This document shows positions 1 to 64,000 of a stretch of 64,000 nucleotides of DNA, one piece after another. The position numbers and the translations under genes are program-made. Below the pieces are notes generated by a model. That model searched no databases. It was not told where the DNA came from and worked only from the letters and a program-made list of their open reading frames with translations. Source of the stretch: Dillenia suffruticosa (taxonomy: Eukaryota > Streptophyta > Magnoliopsida > Dilleniales > Dilleniaceae); the NCBI GenBank assembly GCA_033439265.1, contig JAVTVX010000005.1, forward strand, positions 3,978,001-4,042,000. The letters run 5' to 3'. Position 1 is the stretch's first letter, and each line of letters starts with the position of its first letter.

Positions 1-20
1 CACACACACACACACACACA
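1..20. repeat. (CA)n microsatellite at window edge
   Basis: Perfect CA dinucleotide run from the first base of the window. It lies in the intron just upstream of the first visible Lhcb3 exon, so its true length is unknown. Confidence 0.9.
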
Positions 21-78
21 AAATGCGTTGTGTGTTAGAGACTGAAGTTGCCTTTTTATTTGGTTGTGAATGGAATAG

Positions 79-1171
79 GGAAATGAGTTGTGGTATGGAC
101 CAGACAGAGTTAAGTACCTGGGACCTTTTTCTGCTCAAACTCCTTCATACCTGAGGGGAGAATTCCCTGGTGATTACGGATGGGACACTGCAGGGTTGTC
201 TGCTGATCCTGAGGCCTTTGCTAGGAACAGGGCCCTTGAGGTAAGAAGATAAGAGACCAATTATGTTTGGGAGAAGGCCCATCTACTCCCAAATTTTTAG
301 TCAAAATAAGTGGGGTAAATAAGGGTTCGTTCTTGATAGATAACTGAAGCTTTGGGCCGTCTCTCATAACTTATCTAGCCATGTTATTGAAGTCTAAAAG
401 CAACACAAACGTGACAACTAGATAGGCCAAGGTACATACATGTTGATGCAGAAATGCTATTAGAGAGTTTTTCAAGGATCATTCGAAAAATTCTCATGAT
501 AATTTTTATGACTTAGGTGACAAACTGTTATTTAGCACATTTCACAAGACTCCAAAACTTTCGAAGTTATGAATCTTTGTCATGAAAATTTTGAATATAA
601 GAATGAAAGCATTTTCCTTGAAGACTATTCCACAATGCTGACGATAGATTGGGAAATTCAGGTTATTCATGGTAGATGGGCTATGCTTGGCGCACTTGGA
701 TGCATAACCCCTGAAGTGCTTGAGAAATGGTTCAGAGTGGACTTCAAGGAGCCAGTTTGGTTCAAGGCTGGAGCACAGATTTTCTCAGAAGGTGGTCTAG
801 ACTACTTGGGCAACCCTAACCTGGTTCATGCTCAAAGCATTCTCGCTGTGCTAGCCTTCCAAGTAGTTCTCATGGGTCTAGTCGAAGGATACCGCATTAA
901 TGGCCTCCCAGGAGTGGGAGAGGGCAACGACCTCTATCCTGGTGGCCAATATTTCGACCCTCTTGGCCTGGCTGATGATCCTGTCACTTTAGCTGAGCTC
1001 AAGGTGAAGGAAATCAAGAATGGTCGTCTAGCCATGTTCTCCATGTTTGGATTCTTTGTTCAAGCTATCGTCACTGGAAAGGGTCCATTGGAGAACCTCT
1101 TGGACCATCTTGACAATCCTGTTGCCAACAATGCCTGGGTCTATGCTACCAAGTTTGTGCCTGGATCATAA
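79..1171 (+). CDS. LHCB3: Chlorophyll a/b-binding protein of LHCII type III (Lhcb3), 3' two exons
   Basis: Thylakoid antenna protein that binds chlorophyll a/b and carotenoids in the LHCII trimer feeding photosystem II. Two exons are visible: 79-240 (acceptor AG at 77-78, donor GTAAG at 241) and 662-1171 (acceptor CAG at 659-661, stop TAA). Both are phase 0 and give 54 plus 169 codons. The first reads [17 protein letters not shown] and [14 protein letters not shown]. The second opens [13 protein letters not shown] (first helix, chlorophyll-ligand Glu/Arg region) and contains [34 protein letters not shown] and the third-helix motif [19 protein letters not shown]. The [10 protein letters not shown] start, without the longer Lhcb1/2 phosphorylation N-terminus, fits Lhcb3. 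The transit peptide and first residues must lie upstream of base 1. An in-frame ATG at 569 is intronic and is not the start. No lesion is seen. Confidence 0.95.
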
Positions 1172-1321
1172 ATTGACCATTCGCTTCTTCGAGCATGTTT
1201 TGTGTGTGAATTAAATGATGAACCGTGTAGATCCTAAGAGTCGTAAGGGTAGCACTGGACATTTTGTAAAATCATACCATCCGTATCAGTCTTCATCCTG
1301 AACATGATTTAACAATCTTCA

Positions 1322-1327
1322 AATAAA
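1322..1327 (+). terminator. Poly(A) signal AATAAA after Lhcb3
   Basis: AATAAA lies 151 bases past the Lhcb3 stop, a normal distance for a plant 3' UTR. The gap 1172-1725 between the convergent Lhcb3 and myosin stops holds only 3' UTR-type sequence and the CT/CA repeat. Confidence 0.5.
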
Positions 1328-1545
1328 AGTTCCAACCTCAATTTACCTACAATATATGCCCCATAAAGAAAGAGTTACACCATGGACATCTTTATTTCCT
1401 AACATTACATTAACAATAATATGAATATTCACACAATATACTTTAGCCATTCGTGAGGAGCATCTCTCCAACTCGAGAGGTCCACATTTGGGTATGAACA
1501 AGATTATCAAGTATTCCACCAAGTGACAAAAATTGGTAGCTACTA

Positions 1546-1548
<3 letters not shown>

Positions 1549-1586
<38 letters not shown>
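1549..1586. repeat. Compound (CT)n(CA)n microsatellite
   Basis: About ten CT units are followed directly by about nine CA units, in the 555-bp gap between two convergent genes. Confidence 0.9.
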
Positions 1587-1725
1587 ACATAAAGATGCAA
1601 CATGTTACAATTCCTGAAGCTGCTCCGATGTGCCCCGAGGCAAGGCTTGGCCTGCAAACCCTAGAGAATGACTTGGAATCTCTCTCTCCCTCTCTCCATT
1701 TAATGGAATAAAGGAACCAGAACTC

Positions 1726-4700
1726 TTATGGCAATTTTGATCTTTTCTTTCCCCACCATTTCTTTCGTCCTTTCTCTGCTTCTGAATGTAGAAGCTTGTG
1801 AAGCCTTGCCTTGGTCTCTCGTAATCGAACCTTGTACTCTTTCTTCCATGCCTCGAACCTGGATTTCAATTTCCGAAGTTCATTGTCAGGATGCACACTG
1901 AGGTGGTTGACCTGCCTCTGCTGCTCAAACTCCTTTAATAGGTGGTTGACAGCGTTCAAACCCCCATTTGCCTCCCGTCCTAACCCAACATCAGGAGTTA
2001 AATTAGTAAACTTCATGGGTGTGTTTCCACCAGGAGTATCCCCCGAGTCATAAGAGTGAGGAGATGGAGAATTATCAGTCTTTCCTGGATGACCGGTATT
2101 ATCTGCTTCAAGACACTTCTTTGCTGCAGCCAGGCTTGTCTGCATTAAATTACAATCACAATTCTATGGCACATCAGAAAATTGCAAGGCAACTTCAAAC
2201 TCATCAAATTTCTCAGCATATAAAAGCAACTCTGATAGTCCCCCCCAACCCCTAGTGCACATGCACCTGACCCATAGGAAAAAAGTAGGAATAGTGTTAA
2301 AAGTCATGATATTTTGTGATACGTCACTACTTCATATTAGGAGGCATGGCTAAAGTAATGTCCCCTGTGGATTTCAGCTACAAAAGATCACCTATAATTT
2401 GTGAAGTGCAATACTCATTTTGTCCTACAAATGCAGTGTTGACTCCATATAATTTTTATTTAACGAATTCCAAGGCCCTTTTTCTTTTGTACACCAGGAG
2501 ACTTAGAGCAAATAAACTTGCCACTAGCCAAAGAGGTCGAGGTAATACCTATACAAGACATGAGCACAAGGAAAAGTTCTACAAATCCTGAGATTAACAA
2601 TAGAACCATGCCCTAGAATTGCTGGATCGCACCTTTAAAGTGGCAAAAAGTCATTTGTGCCCCACCACAAGAGGACTTATTACCTGTTTTTCATGATACA
2701 TCTACACTTAACGCCCCAAACATCCACACATTTTATAATATTTTGATGTACCTTATTTGGATACTTGACTCTTTCAAAAAGAAAAACAAGATATAAACTT
2801 ACTTGTAAAGTTGCCATCTGCTTTTGCCACATTTCCTCCATTGCTTTCATTTTGGCTTCGTACTCTGGCCACCTTCTCTCAGATTGATGCAGTTGCTCAA
2901 GCAGCGCAGCATTTTCCTTTTCCTTTTTCCCCAGAGCTGCTTCTGCTTGAAGAACCCGTCTTTGCAGCTCATCCAAGGCCGAAGGCAGAGCCTGACCATT
3001 CTCCTGTGGTAAATCCTGCTCATTAGGGAAAAAAGATTCATTATTTTTGAAAATTGAATTAAATACCCAGAATCTATGAAAGGAAATACATAAATCTTCA
3101 AAGTTATTCTCATAGAGAAATAAAATTTGTGGAAGAAGACTACCTTCATGGAAATCATTTTCCCTCCTGCAGCAAATCCCAAAAAAGCCACAACAAAACC
3201 AAACAAAAGGAGGATAATGAAACTTTCACCAGGGTATAAAGCAGATATTCAGAAAAAAGAGAACAGGAATAGAAAATCCTGAAAAGAATTCAGATAGAAT
3301 AGAATTCTACCAGATCGTGATTGTGCGAACGAACTCTGCTGCATTGCTTGTTTATGTACCAAGACACCATTTCTGCATCTCTCTACAAGAGTATTGTACT
3401 TCCTCCTATCATTTTCACCACGGATAACTGCATACAAGTTAAAACAGCTCAACTCCACGAAATAATAAAAAAGGATTTCCTAAAATGAAACAATTTAAAA
3501 AGCAAATTGTTAGCCATAAGATGCCATTTTTACAAGGAGGTCTAAGATAAAGCCTGTCCAAAGACAAAAGGTCTTGGAATGAAATTAGAACTCCATCACA
3601 CGATAGGCCTGTGCGACAAATCAAGCATACAGACCAAGGAAAAGCTCATGGAAACTGTGAAGAATGAAGATTTCAAAACGGAATATGAAAGGTACAAAGC
3701 ACTACATGATTGTAAAGCAGTGACTGCATTCTTGAACTCGTGAAAAGGACGATGAGCATGTGCACAGTGGAAGCATTTCTGAATCTTGGGAGTATCCTGT
3801 GGGACTTGTTTCTTCATATCCTCTAGCATGTCAATCTACTCAGAAACAGTATAAAAACATAAAATGAACTTTCTGCATCAGAAAGTAACCTCAGAAAATT
3901 TTGGAGAAAAAAAAAAAAAAGAAAAGAACCATCTTCTGCATGCATTTTCTCTTTCATTTTTTTTGAGGGTGGGTTTTTTTTTTTTCTTAACTTCTAAAAA
4001 TTATAAGAACTCACCAGACCAGCCCGCATATATAACTTCTTGTAACCAACTTGGTACATTTCTGGGAGAACATTGCAATGCCGTAGAACTGCAACAGATA
4101 TATCCAGAGGATCCTGAAGTACATTCTTCTCTGAAAGTAGGAAGGCATACCTAAACACAAAGAAGTTGACTTGCATCAACATATCTCGAATACGAAAGAG
4201 AAATTATCAAATACAGAAAGGATGTGAAAATTTGAACCTGTTTGCAAACTCCTCGTGTGCCATCTGAGTAGGATAGCTGACTTTTGCAATTGCAACTACC
4301 TCCAAAACCCCAGAATACCTGAGTTGGTGCAGCACCAGTTCTTTACTATACACACTGGGAAGCTGCTCACTGTTTGGTCTTATGCATAGAATGAAGTGAG
4401 GATTTGTATGCTCCAATTGCTGCATCAGCTTGAACAGTTGATCCTACAAGCATATGAGGATAATAATCTATGAAATGGTAATTCCGACCCAAAGGAACCA
4501 CAAAACATATGCTTAATCCATAATCAAATTATTTTTCAACCGTGCTATTACTCTTACCACTGTTACAAAGATAAAGTACTTTGTCCAGGACACTGAGAAG
4601 CAAATTTACATAGGATTAAAAAAAAAAAAAGTGACAAAACCAGTATTTCACAAAAACTAATTCTTACATTTCTAAACAAAATTTCACAAAAATATTCCTC

Positions 4701-6406
4701 ATCCAACAGAATTAATTTTGCAAATCTCCAATTCATAAAGGTTTTCTATGAAGTGTCTGAAAACATTCATTACCTTATATTTTGACCCAATCAATTGCTT
4801 TTGGGACTCCAGTGCATGTAACTCCGATGAAAAACTTGTTGGCACTTGGGATTGGTTAAGCGCATTGGGGGCAAACCTGGATGAGAGAAGTTGACTGAGA
4901 TCGGCTTGCATTGTATCCCTATTCTTGTCCAAGAAGCCATTCGAATCATACAGAACCTGATACAGAAGCAGCAAATGTTAATACATTCCCATTCTGATTA
5001 TTCATGTTATATTTGAAAATTATACCATGGTGATTGATAGCCAACAGTGCGTAAGTAGAAATCATTATTTTGAAAACATCATGCATTGAAATTTGCTGAC
5101 CCCACAGTGGGATAAAGGCTTAATTGTTGTTGTTGTTGCTGTATCATGCATTGAAATTTCCTAAAGAATGTCATCTAGGCACCAATAGAATGCCCCCAAT
5201 GAAAGAAATACTTGCACTGCCATGGCATGGATATTTTTCTTTATTTTTGCTAATCATAAGGGTCGCACACTGTCAATATATTCTTCTTTCCTTATTTAGT
5301 TTTGTTATAGATGTATATTCCTTGATTACTTCTGTAAAGATTTTTATTACTATTGTACATATTCTTGCTGTGATTACTGTTTTTTTTTATAATAGGCTTA
5401 GAGCTAAGGGATCTGATTATGCTTACTATATTAGACTTCAGGATTAAGGGATTTGATCATTCTTGATGTTTATATATTGTAATTCTCTTAATGAAATGAT
5501 AAGAACATTTTTTCATAAATTCTCTTTTATTTTTTTGTCACCCACTGCCTTGTGACCTCCACCCTCAATGGAATGTCTGATTTGAGCTATAGCAATTGCC
5601 CTTCAGGCAAGCCTATCACCAGAGTTCCACCAAAATAGATGTCAAGCAAATACAAAGCCCTCCACAACTCAGGCATTCTAAGTGTTCTTTTGCAAACAAC
5701 TTTTGTTAATAAAATCCGAATCTAGGGTTGCAAGATTAAGAAGTGTGTGTTGTGCCCCACTCAGTAGTGCCTCAAATGGATTTAGGAACATAAGATCAAG
5801 GTCTGGATATATGATTTTCTTTAGTCTAATTGTTTCAGACGTAAGCCAAGGTCAGCATTTAAAGATCCTTAATCTAACTAATTGCAAGGAAAATTAACTT
5901 CTTATTTTTGCACTTTGTGTAGTAGTGAAGTATATTATTCTTTCTCTTCTTTCTGTAGGTTTTTGCTGTATAAGTATGTCACCATCCAATACTCCGTAGG
6001 CTAACAGACCTTAGCTTTCTAGCAGAATTTTATCACTTGGACTTTACTTCAAGTAAAATTGGAAGTTCCTTTGGAAATTCTCAAGGGAAGAAATAGTCAA
6101 AGAAAGTACAAAAATCACCTGTACAAATTTTATCAAAAGTGATGTAGATATGGCACAAAAATTCTACATGATGTTTTTCTTTTTTTTTGGGGGGGGGGAG
6201 GTGCAGAGGCCTCCCCTCTGCCCACATGTTATCTGTTCCAAGTAAATAACTTCTCCTTGGAAATCACCACCTAAATAGAAGGCTAATTTTGTCCCTTTTC
6301 CTTAGTTTTTTGCATATTGGCAAATTGTAAATCTACCCTTTTTGGCAGAGATGCACAGACGTTGCTAATTCTGTAGATTTCCTTTGAACTCATGCACCCC
6401 CTTGGT

Positions 6407-6443
<37 letters not shown>

Positions 6444-9400
6444 ATATACTAACATATGTGTTTTTGTGTGTGCGTGGATCTTTCTTTTCCTTTTCAGAAG
6501 GAGAAAAACAATAGAAAGTTGGCAATGGTTAGAAGAAAACTAATAAGAGACATCACCCAAAAGGGGGAACCATGTTGGTCACACCCTTCCAGGCCTTTTA
6601 GCTTAAAAAAAACAAAAAAAAAAAAAAAAAAAAAGCCAGAGACAAAAATCAGAATGATTAAAAGTATAAGGGTAAGTTGGAAACAGACTCATCCTCCCTC
6701 AGCTCCATGCTTGTATGCTAAAGCATGTGTTTTCAAGTTGTTATTTTCAGTTACATGTTATCTAATACTGACAAAAACACGGATAAAAAGAGACGCCTTG
6801 GCTTTTGGAAGGTCAACATAGAAGTATGGTGAAGGGGTGGAATAGAAAAATAAACGCATGAAGACTGGAAAAGAGAAACTAACAGAAGCAAGGTGTTGAC
6901 ACAAACCTCTCCAGTGAAATGGCGGATCTTGAAAAAACCATTTCTGTCTTCTTTGAAGCATGGATTTCCATTCAGGTGCTGCTTCAGCTTATTTAAAAAT
7001 GTTGAATCAGTACCCGCAGGGAGACATGACTCCTCATCCAATAGAGAAAATAGACCTAATGATTTCTGCAATATATAATTTAGTAAGACAAAGGGCATAA
7101 AAGTGTAAATCAAAATTCGAATGCAAAGGAGTATTCAATGTACCTTTTCAAAGAGATTCAGACACTCATGGTTGTCTTCATAATCAACCTTAATACAATC
7201 AAGACCATCCAAGTCATATGCCTGGTGGGATCCAAAACAGATTTTATTTAGATTGTCAGATCAACCATGCTGGATTTCACTTAAAAATTAATTTGAATAT
7301 AAAAGAAGCATGCAGAAAGAAGGCCATGTGAAGAGGACTGCGTTACTTAATATGACACAAGTAACTACAGTAAGCCGTCAACAATAAAATATGAAATATC
7401 TAGGATCCAAGATTTAAGCATAAGTCTTTTACATACTACATTTGAGGGGTCCATATCCTGTTTGAATTCAGGATGTAAGAGGCACAAGAAAGCTACAAGC
7501 ATTGTTAGGAATCAAGAGAATAAGATCCCCGGTCATTAGGACCAATTCATTAAACAGATAAAGCAAATAAGAAGTGCCACATAGACGTGTTCTACAGTGT
7601 TGCAGCAGCCCTTTTTATCTTTATTCTTATAGCTTCAATCTTGATCTAGATATCCAAGATTCAGATATAGTGCACATCAGTCGATTGAAACACTGAGGAA
7701 AACAGCAGAGACAAGAGACAAGATACTGAATAAACCAGCACAACTTATTTCCAAAATGAAAGTGGCAACAAGTAGTCAACCAAGTTGTGCTGATATGATT
7801 CAAAATTGTACACTTTATGTTCGGCTTGCAAACCATCAGCAAGAAAAGCTTAGCAACAGAAAGTATTGATGAGCAACATAAAAATGGGGCTACAAAAGCT
7901 AAAAGTTAGGCTCACAAATTTAGGACTGTAAGCCATATCGTTCGTATATAAGAAAAAGCTTTGCACTTATAAGCAAATAAAATCTCCAAAACCAAATCTT
8001 TGTCTAATTCCTCTCTCCCCACCCAGGCGACAGAATAAAGAATTAACGTTCTTTATGTCCATCAAGGTGAAATTCCTAACCTAATGACTTGATTGTCACC
8101 ATACCTTTAGTTTCCTCTCATTCTCCCACAAGACCTCAAGAGTTCAATTTGTTGTAACTTGACGAGAACTAAACTCCAACCATCAAAAGCCAACTTACTC
8201 AGCCAACATCTCTATGTACATGTATGATGGATCACAGGTAAAATCATTGAGATAACTGTACTTTCTATGAAACTGGATTCTTATAAGGTAGATGGAGGAA
8301 TGGCAATAAGGCAGGGCAGGGTCAAGGACAGGCATGTACCACCCTCCCTCGCCTTAAAATGGGTTTTCTTGATAGGTAGCACTTTTGGTGCACCATCTCT
8401 GCCCCTATGTGGTGTAGGGGGTAACTGTGAACACCTGCCCCCAATTTCTCCACAAACGCAGAAACACAAATCGGGTGCCTTCATCACCACACAAACACAC
8501 CCATCAGGACATTTCAACTAACGACATCTATCAATTTGGTAAAAAAAAAAAAAAAGGGACCCTCAAGGAAGGGGAGAGATTATGATACACAGATGGTATA
8601 TCTTCAAATCCGTAGAATCATAAATGATAGAAGAAATTACACAAATGGTATATCTTCAAACTCAAAGGTTAGGGAAAAGAGAACGATTATAAGTGAATAG
8701 CAGCCATCATCTCCAAATAATGTTGGAGATTTTCTCCACTTGACTGTCACTCTTAAATTCTAGCATAAAGGTGGCTCTGAAAGAGAGAAAGAGGGTCTTC
8801 ATTTCTTTGTGACTTTTAGGTGTCAGAATTGAGTGGGCAAGAGGTAATAAGGCAAAAGAAGAAAGCTAAAAAACAATGCATATTAAAGGTATATTCCAAT
8901 ACAAAATATTATATACTACAAGGTAAAATTCTCAATAAACATAAATGAGGCAGTCTGGGGGCGGGTATTGGATGGCTATGCATCCATAACTCTGCAGCAC
9001 CAAAATTTTAGAAAACAGTTATAGGACAGGTATTAGTGATAGGTAATGGTCCATGAGTTGACCACGAACCATCAGGATTCTGGCAGTTCATTTATCACAG
9101 GTATGGGTTAAATTGTCATCCCTAGATAGGCTGATGAGAATATTTCGTATTCAGGAATATAGATGCTCCAACAATGTCCATGATGACAACAGTCGGTAAT
9201 AGGTTGTTAAACAACCAAAATATTTCATCCTTAACACTTGCAATGAGTATTATAGATCCCTTTGAAACTTTCATGCCAAATAAAGTTATAAACTGGTAGA
9301 ATGCCAAAAACTACCAAAATGCCCTTTTACTTTTTCCCTTTTTTTTTGGGGGGGGGGGAGGGGATTGAGAAGCAGTAACCCATGATGACAAGTCTTAGAA

Positions 9401-12400
9401 GGCTTGCACATCAGCTTGCACAAAAATGAACTCAGCAATATCTATGTGTCCACATATTTCTTGAACAGATGCTCACAACCATACAAAGAGTGGATCAATG
9501 CAAACAATAACAAGGTGCCTCCTGAGTATGCAAGCAAACAAGCATGCATATGGATCCATAACGAAACATATTAGTTTCTCTAAACATTGTGTTGAAGCCT
9601 GTCCATCCTTTATAAGCCATTCTAGATAGATTTCAAACATGATATTTCCCAGCTTCATTCTCAGGTGCCTCCATTCTACTATCACATAAGCCAGATTGTT
9701 TATGAGAAACTAAATTAATAAGAGAACAGTATAGGACATTGTGCTTCATAGTATAGAATCAAGGGCAAAAAAATAAATGGTAAAGAACCAAAAGGACGAC
9801 AACGATGACGACTTAAACGTAAGTGTTACAAAAAGATAAGTAAACTGGGGTGAATAATCGATTAAAGAAGAAAAGATACAAATGAACTAAAAGTGTTTGG
9901 TAAGTGTTAGGGACTGCTTTAATAGATGATAAATAGAAGAAAAAAGTGGAAGCTGCTCTGCAGAGAAACCACTGAATGAACAAGATTGGAGAAGCAGGAA
10001 CACGTAAAATTGAAGGAGGTCCATAAATAATCTGAGAAACCTTTGGAGGTAGTGAAGCAGATAGTGCAATAGAATTTAGCTAGAGAGATGGCCTTAAATA
10101 GAGTAGCATGAAAAATAAAATAGACTCTTATAACCGAACCTGACTATCATAGACCTAATTATTAAAAAAAAAAACACAACCAGTCTAGAAGCTCACCTCC
10201 TGCTCAAGTTTGAGAAGATGATGAGCAAAATGTTGATGCAGCCTCTCACTTCCGTAATTTATGCATAATTGCTCAAAGCTATTTTTCTGACCATGAAACT
10301 CAAGTATAAGGTGGCAAACAAAATGCATTGGATTAGATGAATAACGAATAGATATGCAAGTAACATACCTGAAATGATTCAAACCCACAAATATCTAGGA
10401 TACTTATGGATCTTTCAGTTTCCTGTTTGTCAACTTCAAGAGATTTGTTGATAAGATCCACAAGCCAGTCAAACAAGCTTGCATAGATTAACTTTGCCAA
10501 TCCATCTCTAATGTCAATTGCCTGATACAAGAGAAATTTGAATTTTCATATCACAACGATCATAGAGAAAGTTCTTGGATGGGCGAGTATCATACCTCCT
10601 GCAAAGTGAGCTTTTCAGAAGTACCATCTTTTGGAGCAGATAAAACTGATATTAGCTCCTGGGTACTGCATCCTATCATCCTAGCAGCAGTAGTAAGGGC
10701 TGCAGAAACAAGCACAGTGTTGCTTATCAGCCACCATTGCTAATCACATCTTTAGGAAACTGAAGTTGGGATATCTAACCTTCATCTGGGACAACCTCAA
10801 CACAACTTTCAGTGTCAACCTTGTTGAAAGATATGTTACCCAACCACAATACTGCAGCAAGAAATTCAAATATATGCCCCTGATTGTCTTTGCTTATTTG
10901 TATAATATCCAAAGCTTCCTGGTTGGAGCAGGAAAAGTCAACACGTAGAAAGGAGGACAAACAACTAAAAGGAAAATTTATAACTTTAGGTTCAACTACC
11001 ATAAGCATCTGAAATTTTGAGGCATCATCAACACTTCTGATCTCCAAGCATTCACTTTGATTAAGATACTTGTAGTGATTAGCCATTTTAAGGTTTAGCC
11101 TATCTGCAAAGGGAACAATTGACCAAGCTTTGTCAGCATAGAATCCTCTTCCGTAGTCTCATACATGTCATGCTGACCATGCAGTTTCCCAGGAAAACAC
11201 TTCGATCTTAAGGAAAATTGGCCTGATACATACTTAAAATATTTGGATATAGGGGATAAATGGTTCAACTCGATTAGAAACAAGGGTCAGAAAAATGGCA
11301 TATAACATATCTCCATGAACAATTCTTATTTTACAGAACTCTCAGGTGAACTTGAAAAGCAATCCAAAACATCTATTCATATACAGATCAAGTCAAACAC
11401 GCTGAACATGGTCACAGAGGACCATTAGCGTTTGGTGGCAATTATCATGGTTTACCATAGAGTAACAGTAGACTTTTTCTGCATTCGTTAAGCCTGCATT
11501 AGTTAAGCAGTCATCACTCTCTGCAAATTGAACTTGGGTAACCAAAATGAAGTGGGTCCCACCCGTATGGGGCTACCCTAGCAGTAACCCATACCAATGA
11601 AGCAACAGATTCAAAAGGTCATAACTATGTGTTAGCGCCAGCTAACATGTGCTGAAGACAAATACAACAAAGGATTGAGAGTACAGGTAACAACTAGCAT
11701 GTGCCAACATAACAATTCTTCCGGCTATGATATCATATCCTATTATCCACTATAAAACTCTGAGATGCCAATTGCATCTTAAGGAAATAAATGAAAAGTG
11801 GCACAGGTGATAAGGTACCAGTAAGAGAAAAAATAGAGGTGGAGGATGAGGTCTCCCACAAGGGAAACCAAAAACTCCTACTTTTTTTCCCCTTTTTGGA
11901 ACCTCCTGAAACTAAAATCTAAGGTAATTAGCTAAATCTTCTACACTAAAAACCTTGAGAAAACAATGGATCAATATTTTTCTTCGATAGCCATTTGTAC
12001 TCACATTATTACATTATTTGGCTTCCTCACAAGAAATAAAACACAATTGCATTCCATTCGCTCACATCATAGCCATATGGATTCACCAGCCTTTTAATTT
12101 ATCCCATCCATCAAAATATGTAATTCTCTGTGTTCTCATTCCATCCAAGGTTCTTAGGCATCAGAAGAATGCCATAGTCCTCACAATGCTAGTAATTTCT
12201 GTCAATGATGAACCCGCTAAATTAACACAGATGCATTGCAACAATGAATATAAGTATGACTTTTGCACCTTACCAAGAATTCCCATGCTTCACTGCCCTT
12301 AAATTTTGTGAAACAACAAACCGCTCCAAATGCTCAAGCTTGTAGGGAAGATGCTTATGCTGTTTATAAACCTAACTGAAATCTATCAAATTTCATGCTG

Positions 12401-15400
12401 GACACTTAGCATCCATGTCAACATCAAATGGTGTCATTTTATTTGTTTTTTCTTCTCATAAACCACGGTGGCATCTTCTGTCCATCTAACAAATTTCAGA
12501 GAGTAAATATTTAGTTGGGAAATTGCATAAACCAGAGAGAAAGTTAAAACCTTTAAGAGATGATGGAGCACCAGCACAGAGTTGATAAAATATGTGGTAT
12601 GACCTTTCCCCTTTGGCCCGCTTAACCACTCTCAACTGCTTTAAGAACAAATAATGAGTGAAAACTTTCTTAACGATGATAATCTACAAAAAAATAAATT
12701 ACACCACAAAAGCAAAAGCTGAAGACTGAAGGTAAGTTACCTTTTCAGGCAGATCTGTCCACACCGGTAGATGTAAGTTGACAGTTGCATAGGCACACAC
12801 ATGTAAGGCCATTGAAGTGAGTCAGATATGACAATATAAATAACTTAGAATTTAGTTAACTCCTCTCAGAATATATCCCAATCCAACAGGCTTACATGTC
12901 TGGATTTTAGCACCACATAGTGTTCCCTGTGTGCCAAAAAGGATTTCAGTGAACCTCCCCTGCTAGGAAGATATGCGAGTAAGCATGAGTTGAATAAATC
13001 TCCTCGGGGCATTCTACTCATCAAGTGCAAGTTTAAAACAAAAAATAATAATAAAATAATAAAAAATAGGGACTTCCATAACATAGCCCAGAGGGCATCA
13101 TCTGCAGCCTGCAAAGAAGATAAAAGGGACAAAAGAGCTTACAAATCTGCTAGAGTTGTCATTAGTTGATGTTTTTGCGTTTCCAAATGCTTCCAGTATA
13201 TGACTAGCCTTTAGGATTTTATCCTCTAGGCTGCTTTGTTCATCACAAAGTGCAACCAAGTATTCAACTGCCAAATTTGCAGTTTCAGTTTTCCCAGCAC
13301 CACTTTCCCCACTGTAAAAAAAATTTTAAAGAACAAATAAAAGACCTAAATTGATTCACAGTCATAGTTTTCAGGTATGCAATGTAACTACCCAAGAAGC
13401 TCTCCAACTAACCTTATTATGATGGATTGGTTCTCCCCATCTGCAAAAGAAACAACATCCCCAGAGAGTGGAAAAGTCCATAAAGTTGTTCAGAAATGAC
13501 TATTGTCGAAAATCCAAAGCAATGGAATATCAATATGGGTGATGTTTACCTCTCATCATCTGATTATAAGCATTGTCTGCGGTAGCATACACGTGAGGTT
13601 CGTTTGTGAGTTTTTGTCTATATGCAGTGATAACATCATCACCATATAATTGGACATCTTTGAAGGGATTGATGGCAATTAAAAGTGGCCCTGCTTTGCT
13701 CTACAAAAATCAAAAGTAGGAATTGGTAAAATAAGAAAAAAAAAAAAAAAGGTAGAAAAGGTAATGATATTAGATATCAAGAACAGAGAAATTCTCTACA
13801 TTGCCCTTACATAGACCATATCATGACAGAATCGGCACTCAAGATTATGAAGAACTGAAGGCTCATTTAAATAACTCAGCCTCATAAGATCATGGACACC
13901 CTCAAAACTGTCAGGGTTTGCAGGTAACAGTTCTTCTGTGGATGCTTCTATTACCTGCAGTATCAACATTTGAACTTCACTAACTTCAGTTCACAAGACT
14001 TTCTCCTTACTCTTTAATGAATCAATAAATATTTCTATGAGAAGGTTCTGCCCTTGTCTTCTCAGTTTTCCTTTTTTGGAGGTTAGGGGACACAAGGGGG
14101 GTTAAATTCACCCAGAAAGCAAAAGTCTACACAAGCACCTTCTTGTAACTATCGAGCTAAATACTAGTTAAGATTTAGTTAAAAAAAATAGTCATCAGAA
14201 AGTGAGAGAACATACAGTCCCGTCTGAGAGCTTAACAGATGCTTCCTCCCCAGAAATCAATTGAATCTTTCCTGACTTCCAGAGCGCACCAGGCACTGGA
14301 CACCAAACAGAGAGTCTCTGGAATCGTTTCAACGTAAATGTAAGTTTACTTCTCATTCATCTAGAAGTAGAACAGGAAGGCACCAAACAGAATCTGTAGG
14401 ATATTAGGTTCCTTGATATGTGCATGCTCATAAATAAATAACAATGGCAAAACACGTAAAAAGATATAACAGGAGTAGAACACGTCTTAAACTAATTCCA
14501 CAATAGTTTTTTTATAACCAAAAGCCGCAGCACAAGAGAGTAAGCTGTCATCTAATTCTAACTTTTAGACACCAGCCATCAAAACAAGGGCTTCATTCTT
14601 GCAGTGGACTCAGTTCTGAAAACAGTCCTGCGCTAACACAACATTCTTTAAAAACAACATGAACTATCACGAAAAGATGGTAGTTGTTAGGAGTTTGGCT
14701 TCTGAGATATCGAATTATAGTAAGATACCCAGCCAATATCAGGTGGCTTCCGGCCATCGGTTTGATTTATATTCTCATGAACCAATTACCATACTTAGGA
14801 CCAGTGTTCTAAGTTACATGGACTCTACCCCTTGCTTTGCTGGACCCTTGTCCTTGTCGATAAGACACCATGTCACACATTGCATGTTGCACATTCAAAA
14901 AAAAAAAAAATGGTCTTACCCTTGTCGCAGGTACCTGAATCAGACACCTATACCCAAGTCCATGGCATGATCTTATAAGCCTAAATATAGTATCCAACTT
15001 AATCAAAAACAAAATACCTCCGTAAAGTTCCAAATAACATTAAAGCTCATTTGAGCAATATAGTCACCACTGATCAAACTTATCATATGCAATTTTCCAG
15101 TTTCCAACTAACCCATTGTTCAAAAACATGTTCAACAACCATTGAAATTGTCACCATCCAAACAACCTTTTTATTTAACATTAATTTCAAACCTGAAAAC
15201 TCAACAACCATAAAAAACACAAAACTGAAGGAAATTAAAATTTAAACTAAAAAAATTAATGATCTAATTTTTTAAAAAAGATTAATTAATTAATTAATTT
15301 AATTGTTGCAAAACCTTTTTCATGAAGTAACCAATGTTCTCATACTGCTCAGACTCCGATCTCGTAGAAGAACTGACTTCATACGGCGTTTCTACCGTTT

Positions 15401-15686
15401 TCTCTCTCCTCATCTTCTTAGCTCCAAAATTTCTGCTCCTCAATCTCGACCTCTTCTTATCTTCTTCACTAAAATTCAACTTCTCCGTCGCCGGAGAACT
15501 CTCTTGGATCTTAAAGCTACTCGGTAAAGATCTCCGAGCCGACGGAAGCCGAGCGGCCTTCGAAGCCGGCCTCGGTGGCAACGCCGGCGGTGCATCCTTC
15601 GGCTTCTCGTCTCTCCGCCGCAGCGAATCCAGCATTTCTTCCAAGGAACTCTTTCCACTTTGCAGCGACATTGTCGATGACAACAT
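1726..15686 (-). CDS. Class VIII myosin heavy chain (24 exons, 1125 aa)
   Basis: Plant-specific actin motor; class VIII members act at plasmodesmata, cell plate and endosomes. Exons, 5' to 3' on the minus strand: 15686-15315, 14317-14216, 13954-13811, 13700-13550, 13440-13413, 13311-13143, 12959-12896, 12754-12741, 12635-12551, 11103-11000, 10918-10780, 10699-10596, 10521-10369, 10286-10197, 7221-7144, 7065-6907, 4956-4774, 4443-4238, 4150-4015, 3835-3706, 3427-3311, 3166-3144, 3015-2803, 2139-1726. They sum to 3378 nt with every junction in phase. The N-terminus ([23 protein letters not shown]) is class VIII-type. Then come an SH3-like segment (125-206), P-loop [10 protein letters not shown] (267-276), switch I NDNSSRF (316-322), switch [10 protein letters not shown] (535-542), weak IQ motifs (about 840-905), a coiled coil (918-988) and a basic tail ending KKWWGKKR. 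Oddities: the first IQ lacks its Arg/Gly positions, the fourth IQ is absent, and about 15-20 tail residues are missing against the Arabidopsis homologue as I recall it. The frame is open throughout, so probably a functional but fast-evolving copy. Confidence 0.9.
3144..3166 (-). other. 23-nt microexon of the myosin gene
   Basis: GAGGGAAAATGATTTCCATGAAG lies between a GCTGCAG acceptor and a GTAGTC donor. Together with one base of the previous exon it encodes GGKMISMK. It restores phase 0 for the DLPQENG exon, and sits where Arabidopsis class VIII myosin has AGRRISEDKD. Confidence 0.65.
5078..5160 (+). mobile_element. 5'-truncated SINE tail (Au-like) with target duplication
   Basis: The insert at about 5097-5142 (CCACAGTGGGATAAAGGCTT followed by four to five TTG units) resembles the 3' end of plant Au-type SINEs. 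It is bracketed by a direct repeat, ATCATGCATTGAAATTTGC at 5078-5096 and ATCATGCATTGAAATTTC at 5143-5160, as expected for a target-site duplication. It lies in the myosin intron between exons 16 and 17. Only the tail inserted. Confidence 0.7.
6408..6440. repeat. (CT)n microsatellite
   Basis: Perfect CT run inside a myosin intron. Confidence 0.9.
7222..10196 (-). other. Long myosin intron (about 3 kb) between exons 14 and 15
   Basis: This 2975-bp intron separates KLEQE-type exon 14 from exon 15. Open frames inside it are short and match nothing I recognise. It is AT-rich with poly(A)/poly(T) runs (for example 8540-8555 and 9339-9358) and no recognisable gene. Confidence 0.7.
12741..12754 (-). 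other. 14-nt microexon of the myosin gene
   Basis: ATCTGCCTGAAAAG sits between GTGGACAG and GTAAC. With the single T left over from the upstream exon it gives YLPEK. That bridges AKIQT and [14 protein letters not shown], as LLEKSRVV does in other class VIII motors. Skipping it would shift the frame. Confidence 0.75.
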
Positions 15687-15893
15687 CGCAATCCTTCACT
15701 CTCTCCCTCTCTCTGTCTACAAAACCCTAGAAAATTTCAATTCCTGGAAGAGAAAAGCAAGAATTCGTTTGAGGAACTGACTGAGAAACTAAAAATGTTA
15801 AAAAAAGGAGAAGGGTACCCCAAAACGAAGGAGAAACGAAGTTATGTTTCTATTTTGTTTCAAAACTAGAAAAGGCCGAAAGCTGACTGTTGT

Positions 15894-15917
15894 AGAGAGA
15901 GAGAGAGAGAGAGAGAG
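15894..15917. repeat. (GA)n microsatellite in the myosin 5' region
   Basis: GA run about 200 bases upstream of the myosin start codon, in the presumed 5' UTR or core promoter. CT/GA-rich tracts are common at plant transcription starts. Confidence 0.85.
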
Positions 15918-16689
15918 TTTGTTTTGATGTTTTACGATAATAATAAAAAATTTTGGAGGAGATTAGTGATTTTTCTTTCCTTAAATTTCTTATGCTCAGG
16001 TTGTTGTTTCTGGAAAAACGGTTTTTTGATAGGTTGAAGCATAAAAAGGAAGAAATGGTTTTTCGATTTTTGAAATATTTCTTTTTTTCGATTTTTTAAT
16101 AAAACAGGGTCTGCGATGGCTTTGATGCCAAGTCCCACTACCTGAAAAGAAGATATGATAACGTTTAACAGGGTTTGGTTTTAAGTTTAGGCTACGATGT
16201 TGTCGATATTACGATTTTGGAATCCCGATTTCGAATTTTCATGTCGAATTCCGATTCTGCCCTTGTTAAAATTGGTTTCCGGTATGCTTTGTCTAGTCAA
16301 TGAGGGCAAAAATATAAAATTGGCATTTTGATGGACATTTTAAAAAAGTAGAAACAAATCGCATTGGCGTATTATTGTTTAGGTTTAAATTTGAAATTTG
16401 AAACGCCGCGTTAATATAAGGCCACGTAGGAGAACAAAACAAAAGTATATTTTGGTTTGATGAGGTGTAAATATAATTGAATTTTGATTAACATAATAAT
16501 AATGGGGTTAGGTTAAAATTACATGTTTAAGATAACTTGCCACCAAAGTCACGTTGGGTTTTTTAAGTTAGGAGTCAATTTTTTACTAAGATTTAAGACA
16601 CTGTTGTCCAAATTTTCAAACTTGCAAGAACAAGTACTATTTTTCCTGCTTTAATTCCTAGATAAAGACCCACGTGAAGAGGATCGGAA

Positions 16690-17900
16690 CTATTAAAAAT
16701 ATTTTTAAATATAGTTTTGATATCGCGGTAAAATAAATTTAAATTCTAATTATGGAAAATGATTGAACGTGGTGATTCTGATATCATATCATAAAAAGAA
16801 ACAATAAAAAAATATGTAAATTCTTTTTTTTGGTGAACAAAGATATTTAAATTCTAATTATTCATTGTTTTAACGTTTATTAGAATTTATATAAAAAAAT
16901 TTATTATCATAAATATAAAAACATAAAAGTAAAACAAGTCAAATATTTTTAAAATCAAATCAATAATTTATTTGATTTTGATACAAAATATATTTTAACT
17001 TCTCTTCACAAATTAAAATCGTTTAAATTTGAGAGAGAATCTAGATAAGAACTTAAAAATCGTAATTTGCAACCCTGAGGCTAACGTTAACTCTAGCCCT
17101 AACTCTCTGGCTTTGATACTATATTAAAATTAATTTTGAATATGATTTTGATATCATGATAAAAGAAATTTGAATATTGAATATGAATGAATATGGTCTT
17201 CTAATACTATATTAGAAACGGTTGAACATGATTCCGATATCATATTAGAATAGAAAAGCAATAATTAGATATATGAATTCTAATTCTCCATTATTTCAAT
17301 GAATTATTACATAAATCGAGTTTATAAATATATAAAAAAACTCATTATCACAAATATGAAAATATAATATTACAAAATAAAAGTATAAAAACAAAAAAAT
17401 TCAAATATTCTCAAAATTAAATTAATAATTGATTTGATTTTGATATATAATATATTTTAATATCATCTCTCAAACTCAATATAATATAATAAAAACCATT
17501 TGAATTTTTTAAAAAAATATAGATAGAGAACTTAAAATTCTAAGGGTGATTTTATAACCGGCTGTGGCCTAGCGTTGGCTCTGATACCATATTAAAATTA
17601 ATTTTGAATATAAATTTGATAGCATGATAAAAAAAAAATGAACATCGGAAATAAATGAATATGGTTATCTAATACCATATCGGAGATGATTGAACATAAT
17701 TCTGATACTATATCGGAACAACAAGCAATAATAACACATATGAACTTCAATTTTTTAAATTAGATTTTTGTAGAAACTCATAGTCATAAATTTAAAAATA
17801 TATATATAATATTATAAATATAAAAATTAAAAAAAAATAAATATTTTTAAAATTAAATTAATAGTTAATCTGATTTTGATATATAATATATATATTATAT
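16690..17900. repeat. Degenerate three-copy tandem repeat (unit about 430-460 bp)
   Basis: Three successive blocks (about 16690-17130, 17131-17590, 17591-17900) share the same order of words: TTTGATATCATGATAAAA, GATTGAACATGATTCTGATA, a CATTATTTCAAT stretch, a run like CTCATTATCACAAATATGAA, and a closing ATTTGATTTTGATATATAAT. The copies are clearly diverged. At the junctions sits GGCTTTGATACTATATTA or GGCTCTGATACCATATTA. The second is the reverse complement of the TGGTATCAGAGCC primer-binding word of many plant copia-type retroelements, so this may be a fossil of that kind. Confidence 0.6.
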
Positions 17901-18484
17901 CATGATCTTAAAAACAGATAATGCTAAAGAGAGATTGTAATTAATTAGGCTAAATTTGATATAGGCATGATCATCCACTTGTGTTCTAGTCCTTCTAGGC
18001 AAAAATCCCATTCCCAAGCACCACTAGCCTTTTCCGTATTTCCCATGGACCCTCACCAACAAGTAAACCCACCACGATATCAAAAAGCAAGAAGAAGAAA
18101 ATTTTAATCTTGTAGCGTGGGGGCCACAAAGGCGGTCTCTCCAATAATTACATTATATTATGATATTTATTTTAATTGATAATGTCATTCCTGTAAATAT
18201 TTTTCCCAACCAAGGGTGGTCTTGAACTTTTAATTGCTGCGAGATCCGGCTGCTATGATCCTACGCGAGGACCCAAAGAAGAAAAGGATGGAAAGAATTT
18301 TTGTGTTTCAAAATTCATAAGAATCCATATAGTTTTCAAGTTTAAATTATAGAAAATATAATCTCTTTAATAAGTCAAAAGTTTTCTGACAATGACCTCA
18401 TGTTACAATTGGCGGGAGATTTGAATGTGAAGCAGCAAGTTTGATCGAGAGGGTCAGGTATTTTTTTTCCTTATCGTTATTTAA

Positions 18485-18640
18485 AATTATATTTCGATTG
18501 ATTCGATTTAAATTTTTACAAAAATCATTTTTAAAAAGTGATACTTTCAATATAGTATTTTTTATTTTTAAATTTTAAACTTAAAATTTTATTAAATAAT
18601 CTAATATTTTATTCTATTAGATCGATCGTACATTATTATA
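18485..18640 (-). mobile_element. SINE copy, diverged
   Basis: Read on the minus strand it runs GATCTAATAGAATAAAATAT, AATAAAATTTTAAGTTTAAA, ATATTGAAAGTATCACTTTT, then AAATCGAATCAATCGAAATA. This is the same order as the better copy at 25.86-26.02 kb. Diverged and with no clear target duplication. Confidence 0.45.
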
Positions 18641-21600
18641 GTCTCCCTCGATGCATTACAATCTTTAATAAGAGAAAAAAAATTATATCAAAAAGGTGAC
18701 TGGCAGAGGTACTTCGAAGGCAAGTGATGGTGACAAGTAAAGACAGTCAGGTTATATTTCTAAGGAAATAATTTAGTAGTATAAATCTATTCTCCCAATC
18801 TGATAATCTCATATTCAAATTTTTATACAATCAAAACAAAGATAAAGAGAGCGTTAAAGGTGGCGTTGGTCAACATTCCACTTTGGGACCCTTTTTGGAC
18901 TACATCCCTGAGCAAGCACTTTGCGACTCTTTTTTGCTTTTTCATTCTTGTTTTTCTAGTTAATTCTGTAATTCCCGATTGGTCTTTTCAATTAAGATTA
19001 CTAATTTACGCTTAATTATATTACACAAACACTAATATAGTATATCATATTATATTAATTTTGTCATGGTTGGTCTCAAGATTGAATAAATGAAAAAAAT
19101 TGTGATAAGTTGACAACTAATATAAAACTTTTGCCAATAAGATAAAAGATCAAAATAAAAAAAAAATCTTAAATTATCTCTCAAATAATCAATCCTAAAA
19201 TTAACTCAATTTGATATTATATTATATTATATGTAGGCTAGCACATTTGATGAAGTAAGATATTCATAGTTTTTCATTCTTGTAGGGACGTTTAAGTGAT
19301 AAAAATCTCTTATTCAACTATGTTTTTAAAATTGAATTTCAATGTTTGATTTTTTATGTATTCGTATATTTTTATAATTTTTTTTTTATTTTTATAAAAC
19401 AAAATTCGAAGTTTCTTATTGGCCAGTGGTCCTGCCTATTGCGCTGATTCATGTACATTGAAGTTGTGCATTGATTTGAGTTCATAATGAAATCGAAGAC
19501 CAAAACTCAGGTTATTTGAATTTGGTATTCCAAAGGGCTCAGGTTTTGTGGATCACATGGAGCAGAAGATTGTAGAGGGTATGTAATTATGACCCCATGA
19601 TCGAAAAGACAGGAGTTTACATTTTTTTCTTTTTCCTTTTTAAATTAAAAAGAATTCCTTGACCTCTTATTTTCCTTCTTCGTTTTTATTAAGAAGTGGT
19701 GAATTTAAATGACTCTCGATACTCTCACTCTAACCAAGACAAAATTTAGTTTTTCATTTTAAAATATTATTTTAAAAGGTTTTATGCATTCAACTTACTA
19801 ATAATGTTTTTTCAGATGTATTCGCATTTTATGAATTAAAAGTAGAGGTTTTAATGCTCAAATTGCATAATCATTTATTTTACATTGTTTTTATCAAAAC
19901 AAAAGAATTTTTTTTTGTTATATGATATTAGAATCCATTATCATATTATCGCATTAAGGAAAGAGATTATGATTACTGAACTATCTCTTAGAAACAAAAC
20001 AAAAGAACTTTTTTCGATCTCAATAATATATTAGCCGGTTGAAAGGGATTCTTTCCGGTAACCAAACATGTTGCAAAAGTTGCAATTATATTGTCCTGAA
20101 AAATTGAAGCTAGGAGTGCAAGCTTAGTTTCCAACCTCGAAATATATATATATAATTCATTAAAATTTGAAATGGTGGTTTCTTTAGTAATTTGAAAAAC
20201 CCAAATAGTTTATGATATTGAATAAAGAGAGTAATGATAAGGGTAACATGGTCCCGCCAATCAAGGAGACGATATAGAAAGGGAAAAGGGCGTTTAGAAT
20301 TAGATGGATAAGTCAACAATAACATTGAAGCAAAATGCAAACAGGCATAAATCACCTGACCCCTCAAAAACGTTGAACCTTATTGCTTGTACTTTTCCAT
20401 TTATTATAAAGATTTGCTCCTAAATGCCAAAATAGTGAGACCCCAAATAATTTTTTTCCCTTTTCCATTTGTCTACACTATATATATATTTTTGTGCAAT
20501 AGGGACACTTCATCGCTCGATCGATCGGTATTTAAAATTTCGTCTTAACTAATCTTACCCAAACTGTTGAAAGTCTTCAATTCAAAATAGTTTGCTCCAT
20601 TTTTAATTCTTAAACCCAATATTTTAATTAAAGGATCTAATGATTTTATCTCGATTGATCATTGATATTTGTCAGCACCATATGATAAGAGTCAGTCTAG
20701 TATACCTCTTGTTGGTCTAATTCTTCAATTTTAAAGCCTCGATAGTTTTGTGTCCATACTAAGCAGCAGAAATAAGGACAAATGGGTTAAAAGTTAAGAC
20801 ATGATTATACTTGATAGGGAAAAAAAAAATGATAAAACAGCTTTTTTTTCTTTTTTCTTTTGCGCTTACACTTTTGGTTTGATTTAACCAAAATTAATTT
20901 TCTTTTAATTTCGATTCTGATTCTAAAAATTAGAAATCTAAGCAAAATAATAATTTAATAGTTTTAATTTTTTGCTGTTTTGTTTGTATTTAAAATAAAT
21001 ATAAAATAAAAGGTATAAAAATTAGAAAATTACATTTCACTTCATATTTTGAAGAGGAAAGGGTATATAACTATTTTCTATTTACTAGTCATGATATCAC
21101 TTCTCAGACAAGTACAGGCAATGAGAGTGATATTAGGCTTTATGAGTAATAATTGAGTAGTTAAAAAATTTGATGGAGGTTTGGATGACTCCACGTTGAA
21201 CCTATTGAGAACATCTAGAATATTAACTAATTTCATGATAATGTCTCCTAGGTGGATCCCAAGGTAGGGTACTAAAAATGGCTAAAGGGCATGATGGTTC
21301 TTTTACCTAATTGATGTAAACAAGTAAAAGAAAATTTGTCTGAGTCGGTAGCATATGCCTTGGTGATTTTCCTTTTAGGAGAGACTCACATTATAGCATG
21401 CAGATCAGATGCACAAGAGTAGTTGGTCTTTAATGAGAGTGAAATATTTTTTCCTTTGTAAGTTCTTTTGCTTCGACCAAATGATGAACGATCTTCAAAG
21501 TCAGCACATGTAGTCATTGATTTTTTTTAATCTTTTTTTTTGGGGGCTTATATCATCCTAACTCTAGAGGATAGAATTAATATTTTAGAGCTTTTTCGAC

Positions 21601-22112
21601 TTGTATCAATGAAATGCTAGAGAATTTGCTTTTCTCATTCAAATTTCTGGTTTCGACTTTGTTAAGATCTATAAAAATAAATTTTTACGAATTTGTTTAA
21701 TTTGATATAATAAGTTTTTTTTTTTTATTAATGTTACAAGGAAGTTATTATGACAAAACCTACAAATTTGGAAAGTTAAGGCGACCCAAAATCTAAGGTC
21801 CGTTAGCTTGGTCCCTAGGTTTGAGTTCTTATTGCCCCGGTTATGTTATCCATTTGGAAGCAACTGCAATCCTATTCTCCGATAGTTACCTATTATATAG
21901 TAATGTTTTGTTGGTCCATTCATTGGATATTGTTATTTTCTAAATAAAATTTTTAATTCTAATATTATGTATGACAAAAATAGACACAGAGAGAATATTG
22001 TTCTTAAGGGTCGATCTGATTTAAATTAAATTTAATCAAATTTAATATAATTATTAAATAGCGATAATTTATGAAAAAATAAATAAATATATAGTTACCT
22101 ATTTTATGTAAA

Positions 22113-22450
22113 GGTGATTTTTTTTTTTTTGGGTAGAAAAAGAGACTAGAAAAAACACACACCGAACAACAGCTTCAGAACAAAAGACAGCCCAAACTCC
22201 TACCACTTACATTCCCAGCCTTCCGGCCAACAACTCTACTTGTTTCCACTCCTTGCTTATCAATCATCAGCAGCAGCCGGGACAAGGACCTTGGCGGTTT
22301 TTCCATTATGGAGCAGCCATCAGGACCGACTTTCCCCAGCTCTGTAAGATGATTCGCATATCTATTAGCTTCTCTATAAACATGCTTAACTTTAGTGACA
22401 ACCAACTCCCTAAGCAGATGGTTACACTCCCCCATAGCATGGAACAGAGG
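22113..22450 (-). mobile_element. LINE 3' fragment with RNase H-like domain end
   Basis: The minus-strand frame 22435-22175 encodes CNHLLRELVVTKVKHVYREA followed by NRYANHLTELGKVG. This is the C-terminal part of the RNase H-like (RVT_3) domain found at the end of plant LINE ORF2 proteins, where it usually reads HVxREANxxADxLAxxG. A poly(T) run at about 22119-22130 lies just beyond its 3' side, as expected for the poly(A) tail of a minus-strand, 5'-truncated insertion. The usual Asp of ADxLA is Asn here. Confidence 0.65.
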
Positions 22451-22743
22451 GTGAGCGCGTGAAGATGATTTCCCCCACTTCTTTAGTCTACTGGGCTACC
22501 ATTTTATTTATTTATTTATTATTTTTTTTTGAGTATAGAACCAATCGATATCCGGGTTTCGCCTTACAATAATACTGTGTAATCCATTAAGTAATTGACT
22601 TTTTTAAATCCTTTTCTCCATTCTCAGGTTTCAAGCTTGAGACTTTTGATTAAAGGAATAAAATAATTGACCACTCAACTTAAAAGAGTTCGATACTCTA
22701 TTATTTATTTCTCAAGCCCGGCGCGGATTGGCCCCAAGCTTTC

Positions 22744-22749
22744 TGGGCC
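22744..22749 (+). promoter_or_regulatory. Site II element TGGGCC
   Basis: TGGGCC about 305 bases upstream of the start codon at 23054. Two more lie closer to it (22882-22887 and 22914-22919, both on the minus strand). Confidence 0.45.
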
Positions 22750-22881
22750 TCATTGTCCTTGTACCCACTTTAGCTTTAACTTCTCTTTTTTTTTTTTTTT
22801 TGAAAGGAACATTAGGAAAACGAAAGCCTATGTTTCCAAATTTGGACCATCTACTGAGAAAGTCCCTTGACAAAATCTCCA

Positions 22882-22919
22882 AGCCCAATGTAGTTCAATT
22901 ACTCACATTTGGAGGCCCA
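22882..22919 (-). promoter_or_regulatory. Paired site II elements (TGGGCT, TGGGCC)
   Basis: AGCCCA at 22882-22887 and GGCCCA at 22914-22919, read in reverse, give TGGGCT and TGGGCC, the TGGGCY site II consensus bound by TCP factors. They lie 135-170 bases before the start codon of the small gene. Confidence 0.55.
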
Positions 22920-23011
22920 ACATGTATTCCCAAACTAGGGTTCACATTCGTGCCTCAGTCCCCAAAATCATCAAAATAACTAGTCTTGCCACCGCACAGA
23001 CAAAACCCCAG

Positions 23012-23020
23012 AAACCCTAA
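23012..23020 (+). promoter_or_regulatory. Telo-box AAACCCTAA
   Basis: Exact plant telo-box 34 bases before the ATG. Telo-box plus site II is the well-known promoter pair of plant ribosomal-protein and ribosome-biogenesis genes. Confidence 0.6.
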
Positions 23021-23053
23021 AACAAGTGAAATCTTTTGCGTTAGGATTTGGAG

Positions 23054-24834
23054 ATGGCGAAGAATAGAAAGAACAAGAAGAAGACAGCGTCAGCTCCGAT
23101 GGATATCTCCGATCATAACCCCGCCAACCTTCCTCAAGGTATACAACTTCGAATTCTCCCTCTCTCTCTTTTTTTGGGATCATAAATTCAAATGATGTGT
23201 TGTTCCCGATTCTCTGAAAATGGCATACGTACTTCTGGTAGTTTTAGTTCTGATTATGTTTGTGAATATTGACGTGGTTGGAAATTTAATTTGATGTTTG
23301 AAATATGCGGGGTTTTGAAAGAATTAAGGACTTGAATTTGTGGGGTTTTGTTTAATGGGGGAATTGAAGTGGTTGGGAAGGGGCATAGTTGATATATGGT
23401 GTGCATCTGAAAACTCATTTACTTATTGGATCTATTGTCATTGACTTATAGGGATTTTGAATCTGAAATTGAACTAGTAATGCCATGAATTAAATGAAAT
23501 TCTGGGAGTTTACACTTGCCTTTATGTGTATATGTTCTACCTTCCCTTAAGTTGCAAAACCAGTATATTGTACTCACACATGTAGAAATTACCCCGTCTG
23601 ATCTTAGATAAGGTAAAATACAACACTTTTTCTGCATAATGGTATAAAAAGGACTTTGTGGACGAATATTAATTTGTTGGTAAAGTTGTTTTCATCTTTA
23701 TCCGAGAATTCAAGCTCAATTTTCAAAAATAGTCTCTTCTTAATAGAAAAAGAAGGTAATTATGTCTTGTTTGTATATTGCCACTTTGGATCTCACGTAT
23801 TTAGTGGGATGCTTCAAGCACCGGGTTCTCTTTTAAGGACTTTATAGTTGTTTTACGTAGTCAGCTGCAGCTTTTCTTGTTGGTTAGTTTGAGGTCGCAC
23901 TTCCTGTGCAATTGTGTTGCATGTGTCCTGCCCCAATCTTGTAGTCTTATTCAAGCCTTTGGTTCAATTTGTAGCTCTATTTTTTTTCCTCTCTCCCCAT
24001 CCACGAGTTTGAGAAATAGATGTAATACATTTTTTTGTTTTCTTGCCTCATGATATACTTTTCAATCTATGAGTTCACTTTCCAGTGCTTTCTTTTATTT
24101 CTCTATCTTATTTCCATTTTGTTGTGGCAATGCTTGACTCTGCAACACATTTGACCTGCAGCAATGGACACTTCTGTACCGGGAGTTAGTATGCCGGCTT
24201 CTGGTGCACTTAATAGGTCAGTATTGTGACTGTGAAATGGTATCTTTTCATCATACTTTGACTTAAGTAGGCATTGGTTAGTTGAGCCTTTTCTTTTTTT
24301 GGTATAAAGCACGGGTATCCGGTAAGTGTAACGGACCCGACTAAATTTGTTTCGAGTTGAGTTGGGCACTTGAGGGGCAAAGCTTTCTCGGCGCCTGTTT
24401 TCTCTGTACATAAGACTTTAACTCGAGATCTTATTTAAGGAAAACCGGTGCTTAGCCATTGGGCCTACCAGGCATTGGTGGCATTAGTTAATTGCTTGCT
24501 GCTTCATGTATGTTTGCTGTCATGTGTATATGCTTCTGTGTGGAATTTGTTGTTAGTTTAGGTAAGACTATGCTCATATCAAACACGAATACTTGTAGTT
24601 CTCTGTCTGCAAACATCTGGCTAGCTTCTCTTCCTCCTTTAGCCGTTTGTTATTCTCACTGATTTTCTCTTCTATGACAGGAAGAAGGGTGTACCAATGA
24701 AGAGAGCAAAGAATGTTAGGAAGCAAAAAGCTATAGCTAAAGCAATCTCTCTGCAGGAACAGTCAGTCGAAAAAGTTTTGAAGAATGAAAGCAAATCAAT
24801 GAGAGTTCAATCTGCAAAACAGTTGTATGATTAA
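23054..24834 (+). CDS. Small Lys-rich conserved protein (3 exons, 97 aa)
   Basis: Exons are 23054-23138, 24162-24216 and 24681-24834. All junctions are GT-AG and the phases join to 294 nt ending in TAA. The start is the first ATG after the telo-box. The N-terminus is strongly basic (MAKNRKNKKKTASAP). A middle section MDTSVPGVSMPASGALNRKK is followed by a basic helix (MKRAKNVRKQKAIAKAI), and the protein ends QSAKQLYD. There is no signal peptide, membrane segment or enzyme motif. Lys/Arg clusters suggest nuclear or nucleolar location. The telo-box and site II promoter elements fit co-expression with ribosome genes; that role is inference. I believe similar small proteins occur across plants, but I cannot give a family name. 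Confidence 0.8.
24269..24479 (-). mobile_element. tRNA-derived SINE in intron 2 of the small gene
   Basis: A direct repeat AGGCATTGGT (24269-24278 and 24470-24479) brackets about 190 bp. On the minus strand the insert starts GGTAGGCCCAATGGCTAAGC, with TGGCTAAGCACCGG resembling an A box and GATCTCGAGTTAAAGTC a B box. It ends in an A-rich tail (the T-rich run at 24287-24300). This is the layout of a tRNA-type SINE with its target duplication. Confidence 0.65.
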
Positions 24835-25480
24835 TTTGAGCAAATGGTAGACTGAGGCATTCTCTAGTTTTTTGAACGAGGACATACAAGATGGAAACAG
24901 AGTTAGGAGGTTAATGCCTTGGTTGTATGCAGCTTTAATTATGCTTGATTCCCTCCTTTGTTAAGTATTATAATTTTGTACAAAACAAGTGGAAGAAATC
25001 CGAGCATCTTTTTTTTTTTCGGTTGGAGAAATCCGAGAGGGCTTTTGCTGGCATTTGAAGATGTAAGCGTGAGATGGGCCGGGCAGGCCCCTTGCTGGGG
25101 TTTAATATTGTTGATCTACCCGGGACAAACAAAAGGTCGAATGGGTCACCAAGAGATGAAAATAACACGACACTGTGAAAGTGATCGAAAATATTAGATT
25201 TTTAATTAAATTTTGGTTTTAAAATTTTAGAATGGAAAATATTATATTGGAAGAGTTGTTCTCCTAAATAGGATTTTTATAAATATTTAAATTAGATTAA
25301 TCGAAATATAATTCTAAACATCGTTAGTAGAAACTATAAAAAAGCAAGTTCAGTGAATCCATATTACTGCAAGATGAATTCACGGGGCCAAAACTTGAAA
25401 ATTATTATTTTTAGAGACAAAAAGGTGGGTGGTCCTTATTGAGAGCATGTTTGTCCTATTTTTTATTTTTGGTTAAAAGA
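24835..25480. other. Intergenic sequence after the small gene
   Basis: It contains the 3' UTR of the small gene and a SINE copy at 25190-25325. No gene is seen. Confidence 0.6.
25190..25325 (+). mobile_element. SINE copy (dispersed family)
   Basis: Contains ATTATATTGGAAGAGTTGTT, a following GATTTTTATAAATATTTAAA and TTAATCGAAATATAATTCTA. These are in the same order as the body of the copy at 25.86 kb. Confidence 0.5.
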
Positions 25481-25854
25481 TCTTATTTTTTATTTATAAG
25501 TAAAAAAGTGAGAAATAAGAGTTTTAAAATTTAAGTGAATATCAGTTTGTCAATTTTATTTAAAAATTGCTCTTTTCTTAAACAAATTGTGTGATAAAGC
25601 AATTTAAATAAATTTTATTATCATATAAAAAGATATTCTCGCTAAAAGCAATGAAATTGCATTTTGTTCTATGTTGGAATGTGCCCCCGGATGTAAGGTA
25701 CCGCCGCATTTAGTCCCAATTATAGCTTTGATTGTTAGCATGGCTCGCGGATTATTATTTATTGAAATTTAAAAATGTTGATAATTTATATTAAAATTTC
25801 ATTTAGATGGAGATTGTAAATTTTTGCTTGATTAGACTACTTGTTTTAGATCAA

Positions 25855-26020
25855 TGGATAGTTAATTTAGTGGAAAGAGTACCAAATCTTTTAATCAAGA
25901 TTTTAATTTGAATTTTGATAATGAAAAGAATTATATTGGGAGGACACTCTCTTAAAAGGGATCTCGATATAATTCGAATAAAATTAATTAGAATATGATT
26001 TTAAAGGATGATTGAACTAC
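25855..26020 (+). mobile_element. SINE copy, best-preserved of the dispersed family
   Basis: The head TTAGTGGAAAGAGTACCAAA (A-box-like) and GATTTTAATTTGAATTTTGA (B-box-like) are followed by AATTATATTGGGAGGACACT, GGGATCTCGATATAATTCGA and AATTAGAATATGATTTT. Equivalent copies sit at the same place in the duplicated units (about 32010-32165 and 46085-46225), so this insertion predates the segmental duplication. Confidence 0.55.
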
Positions 26021-26879
26021 GAAACAAAAAAAACATTAATACTTGTTTCAGCAATGCTGCCTTGGATTTTGAGCATTTCACCGCTTCGAGACAAAATGGA
26101 TGCGAAGGTAGAGTGCATAGGAGATGAGGAGGCAATTTAATCAATTGTAGTCAATAGATATGAATGTTATTAATACTGTTGAAGAGTTCATTAATGTCTA
26201 CCTTGTCTCCTTCATTAGTTTATTTATTTAAACTTGAGGCAAAATATTAGTAACAAATGCAGAATAAGATATTTTTTTATTACATAAGAATTAAAATCTT
26301 GAACTCTGAATATCAGGATTTGGAGAGAGAGATTGTAACTATTAGGCTGTCTTCTCGAAGACAGAATAAGATATTTGGACAACCTATAGCTTGATGTGTT
26401 CTTGAATTTGACAAATTCAACATATAGTTTGATGTGAAAAAATAAATGCAAAAACTATTATAAGTTATTTTTCCTAATAACGGGAATTTAAAATTTTACA
26501 AATAAAGCGTAATTAATTTTCTATTTTTTGGCATATAGAAGAAGTTTGAATTAGAGATAATACCAATTAAGTTATCGTTCATTTGCATGTAATTAATTTT
26601 CTTTTGGTGAGTTTAGAAGAGATTTTCCACTAAAATGATTGCTAGGTAGAAAATTTATTATAAGTTTGTTATTCGTTATATGAATTTAAAATTTACATAT
26701 AAAGAAAATGTTTCTTTTTTTTTTTCTTTTAGAGTTTAAAAGAGAATTAAAACTGTTAATGTATATCAATCAGGAAAAAAAGATAGAAGTTTTTTGTTCC
26801 ATAGGTTTAAATGAGGCATAGTATGAATCTAAAGTCATTTTCTTTGTCAAGAAAAATTTAATACATTTAATACATTTAA

Positions 26880-27665
26880 AATTTAAAATTTGTATATTTA
26901 GTAAGTAAAAATTCAAAATTAATACATTTAAAAAAAGAAAATCTAAATTAAATTTATTTTTAGAAGGAGAAAAACTATATTTAGATTTTTTAAAGAGAGA
27001 AAATTTAAAGCCAATATATTTAAAGAGATAAAATTTTAATTTTTAGAAGAGAAAATTAACATACTTGGTTTTAGAGAGAGAAAAAATAAATTCCATAATT
27101 TTAGAAGGAGAAAACTTAAAATTAATGTATTTAAATAGAAAAAATATGAATCAAATTAATTTTTTGAGAGAGAAAATTGATATGCTTAGTTTTAAAGAAA
27201 ATAACTTAAAACCAATGGGAATATGAATCAAAATAATTTCTTAGAGAGGGAAAATTCATTTTCTTAATTTAGAGAGATAAGACATGAATTAAATTAATTT
27301 TTTAGAGGTTAAAAAAATGTATTAAATTTTAAAGAGAAATTTTGAATTTATATTTTCTAAAAAAAGAAATTTAAGATATAAATTAAATTAATTTTTTAGA
27401 GGTTGAAAGTAATGTATTAAATTTTAAAGAGAGAAATTGAATTTAGATTTTCTAAAAATAGAAATTTAAAATTAGTGTTCATAGAGACAAAATAGCAAAT
27501 AAAACTTTTTAGGGGAGAATATTAAATATACTTAATTTTAGAAAGAAAAAAAAATAGAATAAAAATTTTTCAAGAAAATACTTAAAAGACAATGTGTTTA
27601 GAGAGAAAATATAAATTAGGTTCATTTTTAGAGAGAAAAAAACTATTTTTTTTTTAGTTTTAGAG
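26880..27665 (+). repeat. Degenerate GAGA array, unit copy 1
   Basis: Dozens of words such as TTTTAGAGAGAGAAAA, TTAAAGAGAGAAAT and TTTAGAGAGAAAATA are spaced roughly every 25-45 bases in AT-rich sequence, with no coding frame. The same array stands at the same relative place in the units at 33.0-33.6 and 47.1-47.9 kb. Confidence 0.75.
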
Positions 27666-27684
27666 AGATAAAAATTAAATTTAG

Positions 27685-27737
<53 letters not shown>
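27685..27737. repeat. (TA)n microsatellite
   Basis: About 26 TA units at the end of the GAGA array of copy 1. The paralogous arrays at 33.6 and 47.8 kb lack it, so it expanded after duplication. Confidence 0.9.
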
Positions 27738-27739
<2 letters not shown>

Positions 27740-28299
27740 TAAAATTTCATATCATTGCATTTAGGGCGACAAATTAGTGTTTATATATTATATTAACGTG
27801 ATAAATCATTTTTTAAAGCATCAACTTAAACCTTTTTTTATTGTGTTCTGTTCTCCAAAACTTCTTCTGTGATCTTAAAGAAATTTTGCTATTAGAGCTG
27901 ATACAAAATGTGATTTGAATAAGATATGAAAACCCTAACCATCATCCTTTTCTTGGTGCGCCTGTAGAATTAAGCAAATACATTGCTTTTTTTTTTCTCA
28001 CCCAACTTCCCCCTTTATAAAGTCGAAACCTAGCATTGTTTTTTCGTTCAATTATTGTGACTTAGGCAAAAATAGTAGAATTCAGTCTTCCCACTCTTGA
28101 TTGTCATCATTTCATTGGCAAGTTTGGCGAGAGCTTAATTTTTAAAGGTTCGGGTCTTTTTTTGTTTTATTTTTTTTCTAAACCATTCCCACTATATTTT
28201 ATTTAATTGTTTTACGTTACGTTATTTTTTAGTGTCATTAGATTATTTTATGTTATAATCTTAAAATTAAAATAATAAAACGAGTTTGATTTTTCAGGA

Positions 28300-28775
28300 T
28301 AATTTATTTATAAGGATGTTACGTCTCCATAAGACTTATAAAGGTGTTCTCACATTTCATGCTGAGCAACACTATGTGATAAATGCATCACAAAGCATGA
28401 CTAGAATATGGAATATTGACCTCCTCAAGTTATGGTTCTTCACTCTTTCTGTCATATGGTAAAATGCCATAACATTTTCTTCAAAATGGTGTGTTTGGCC
28501 ATTGGATGGTAATTGTTTACCTAAGGTAATTTGTTTAATATTTTTCACACGTACATATGATGCTGCAAACTGCTCCATTTATCTAGATTTACTTGACACT
28601 ATATCATATACATCTGATTCATGTATGTTCTTAATCGATTTCTTTGTGACTATTAACAGGAACCACCACAATACCCTATCAAGCTTGAGTTCTTGAACTC
28701 GAGGAATGGGTCAAATCCAACAATTCTTCCCCAGAATTACAGAAAGTAGGGCATGGGGTCTAAGATTTTAGTTTT
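28300..28775 (+). pseudogene. Truncated VAL-like B3 gene (5' leader joined to last exon)
   Basis: The stretch 28300-28360 matches the leader exon seen at 34144-34230 and 48388-48470. After unrelated sequence, 28560-28660 matches the last intron, and 28661 onward (GAACCACCACAATACCCTAT) matches exon 9 of the intact genes. The coding exons between are missing, including all zinc-finger and B3 exons. The last-exon copy keeps KLEFLNSRNGSNPT-like coding but diverges at its end (AGAAAGTAGGGC). It is a relic of internal deletion. Confidence 0.75.
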
Positions 28776-29387
28776 TACCGGATAAGTTTCTGTTAATTGA
28801 TATATCAAGTGGTTTACTAAAATGGGTTGTGCTTGGCTTGGCCTTATTGATATCAAATGTTGATTCCTCATTGTACTTTCATTGGAAATTATTCAAACTT
28901 ATCTCTTACCATATGATTTGTTCTTTTTTTGATGACGTAAAAATGTGATATTATTTGTTTCAGGAATGGGTATACTTTCTTGTTTTCTTATAATTTTTAT
29001 ATATTCAAGATGGTTCTCTTGTTGAAATGAATGCAAAGAAGTTGAGGATGCGCTTTGCTAAATTTCGTTGACTGAATCCTGGTTTTGATGTGGCGCGAGT
29101 TTGTTGTTTGAAAAATTGTAATGTACTACCATCTACTTCCTAATGGCCAGTAAAATCATATCACATCAATTATGGTATCTCGGGCGTTTATTTGGAGAAC
29201 CATTACTTTGCTTTTGTTGTCAAGGGTGTGTATGTATGTTAATGCTAGGAAACCGGCTATTATGAGAAGGCTAGCCATAGAAGGAAGTGAGTTTTGTCAA
29301 GTGGTAGATTTAAATCTTTTGTTATTTGACTGCGATGTAGTTTTAGATAAAAGTGCATCATATGATTGCAATTTGACGTTAAGAGTG

Positions 29388-29418
<31 letters not shown>

Positions 29419-30180
29419 GACATGAAAAACTTGAGTATAAAAACTGTTATACATTATTATTCTATGTGAGTTGAAATTTAAAAATTTAAAAATAAGACAT
29501 TATTTTTATTTCCGTTTAAAAGAGGGTAGAGGTTATTGAGCAAGACGTTTTCAACTAACAATTTTGTTAAATACAAAAATCTTTACAAGTTATTTTTTTA
29601 ACCAATTACAAATTTTCTCATAATGAAAAAAAGAAAAAAGGAAAGCTTTTGTACAATAGGTTAGATGAGGCATAGTAGGAGTTATGTCATTATCCTTGTC
29701 AAGTATTATTATTATTAAACATTATAATTCCTTAGTTATTATTCCTTAGTATCAGTCGTATAAAATAAAGAGATATATGCTCACCTTTCTCTTATTTCGC
29801 ACTAAGTTAGGGAATACTTTGTGTATCAGATATACCTTATGAATCGTGTAAAATTATTGTTAGAAGTTATTATTCCTTAATATATGTCATGTACATATAC
29901 ACTCACCCTCCTATTATTCCGCACTAAGCCGGTATGCACTGGATAAGCCCTATGAATCATATAAAATTATGAGATATAAAGAATTGAAGTGTGATATGAA
30001 TTTAAATTTGGACAGGTACATGATTTTTTTCCCCAATTTTCCCTGAGAATCCGAAGAGCGAGTGAAATTAGAAACAAGGGGGGTGTTGGAGTAAAAGGTA
30101 AATTCCCTCCCATCCTTGACGACCAAGAGTTTAACATGAGTGCCCATTTATGGAATCAGCCTCAGACCATCTCAAAGGGA
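28776..30180. other. 3' flank of unit copy 1
   Basis: It matches the 3' flank of the intact genes (TTGATATATCAAGTGGTTTACTAAA; GGTAGAGGTTATTGAGC at about 29526 against 41410), with a long poly(T) at 29391-29419. No gene is seen. Confidence 0.6.
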
Positions 30181-30951
30181 AAACTTAAACATGAATGAGC
30201 TAGTCAAACCTATGCTATGGACTTGGGGTTTGTTACACGTCAAAACCCTAAAACCTCAAGAACAAGCATAGCTGTAGGGGAAAAGCTTAAATTTTAATTG
30301 AACAAGAAGTCTACATTGCAAGTCTTAACAAGAGCTTAAATACCTAAAACAAACATCTGCAAGAGGAAGAACTGAATCTAGAAGCTAACGAATAATTGAA
30401 AACAGAAAATAAATTAGCTCGGGATTGCAGTTGCCATAGGGCCGCGATGATGAACGTCCATGGGTGCTCTAAAGGAGGGGTGCACCGGCACAGCCGCGCA
30501 AGCTGGGTGCAAGAGCGCCGGTAGCTTGGAGGTCTGATTGTGGCGCAAGTGCGACGGACACTTCACTCAGATAAAAATAATTGGGCACTCATCATTGAGA
30601 AAATATTTGGAATTCATCAATCCAAAATCCTGCCCAACACAGAGGAATTTCAAAAGGATGTATCAAATTACAAAAAGGACACAACAAAATAGATTTGTTT
30701 TGTTATGCAAAGAAAAGATCAGAAATGGGTCGAAACGGGTACACCCATCATGAAACGACCCGTTTCAATCTGATACTTTAATTTGCCATTAGCAGGCGTT
30801 CTCTCAAATTAGTTGTGGACATGGACACAATCAAACCTCTCAATTCACTGAAACCAACAAAATTTGCAGAAAGCAACAAACTTCATACATCAAAGAAAAA
30901 GAAATGGATTGAAACGAAGCAGTTGTCAACCACGAAGCTAAATGAAGTTAC

Positions 30952-31287
30952 TCAAATATCGATTCCCAAGAACTTTGTCATCTTCTCCACTTCCGAGTAC
31001 TGTGGAGCAAGGGAGGACTGAAGAGTTTCAAAATGAGACTGCCGCCAAAATTGTTGAACATCCCAGCAAGTTTGGGAATTTCTAGTCTCTTCATGCGTGA
31101 ATCCCCTAACAACCCTTGCAGATTTCCAGCCCAAAATTCACCACTTGGAGTTCTCATAAAGGCCATAAGAGCTTCCGCTTCTGCTGGGTTTGAGCTCAAT
31201 TGGTCCTCAAATATCTTCTCCGTTTCTTCATATGAAGCTGCGAACTCTTCGTTATGGTGGCGGAATGGTGGCCAATACGGCGGACAT
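30952..31287 (-). pseudogene. Broken copy 1 of an unidentified small gene
   Basis: On the minus strand ATG at 31287 starts MSAVLATIPPP and meets a stop. The same region continues in another frame with EEFAASYEETEKIFEDQL and EALMAFMRTPSGEFWAGN. It then needs a shift, at a 2-nt difference from copy 2 near 31075, to read CWDVQQFWRQSHFETLQSS and SEVEKMTKFLGIDI before TGA at 30952. The related copy at 44509-44853 shares the stop after PPP but lacks the 2-nt shift, so the gene was probably already dead before the segment was duplicated. I do not recognise the family. No introns are evident, so a processed copy is possible. Confidence 0.55.
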
Positions 31288-31654
31288 CACTTTATTTTGT
31301 AAGATAGCGATGAAGTTGAAGCAGATTGAGAGGAAGAAGAGAGGAAACGTACGAATGAAGTTTTTCCGGTTCCGAATGGTGCTGTGATCGTTGCTTGCCT
31401 TTTATTTATTTATTATTATTATTATTTTTGGGTTACAAGAGATTTGGGGAGAGGATTGGCCCACTAATCCGTCTGTTGGGACGTTCTTGTCTTTTAATAT
31501 TTTACAGGAGGCTGGGACCCTACCACCCTTTCAAGATTTTTACAAATATGGCCACAATGGGCCATTAGGGATGAGCTTCATGGGCTTGCCATATTTGGAC
31601 ATTTTTTTTTTCATCATCCGAGAGTTATGAGACCTATTGTGGAGTTTACTTTTT

Positions 31655-31745
31655 CAAAATATATATTTTTTTATTTTTAAAACTCGAACTTGAAATTTTT
31701 TATTAAAAAAATAAAATATTTGATCATTCAATATAAAAAAATTTA
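31655..31745 (-). mobile_element. Partial SINE head (dispersed family)
   Basis: AAAACTCGAACTTGAAATTT and ATAAAATATTTGATCATTCA, on the minus strand, form the tRNA-like head seen in the other copies. Similar heads occur at about 22620-22680, 45430-45490 and 58745-58805. Confidence 0.4.
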
Positions 31746-32556
31746 GTATGATATTAATTTTTGTAATCAAAATTTTTTGAAAACTTTTAACATTATATTG
31801 GGGTACGAGTATTTTCATTTATTTATATTATTTAATACTATATTTTAATTATATTATCTTTTATGAAATTTTAAAGATATAGTTTTTAATTAGCATAAAT
31901 TGGGGATTATTATTTATTGAAATTTAAATATATGTTGATAATTTATATTGTAATTTTATTTTAGATGGAGATTGCAAATTTTTGCTTGATTAGATTACTT
32001 GTTTTAGACCAATAAACGATTGATTCAACGGGAAAGAAGTTAAATTTCTCAATTAAAAATTGGGTTTAAATTTTGATAATGAAAAAAATTACGTTAAAAG
32101 AACTCCCTTAAAAAGGATTTAATAATTATTCGAACTGAATTAATTAGAGTATAATTCTGAATATTATTTAATCTAGTAAAAAGAAAAAGGCTACTTGTTT
32201 TAGCAACGCTGCCTTCGATTTGTAGTAATTCTCCCGCATTTCACCACTTAGAGACAAATGGATGTAAAGGGAGAGTTCATAGGTGATGAGGAGGCAATTT
32301 AATCAATTATGGTCAATAGATATGAAAGTTATCAATACTGTTGAAGAGTTCATTAATGTCTACCTTGTCTCCTTCATTAGTTATTTATTTAAGCTTGAGG
32401 CAAAATGCTAGTAATAAACACAAAACAAGATATTTCGATGACCTATAGCTTGATGGGTTCTTGAATTTGGCAAATTGGAAAATAAATGCAAAAACTGTCG
32501 TAAGTTATTATTCCTAATAATGGGAATTTAAAATTTTACAAATAAAACATAATTAA

Positions 32557-32597
<41 letters not shown>

Positions 32598-32994
32598 TCA
32601 AACTCAAAATGAAAAGGATGGTGCCAGTTGAATTATAGTTCAACAGTGTGTAATTAATTTTCTTTTGGTGAGTTCAAACGACATTGCATATGTTATTGAA
32701 TGAGAGATTTTCTATTAAAATGATTGTTAGGTAGAAAATTTATTACAAATCTATTATTTGTTATATGAATTTAAAATGAAATGTTTTTCTTTTTTTTTTT
32801 TGGAGTTTAAAAGAGAATTAAAGCTGTTAGTGTAAATTAATCAGGAAAAAAGAATAGAATTGTTTTTGTACAATAGGTTAAAACGAGGCGTTGTATGAAT
32901 CTAAATGGGGTAGCTCACCCATTTTAAGGATTATTGTATAGAGTAAAATTTAAATTTGCATTTTTAGTAAGACAAATATTAGAATTAATGCATT

Positions 32995-33620
32995 TGAAAA
33001 GAAAATTTTGAATTAAATTGATTTTTAGAGAGAGAAAAATTAGATTTAGATTTTTAAATAGAGAAAATTTAAGTCAATATGTTTAAAGAGATAATATTTT
33101 AATTTGTTAGAAGAGAAAATTAACGTACAAGGTTTTAGAGAGAGAAAAAATAAATTCCGTATTTTTAGAAAGAGAAAACTTAAAAGTAACATGTTTAAAG
33201 AGACAAAATATAAATCAAATTAATTTTTTGAGAGAAAAAATTGATGTACTTAATTTTAAAGAAAAAACTTGAAACAAATGTGAATATGAATCAAAATAAT
33301 TTCTTAGAGAGAGAAAATTCATTTTCTTAGTTTAGAGAGATATTTTTTAGAGAGTTAAAAGTAATATGTTAAATTTTAGAGAGAGAAAGATCGAATTTAG
33401 GTTTTCCAAGAAGAGAAATTTAAAATTAGTGTCCATAGAGACAAAATAGAAATTAAAACTTTTTTAGAGAGAGAATATTAAATATGCTTAATTTTAGAAA
33501 GAGAAAAATGAAATATAAATTTTTAGAGAGGAATACTTGAAGTCATTGTGTTTAGAGAGAAAATATAAATTAAGTTCATTTTTAAAGAGATAAAATTTCA
33601 TATCAATGCATTTAGAGAGA
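32995..33620 (+). repeat. Degenerate GAGA array upstream of VAL-like gene A
   Basis: Repeated TTTTTAGAGAGAGAAAAATT, TTTTAGAGAGAGAAAGATCG and TTTTTAGAGAGAGAATATTA words, homologous to 26.88-27.66 and 47.1-47.9 kb. It ends about 2 kb before the start codon and about 100 bp before the transcribed-looking leader. Confidence 0.75.
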
Positions 33621-35320
33621 CAAATTAGTGTTTATACATTGTTATTAATGTAATAAAACATTTTTTAAAACATCAACCAAACCTTTTGGTCATTTTCATT
33701 GTTTTCTCCAAAACTTCTTTGCTCTTAAGGAAATTTTCCTATTAGAGTCGATACAAAATATGATTTATAAAAGATATGAAAACCCTAATCGGCATTCTTT
33801 TCTTTGTGCGCCGCAGAATTAAGCAAATACATTGATTTTTTTTCTCACTTAACTTCGCCCTTTATAAAGTTGCAACCTAGCATTTTTTCTTCGTTCAATT
33901 GTTGTGGCTTAGGCAAAAACAGTAGAATTTAGTCTTCTCACTCTTGATTGTTATCGTCTCACCGGCAAGTATGGCGAGAGTTTAATTTCTAAAGGTTCGA
34001 TTTTTTTTGTTTCATCTTTTCTAAACAATTCCTACTCTATTTTATTTCATATTGAATTAGTTTATCAATTGCTTTACATTTAGTTAGATTATATTACGTT
34101 ATAATCTTAAAATTAAAATAATAAAACGAGTTTGATTTTTCAGGTTGATTCATTTTTGGGTATGTTACAAGGTTCATCGTGCATCGTTAAGGCTTATGAA
34201 GGTGTTTTCTCATGCGAACCAGATGTATCGGTAAAAATCTCAATTATTAAAACAAACTAAATCTTGTATTCAAATATCTTATAATGAAAATCTTTTTTTT
34301 TTTTCCTCATTGCTTATATCTCAAAATAATTCATCGATTCAAATATTAAAATTTATCATTTATAGACTAACTAAAGGCAAGTAAACATCCCCTGATCCTT
34401 TTTTTTTTCTTAGAACCTTCACCTTGACGAATTTAAACCCTCTTCATTATCACATAAATATGTAAACTCTATCTATCTCTCTCTCTCTCTCTCGCTAATT
34501 TCTTTTTGCATGTTTGATTAATTTATCAATAGTTTCTTTACTTAATAGATTAATTGATTAAACGTTGGAGAACAAAACAATTTTTGGTCAATCAGTGCTT
34601 AATCTAGTTTTTTATTTGATTTTTGGTTTAATGAATTAAAGTGGAAGCAGACGTTTTTGACTTCAATACTTATAATTTTTAGTTTATCATATATGTATTT
34701 AGGTTAGAAATAATAAATTTCTTGAAATCCGTTTATGATAAGATGATAAGCTTTTTCTAGTATTTGCATTTGTTTACATAATACTTTAAATTCTAAAAGA
34801 GATTACATGATTTTATGTTTATTAATTAATTTGTTAAATCTTTCGAGGATTAAATATGCTACGATATATCAATTAGGGAAAAAAAAGGGGGAAAAAAAGA
34901 GGGTTCAATGTTAGGATGTGTAATGAGGAGGAGGTAATTTAATTAACAGCTAAATCAATCGGTGCTAATGTATTTATTACAACTTTTGAAGAGTTAATTA
35001 ATATTAAACTAGTTTGTTTATCTCGTCTGTTCCATAAAATGCTTTACTTTAGTTGGAGGGGGAAGTAATAGTAATAGATTTATAAAATATTTGGATGTTC
35101 GATGGATTCTAGAAATAAAATTCATAATTCTAAAAATAGAACAATTTTTTTCCACAAAAGTATCAATTCTATTTTTTTATATATAAATTATCGGTATTTG
35201 TTAATTACACTGGATTTGAATAAATCTGTTTCAAATTGAGTTGGACGTCAAAGTATCAAGGTCCCTAGGTTCATATGCTTGGTTGTTCTTGGAATTGCCC
35301 TTACCTAGCACTTTTCCCCC

Positions 35321-35324
<4 letters not shown>

Positions 35325-35352
<28 letters not shown>
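35325..35352. repeat. (GA)n microsatellite
   Basis: GA run about 290 bases upstream of the gene A start codon. At the equivalent place before gene B (about 50060) it is only a short GAGAGAGAAAAAG. Confidence 0.85.
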
Positions 35353-35355
<3 letters not shown>

Positions 35356-35639
35356 TGGTTGGTGAAATATTTGAAAGTTTCAACTTTATACGTTGAATCC
35401 ACTCCCAAATATTGACAATTAAACAATCTGCAGTGACCATATTAAAATCCTCCAGATGTGGTCTAATTAATGATTCACTTAATTTGTTAAAAATATTTAT
35501 TTCTCTTTTTGGTAGCCAAGACACCTCCCTTTATACATTGTTATAAATGTGATAAATCTTTTTTTTAAAGCTTCTGCTTATCCTTTCAATCATTTTCATT
35601 TTTTCTCCAAAACTTCTTCAGGGTCTTCTCTGCACTCCA

Positions 35640-38600
35640 ATGGCTCCAATCAGAAGGTTCTGTCGCCAGTGCAAGGCCAAGACCTCAGACCTTAGGTCTG
35701 GTTGGCAGATGGAAAGCGGGGATTGTTTTCTTCTGTGCCAAAAGTGTAGGTAAGAAAAGGGTATTTGTTATTATGGTGTATATCATTTTTTATCAATATT
35801 TTTTTTTTTGAATTTTTCTTAGAATAATTTAAATGATGATTTGTTTTAGTGATTATTTTTCTTTTCCTTGTTGGTGGTGCCTATAGAGGATTTTCATTCG
35901 ATCATTTTAATCTATTTTATATCCAAAAGTTAAATAACTAATGATTACTAGTTTAATTTATAAAAACAAAAGTTAGTGTCAAAAATATCAATTCCTTGTG
36001 GAATTAGGTGAAGAGCCTCATACAAAATTTAGAACTTTGATTTTCATGTACCAAATTTAAAAGTCACGATTGTGAGTTGTACTCCATGAGATCATAGATC
36101 ATAGATTTTTATTTTTATTTTTATTTTTTTCCTTCTTCACTTTTTCTATGATCTATAAGTGATCTATTCCTGAAATGACTCTAAGAATATTTTAATTAAA
36201 AATTATTGTGATTTTGCTATAGATAGCGCAATAATTTGATATAAGTGCATAAGTTTAAAATAGAATTAACATGCAAAGTATAATGTCTTCTCTAGATATA
36301 AAAGTAATTTTCATAGTATGAAAACTATCGTGATCATTATACATGTATAAAATTAAAATTTTACCATTATACATTAAGTTATATCTTTTTATAAATAATA
36401 TATAATTCAGTATTTATAATTATTACATATTATATAATTTGTAAACGAGAAAAATTATGAGTGAAATGTAATTAAAAATAATTATTTTAAATATTTTGAA
36501 TAATTAGGAGATAAAATAAATTGGGGATGTTAGTATTGTTTATAAAAAAAAAGGGAAAAGTGCTCAAATTAGATAATTAGTTTAATGGGACTCGACTCGG
36601 CTAGACCTAAATCGTGTGGTGGAACTTTGAATTTGTTGTTCTTAAAGGAACAGTTTGATGGTCAGAATTCTCCTTCTTTAATTTTAAAATTTATTGTTCG
36701 AATTTTTGTGTAACAAAAAGAAAAAGAAAAAACTTTGAATTTGTTGAATCGGAAATTTTGAACATTCGTAGGCTTTGTTCAGTCTCGATAGTCTTTCACA
36801 GCAAACGAGGTTGGGCCTTAGAAATGCTTGATTCTCGGGCCCGTCCAAAAATTCACTTCTGTTCTTAATTGGGTTTTTCTACCAACGATCCAATAACCCT
36901 AAAATTATTGTTATCCATGGTTTAGAAAATTATAGAAAATCAGAAATAGAAGTATACTCATGATCATGACCGTTAAGAAGCCTGAATTCCCAAATTCTGG
37001 AATTTGGGAATTCGTCGCCGAATCCCTAATCATCGGAGATAATTTCGAGTATTTTGAGCATTTTGTCGGTTGTAAATTCAGAGTATTAAGTCTGATTGTT
37101 TCTTGCAATAAGGGTTTTTAATAGAAGTGACTTTGTCAATAGGGTTTGTGGTTTGTTTTGTGAATTTGGGGTGTTGTTGCTAAAAGAAAAGTTCCCTGAA
37201 TATAAATAAATAGTACCTTATTTGATTCTTGTTCTAGGTCCGGCACAAGAAGTAGTATAATTGCATTTGTTTATCTCAATGCTCTTTCATAGACCACTAC
37301 GTCATGAATATTCAAGAGCATTTTTACAATTTTCGTCTGGTGTCAGTCTGCTTAGTGACTGATGCCCTTCTTTGCAAATTCAAATCCAGTTCTGCCTATG
37401 AGGAAGGCAGATTTTGTCATGATTTTCACCAAGATCAGAACGGTTGGAAGCCCTGCATACTCTGTGGCAAGGTAAGGCAGAATGAGCCCTTTCTTTGGAG
37501 GTTGTCTTTGTCTTCTGACAATAAATATCTGATAAGCATATAACCATAATTCGATTCACGAGTAATAGTTGCTTTTCTACAGGAGCTCCACTCTGCATGT
37601 GCAGCGTCATGCCATCTCATGGTGCCATTTGATAATGGCGACGTGGCATGCATCGACTGCTGCAAGGATTCTGGAGAAATGGTGAGAACAGACCATCCAG
37701 CCTTCTATATATTTAATGCAAATCCATGTTGAACAGTATTATATTCTTTGGTTGATTCTAGATCATGCTATATTCCCCACTGCTAGCTGGCAAGGGACAT
37801 GAACTCCCTAAGCAGAGTAGCAGCAACTAGACATTTAACAGTACCTACGAGGCATAACTAGACATTTAACAGTACCTACGAGGCACAACTAGACATTTAA
37901 CAGTACCTACGAGGCATATACAAAAAAGTTATGGAAACAAAAGGTCTCGATATTCAAACATCCTTGGCAAATTTTCCTCTTTTTTTTATAGGTAGTTTTT
38001 GTTCCTTTTTTTCCCCCTTTTCTCAACTTAATCTGTTAAAAAATATAACCATTTTAATAAGAGTTAAATATTATGTTCAATGCTTAATTTAGCAGTATTA
38101 TCATAATCAAAAGTACTTTAGGGTTTCAAAAACATTGGGTTGTTGTCGTAATACTTTGGAAGTATCTTTTCCATTTAATTCAAAACCTTTGTATGTATAT
38201 ATAACTATCTTAGCTAATCAGCCATTTACACTGACTAAGAATTAAATTATTCGTTGACCCAAAAACTTTAATTTCTTAAATGAGGAAAGCAACCGACATC
38301 TATATTAATAACAACTATGTGAAGCATCACTTGGATATTGACATCAATGAGTAGATAGGAATTGAATATGTTCTGTATAGTATGATGTTGGCAAAAGGAA
38401 GGCAAAACTAATTAGCTAAAGATTTACAGGTGGAACTTGACACGGCTCAACCTCAAGCTTATTCAAGAATTCCCAAGGAAGGTGAGTCTTCTAATCGTGC
38501 AACCAGAAAGAGAAAGTCTTCAGGTAATGGTCCTTTTCCCCTTCCCTTGAAGAGAAATTAGTGAATAAGAACTTGATCATTCAAGTTGGACTTTTTGGCA

Positions 38601-40955
38601 TCTAAAACTCTGTGCCTCTTCTTAAACATGAGATGCTTTCTTTTCAACGTGAATGGTGATCTCTTGCAAAGTGCCAGGTCATTCCGTTGTATAGGAGAAT
38701 GTTATTTATATAGCATAATATAATAAATTGTACTATTCATAGGAAAATAATAACAGGCAAGATTTCTGAGTCTATTCTTGGCACCCACATTGCAGCGATC
38801 TTCTCCAGGGCTGTTAGGCCTCCTCAACGTCGACAATGTGAAGAACAGTCAAGTGAGGAGTTACGTGGGAAAGGGGTTAGATCCGGTGTGGAAGAAATAG
38901 TTGAGATCGATCCGCCTGCAAATCCTGTTGCACGGATCATTATACCGTATAACAACTGGCCAAAGATAAGCGATGAAAATCTGGAGAGAATTCCAAGAAA
39001 GTATCCTTTCTTGTCATCCTCATCATTTACCTGAAATGAAAATTTTTGTTTTTTATATTTATTTGACTAAATTGCTATCATGCTTTGGTAAGACAAAGAC
39101 TGCCCTGAAACAAAGTGCATTATCTTCCAAGTTATTTATCAGCATCTTATGATCTTTGATCCTTAACCATGTCCAAGCTATAATTCTTTCATCGTTCCTT
39201 TGTTCGAGAAAAGACTGAATCATGAGGATGCCAGCACCGAACTTGGGCGCATATTGTTGCCTAAAATCTGCGCAGAGGTGAGTCCATATCGTGCTTGTTT
39301 GATCATTGAAATTTTGTTTGCACAACCAAGTAGCAAGGTAAACATAAACTGTGATTCAAGACCATGGTCTATAAAATGAAACTTAGCTTTAGTACTTTTA
39401 ACACCTCCCAGGAAAGTCTCTGTGTCCAGAGATCATATCACTGATGGATGTCAGTTCATGTTGTGCTGTGTAGCTTCAGAAATATTGGATGTTTGTCTTT
39501 CATGTAAAGGGGAGTGTCATAAGATCGCTCGTGTTGAAAGCTGAAACTTAGTCAATATAGTAACTATGTTCCCTGATCATGTATACAGTCTTTCCTTAGT
39601 TGGCAATCATGTTTAGATGGAATAGATGAATGGGCAGATACCCTAATTTTTCTGTTTCTATAGGTCAGGAAAACAGTTTGTTCGGGCACATGCACTTGTT
39701 CAGTATTTCTCTCTGGACCGTCTTTGGTCAATTCCCAGTTTAGACTTGTGGTCCAAGCTTAAATGATAAAAGTTAATTATTTTGTGTTGAAGAGGATAGT
39801 TTTGACCTCTTAAATTTACCTCTAACCACATTTCTTGGTGATTCTGCTGCATAATGTTCCAGAAGGTATTCTTACCTCTATGAATTGGACAAAATGTTTA
39901 GGTCTCTGTGAACTGCTAAGTATAGATTGAAAATATGTACACTGATGTGCATCTGTATTGGAACAGGCTTATTTCCCGAGGGTTACTGGGCCACATGGAG
40001 TTTTCATACATGCACATGATATGGAAGGCAGAGAGCATTTGCTTAACTACCATGTCTCAACTTATCATGGTGTAAAAGATTATTCTCTCACAGGCCTTGA
40101 AGATTACATGCAAGCGATGCATGTGGAAGCTGGAGACACAGGTAAATATACAATAATTTTCATTTCAGTAAGTGTTTTTATTGTCTTGAATATCAAATTA
40201 GGGAAGTTTTGGTTACACTTTAGATTCATGCCACACGTTACATTTTTCAATACCCGTTAACCTTTGTCTTTGTTTCTTTTCCCTAATAATTCCACCACGC
40301 TAGTCTATCATCTTGAATTGTCTTCTGCACTAGTTAATAATTTGATTAATTATTTTTTTAACACCTTTAGCAATCCATTATTCCTCTACGTTGTTTTTTG
40401 TTCTTCGGTTTCTCTCTCTGTTTCTTTTTTTTTTTATTGGTCGGGAGGGAGGGGCGTATGTCTTTATGCTTGCACCATCTTGTGAGTCTTAATTTCATTT
40501 TCTGGTTTAGGTATATAATGAACATTGCTTATGGAATTTATGACGTCTCTGTTTTTTTTCCTTGTTTTTTCTTCAGTTACATTTTGTTGCATGCAACCAG
40601 AAGGTACTCTGGTCCTTGTGAGGAGAAAGGCTTCTGCCGCCAAACCATCTTATAAGGTGTGGTAAACATTGTAACTGTAATTCTTTAGTTTAATGGTATT
40701 GAGCCCTTTATTATTCATCAACTTACAATAGCCGGTGCCTCACTGGATCTTTTGATTGTAAACTGCTCTATTTATGTAAGTTTACTTGACACTATATCAT
40801 ATATCTAATTTATGTATGTTATTAATGAATTTCTCTGAAACTATTAACAGGAACCGCCACAATACCCCATCAAGCTTGAGTTCCTGAACTCAAGGAATGG
40901 GTCAAGTCCAACAGATTCTTCTCCAGAATTACAGCAACTAGAGGGTGGCATCTAG
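35640..40955 (+). CDS. Short VAL/HSI2-like B3 protein, copy A (9 exons, 337 aa)
   Basis: Predicted nuclear DNA/chromatin-binding protein related to the VAL (HSI2) B3 repressors. Exons: 35640-35749, 37390-37471, 37583-37681, 38430-38523, 38796-39000, 39214-39277, 39967-40141, 40577-40656, 40851-40955. They sum to 1014 nt with all phases joining. Residues 8-97 form the VAL PHD-like zinc domain: C8-C11, C33-C36, C46, C59-C62, H67-C70, C87-C90, including SAYEEGRFC and GWKPCILCGK. A basic stretch RATRKRKSS (about 120-128) could be a nuclear signal. Residues about 187-296 form the B3 domain: ELGRILLPKICAEAYFP, DMEGREHLLNYHV, MHVEAGDTVTFCCMQPEG, LVLVRRKA. No CW domain or EAR motif is seen, and the length is under half that of typical VAL proteins. 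The WPNNNSRMY segment of VAL B3 is replaced by STYHGVKDY. An AG just before GGTCTTCTCTGC suggests a spliced leader upstream. All frames are open. Confidence 0.85.
37824..37917 (+). repeat. 30-bp minisatellite, three copies, in intron 3 of gene A
   Basis: The unit ACTAGACATTTAACAGTACC plus TACGAGGCA(T/C)A repeats three times nearly perfectly. Gene B has one diverged copy at the same place (about 52503-52531), so the array expanded in A after duplication. Confidence 0.85.
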
Positions 40956-41724
40956 GGTTTTAGTTTTTACAGGATAATCTTCTATTAATTGATATATCAA
41001 GTGGTTTGCTAAACCTGGGTGTGCTTGGCTTGGCCTTATTGATATCAAATGTTGATTCCTTTTTGTGTTCTCATTGAAAATTATTGAATGTATCTCTTGC
41101 TATATAATTTGTACATTATTTGCTGACATAAAAATGTGATATTATTTTTTTTTGAAATGAGTATACTTTTTTGTTTTCTGCCATAATTTTTATATATTTA
41201 AGATGGTTCTATTGTTGAAATGAAAGCAGAGAAGGCGCATTGCTAACTAATGCAAAAGATACCAAAATTTCATTGATTAAATACTGGTTTTGATGTAGCC
41301 CGAGTTTGTTGGTTGAAAAATTGTACAACATATGTTTGCAATTTGACGTGTTTTGTCTTTTTAACTCCTTGTTTGAAATTCAAAAATTATTCTTTTTTTT
41401 TTTGTACGGATTGATAAGTTTAGAGGGGGTAGAGGTTATTGAGCCAGATGTTTTCCACTGAAGATTTTGTTAAATACAAAAATAGTAGGAGTCTTATGTC
41501 ATTATCCTTGTCAAGTATCATTATTAGAAGTTATTATTCCTCAGTATATATCGTATAAAATTATGAGATATTAAAAATTGAAGTGTCATTTGAATTTAAA
41601 TTTGGAGAGTGGACATGATTTTTTCTCCCCAATTTTCCCTAAGAATCCAAACGGAGTCACTGCCCATTTATCGAATCAGCCTCAGACTAACCCAAGGGGA
41701 AAACTTAAACATGAATAAAGTAGT
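40956..41724. other. 3' flank of VAL-like gene A
   Basis: Homologous to the flanks after 28776 and 55166. No gene is seen. It ends at the 5-bp target duplication of the inverted-arm element. Confidence 0.6.
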
Positions 41725-41729
41725 GAAAC

Positions 41730-43786
41730 TGTTGGTTTTATATGCACATACACATGCGGAAGCGTGTAAAATTTTTGGAATCATAAAAAGTTAGGGTTTT
41801 CGGGCATACCTCAAAGAGTAGATTGCAAAACTCGGGGAATCACGAACTTCGATCAATCGACCTCGCCGTCGGGATGATAACCACGAAAGTCGAGCTATCA
41901 CCGCAGTACCACGACACCGCAATCAAAATCCGGTGACACAAATTCTCTTCGCAGAATTTTTCTCCCTCTCTCTCAATTGTCTCCTCACAATTTTTTGTGC
42001 AATCGTTAGAATGATTGTGCCTCCTAGGGTTTTCCCTAGTTTCCATATCCTCCGTCACCACAAATGGTAGGGAATTCAAATCCCATAAGTTACCATTTGT
42101 GCATATAGAAAGTGGGATAATTTCCTTTTTCCAAATATGGAAAGATGACCCACGTGGGCATTCATTCCTTCATTACCGTGACGTTACCCATGTCACGTAG
42201 ATCTCAAATACAATTAATATAATTTTTTCTGAATTTTTGGAGCATGTTTAAGCCATGAAAATTGAAGTTGAAGTTTTCGGCCCTAAGGGTGCCCAAAACT
42301 TAAAAACCTAGATCTATCCGTGTAGAGGGATTGTTGATCTAAATAAATGGCATATTTGTGTTCCATGTGCATTGCTCTACGTTTTGACATGCATTTTGCA
42401 TTGATTGGTTGCCGGAAACTGGGATTTCCGGCAAGGTCGCGGAGGGCCAAAATTTGGATATAAGATTTGCCGTGTTTAGGGCTTGAATCTTTCAAAGAAA
42501 ATGGTTCGAAATATTTTTGGGAAGTCCAAATATATTTTTCGGCAGAAACCGTCGTAAAAAAATTAGCCGGAAATGGGTTTTCGGAGAATCGGGTCGAAAA
42601 ACCCGTTGCAGGACCCGTCGGGCGAAGAAGAACCGGCCCAGACCCGCGGGCGCGTGACACGCACGCGCCAGAAGGCGCGTCCAACAGGCGCTTGTAGTGC
42701 ACGCGCCACAGAGGCACGTGAAGCGGGGGCACGTGGCGGTCGGGTCGGACCCTGACCCGGTGATCTATTCATGATTCTCGTTCCCACTGTGTGAGACCCG
42801 AGATCCATTGGGTGGGATCTCTAGTACCCTTATTTTACTTTCGACTGTCTTTAAAAGTCTTGATTCAGTGTTTGCTACTTTAGTCTGTTTACCTATGGTC
42901 TGGAAGATAAATTGAGGTCTAAGGGGTAGGTCTAGGAAAGCAGCTGAATTGAGATCGATGGATTCGAATTTGGAAAAGGAAGACCAATCTACATTACATC
43001 GTTGTGTTGTATTCACCGACCGGTCTTTACGTATATCCACGTTGGAATACGAACGTAATAGTGAATACACATTCGAGGATATATTGGGGATGACTTTCGA
43101 TGAGGAAAGTGACTCGAAGGATGTAAATGTGATGAATCTGGGGTACAGCGAGATATTTGTTTTTATTATTAACGGCGACTCCTCGAATATCCTAACAGGT
43201 GCATCGAGAAGCCTTTATTTGCAAGTGTACTCGCCAGTCGCACAATACTCAATCTAGTATGAAAATCCAGAAGGGTGATACAGGAGATCGCATGAGCTGT
43301 GATCTCGTGAAGGATGAAAATGTCCTCGTGTGCAAGTGGGAGATGAAGGAATGAATGCCCGCGTGGGGCATCTTTCCATATTTGGAAAAAGGAAATTATC
43401 ACACTTTTCATATGCACAAATGGTAACTTATGGGATTTGAATTCCCTACCATTTGTGGTGACGGAGGATATGGAAACTAGGGAAAACCCTAGGAGGCACA
43501 ATCATTCTAACGATTGCACAAAAAATTGTGAGGAGACAATTGAGAGAGAGGGAGAAAAATTCTGCGAAGAGGATTTGTGTCACCGGATTTCGATTGCGGT
43601 GTCGTGGTACTACGGTGATAGCTCGATTTTAGTGATTATCATCCCAACGGCGAGGTCGATTGATCGAAGTTCGTGATTCCCTGAGTTTTGCAATCTACTC
43701 TTTGAGGTATGCCCGAAAACCTTAACCTTTTATGATTCCGAAAATTTTGTACGCTTCCGTATGTGTGTGTGCATATAAATCCAACA
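41730..43786. mobile_element. Fossil element with about 445-bp inverted arms, TG...CA ends and 5-bp target duplication
   Basis: It starts TGTTGGTTTTATATGCACAT and ends in the reverse complement GCATATAAATCCAACA. The arms (41730 to about 42173, and about 43343-43786) are inverted, near-identical copies. GAAAC flanks both sides (41725-41729 and 43787-43791). The paralogous site near 30205 is empty and reads TCAAACCTATGC. TG...CA ends with a 5-bp duplication are typical of LTR retroelements, but here the long repeats are inverted rather than direct. The 1.17-kb core is GC-rich at 42.56-42.76 kb and I recognise no protein in it. It is a relic that inserted after the segmental duplication. Confidence 0.7.
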
Positions 43787-43791
43787 GAAAC

Positions 43792-45120
43792 CCATGCCAT
43801 GGACTTGGGGTTTGTTACACGTCAAAACCATAAAACCTGAAGAACAAGCAAAGCTGTAGGGGAAAACCTTAAATTTTATTTGAACAAGAAGTCTACATTG
43901 CAAGTCTTAACAAGCTCTTAAATACCTAAAACAAACCATCTAGAATAGGAAGAAACGAATCTAAAAGCTGATGAATAATTGAAAATAGAAAATAAATTAG
44001 CTCGGGATTGCAGTTGCCATAGGGCCGCGATGAAGAACGTCCCTGGGTGCTCTAGGAAAGGAGGGTGCAAGAGCGCCGGTGGCTTGGAAGTCTGAATGTG
44101 GCGCAAGTGCGACGGACACTTGACTTGCTTAGATAAAAATAAGTGGAGACTCCTCATTGAGAAAATATTTGGAATTCATCAGTCCAAAACCCTGCTCAAC
44201 ACAGAAATTTCAAAAGGATGTATCAAATTACAAAAAGGACACAACAAACTTAATAGATTTGTTTTGTTATGCAAAGAATAGATCAGAAAGGGGTCGAAAC
44301 GGGTACACCCATCATGACACGACCCGTTTCAATCTGATACTTTAATTTGCCATTAGCAGGCATTCTCTTAAACAAGTTGTGGACATGGACACGATCAAAC
44401 CTCACTGAAATCAACAAAATTTGCAGAAAGCAACAAACTTCATACATCAAAGAAAAAGAAATGCATTGAAACGAAGCAGTTGTGAACCACAAAGCTAAAT
44501 GAAGTTACTCAAATATCGATTCCCAAGGACGTTGTCATCTTCTCCACTTCCAAGTACTGTGGAGCAAGGGAGGACTGAAGAGTTTCAAAATGAGACTGCC
44601 GCTAAAATTGTTGAACATCCCAGCAATTGGAAATTTCTAGTCTCTTCATGCGTGAATCCCCTAACAATCTTTGCTGATTTCCCGCCCAAAATTCACCACT
44701 TGGAATTCTCATAAAAGCCGTAAGAGCTTCAGCTTCTTCTGGGTTTGATCTCAATTGGTCCTCAATTGTCTTCTCCGTTCCTTCATATGAAGCTGCGAAC
44801 TCTACCATTAGCCGCTGTTATGGTGGTGGAATGGTGGCCAATACGGCGGACATCACTTTATTGTGTAAGATAGCGATGAAGTTGAAGCAGATGGAGAGGA
44901 AGAAGAGAGGGAACGTACGAATGAAGTTTTTCTCGTTCCAAATAGTGCCGTGATCGTTGCATGCCTTTTATTTATTTATTTATTTATTTTTTGGGTTACA
45001 CGAGATTTGGGGAGAGGATTGGCAGTTAGCACCAGCAATCTGTCCCGTTGGGACTTTCTTGTCTTTTAATATTTTACAAGAGGCTGAGACCCTACCAGGA
45101 GGAGCTTCATGGCTTGAACA
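43792..45120 (-). repeat. Second copy of the 30.2-31.5 kb segment
   Basis: CCATGGACTTGGGGTTTGTT, GGGATTGCAGTTGCCATAGG and AGTGCGACGGACACTT recur here from 30213, 30420 and 30545 in the same order and orientation. This continues through the broken small gene to TTTGGGGAGAGGATTGGC. It shows that the duplicated unit includes this segment as well as the B3 gene. Confidence 0.8.
44509..44853 (-). pseudogene. Broken copy 2 of the unidentified small gene
   Basis: Paralogue of 30952-31287 in the same orientation. ATG at 44853 gives MSAVLATIPPP then a stop. The same frame continues QRLMVEFAASYEGTEK, EALTAFMRIPSGEFWAGN and NCWDVQQF, then meets a second stop where copy 1 has Trp. Downstream sequence keeps RQSHFETLQSSLAPQY in frame to TGA at 44509. 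The first stop is shared by both copies and the second is private to this one. Confidence 0.55.
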
Positions 45121-45194
45121 TGTTTGGGCTTTTGTTAAACATGATTTGAACGAAGTGATATTAATTATTTCTTCCTTATTTTCAGATCCGATTA

Positions 45195-45395
45195 ATTTAA
45201 TCTGAATATTTTTTTTATATTATATCAATCGGTATCCAAAATTATATTATGATTAATCTAATCAGAGATTTACAATGACTCATTTAAGAGGGCTATCCTC
45301 CCAATATAATTTGTTTTATATCTAAATCGCGAATCAAACTCTTAACTTTAGTTAAAGAACCTAACGCCATCTAACCTAAGTATTATGTGTCCTGT
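45195..45395 (-). mobile_element. SINE copy (dispersed family), minus strand
   Basis: On the minus strand it reads GGTTAGATGGCGTTAGGTTC, a TTTAACTAAAGTTAAGAGTT region, ATTATATTGGGAGGATAGCC and AATCTCTGATTAGATTAATC. This matches the family's head and body order. It is absent from the matching site at about 31.64 kb. Confidence 0.5.
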
Positions 45396-47109
45396 TACGG
45401 TACTAATTCTTCTAAATTCTTTTTCTCTATACCTAAATCTCGAATTCGAGACTTTTAGTTAAAGGAATAAAATATCCGATCGTTCCACCCAAATAAATTT
45501 GGTGTGATGTTAATTTTTGTAATCAACTTTTTTGAAAACTTTTAACATTACATTGGAGTATGAGTATTTTCATTTATTTATATTATTCAATACTATATTT
45601 TAATTATATTATTTTTCATGAATTTTTAAAAATATAGTTTTGGCGGTGAAAAAACTTCTAGCACCCTTTTCGGCAGAGAAGCGGTGGAGGACGAGATGGG
45701 ACGACAATAGCGACACAAGAAACAAATTTAGGTGAGAAATAAGATTTAATTTAACTGAGTACAAGTTTCTCAAATTTATTTAAAAAACGCTCTCTTCTTA
45801 AATAAATAATGTGATAAAATAATTTATATAAATTTTAATATTTAATTTATTTAGTATTATTATTGTAAAAAAAGATATTCGTGGCTAAAAGCAATAAAAT
45901 TGCCTTTTGTTCTACGTTGGAATGTGCCCCTAGATATATAAGGTACCGCCACGTTTTGTCCCAATTATAGCTTTGATGGTTAGCATAAATTCGGGATTAT
46001 TATTTATTGAAATTTAAATATGTTGATAATTTATATTGTAATTTTATTTTAGATGGAGATTGGAAATTTTTGCTTGATTGTTTTAGAGCGATGAAAAGTT
46101 GATTTAATGGAAAAAATGTTAAATTTTTCGATCAAAACTCGGATTTGAGTTTTGAGAATAGAAAAAATTATATTGAGATAGCTCTTCTAATAATTCAAAT
46201 TGAATTAGTTAAATTATAATTCTGAATACTTGTTTTAGCAATGTTCCCTTGGATTTGGAGTAGTAATTCTCATGCATTTCACCACTTAAAGACAAATGGA
46301 TGTAAAGGGAGAGTTCATAGGTGATGAGGAGGCAATTTAATCAATTATATAGTCAATAGATATGAATGTTATTAATACCGTTGAAGAGTTCATTGATGTC
46401 TACCTTGTCTCCTCCATTAGTTACTTATTTAAGCTTGAGGCAAAATGCTTGTAATAAACACAAAACAAGATATTTTGATGACCTATAGCTTGATGGGTTC
46501 TTGAATTTGGCAAATTCAACCCACAGTTTGACATGGAAAATAAATGCAAAAACTGTCATAAGTTATTATTCCTAATAATGGGAATTTAAAATTTTACAAA
46601 TGAAGCATAATTAATTTTTTTAATTCATAGGAGAGATTCGAATTCAAAACGAAAAAGATGATATTAGCTGAACTATCTCTCAATGGCATATAATTAATTT
46701 TCTTTAGGTGATCGAGTTCTTAAGAGGTTGGATATATTATTGAATAAAAGATTTTGCATTAAAATGATTGATGGGTAGAAAATTTATTACAAATTTGTTA
46801 TTCGTTATATAAATTTAAAATTCACATATAAAGGAAATGTTTTTCTTTTTTTCTTTTGAAGTTTAAAGGAGAATTAAAGCTGAGATTTTTTTCACAATAG
46901 GTTTAAATGAGGCATTGTATGAATCTAAAGTCATTTTCTTTGTCAAGTACAGTTTTGTTAGAATTTGTTGTCCCATGGTATGATTGTGATGAGGCTTGGT
47001 ATAGGGTAAAATGTGATATAAAGATTAATGAGATATATAATGAAGGGGTAAAAGTGTTTCCAAATATGGGGTAGGTCACCCATTTTAAGGATTATTTTAT
47101 TGAGTAAAA

Positions 47110-47885
47110 TTTAAATCTGTATTTTTAGTAAGACAAATATTAGAATTAATGCATTCGAAAAAATAAATCTGAATTAAATTGATTTTTAAAGAGAGAAAAA
47201 TTAGATTTAGATTTTTTAAATAGAGAAAATTTAAAGCCAATATGTTTAAAAATATAAAATTTTAATTTTTTTAGAAGAAAAAATTAACGTATTTGGTTTT
47301 AGAGAGAGAAAAAATAAATTTCATATTTTTAGAAAGAAAAAACTTAAAATTAATGTGTTTAAAGAGAAAAAAATATAAATCAAATTAATTTTTTGAGAGA
47401 AAAAAGTTGATGCACTTAGTTTTAAAGAAAAAACTCGAAACAAATGTGAATATGAATCAAAATAATTTCTTAGAGACAGAAAATTCATTTTCTTAATTTG
47501 GAGAGATAACTAAATTTTTTAGAGAGAAAACTTAAAATTATTGTATTTAGAGAGATACGATATGAATTAAATTAATTTTTTAGAGAGTTAAAAGTAATGT
47601 GTTAAATTTTAGAGAGACAAGGATCGAATTTAGGTTTTCTAAAAAGAGAAATTTAAAATTAGTGTCCATAGAGACAAAATAAAAATTAAAACTTTTTGAA
47701 AGAGAGAATACTAAATATGCTTAATTTTAGAAAGAGAAAAATAAAATATAAATTTTTAGAGAGGAAATACTTGAAAGTCATTGTATTGTGTTTAGAGAGA
47801 AAATATGAATTAAGTTCACTTTTAGAGAGATAAAATTTCAAATCAATGCATTTAGAGAGACAAATTAGTGTTTATACATTGTAAT
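47110..47885 (+). repeat. Degenerate GAGA array upstream of VAL-like gene B
   Basis: Words such as GGTTTTAGAGAGAGAAAAAA, TTTTTAGAGAGTTAAAAG and TTTAGAGAGACAAATTAGTG, homologous to the arrays in the other two units. Confidence 0.75.
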
Positions 47886-48719
47886 TAATATAATAAATCA
47901 TTTTTTAAAATATCTTGTCATTATCATTGTTTTCTCTTATACTTCTTCTTTGCTCTTAAAGAAATTTTCCTATTAGAGTTGATGCAAAATATCATTTATA
48001 TAAAATATGATAACCCTAATCAGCATCATTTTCTACGTGCGCCGCAGAATTAAGCAAATACATTACTTTTTTCTCACCTAACTTCGCCCTTTATAAAGTT
48101 GAAACCTAGTATTTTTTCTTCCTTCAATTATTGTGGCTTAGGCAAAAACCGAAAAATTTAGTTTTCTCAGTCTTGATTGTCATCGTCTCACCGGCAAGTA
48201 TGGCGAGAGTTTAATTTCTAAAGGTTTGGGTTTTTTTTTTTCATCTTTTTTAAACAATTTCTACTCTATTTTATTTCATGTTGAATTAGTTTATCAATTG
48301 TTTTATATTAAGTTATTTTGCCATTAGTTAGATTATATTACATTATAATCTTAAAATTAAAATAATAAAATGAGTTTGATTTTTCAGGTTATTTCAATTT
48401 TTGATATGCTACAAGGTTTGTCATGTCTCCGTAAGGCTTATGAAGGTGTTTTCTCATGTGAACCAGATATATCGGTAAAAATCTCAACTATTAAAACAAT
48501 CTAAATCTTCTATTCAAATATCTTATAATGAAAATCTTTTTTTTTCCTCATTGCTTATATCTCAAAATAATTCATCAATTCAAATATTAATTGCTCCTTT
48601 GAATTTATCATTTATAGAGTAATTAAAGGCAAGTAAACATCCCCTAAACCTTTTTTTTTTCCCTTAGAACCTCCGCTATGACGAATTTTTATCCCTCTTC
48701 ATTCTCACATAAATATGTA

Positions 48720-48721
<2 letters not shown>

Positions 48722-48755
<34 letters not shown>
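48722..48755. repeat. (CT)n microsatellite
   Basis: About 17 CT units. The paralogous site at 34474-34493 has a shorter run. Confidence 0.9.
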
Positions 48756-48758
<3 letters not shown>

Positions 48759-50361
48759 CTTTTTGTATGTTTGATTAATTTATCAATATTTTCTTTACTT
48801 AATAGATTAATGGATTAAACGTTGGAGAGTAAAACAATTTTTGGGCAATCAGGGCTTAATTTAGTTTTTTATTTGTTTTTTTGGTTTAATGAATTAAAGT
48901 GGAAGCAGACATTTATTTTTTGACTTCAATAATTATATTTGTTTATTTTATCATATATGTATTTAGGTTAGAAATAATAAATTTCTTGAAATCCGTTTAT
49001 AATGAGATGATAAGCTTTTTCACATAATACTTTAAATTCTAAAATGAGATTATTAGATTTTATGCTTATTAATTAATTTGTTAAATCTTTCGAGATTAAA
49101 GATGCTACGATATATCAATTAGGAAAAAAAAAAGTATTTTTTTGAGACAAGAAAAATATTGTTTATTAGGCATTCGGACTGTTACAAAATTGTACTTTAT
49201 CATTTTATTTTTAAATTCTATACACGAGGCATAGAATTTTTTCCCTGTAAACCTAAAACAGTATGATTGTAATGAATCATTTTTCCGTAGTGTGAATCTT
49301 ATTAAACTTTGTGGTATAGAAAATTTAAAAATGTAAAATTAAATTTTGCATATAGACTTATGATATATATACACTTAGCTTTGAGTTTGACTATACTAAT
49401 TTGCTGATTTTTGTTGGTTGAAATTTAAAGATTTTGATAATTTATATTAAATTTTTTTTTTTTTTTTAAGGAGGGCTGCAATTATTTTTGCTTTTTAAGA
49501 CTTGTTTCAGCAATTCTACCTTGGATTTAGTGTTGTAATTTTCTCACCTTCTACCACTTGGAGACGGCAAATGGATGTAAAGGGAGAGTGCAATGTTAGG
49601 ATCTGTAATGAGGAGGAGAGGAGGTAATTTAATTAACAGCTTAGTCAATTAGTGATAATATATTTATTACAACTCTTGAAGGGTTAATTAATATTAAACT
49701 AGTTTGTTTATATCATCCCTTCCGTAAAATGTTTTATTTTAATCGGAGGAGAAGTGATAGTAATAGATTTATAAAATATTTGGATATACCTATGTTTGAT
49801 GGATTCTAGAAATAAAATTCATAATCCTAAAAATATAACAAATTTTTTTCCGTAAAAGCATCAAGTCTATTTTTTTATATATAAATTATCAGTATTTGGT
49901 AATTATATTGAATTTGAATAAATTTGTTTTAAATTGGGTTGGATTTGAGGGTCAAAACCCTCCCATTGTTTGTTTTCTTCAAAGTATCAATGTCCATAGG
50001 TTCATGCTTGGTTTTTCCTAAAATTGCCCTGACCTAACACCTCTTTTTTTTTTTTCCCCCGAGAGAGAAAAAGAAATTTGGTTGGTTAAATTTTTGAAAG
50101 TTTCACCTTTATACATTGAACCCACTCCCAAATATTGACAATTAAATAATCTCCGGTGATTATATTAAGATCCTCCAGATATGGCCTAATTAATTATTGA
50201 CTTAATTTGTTAAAAATCTTTATTTCTCTTTTTGGTAGCCAAGACACCTCTCATTATACATTGTTATTAATGTGATTAATCATTTTTTAAAGGTTCTGCT
50301 TATTCTTTCAATCATTTTCATTGTTTCTCCAAAACTTCTTCAGGGTCTTTTCTGCACTCCA

Positions 50362-53300
50362 ATGGCTCCAATCAGAAGGTTCTGTCGTCAGTGCAAGGCC
50401 AAGACCTCAGTCCTTAGGTCTGGTTGGCAGATGGAAACCGGGGATTGTTTTCTTCTGTGCCAAAAGTGTAGGTAAGAAAAGGGTATTTGTTATTATGGTG
50501 TGTATCATTTTTTTATCAATGTTTTTTTTTTTATAAAAGTAAAATAAATATAGTTCACAAAAGTTAGTGTCATAAATATCAAATCCTTATGGAATTCGGT
50601 GAAAAGCCTAATACAAAATTTAGAACTTTAATTCTCATGTACCAAATTTAAGAGTCACAATTGTGAGTTGTATTCTATGAGATCATGGATCATAGATTTT
50701 TATTTTTTGTCCTTCTTCACTTTTTCTATGATCTATGAATGATTTATTTCTGAAATGACTGTCAGAATATTTTAATTAAAAATTATATTTTCTTGTGACT
50801 TTACTATAGATAACGCAATAATTTGATAGAAGTATAAAAGTTTAAAATAGAATTAAAATGCAAAGCATAATATCTTCTCTAGATATAAAAGTAATTTTCA
50901 TAGGATGAAAACTGTTATGATCATTATTTTAAATATTTTGAATAATTAGGAGATAAAATAAATTGGGGATGTTTGTATTGTTTATCAGAAAAAAGGAAAA
51001 ATGCCCAAATTAGATAATTAGTCTAATGGGACTCAACTGGGCTAGACCTAAATCGTGTGGTGGAAATTTGAATTTGTTGGATTGGAGATTTTGAACATTC
51101 ATAGGCTTAGTTCTGTCTCGGTTGTCTTTCACAGCAAAGGAGGTTGGGCCTTAAAAATGCTTGATTCTCGGGCCCGTCCAAACATTCACTCCTGTTCTTA
51201 ATTGGATTTACAGAGGTCTTGAATTCCAACGTGCCTCGAAAATGGCAAAAAATTAAAAATAAAAATTTGGAGAGCCGACCTCTAAAATAGATTTTCAGTA
51301 TTCGAATCGAATTAATCAGATAAAAATCAAATAACGTAAAACGAAAAAAAAAAAAAAAAATCAGAAGTAGAGGTACACTCGTGATCATGACCGTTAAGAA
51401 GCCTGAATTCACATTTGGGAGGTCGTCGTTGAATCCCTAATCAACGGGAATAATTTCGAGTATTTTGAACATTTAGTTGGTTGTGAATTCAGAGTATTAA
51501 CTCTGATTGTTTCTTACAATAAGGGTTTTTAGTAGAAATGATTTTGTCAATAGGGTTTGTGGTTTCTTTTGTGAATTTGGGTTGAATTATTGATAGTTAT
51601 GGATGAAACCCTAGAAAGTTAATTATGATTTTAAATGAGGGATTATTTTAAGGAGTTAGAAATATGGATTTGAGAGAGCAGAAAAGGGGGGAAGGGGGGG
51701 AAGGGGGGGGGGAGAGAGAGAGAGAGAGAGAGAGAAGTATTTTGGGGGCACTATTATTTTCCTTCCATACAAGAGCGGTTATGTGATTTTTTTTCCCATG
51801 CATCTTCTTGATTGATATTTTTTTTGGGGGGTGGGGGAGGCTGAAATCTTCTCGGTGTTGTTCCTAAAAGATAAGTTCCCTGAATATGAATAAATAGTAC
51901 CTTATTTGATTCTTGTTCTAGGTCCGGCACAAGAAGTAATATAATTGCATTTGTTTATCTCAATGCTCTTTCTTATGTCATGAATATTCAAGAGCATTTT
52001 TACAATTTTCGTCTGTTGTCAGTATGCTTAGTGACTGATGCCCTTCTTTGCAAATTCAAATCCAGTTCTGCCTATGAGGAAGGCAGATTTTGTCATGATT
52101 TTCACCAAGATCAGAGTGGTTGGAAGCCCTGCATACTCTGTGGCAAGGTAAGGCAGAAGGAGCCCTTTCTTTGGAGGTTGTCTTTGTCATCTGACAATAA
52201 ATATCTGATAAGCATATAATCATAATTGGATTCACGAGTAATAGTTGCTTTTCTACAGGAGCTCCACTCTGCATGTGCAGCGTCATGCCATCTCATGGTG
52301 CCATTTGATAATGGCGACGTGGCATGCATCGACTGCTGCAAGGATTCTGGAGAAATGGTGAGAACAGACCATCCAGCCTTCTATATATTTAAAGCAAATC
52401 CATGTTGAACAGTATCATATGCTTTGGTTTACTCTAGATCATGCTATATTCCCCATTGCTTGCTGGCAAGGGACATGTACCCCCTAAGCAGAGTAGCAGC
52501 AAGTAGACATTATACGGTACCTACCAGGCATATACAAAAAAGTTTTGGAAACAAAAGGTCCCGATATTCAAACATCCGTAGCAAATTTGCCTGTTTTTTT
52601 TTTTTGTTTTTTTATAGGTAGTTTTTGTTCCTTTTTTTCCTCCTTTTCTCAACTTAATCTGTTAAAAAATGTAACCATTTTAATAAGAGTTAAATATTTT
52701 GTTTAATGCTTAATTTAGCAGTATTATCATAATCAAAAGTACAATAGGGTTTCAAAAACATTGGGTTGTTGTCGTAATACTTTGGAAGTATCTTTTCGAT
52801 TTCAAAACCTTTGTATGTATATATAACTATCTTAGCTAATCAGCCATTTACACTGCTAAGAATGAAATTATTCTTTGACCCAAAAACTTTGATTTCTTAA
52901 ATGAGGAAAGCTACCAAAATCTATATTAATAACAACTATGTGAAGCATCACTTGGACATTGACGTCAATGAGTAGGTAGGAATTGAATATGTTCTGTATA
53001 GTATGATGTTGGCAAAAGGAAGGCAAAACTAATTAGCTAATGATTTACAGGTGGAACTTGACAAGGCTCAACCTCAAGCTTATTCAAGCATTCCCAAGGA
53101 AGGTGAGCCTTCTAATCGTGCAACCAGAAAGAGAAAGTCTTCAGGTAATGGTCCTTTTCCCTTCCCTTCAAGAGAAATTAGTGAATAAGCACTTGATCAT
53201 TCAAGTTGGACTTTTTGGCATCTAAAACTCTGTGCCTCTTCTTAAACATGATATGCTTTCTTTTCAAGGTGAATGGTGATCTCTTGCAAGGTGCCAGGTC

Positions 53301-55165
53301 ATTCCATTGTATAGGAGAATGTTGTTTATATAGCATAATATAATAAATTGTACTATTCATTGGAAAATAATAGCATGCAAGATTACTGAGTCTATTCTTG
53401 GCACCCACATTGCAGCGATCTTCTCCAGGGCTGTTAGGCCTCCTCAACGTCAACAATGCGAAGAGCAGTCAAGTGAGGACTTACTTGGGAAAGGGGTTAG
53501 ATCCGATGTGGAAGAAATAGTTGAGATCGATCCCCCTGCAAATCCTGTCGCCCGGATCATTATACCGTATAACAACTGGCCAAAGATAAGTGATGAAAAT
53601 CTGGAGAGAATTCCAAGAAAGTATCCTTTCTTATCATCCTCATCATTTACCTGAAATGATTTTTTTTATATATATTTATTTGACTAAATTGCTATCATGC
53701 TTTGGTAACATGAATACAGCCCTGAAACAAAGTGCTTTGTCTTCCAAGTTATTTATCAGCATCTTATGATCTTTGATCCTTAACCATGTCCAAGCTATAA
53801 TTCTTTCATCGTTCCTTTGTTCGAGAAAAGACTGAATCATGAGGATGCCAGCACCGAACTTGGGCGCATATTGTTGCCTAAAATCTGTGCAGAGGTGAGT
53901 CCATATCGTTCTTGTTTGAACATTGAAATTTTGTTTGCACAACCAAGTAGCAAGGTAAACATAAACTGTGATTCAAGACCATGGTCTATAAAATGAAACT
54001 TTGTTCATGGCTAATAGCTTTAGTACTTTTAACACCTCCCAGGAAATTCTCTGTCCAGAGATCATATCACTGATGGATGTCAGTTCATCTTGTGCTGCGT
54101 CCTGACATGTATACTTTCGTCCTTAGTTGGCAATCATGTTCAGATGGAATAGATGAATGGGCAGATACCCTAATTTTTCTGTTTATATAGTTCAGGAAAA
54201 CAGTTTCTTTGGGCACATGCACTTGTTCAGTATTTCTCTCAATTTGGACCGTCTTTGGTCAATTCCCAGTGCAGACTTGTAGTCCATGCTTAAATGATAA
54301 GAGTAAATTCTTTTGTGTTGAAGAGGATGGTTTTAACCTCTTAAATTTACCTCTAACTACACTTCTTGGTGATTCTGCTACATAATGTTCCAGAAGGTCC
54401 TCTTACCTCTATGAATTGGACAAACATTTTAGGTCTCTGTGAACTGCTAAGTAGGGGTTTGAAAATATGTACACTGATGTGCACCTGTATTGGAACAGGC
54501 TTATTTCCCGAGGGTTACTGGGCCGCAAGGACTTTTCATACATGCACATGATATGGAAGGCAGAGAGCATTTGCTTAACTACCATGTCTCAACTTGTCAT
54601 GGTGTAAAAGATTATTCTCTCACAGGCCTTGAAGATTACATGCAAGCGATGCATGTGGAAGCTGGAGACACAGGTAAATATACAATAATTTTCATCTCAG
54701 TAAGTGTCTTTATTATCTTGAATGTCAGGGAAGTTTTGGTTACACCTTAAGTCATGGTACACATTACATTTTTCAATACCTGTTAACCTTTGTCTTTGTT
54801 TCTTCAGTTACATTTTGTTGCATGCAACCAGAAGGTACTCTGGTCCTTGTGAGGAGAAAGGCTTCTGCAGCCAAACCATCTTATAAGGTGTGGTAAACAT
54901 TATAACAGTAATTCTTTAGTTTAATGGAATTGAGAGCTTTATTATTCATCAACTTACAATAGCCGATGCCTCACTGGATCATCTAATTGTAAACTGTTCT
55001 ATTTATATAGGTTTACTCGATACTATATCATATATCTAATCTATGTATGTTCTTAATGGATTTCTCTGTAACTATTAACAGGAACCGCCACAATACCCCA
55101 TCAAGCTTGAGTTCCTGAACTCAAGGAATGGGTCAAATCCAACAGATTCTTCTCCAGAATTATAG
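50362..55165 (+). CDS. Short VAL/HSI2-like B3 protein, copy B (9 exons, 330 aa)
   Basis: Intact paralogue of copy A. Exons: 50362-50471, 52066-52147, 52259-52357, 53051-53144, 53416-53620, 53831-53894, 54499-54673, 54808-54887, 55082-55165. All exon lengths equal those of A except the last, where an earlier TAG removes seven residues (A ends ELQQLEGGI, B ends SSPEL). The zinc-binding Cys/His set and the B3 core are unchanged. Protein differences are few, roughly a dozen; examples are D17V, S26T, T102K and R110S. They mostly fall outside the zinc ligands, with several in the linker around residues 102-165. Intron 7 is about 275 bp shorter than in A. Same likely role as A; whether both are expressed cannot be told from sequence. 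Confidence 0.85.
51710..51735. repeat. (GA)n microsatellite after a G-rich run
   Basis: GGGGAAGGGGGGGAAGGGGG is followed by about 12 GA units, in intron 1 of gene B. Gene A lacks this insert in its corresponding intron. Confidence 0.85.
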
Positions 55166-56480
55166 CAACTAGAGGGTGGCATCTAGGGTTTTAGTTTTTA
55201 CTGGATAAACTTTTATTAATTGATATATCAAGTGGTTTGCTAAACCTGGTTGTGCTTGGCTTGGCCTTATTGATATCAAATGTTGATTCCTTTTTGTGTT
55301 CTCATTGAAAATCATTGAATGTATCTCTTGCCATATAATTTGTACCTTATTTGCTGACATAAAAATATGATATTATTCATTTTTGAAATGAGTATACTTT
55401 CTTGTTTTCTGTCATAATTTTTATATATTTAAGATGGTTCTATTGTTGAAATGAATGCAGAGAATTTAGGGATGCACTTTGCTAAATAATGCAGTAGAAA
55501 ATACTTGGAGGGTTTCATAATTTTCTTTAATTATAGTAAAGGGTATAGAGGGTTATTTGACATTTATGAGAGGATGTATAAAGATTATTTATATTTGTGT
55601 GTGTTTTAAAATAGACAATTATTATTTGTATTAATTTATTCCCATAATAAATTATTTAACTCAAAGAGTAACAAACTACACAAAAAAATAATAATAATAA
55701 TTATTATTATTATTTCTCTCGTTATTTACTATTGTTTGGTCGTGGAATTGTTTTGTTAGTTTCTTTGCATTTATGATCTAACATGGTGCATATTTCCTAC
55801 TAGGACGATAAATAGACTATTTAATAGTGTTGGTAGATGAAAATTCTTATAAAATCTCACATTTTTTAACATTCCATCACCACCCTTTTCGTAAAATCAG
55901 TGAGTTTCGGTGAGAATACAACTGTGTTAAATAAATATATTAAGTTATCGTTTGGTAGGGTTTTTCTCAGCTTATGTTCTCGTTTTAAGAAAAAGTAAAA
56001 ATTAATTTTTTTTAAAAAAAAGTTAAAGTTATTTGATTTTTTTACTTTTTGAAATAAAATAGTTAATTTTTTTTAAGTAAAGTTAAAACTTAAAAATTAA
56101 TGGATATATTTGAAAATTTGTATTATTTAAATGAGAATATTAATGGAATAAAAATAATTATGTGAGGATATAAAAAGAATAAAAAAATATAAATTTTACA
56201 AAAAAACCGAAACATTAAAAACAAAAAAGAAAAAGAAGAAAAAGCACATGAGTTTTTTCTTAAAAGTTACATTTTAAATTTTTTCATAAATAAAAAACTC
56301 TTTTTTTAAGTGTTTTTAAAAATTTTCGTTTGACAAAATTTTTCCTTACTAAAAAAGGATAAGTGGAAAAAAAATCCCACCAAACGAGTGCTAAACACAG
56401 TTGTTGCGTCTCGTGCCAAAAGAAATTATCACTCTTCTCCATGAAACTAATCAACAAAGCATATTAAATATTTTCATAAT
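55166..56480. other. 3' flank of gene B and AT-rich spacer
   Basis: 55166-55490 matches the flanks of the other units, then homology stops. The rest is AT-rich with no gene. Confidence 0.6.
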
Positions 56481-56499
56481 TTTATGAAAATAGGCATGT

Positions 56500-58430
56500 G
56501 TTAAAAAATAATTTTTTTTTCCTATTAGAGCTGATTCATCATGAGATGTGTACGTGATACCAAAACCCTAGCCAGCATCTCATTCTTCATGTGCTGCACT
56601 GCGAAGCAAATGAATTATATCTTTTCTCCCCTATCTTCACCTTATATAAAGTTAAAACCGAGTCTTTTTTCTTTGTTCAATTGCCATGTCTTGGGGAAAA
56701 AAAATGATAGAATTTAATCTTCTCACTCATGATTGTTATCGTCTCACCGCCAAGTTCGAAAGGAGCTCAATTCTTGAAAGGTTTGGATTTTTACATTCTA
56801 GACTATCTTTTCTGAACTATTCTTACTCTATTTTATTTCATGGTGAATTAATTCATCAATTGCTTTATATTAAATTCTTTTTAGTATCATTATATTATAC
56901 TGCGTTATAATCTTAAAATTACAATAACAAAATGAGTTCAATTTTTCAGGTTAATTACATTCCTTTTTATATGTCACAAAATTGTTAGAGAATGAGGTGT
57001 TTGCGTCAAGATTGTCGAAGTATTTTCTTAGGTGACCCAGATATATAAGTGCAAATCTTAACCATTAAAACAAGTGAAATTATGAATTCGAAATTCTTTT
57101 TTTTTTTTTCATTTTTGTATCTCAAAGTAATTTATTTTTCTAGGTAATTTGTGTTTTGTATATGTTATTCTTTAGGATAAATATTCCTGAACAGTAATTT
57201 GTCCGATCACAGTCAAAAAAGAAAAAAAAAATCATTATTTTGGCGGTCAAAGTAGTCCGAATGCATTTTCAAGGGAACCGATCTGTGTTAATTGTGTTTG
57301 ATTTGTGATGGTTTTGATCCTTTTTAACTTATTGTTTTTTCGTAGGTCTTGTTTTAAATATGTGATTTTCTTTTTTTTTTTGGGACGGGGGAGGGGGGAG
57401 GAGGGGGAGGGGGGAGAAACTTATCACACTAATTAACTCAAAAAAAAAAAAAAAAAAAAAAACAGAGAGTAAAAGGGAAGTGAGAAAGGCCGTTTTGTTT
57501 TTTTGGCTGCTAATTAGCGACAAAGTGTTCTTTACTAAATTGGTCACAAATATTCATGCACGTAATTGCTTGAAAATGAATTTTTTTCTTGCCATTTAGC
57601 AATCACTGCAATATTCATTGCTGAAAGTCAAAAAAAAAAAAAAAAAAAAAATGCTTTTAAAAGAATGTCATCAAAATGGCGAACCAAGTATGCCCTACAT
57701 GTAAGTACCGCATTTGGTCCTCATTTTAGCTTTGATTATTACCATAATTCTTGAATTTTTTTTTTTTTTTAAATTTGAATGTGTTGATGATTTATATTGA
57801 AATTTCATTTGGGGATGGAGATTGCAAATCTTTTGTTTGCTTAGACTACTCGTTTTAGCAATTCTCCCTCGGATCTGAAGTAGTAATTTTGCTTTATTTC
57901 GTCTCTTAGGAAGGCAAATAGATGTACAGAGAGTTCTTCAATAGAATCGTATAAACCTTTCTTTTTTTTAATTGTATTTTATTTTTATTTTTATTTTTTT
58001 TTGTCTTTTATATGACCAACTCAAAAATTTAAGATTAACATCCGGCTAGTTGTTATTGCTGTTATTGTCTGGTCGTATCTTTAGTTTGTCTGGACGTATA
58101 TTGCTGTTAATGTAATCGATGTGAGTTCATTAATATCAAATTAGTTAGTTTGCCTTGTCTTCTCCATTAATTATTTATTCCATCTTGAAGGAAAATATTA
58201 GTAATGAGCATAAAACAAGATATTCAAACAACCTGTTTATTTCATCTAACAGCCATATAAATCATAATTGGATTCACGAGTGGGATATATTTATTTTCAG
58301 AAGCTTCACTCCGCATGTGCAGCATCAAGCGTCTCGTGGTGCTATTGGATAATTGCGACATGGCATGCAATTGCTGCATGGATTCTGGAGAAATGATAAG
58401 AAAAGAAATCATATATGACAGGTCAAGAAG
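56500..58430 (+). pseudogene. Truncated, rearranged VAL-like unit (leader, upstream module, exon 3)
   Basis: 56520-57050 matches the leader of the other units (GAGCTGATTCATCATGAGAT, ATTGTTATCGTCTCACCGCC). 57690-57950 matches the far-upstream module. 58262-58397 matches intron 2 and exon 3 (CTTCACTCCGCATGTGCAGC onward, GATTCTGGAGAAATG). Here exon 3 has lost Cys codons of the zinc domain, includes frame damage, and its donor GT is AT. No other coding exon is present. Confidence 0.7.
57370..57462. repeat. Poly(T)/G-rich tract and poly(A) run
   Basis: TTTTTTTTTT is followed by repeated GGGGGAGG-type words (57384-57416). A run of about 22 A then starts near 57440. Low-complexity sequence with a possible G-quadruplex on the plus strand. 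Confidence 0.6.
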
Positions 58431-59225
58431 CATGTTACATATTATAACAGAAATAAATGACTCCGCAAAACGTATCGCATGAAACTATGTATAATATTTT
58501 GAGTTAACAAATGACCCATGGAACTCCGATGGAACTATGCACAGTATTTTGAGTTAATTATGCTAAATGTGTGTCTTTGGTTTTTGTAGCCGTGATTAAT
58601 CTCTGTGATTTTTTTCAATTCCTTTTTTCTATTGCTCTTTTCTTTTTTTTTTCATCATCAATATCTAAGTTTTATTTGAAAAATCTAGTTTAAATACTCT
58701 GAAATCTTTTTTAAAGATTAATTCTTTCAAATCATTTTTTATCATTTTAAATACGAGATCTCTAATTAAAGAGATAGAATATCTGACCACTCAATTCAAA
58801 AAAATTTAGTTTTGCTACTCTTTTTTGCTCTTCTCTTCTCCTCTCTCTTTTTCTTTGATCAGTTGATTCTGTGGGGGTGTTGTCGGAAAATGAAAGAAAA
58901 TGAGGAAGAGGAGAGAAGCGTGAGAAGATAAAAAAAAAAGAACAAAAAACACCCCGAGATGGAAGAGAGGGAGAAGAAGAATGTGGGGGTGAATTTTGAT
59001 TTTAATTTTATTTGAATACGGAAATCTTTTTATTTTATAAGAGCGTAAATTATTATGTAAAAGAAAATTACTAATGGTAGGAAGAAGTTGTAAAAGAAAT
59101 GAACCACCACAGGTGTTTTTACCGGTTTCAAAACCAAATGAGGCAACTTGTTAATTTTGAAAACCACACACAGCTATTTGCAATTTCTCTACTGCATTGC
59201 CCACTCTTATTTTAATACACAACTA
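58431..59225. other. Intergenic AT-rich sequence
   Basis: It holds a partial SINE head at about 58745-58805 (minus). Nothing else is recognised. Confidence 0.5.
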
Positions 59226-59505
59226 ATTATCTCCTGCACCGTTGATCAATCCCAGCATATTATTCTTGAGAATCACAGTAATAAATTACATAATAAGCGA
59301 TAAAAGCAAAAGGGGTTTTCCAGTAGGAAATAAAAACGAATTGTTGGGGAAAAGGTATGGAAAAATCTCCTGCCATTCTCCAAGTACCCACCTCATATCT
59401 GCTCTCTCTCTCTCTCAATTGATCTTCTCTTTCATTCTGCCAATGCAAATTTTTATTTTGTAAAATCCTTTTCCTTCTCCGATGGAATTGAACTTGCTTC
59501 TTGTG
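59225..59505 (+). repeat. Left copy of a direct repeat that flanks the hAT element
   Basis: CACCGTTGATCAATCCCAGC, GCAAAAGGGGTTTTCCAGTA, ATGGAAAAATCTCCTGCCAT and AATTGATCTTCTCTTTCATT recur in the same order at 63533-63925. The right copy has about 100 extra bases after its CT run. Confidence 0.7.
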
Positions 59506-59828
59506 TTTATTCTCTCCTGAACTTTATGCAGTCCGGCCAATATAATGTATTGTTGTGATCCCAAATTAAAACTGTTTATCTTTTCATACTCTATATGCAT
59601 CTATACATTAATATATAGAAATACAAAAATAGTTGAATTTTGCAATATTATTAGTACTATTATCTAAATATTATCTATTCTATGTTTGTATAAACAAATA
59701 AATAAATACACACACGTCTTGGAGTGTCCACTCGATTTTAAAGCACACAATCATTGACAGAAATATATTTACAACTTTGTCCAAGTAGAAAAAGATAATA
59801 TCTATATATATAAATCATGCTCTAGGAG

Positions 59829-59836
59829 GCTCAATT
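59829..59836 (+). repeat. hAT target-site duplication, left (GCTCAATT)
   Basis: An 8-bp direct repeat with GCTTAATT at 63500-63507 (one mismatch), directly outside the inverted ends. Confidence 0.75.
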
Positions 59837-60348
59837 CGACATGGAACCGGGCCGGGCCGGGCCGGGCCGGTTACGGTCCGGTTCAAGGCCGGTTCCTGGA
59901 ACCGTGGGCCGGGCTGGCTGCGGTTCCAAGGCCGGTCCGGGCCGGGCCGGCCGGTTCCAAATTTTATGTAAATTTGAACCGGCCCGGCCCGACCCGCTGA
60001 ATCGGAACCGCCGGGCCCTGTTCGGCCCGGTTTTTTTTTTAACTTTTTTTTAACTCTATTTTTTAATTTTATTTTATTTTTGTAACTCCATTTTTTTAAT
60101 TTAGTTGTTGTTTTGTTTTTTATTTTCTTGTAATGATTTATTTATTAATTTTGTCTTTTTTAATTCATATTTTATAAAAAAAAATAAATTAAAAATTAGA
60201 GACACAAAATTTTTAGAGTGGTTCCACCGAATTCGGTGTACGTCCACTACCAAACTCATCACTTAGATTTTAGAATTCACTAATATTTTTTTTTTTACAT
60301 TATTTTGATTTTTACATCATTTTGATTTTTTTTGTTACATTATTATTA

Positions 60349-62400
60349 TTATTTTTCTTCTTCTTCTTCTACTTCTTGTCCATCATCTTCCGAGACCTTC
60401 ATGATTCGTTGCATTCTTTTTTCTGCATCCTTCCAATTTTTAATACAAATTAAGGTTTCTAAAGTATCGTTCGCTAAATTTGTACGTTTCTCGGTTAACA
60501 CTCGACCACCTGCACTAAAAACACTTTCCGATAGCACTATGGATACCGGAGGGGTTAGTACATCTTTAGTCACTTGAACCAAAATTGGATAATACGATAC
60601 ATTATTTTTCCACAAACCTAATATATCATATAAATCAGTATTATCAGAACCTTCTAATGTAGGTGTTTGTTTATATAAAAGTAATTTATTAAATGATGAC
60701 GAAATTTTTTGTTTTTTTCCTAACATGTGTAAGGGATTAAATGAAAATGAAAATGATTGAGTGGTATTACTACTACTACTACCTACATTATTAGTATTTA
60801 AATTATTTTTTTCCTTTTCATATAGTTCAAATATTGTTTGTAAAGTAAAAAATATTTGTTGTTTTAAAAAATGTGGGTTAATAAATAGATCTGATGGAAA
60901 AACTTGTACAAAACAATCAATTAATATTTCAACACCTTCAACTTTAACACGTGGATCTAATGCACTTACGACTAAATATAAAATTGGAATTTTTTCATAA
61001 TATTTTAAAAATTTTGTTTTCATAAAAAAAACAATTTCACCAAATCTTTTTTCATTTTCAAATTCATTAAATATATAAATAATTTTACAAAGATTTGATA
61101 ATATTAAATGAATAGTTCGATAATAATATCCGGATAATAAATTTGTATATAAATGAAATATTTTCAATAATTTATTAAGTGTATATACAAAATCGAAAGC
61201 GTTATTATCGATAAAACTATATTCGTAATTTGAATTTGTAAATTCAATTAAAATATTTTGAAAAAGAAATACACCTTGTAATATGTCATATGTTGAATTC
61301 CACTTAATGTCATATTTCATTTTAAATTTTTTATATTGTTTATTATATAACAAACATAATTATCTAATTTTTTGGGTTTTTACAGAAAAATTTCTTATTT
61401 GATGAATTAAATCCCAAATAGATTTTAAAAATAATTCTCCCATTGCTAAACCATTCTTAACACATAAATTAATTATATGACATGCATATCTAACATGAAA
61501 AAAAAGTTTCATTTAAAATTATATTTAAAGAATTTTTTAAACTATTAATTATAGTTGTATTAGCCGAAATATTATCAAATGAAATAGAAAAAATTTTATC
61601 ATTTATTCCATAGTCATAAATAATATTTGAAATTATTCTAGCTATATGTGCACCGAAATGTAGAAATTCCCAACGTTGAAAAACTAAAATTCTTTTTTTT
61701 AAAAACCATGAATTATTTATCCAATGATATGTTACTAAAATATAATATTCTTTTTTATATTCATTTTTCCAACTATCCGAAATTAATAAAAATTTACAAT
61801 CACTAGTTATAAATTGTGTAATTATATCATTTTTTAATTCTTAATATCTATCTAATGATCTCCTTCTACCGGATCTTCTACTATTTTTTTTATAACCGGA
61901 TTGTAAATATTTTTGTACATATTCTTCAAATACGGGACATGTAACTATGTTAAGTGGTAATTCTTTTCTTGCTAACCATTTTATTTGTCCAATTTTTTCT
62001 TTATCCGAATTATATTTAAATATATCAGTTATATTATCTTCTCTTGTACCAATTTGTATTTGTTTTGTTTGTGATAATTTTCTAAATGATTATTAACTAA
62101 GTGTTTTCTAAGTGTGATTACCCCCCAACCCTTCAAAAATTTATATTTTTGATGACAAATTTTACAAATTGATTTTTGTTTTTCATGTTTTTTCTCAAAA
62201 AATGTCCATATATTAATATCATCTTTTTTAGTTCGTGTTGTATTAGATTCTGTATTACTAGATTCAGTTTTTTCGAAAAGAACTTCAATATCTATATTAT
62301 CGTGAATTTCATTTTGAAAAAAAATGGAGGCATAGGAGATTGTTGAGAAGATTGTGAAAAGTGTATTCCGACCATTTTATTAAAAATTTAAGAATAAATT
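60349..62400 (-). pseudogene. Decayed hAT transposase
   Basis: Cut-and-paste transposase, minus strand. Near 62230-62050 a BED zinc finger reads FFEKKHEKQKSICKICHQKY then LRKHLVNNH, giving the C-x2-C and H-x4-H ligands. Near 61610-61510 comes SFDNISANTTIINSLKN, then FHVRYACHIINLCVKNGLAM after a frameshift at a T run (about 61500). An in-frame TAA lies just before the longest open stretch (61353-60349, 334 codons), which holds YLVVSALDPRVKVEGVE and the C-terminal dimerisation block PPVSIVLSESVFSAGGRVLT with NLANDTLETLICIKNW. With at least one stop and one shift the copy cannot make full-length enzyme, although its ends look intact enough to be moved in trans. Confidence 0.8.
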
Positions 62401-62829
62401 TTTAAAATTAAATATACGATTAAATTTTTAAAACGAAATTTAAGATTAAATTAAAAAAAAAACTTTTAAAATTTAATTTTTTTTAACAAAAGTAATGCAA
62501 ATGTAATGTAAATGTAAGAAAATAAATATGCGAAAAAATTAAATGTACCGATTTGACGGATATCGTAATTGTTTTTCACAAAATTTTGAATTTGAGTTTT
62601 CAACCTTGAAATCTTGCCAAATCTTGATCAATGTTGAAGGTCGTGGAAAATTTGTAATCCTCCCTTCTCCACCCAAACCGTTCTGTAGCGATAGCACCAG
62701 GAAAGTTCCCAGATAAGAGGTGGAGTTCGTCTGTTCTCGCTTAAATATCTCTTTCTTTTGACAATTAATTGCCCCCAGACAGAACTTTTCTAAACATGCT
62801 ATGCCGTTTCATACTGAGTCAATGGGTTT

Positions 62830-63125
62830 CACAAAAATTTAGAATACAAAAATGGTGAAAAGGATAATATAAATGATAATGGAAATGGTGTAAAAATTGA
62901 TAAAAATAGTATAGAAAATGATATAGAGAATTTAAACAATGGTGAAAAGGAAATGATAATGTGTTTAATAAAGATAATGGTAGAAATAATAATGAAAATA
63001 GTATAAAAATTGGTGAAAATGGTATAGAAATTGATGGAAATGGTATAAAAAATGGTATAGAAAATTTAAAATATGGTGAAAAGGAAATGATAATGGAAAT
63101 AGTAATAAAAATTAAGAGAATGTAG
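62830..63125. repeat. Degenerate tandem repeat inside the hAT 5' region
   Basis: Words like AATGGTGAAAAGGAAATGAT and GGTATAGAAATTGATGGAAA recur with a period of about 12-18 bases, in the leader between the transposase and the right end. Confidence 0.6.
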
Positions 63126-63532
63126 TAATATTGAGAGAATGTAGATGCGAGAGAGAGATATTTTGTTGTGAAATTTTTAGAAATGAGGTGTAAGGTATTT
63201 ATAGGAAAATTTTTTGACCTTATGGACTAAAATAATCTCAAAACCAGCCATTTTATAATTGTTGGGATGGGTAAAATTGAAAAAAATTCAAAAAAAAAAA
63301 TGGGGTATAGCCGTTGGAACCGCCGGGCCGGGCCGGTTCCTGGCCTGTTCACGGTTCCAAAAAGCCCTGAACAGGCCAGGACGCTACAGTAACCGGCTCG
63401 GCGGGATCGGGTTACTGTAGCATCGGGCCGGTTCGCGGGCTGGGCTTTTTCGGGCCAGCCGGGCCGGTTTTCGGCCCAAACCGGCCCGGGCTCATGTCTG
63501 CTTAATTGTATGAATCAACCATTTCTACCACA

Positions 63533-63925
63533 CCGTTGACCAATTCCAACATCAGTACATGAAACTTAGCTGGAATTTTCCCTATTATTCCTATTATTTT
63601 CGAGAATTACAGTAGCTAATTACCTGAAAAGTGGCAAAAGCAAAACGGGATCTTTCGGGTAAACATCTTTCAGTAGTCAATAAAACGAAATTTGTCGGGA
63701 AAAAGATGTGGAAATATCTCCTGCTATCCTGCACGTACCAACCACATCTCTCCTCCCTCTCTCTCTCTCTCGCTCTCCGGATGATTTCTATTGCGGGCAG
63801 TTGCAGTGGCTACGGTTTCAACGGTTTTGGAGTAATTTGCTTTAAAAGAGCTCAAGGAAACATACATCGTGAGTCAATCGATCTTCTCCTTCATACTTCT
63901 CGAGTAACTTTTACAAATTTGTAGG
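63533..63925 (+). repeat. Right copy of the direct repeat flanking the hAT element
   Basis: It matches 59225-59505 in order and orientation. It contains a CT run at about 63757-63776 and runs directly into the VAL-unit 3' sequence at 63924. Confidence 0.65.
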
Positions 63926-64000
63926 TGGGGGCATCTGGGGTTTTGGCTTTTACTCGGTAAGCTTCTGTTAATTGATGTACCGAGTGGTTTACTAAAATGG
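63924..64000 (+). repeat. Start of another VAL-unit 3' flank at the right edge
   Basis: GGGGTTTTGGCTTTTACTCG, GGTAAGCTTCTGTTAATTGA and GAGTGGTTTACTAAAATGG match the sequence just past the last exon at 28756-28832, 40959-41010 and 55186-55240. The last exon itself is absent, so the array extends past the window. Confidence 0.7.

Follow-up and report, generated by a model that had tools for sequence, protein, structure and literature searches.

Short VAL-like B3 genes with a replaced C-arm in Dillenia suffruticosa

Two tandem short VAL-like genes and their relatives

The window (the whole 64,000-nucleotide stretch of Dillenia suffruticosa DNA that was analysed) is part of contig C5 of a 596-Mb genome in 37 contigs. 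It contains two tandem nine-exon genes, copy A (35640-40955; 337 amino acids) and copy B (50362-55165; 330 amino acids), each encoding a VAL-type N-terminal zinc domain followed by a diverged B3 domain. Splice models with GT-AG introns, identical phases and open frames in both copies confirmed the preliminary description of two intact short VAL-like B3 genes. The limits that it gave (35640 and 55165) are also right, as A starts at the first and the TAG of B ends at the second.

All nine exons modelled for copy A are on the plus strand. The PHD-like domain begins in exon 1 (35640-35749; CRQC...LCQKC), which has homologous exons in B and in the contig C2 copy described below, and continues through exons 2 (37390-37471; SSAYEEGRFCHDFH...CILCGK) and 3 (37583-37681; ELHSACAAS...CIDCC), both supported by the match of the whole protein to PF25813. 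The linker is encoded by exon 4 (38430-38523), with a basic patch (RKRK) and a homologous exon in C2, and exon 5 (38796-39000), which ends in PYNNWPKISDENLERIPRK and has a weak likeness there to the canonical PRYWPRITDQELQQ. Three exons recognized with phmmer encode the B3 domain: exon 6 (39214-39277) has its N-arm side (ELGRILLPKICAE), exon 7 (39967-40141), also supported by alignment, has a replaced C-arm (HLLNYHVSTYHGVKDYSLTG), and exon 8 (40577-40656) has its C-terminal strand (VTFCCMQPEGTLVLVRRKAS). Exon 9 (40851-40955) contributes the tail and the stop codon.

Copy B, also on the plus strand, has exons 1 to 5 modelled at 50362-50471, 52066-52147, 52259-52357, 53051-53144 and 53416-53620. 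These are followed by exon 6 (53831-53894; B3 N-arm side), exon 7 (54499-54673; B3 with the replaced C-arm, STCHGVKDYSLTG), exon 8 (54808-54887; B3 C-terminal strand) and exon 9 (55082-55165). The two copies differ at 26 of 1014 nucleotides across the nine exons (dN 0.018, dS 0.053). The TAG stop of B falls 7 residues before that of A (Q331*) and the stop of the C2 copy 21 residues before it; thus, the C-terminal tail is not conserved.

The C2 copy (C2:1951449-1958200, minus strand) is a third intact gene, with nine exons, the same phases as A and B, and 316 encoded amino acids. A window segment flanking the cluster (15294-15686) matches just one other place, C2:1983457, which identifies C2 and C5 as a duplicated segment pair. 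A DNA search of the whole 596-Mb genome with exon 7 (E<=10) returned three matches (A, B and the C2 copy) and no further copies elsewhere, although far more diverged ones could escape such a search. Two more genes adjoining the C2 gene retain PHD-like exons, and no B3 was found for either. Other PHD-like matches, on contigs C9 and C31, had no B3 within the stretches examined. The window also holds a gutted third tandem copy, missing from the preliminary description, of which the last exon remains (28660-28749, plus strand; repeat D3; tblastn, 91% over 22 amino acids) and exons 1 to 8 were not found.

VAL ancestry and the PHD-like zinc domain

As controls we used six canonical VAL genes of the same genome (two on C10 and one each on C12, C31, C13 and C35), which were read in pieces. 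All six have a B3 exon with the LAV C-arm, a CW domain downstream and a Zn/EAR block. The zinc-domain family PF25813 (zf_VAL1_N) has 26 exon-level matches in the genome at E<=1, and the whole proteins of A and B score 51.5 and 52.1 bits against it (cut-off 27). In phmmer searches, the B3 domain of A matched Arabidopsis VAL1 (E=1e-17) ahead of FUS3 (1e-4) and LEC2 (0.002). Furthermore, the exon boundaries AE|AYFP and GDT|VTF (with GT/AG) are common to the short genes and all six canonical VALs, and the boundary CGK|xLHC (canonical CGK|RLHC) is shared with four of the six, a count that leaves out the C10 pair. The domain match, the B3 similarity and the common boundaries support the VAL ancestry proposed earlier; as judged from sequence and gene structure, the short genes are VAL-derived.

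The zinc-ligand cysteines and histidines had been described as fully kept in both copies. The ligands are indeed present, but their arrangement is not canonical. The first cysteine pair is CX2C (CRQC) in the short genes rather than the CX4C (CMNxxC) of all six canonical VALs, and the middle cysteine of HCGC is a serine (HSAC).

Phylogenetic analysis, which had been proposed as a check, set the three copies apart from the other rows used (sequences from this genome and Arabidopsis references) as a separate clade on a long stem. In a tree of the concatenated PHD-like, linker and B3 regions (9 rows), the three short genes grouped together (100/100), separate from the six VALs. The tree of the PHD-like domain by itself (11 rows) joined them with the two PHD-only genes of C2 (99/97). 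The B3 tree (12 rows, midpoint rooting, with FUS3 and LEC2 as the only outside sequences) put them tentatively on the VAL side (100/100). Their stem measures 1.82 changes per column, the branch to the C5 pair 0.14 and the tips 0.012-0.018. Such a stem with short branches after it means that most of the change came before the duplication and little came later. By these branch lengths, the short-gene clade predates the C5/C2 duplication.

A replaced C-arm in the B3 domain

The C-arm motif of LAV proteins is WPNNKSR, and differences in specificity have been ascribed to this loop, according to the passages of PMC9391945 on hand. All six canonical VALs of the genome have this arm, and the motif pattern WPNN[NK]SR has no match in the short genes. 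Aligned in register, the canonical arm segment is replaced by HLLNYHVSTYHGVKDYSLTG in A, as the preliminary description of an altered DNA-contact segment had it, although its boundaries had to be corrected to a stretch of 20 residues. Copy B differs from A by one residue in this arm (Y251C), and 16 of the 20 columns are identical among A, B and C2. A compensated frameshift was considered as the origin of the arm and found no clear support: exon 7 aligns gap-free to canonical exons, and the in-register identity of the 60-nt arm stretch to three of them (0.33-0.38) was bettered by a shift only for C35 (0.42 at -1).

The replacement is concentrated in one part of the domain. Seven VAL B3 rows (the six of this genome and one of Arabidopsis), with columns anchored by hand and one residue that is inserted in the short genes dropped, gave 73 invariant columns, of which A keeps 35. 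Retention is 3 of 17 in the segment of strand 4, C-arm and strand 5 versus 32 of 56 in the rest of the domain (Fisher p=0.005). For the C2 copy, the counts are 3 of 17 and 31 of 56, respectively, and the arm of B also keeps 3 of 17. The general B3 profile (PF02362) scores 22.2 bits in A and 23.3 in B, below the curated cut-off of 30.1. The N-arm side (GRxLLPK) is kept, as is a good part of the remaining B3 sequence; the arginine, asparagine and tryptophan residues of the arm and an arginine that contacts the DNA backbone are lost. The side chain at position 66 contacts the backbone and is positive in all the structures discussed in the available passages of PMC8136769; in our own alignment, this position is arginine in VAL1 and histidine in the short genes. 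The net charge of the B3 domain is -3, -3 and -4 in the three short genes versus +3 to +5 in the seven VALs. The same count gives 0 for the B3 of FUS3 and +2 for the LEC2 stretch, and since the FUS3 domain is neutral, net charge alone decides little.

Absence of the CW and EAR regions

A search of the genome for the CW domain (PF07496, E<=1) gave 17 matches, which included all six canonical VALs and none on C2 or C5. The Zn/EAR block was scanned with motif patterns (CxCxVC...DLNxxP). The scan returned isolated short matches of the kind expected by chance in the window (28000-64000, plus strand) and likewise only isolated short matches at C2:1938000-1957900 (19.9 kb, minus strand). With six positive controls, these searches bear out the earlier statement that the CW and EAR regions are absent. 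Extra exons coding for them, named at the time as evidence that would count against the description, did not turn up in these scans, and we reject hidden CW/EAR exons downstream of the short genes within the stretches covered.

Selective constraint on the short genes

The comparison of A with its C2 homeolog gave a dN of 0.122, a dS of 0.321 and a dN/dS of 0.38 (Fisher p=4e-7), and that of A with B a dN/dS of 0.34 (p=0.009). By region, the A-C2 ratios were 0.29 for the PHD-like domain, 0.43 for the linker and 0.43 for B3 (p=0.03), the last a weak signal taken alone. Three canonical homeolog pairs had B3 ratios of 0.05, 0 and 0.09 and PHD-like ratios of 0.12, 0.11 and 0.24. Thus, in the PHD-like domain the short genes come near the ratio of one canonical pair, and constraint on their B3 is about 5 to 9 times weaker than in two canonical pairs, the third having zero replacements. 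A and C2 are nonetheless most alike in B3 (85% identity, versus 73% in the PHD-like domain and 67% in the linker). B3 also has the lowest silent divergence of the regions (0.17). Selection on the protein thus accounts for only part of its high identity, and we claim no special selection on the arm.

The reading frames themselves are informative. The introns of A and C2 have 55 gaps in 4178 aligned nucleotides, a rate that predicts about 12 gaps in the coding part, yet there are none across 316 codons. In a substitution-only neutral simulation (rate 0.16 per site, no indels, 2000 runs), each lineage acquired a mean of 5.5 stops and the frame stayed open in 0.35% of runs (P(none)=0.0035). Open frames, a dN/dS below 1 and the lack of coding gaps indicate that the short genes are constrained as proteins; by these measures, moderate purifying selection has maintained them since the C5/C2 duplication. 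A pseudogene reading is disfavoured on the same grounds, with three full copies open. Function had previously been argued from two open copies with identical exon phases. The C2 homeolog and the dN/dS ratios strengthen this argument, but the identical phases do not serve it by themselves, as A and B are only 5% diverged at silent sites.

A possible partner of full-length VAL proteins

VAL proteins help set when Polycomb shuts off seed genes and flowering repressors. In Arabidopsis, their roles in dimerisation, RY reading and co-repressor docking have been separated by laboratory-made mutants. In D. suffruticosa, evolution seems to have separated VAL functions, in three copies whose relative age is known and which occur alongside six canonical VALs. 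At the level of sequence, the part after B3 (CW and the Zn/EAR block) is gone and the RY-reading face of B3 rebuilt, and the rest of B3 and the PHD-like domain remain. The replaced arm, the reversed charge of the B3 and its weak constraint make it unlikely that the short proteins read RY elements by the known mode. Their B3 would no longer recognize CATGCA/TGCATG as LAV proteins do and would probably bind DNA weakly or not at all.

The available passages on the Arabidopsis proteins suggest what such a protein could still do. The PHD-like domain is required for dimers of HSI2 and HSL1 (VAL1 and VAL2) and the B3 domain is not, and DOG1 can be repressed without CW and EAR (PMC7383879). SNL co-repressors are bound by the CW domain (PMC9266683) and VIN3 by the linker plus CW (PMC7615239). 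A short protein would therefore pair without adding either an RY contact or co-repressors. We propose, with some tentativeness, that the whole is best explained if the short genes encode VAL-derived partners or tuners of full-length VALs that do not read RY elements and act through the PHD-like domain. The protein would recognize no RY site of its own; with less assurance, it may enter the nucleus and may use the PHD-like dimerisation domain to pair with full-length VALs. Such a heterodimer would carry a single reading head and a single set of co-repressor surfaces. VAL silencing could be tuned as a result, becoming weaker or shifting to single RY sites instead of paired ones. If this pairing is real, the short proteins offer a direct way to ask whether two reading heads are necessary for VAL silencing. 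More specifically, the short protein could be a natural antagonist or tuner of the VAL silencing that is linked to Polycomb, retained for the sake of its dimerisation domain and turning two-headed RY readers into one-headed ones, but this is doubtful. Other observations stand against the partner model. HSI2 remains able to dimerise when its B3 is mutated but, in hsi2-2 plants, leaves DOG1 at the hsi2-2 level, which speaks against dominant interference; the dominant-negative rise in DOG1 came with a mutated PHD-like domain instead (PMC7383879, in the passages on hand). Furthermore, the PHD-like domain of the short proteins, through which they would pair, has itself diverged (first pair CX2C).

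The B3 domain could instead still bind DNA at a new sequence, making the short genes stand-alone readers without a repression module. C-arm motif and target site vary among B3 subfamilies (PMC9391945, passages on hand), and the kept GRxLLPK side and much of the remaining domain, the identity of the arm across copies and the B3 as the best conserved region between A and C2 fit this reading. The earlier suggestion of a different DNA site is less well supported, as the backbone-contacting arginine is lost together with the arm residues and the net positive charge, so that a new specificity is no more likely than a loss of DNA binding. As the low silent divergence of B3 also means that its conservation is not protein-specific, we regard a new site as rather unlikely. 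If one is read, it would show the re-specification of a nearly invariant B3 arm.

Slow decay is another reading, in which VAL duplicates that lost CW and EAR are under relaxed constraint and heading to pseudogenes. The B3 ratio of 0.43 set against those of the canonical pairs, the stops moving inward in B and C2, the gutted window copy and the two C2 neighbours without a detected B3 are what decay would leave, and the PHD-like ratio near that of a canonical pair was also counted in its favour. Three of three full copies nevertheless remain open over a dS of 0.32, with no coding gap and a ratio significantly below 1, and we consider decay unlikely. The rebuilt B3 could also be a protein-binding module, such as a dock for LHP1 or PRC2, with a chromatin role that dispenses with DNA contact. 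The isolated B3 of HSI2 or HSL1 suffices for interaction with LHP1 in BiFC (PMC7383879), and the reshaped segment is alike in the three copies. The LHP1-binding surface of B3 is, however, unmapped in the literature passages on hand, and this role seems improbable.

Relation to known VAL-like genes

VAL1/HSI2, VAL2/HSL1 and VAL3/HSL2 (LAV, VAL subgroup) share the PHD-like N-terminal zinc domain and the B3 exon boundaries with the short genes. Unlike canonical VALs, the short genes encode proteins of 316-337 amino acids without CW or Zn/EAR, with WPNNNSR replaced in the C-arm and with the B3 charge reversed. Arabidopsis VAL3 lacks an intact PHD domain (PMC9266683, as described in the passages available) and is in a sense their opposite.

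Further likenesses come from other species, compared by description. Grape VvVAL3, poplar PagVAL3-A1 and Aquilaria AsLAV3 have a VAL-type B3 without zf-CW, as the short genes do, and the parts of their descriptions available to us report no replaced C-arm. AsLAV3 clusters with neither VAL nor AFL and is annotated with one exon, in contrast to the nine of the short genes. A VAL-type protein with a replaced C-arm was not described in the literature passages searched, and for walnut no B3 survey was among the matches listed. CW-less VAL-like genes are thus already known from grape, poplar and Aquilaria, and as far as the passages at hand extend, the replaced C-arm is the new part. In longan, where the available passages name zf-CW for DlAVL1-3 only, DlVAL3-like (131 amino acids) and DlVAL2-like (220 amino acids) are short VAL-like proteins with neighbouring gene numbers. 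Together they are about the size of A, and by description they are possibly one split gene model.

The end of intron 1 is conserved between A and B, the two short VAL-like genes in the window (97% over 300 nt including exon 2; window positions 37298–37597 versus 51974–52273), and provides an in-frame ATG leading into exon 2. Judging from the sequence, this region may serve as an alternative first exon lacking the CRQC and LCQKC cysteine motifs.

PHD-like exons 1–3, which encode the N-terminal VAL-type zinc domain, are also retained in two genes adjoining the short VAL-like gene on the homeologous contig C2 (C2:1957901–1977700). Both carry an HCGC motif closer to the canonical form, and no B3 domain was found for either gene. 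These neighbors are possible PHD-only VAL derivatives. Additional PHD-like matches on two other contigs (C9:12674950–12692303 and C31:14441422), some with broken reading frames, look by eye like the VALc type; no B3 domain was detected around them in the stretches examined.

Between A and B lies an inverted repeat (window positions 41729–43787; 445-nt arms, 95% complementary, 1169 nt apart), probably a transposable element. The window also contains a long minus-strand ORF (60349–61353), presumably similar to hAT-type transposases, and an ORF (569–1171) that we take to resemble a chlorophyll a/b-binding protein.
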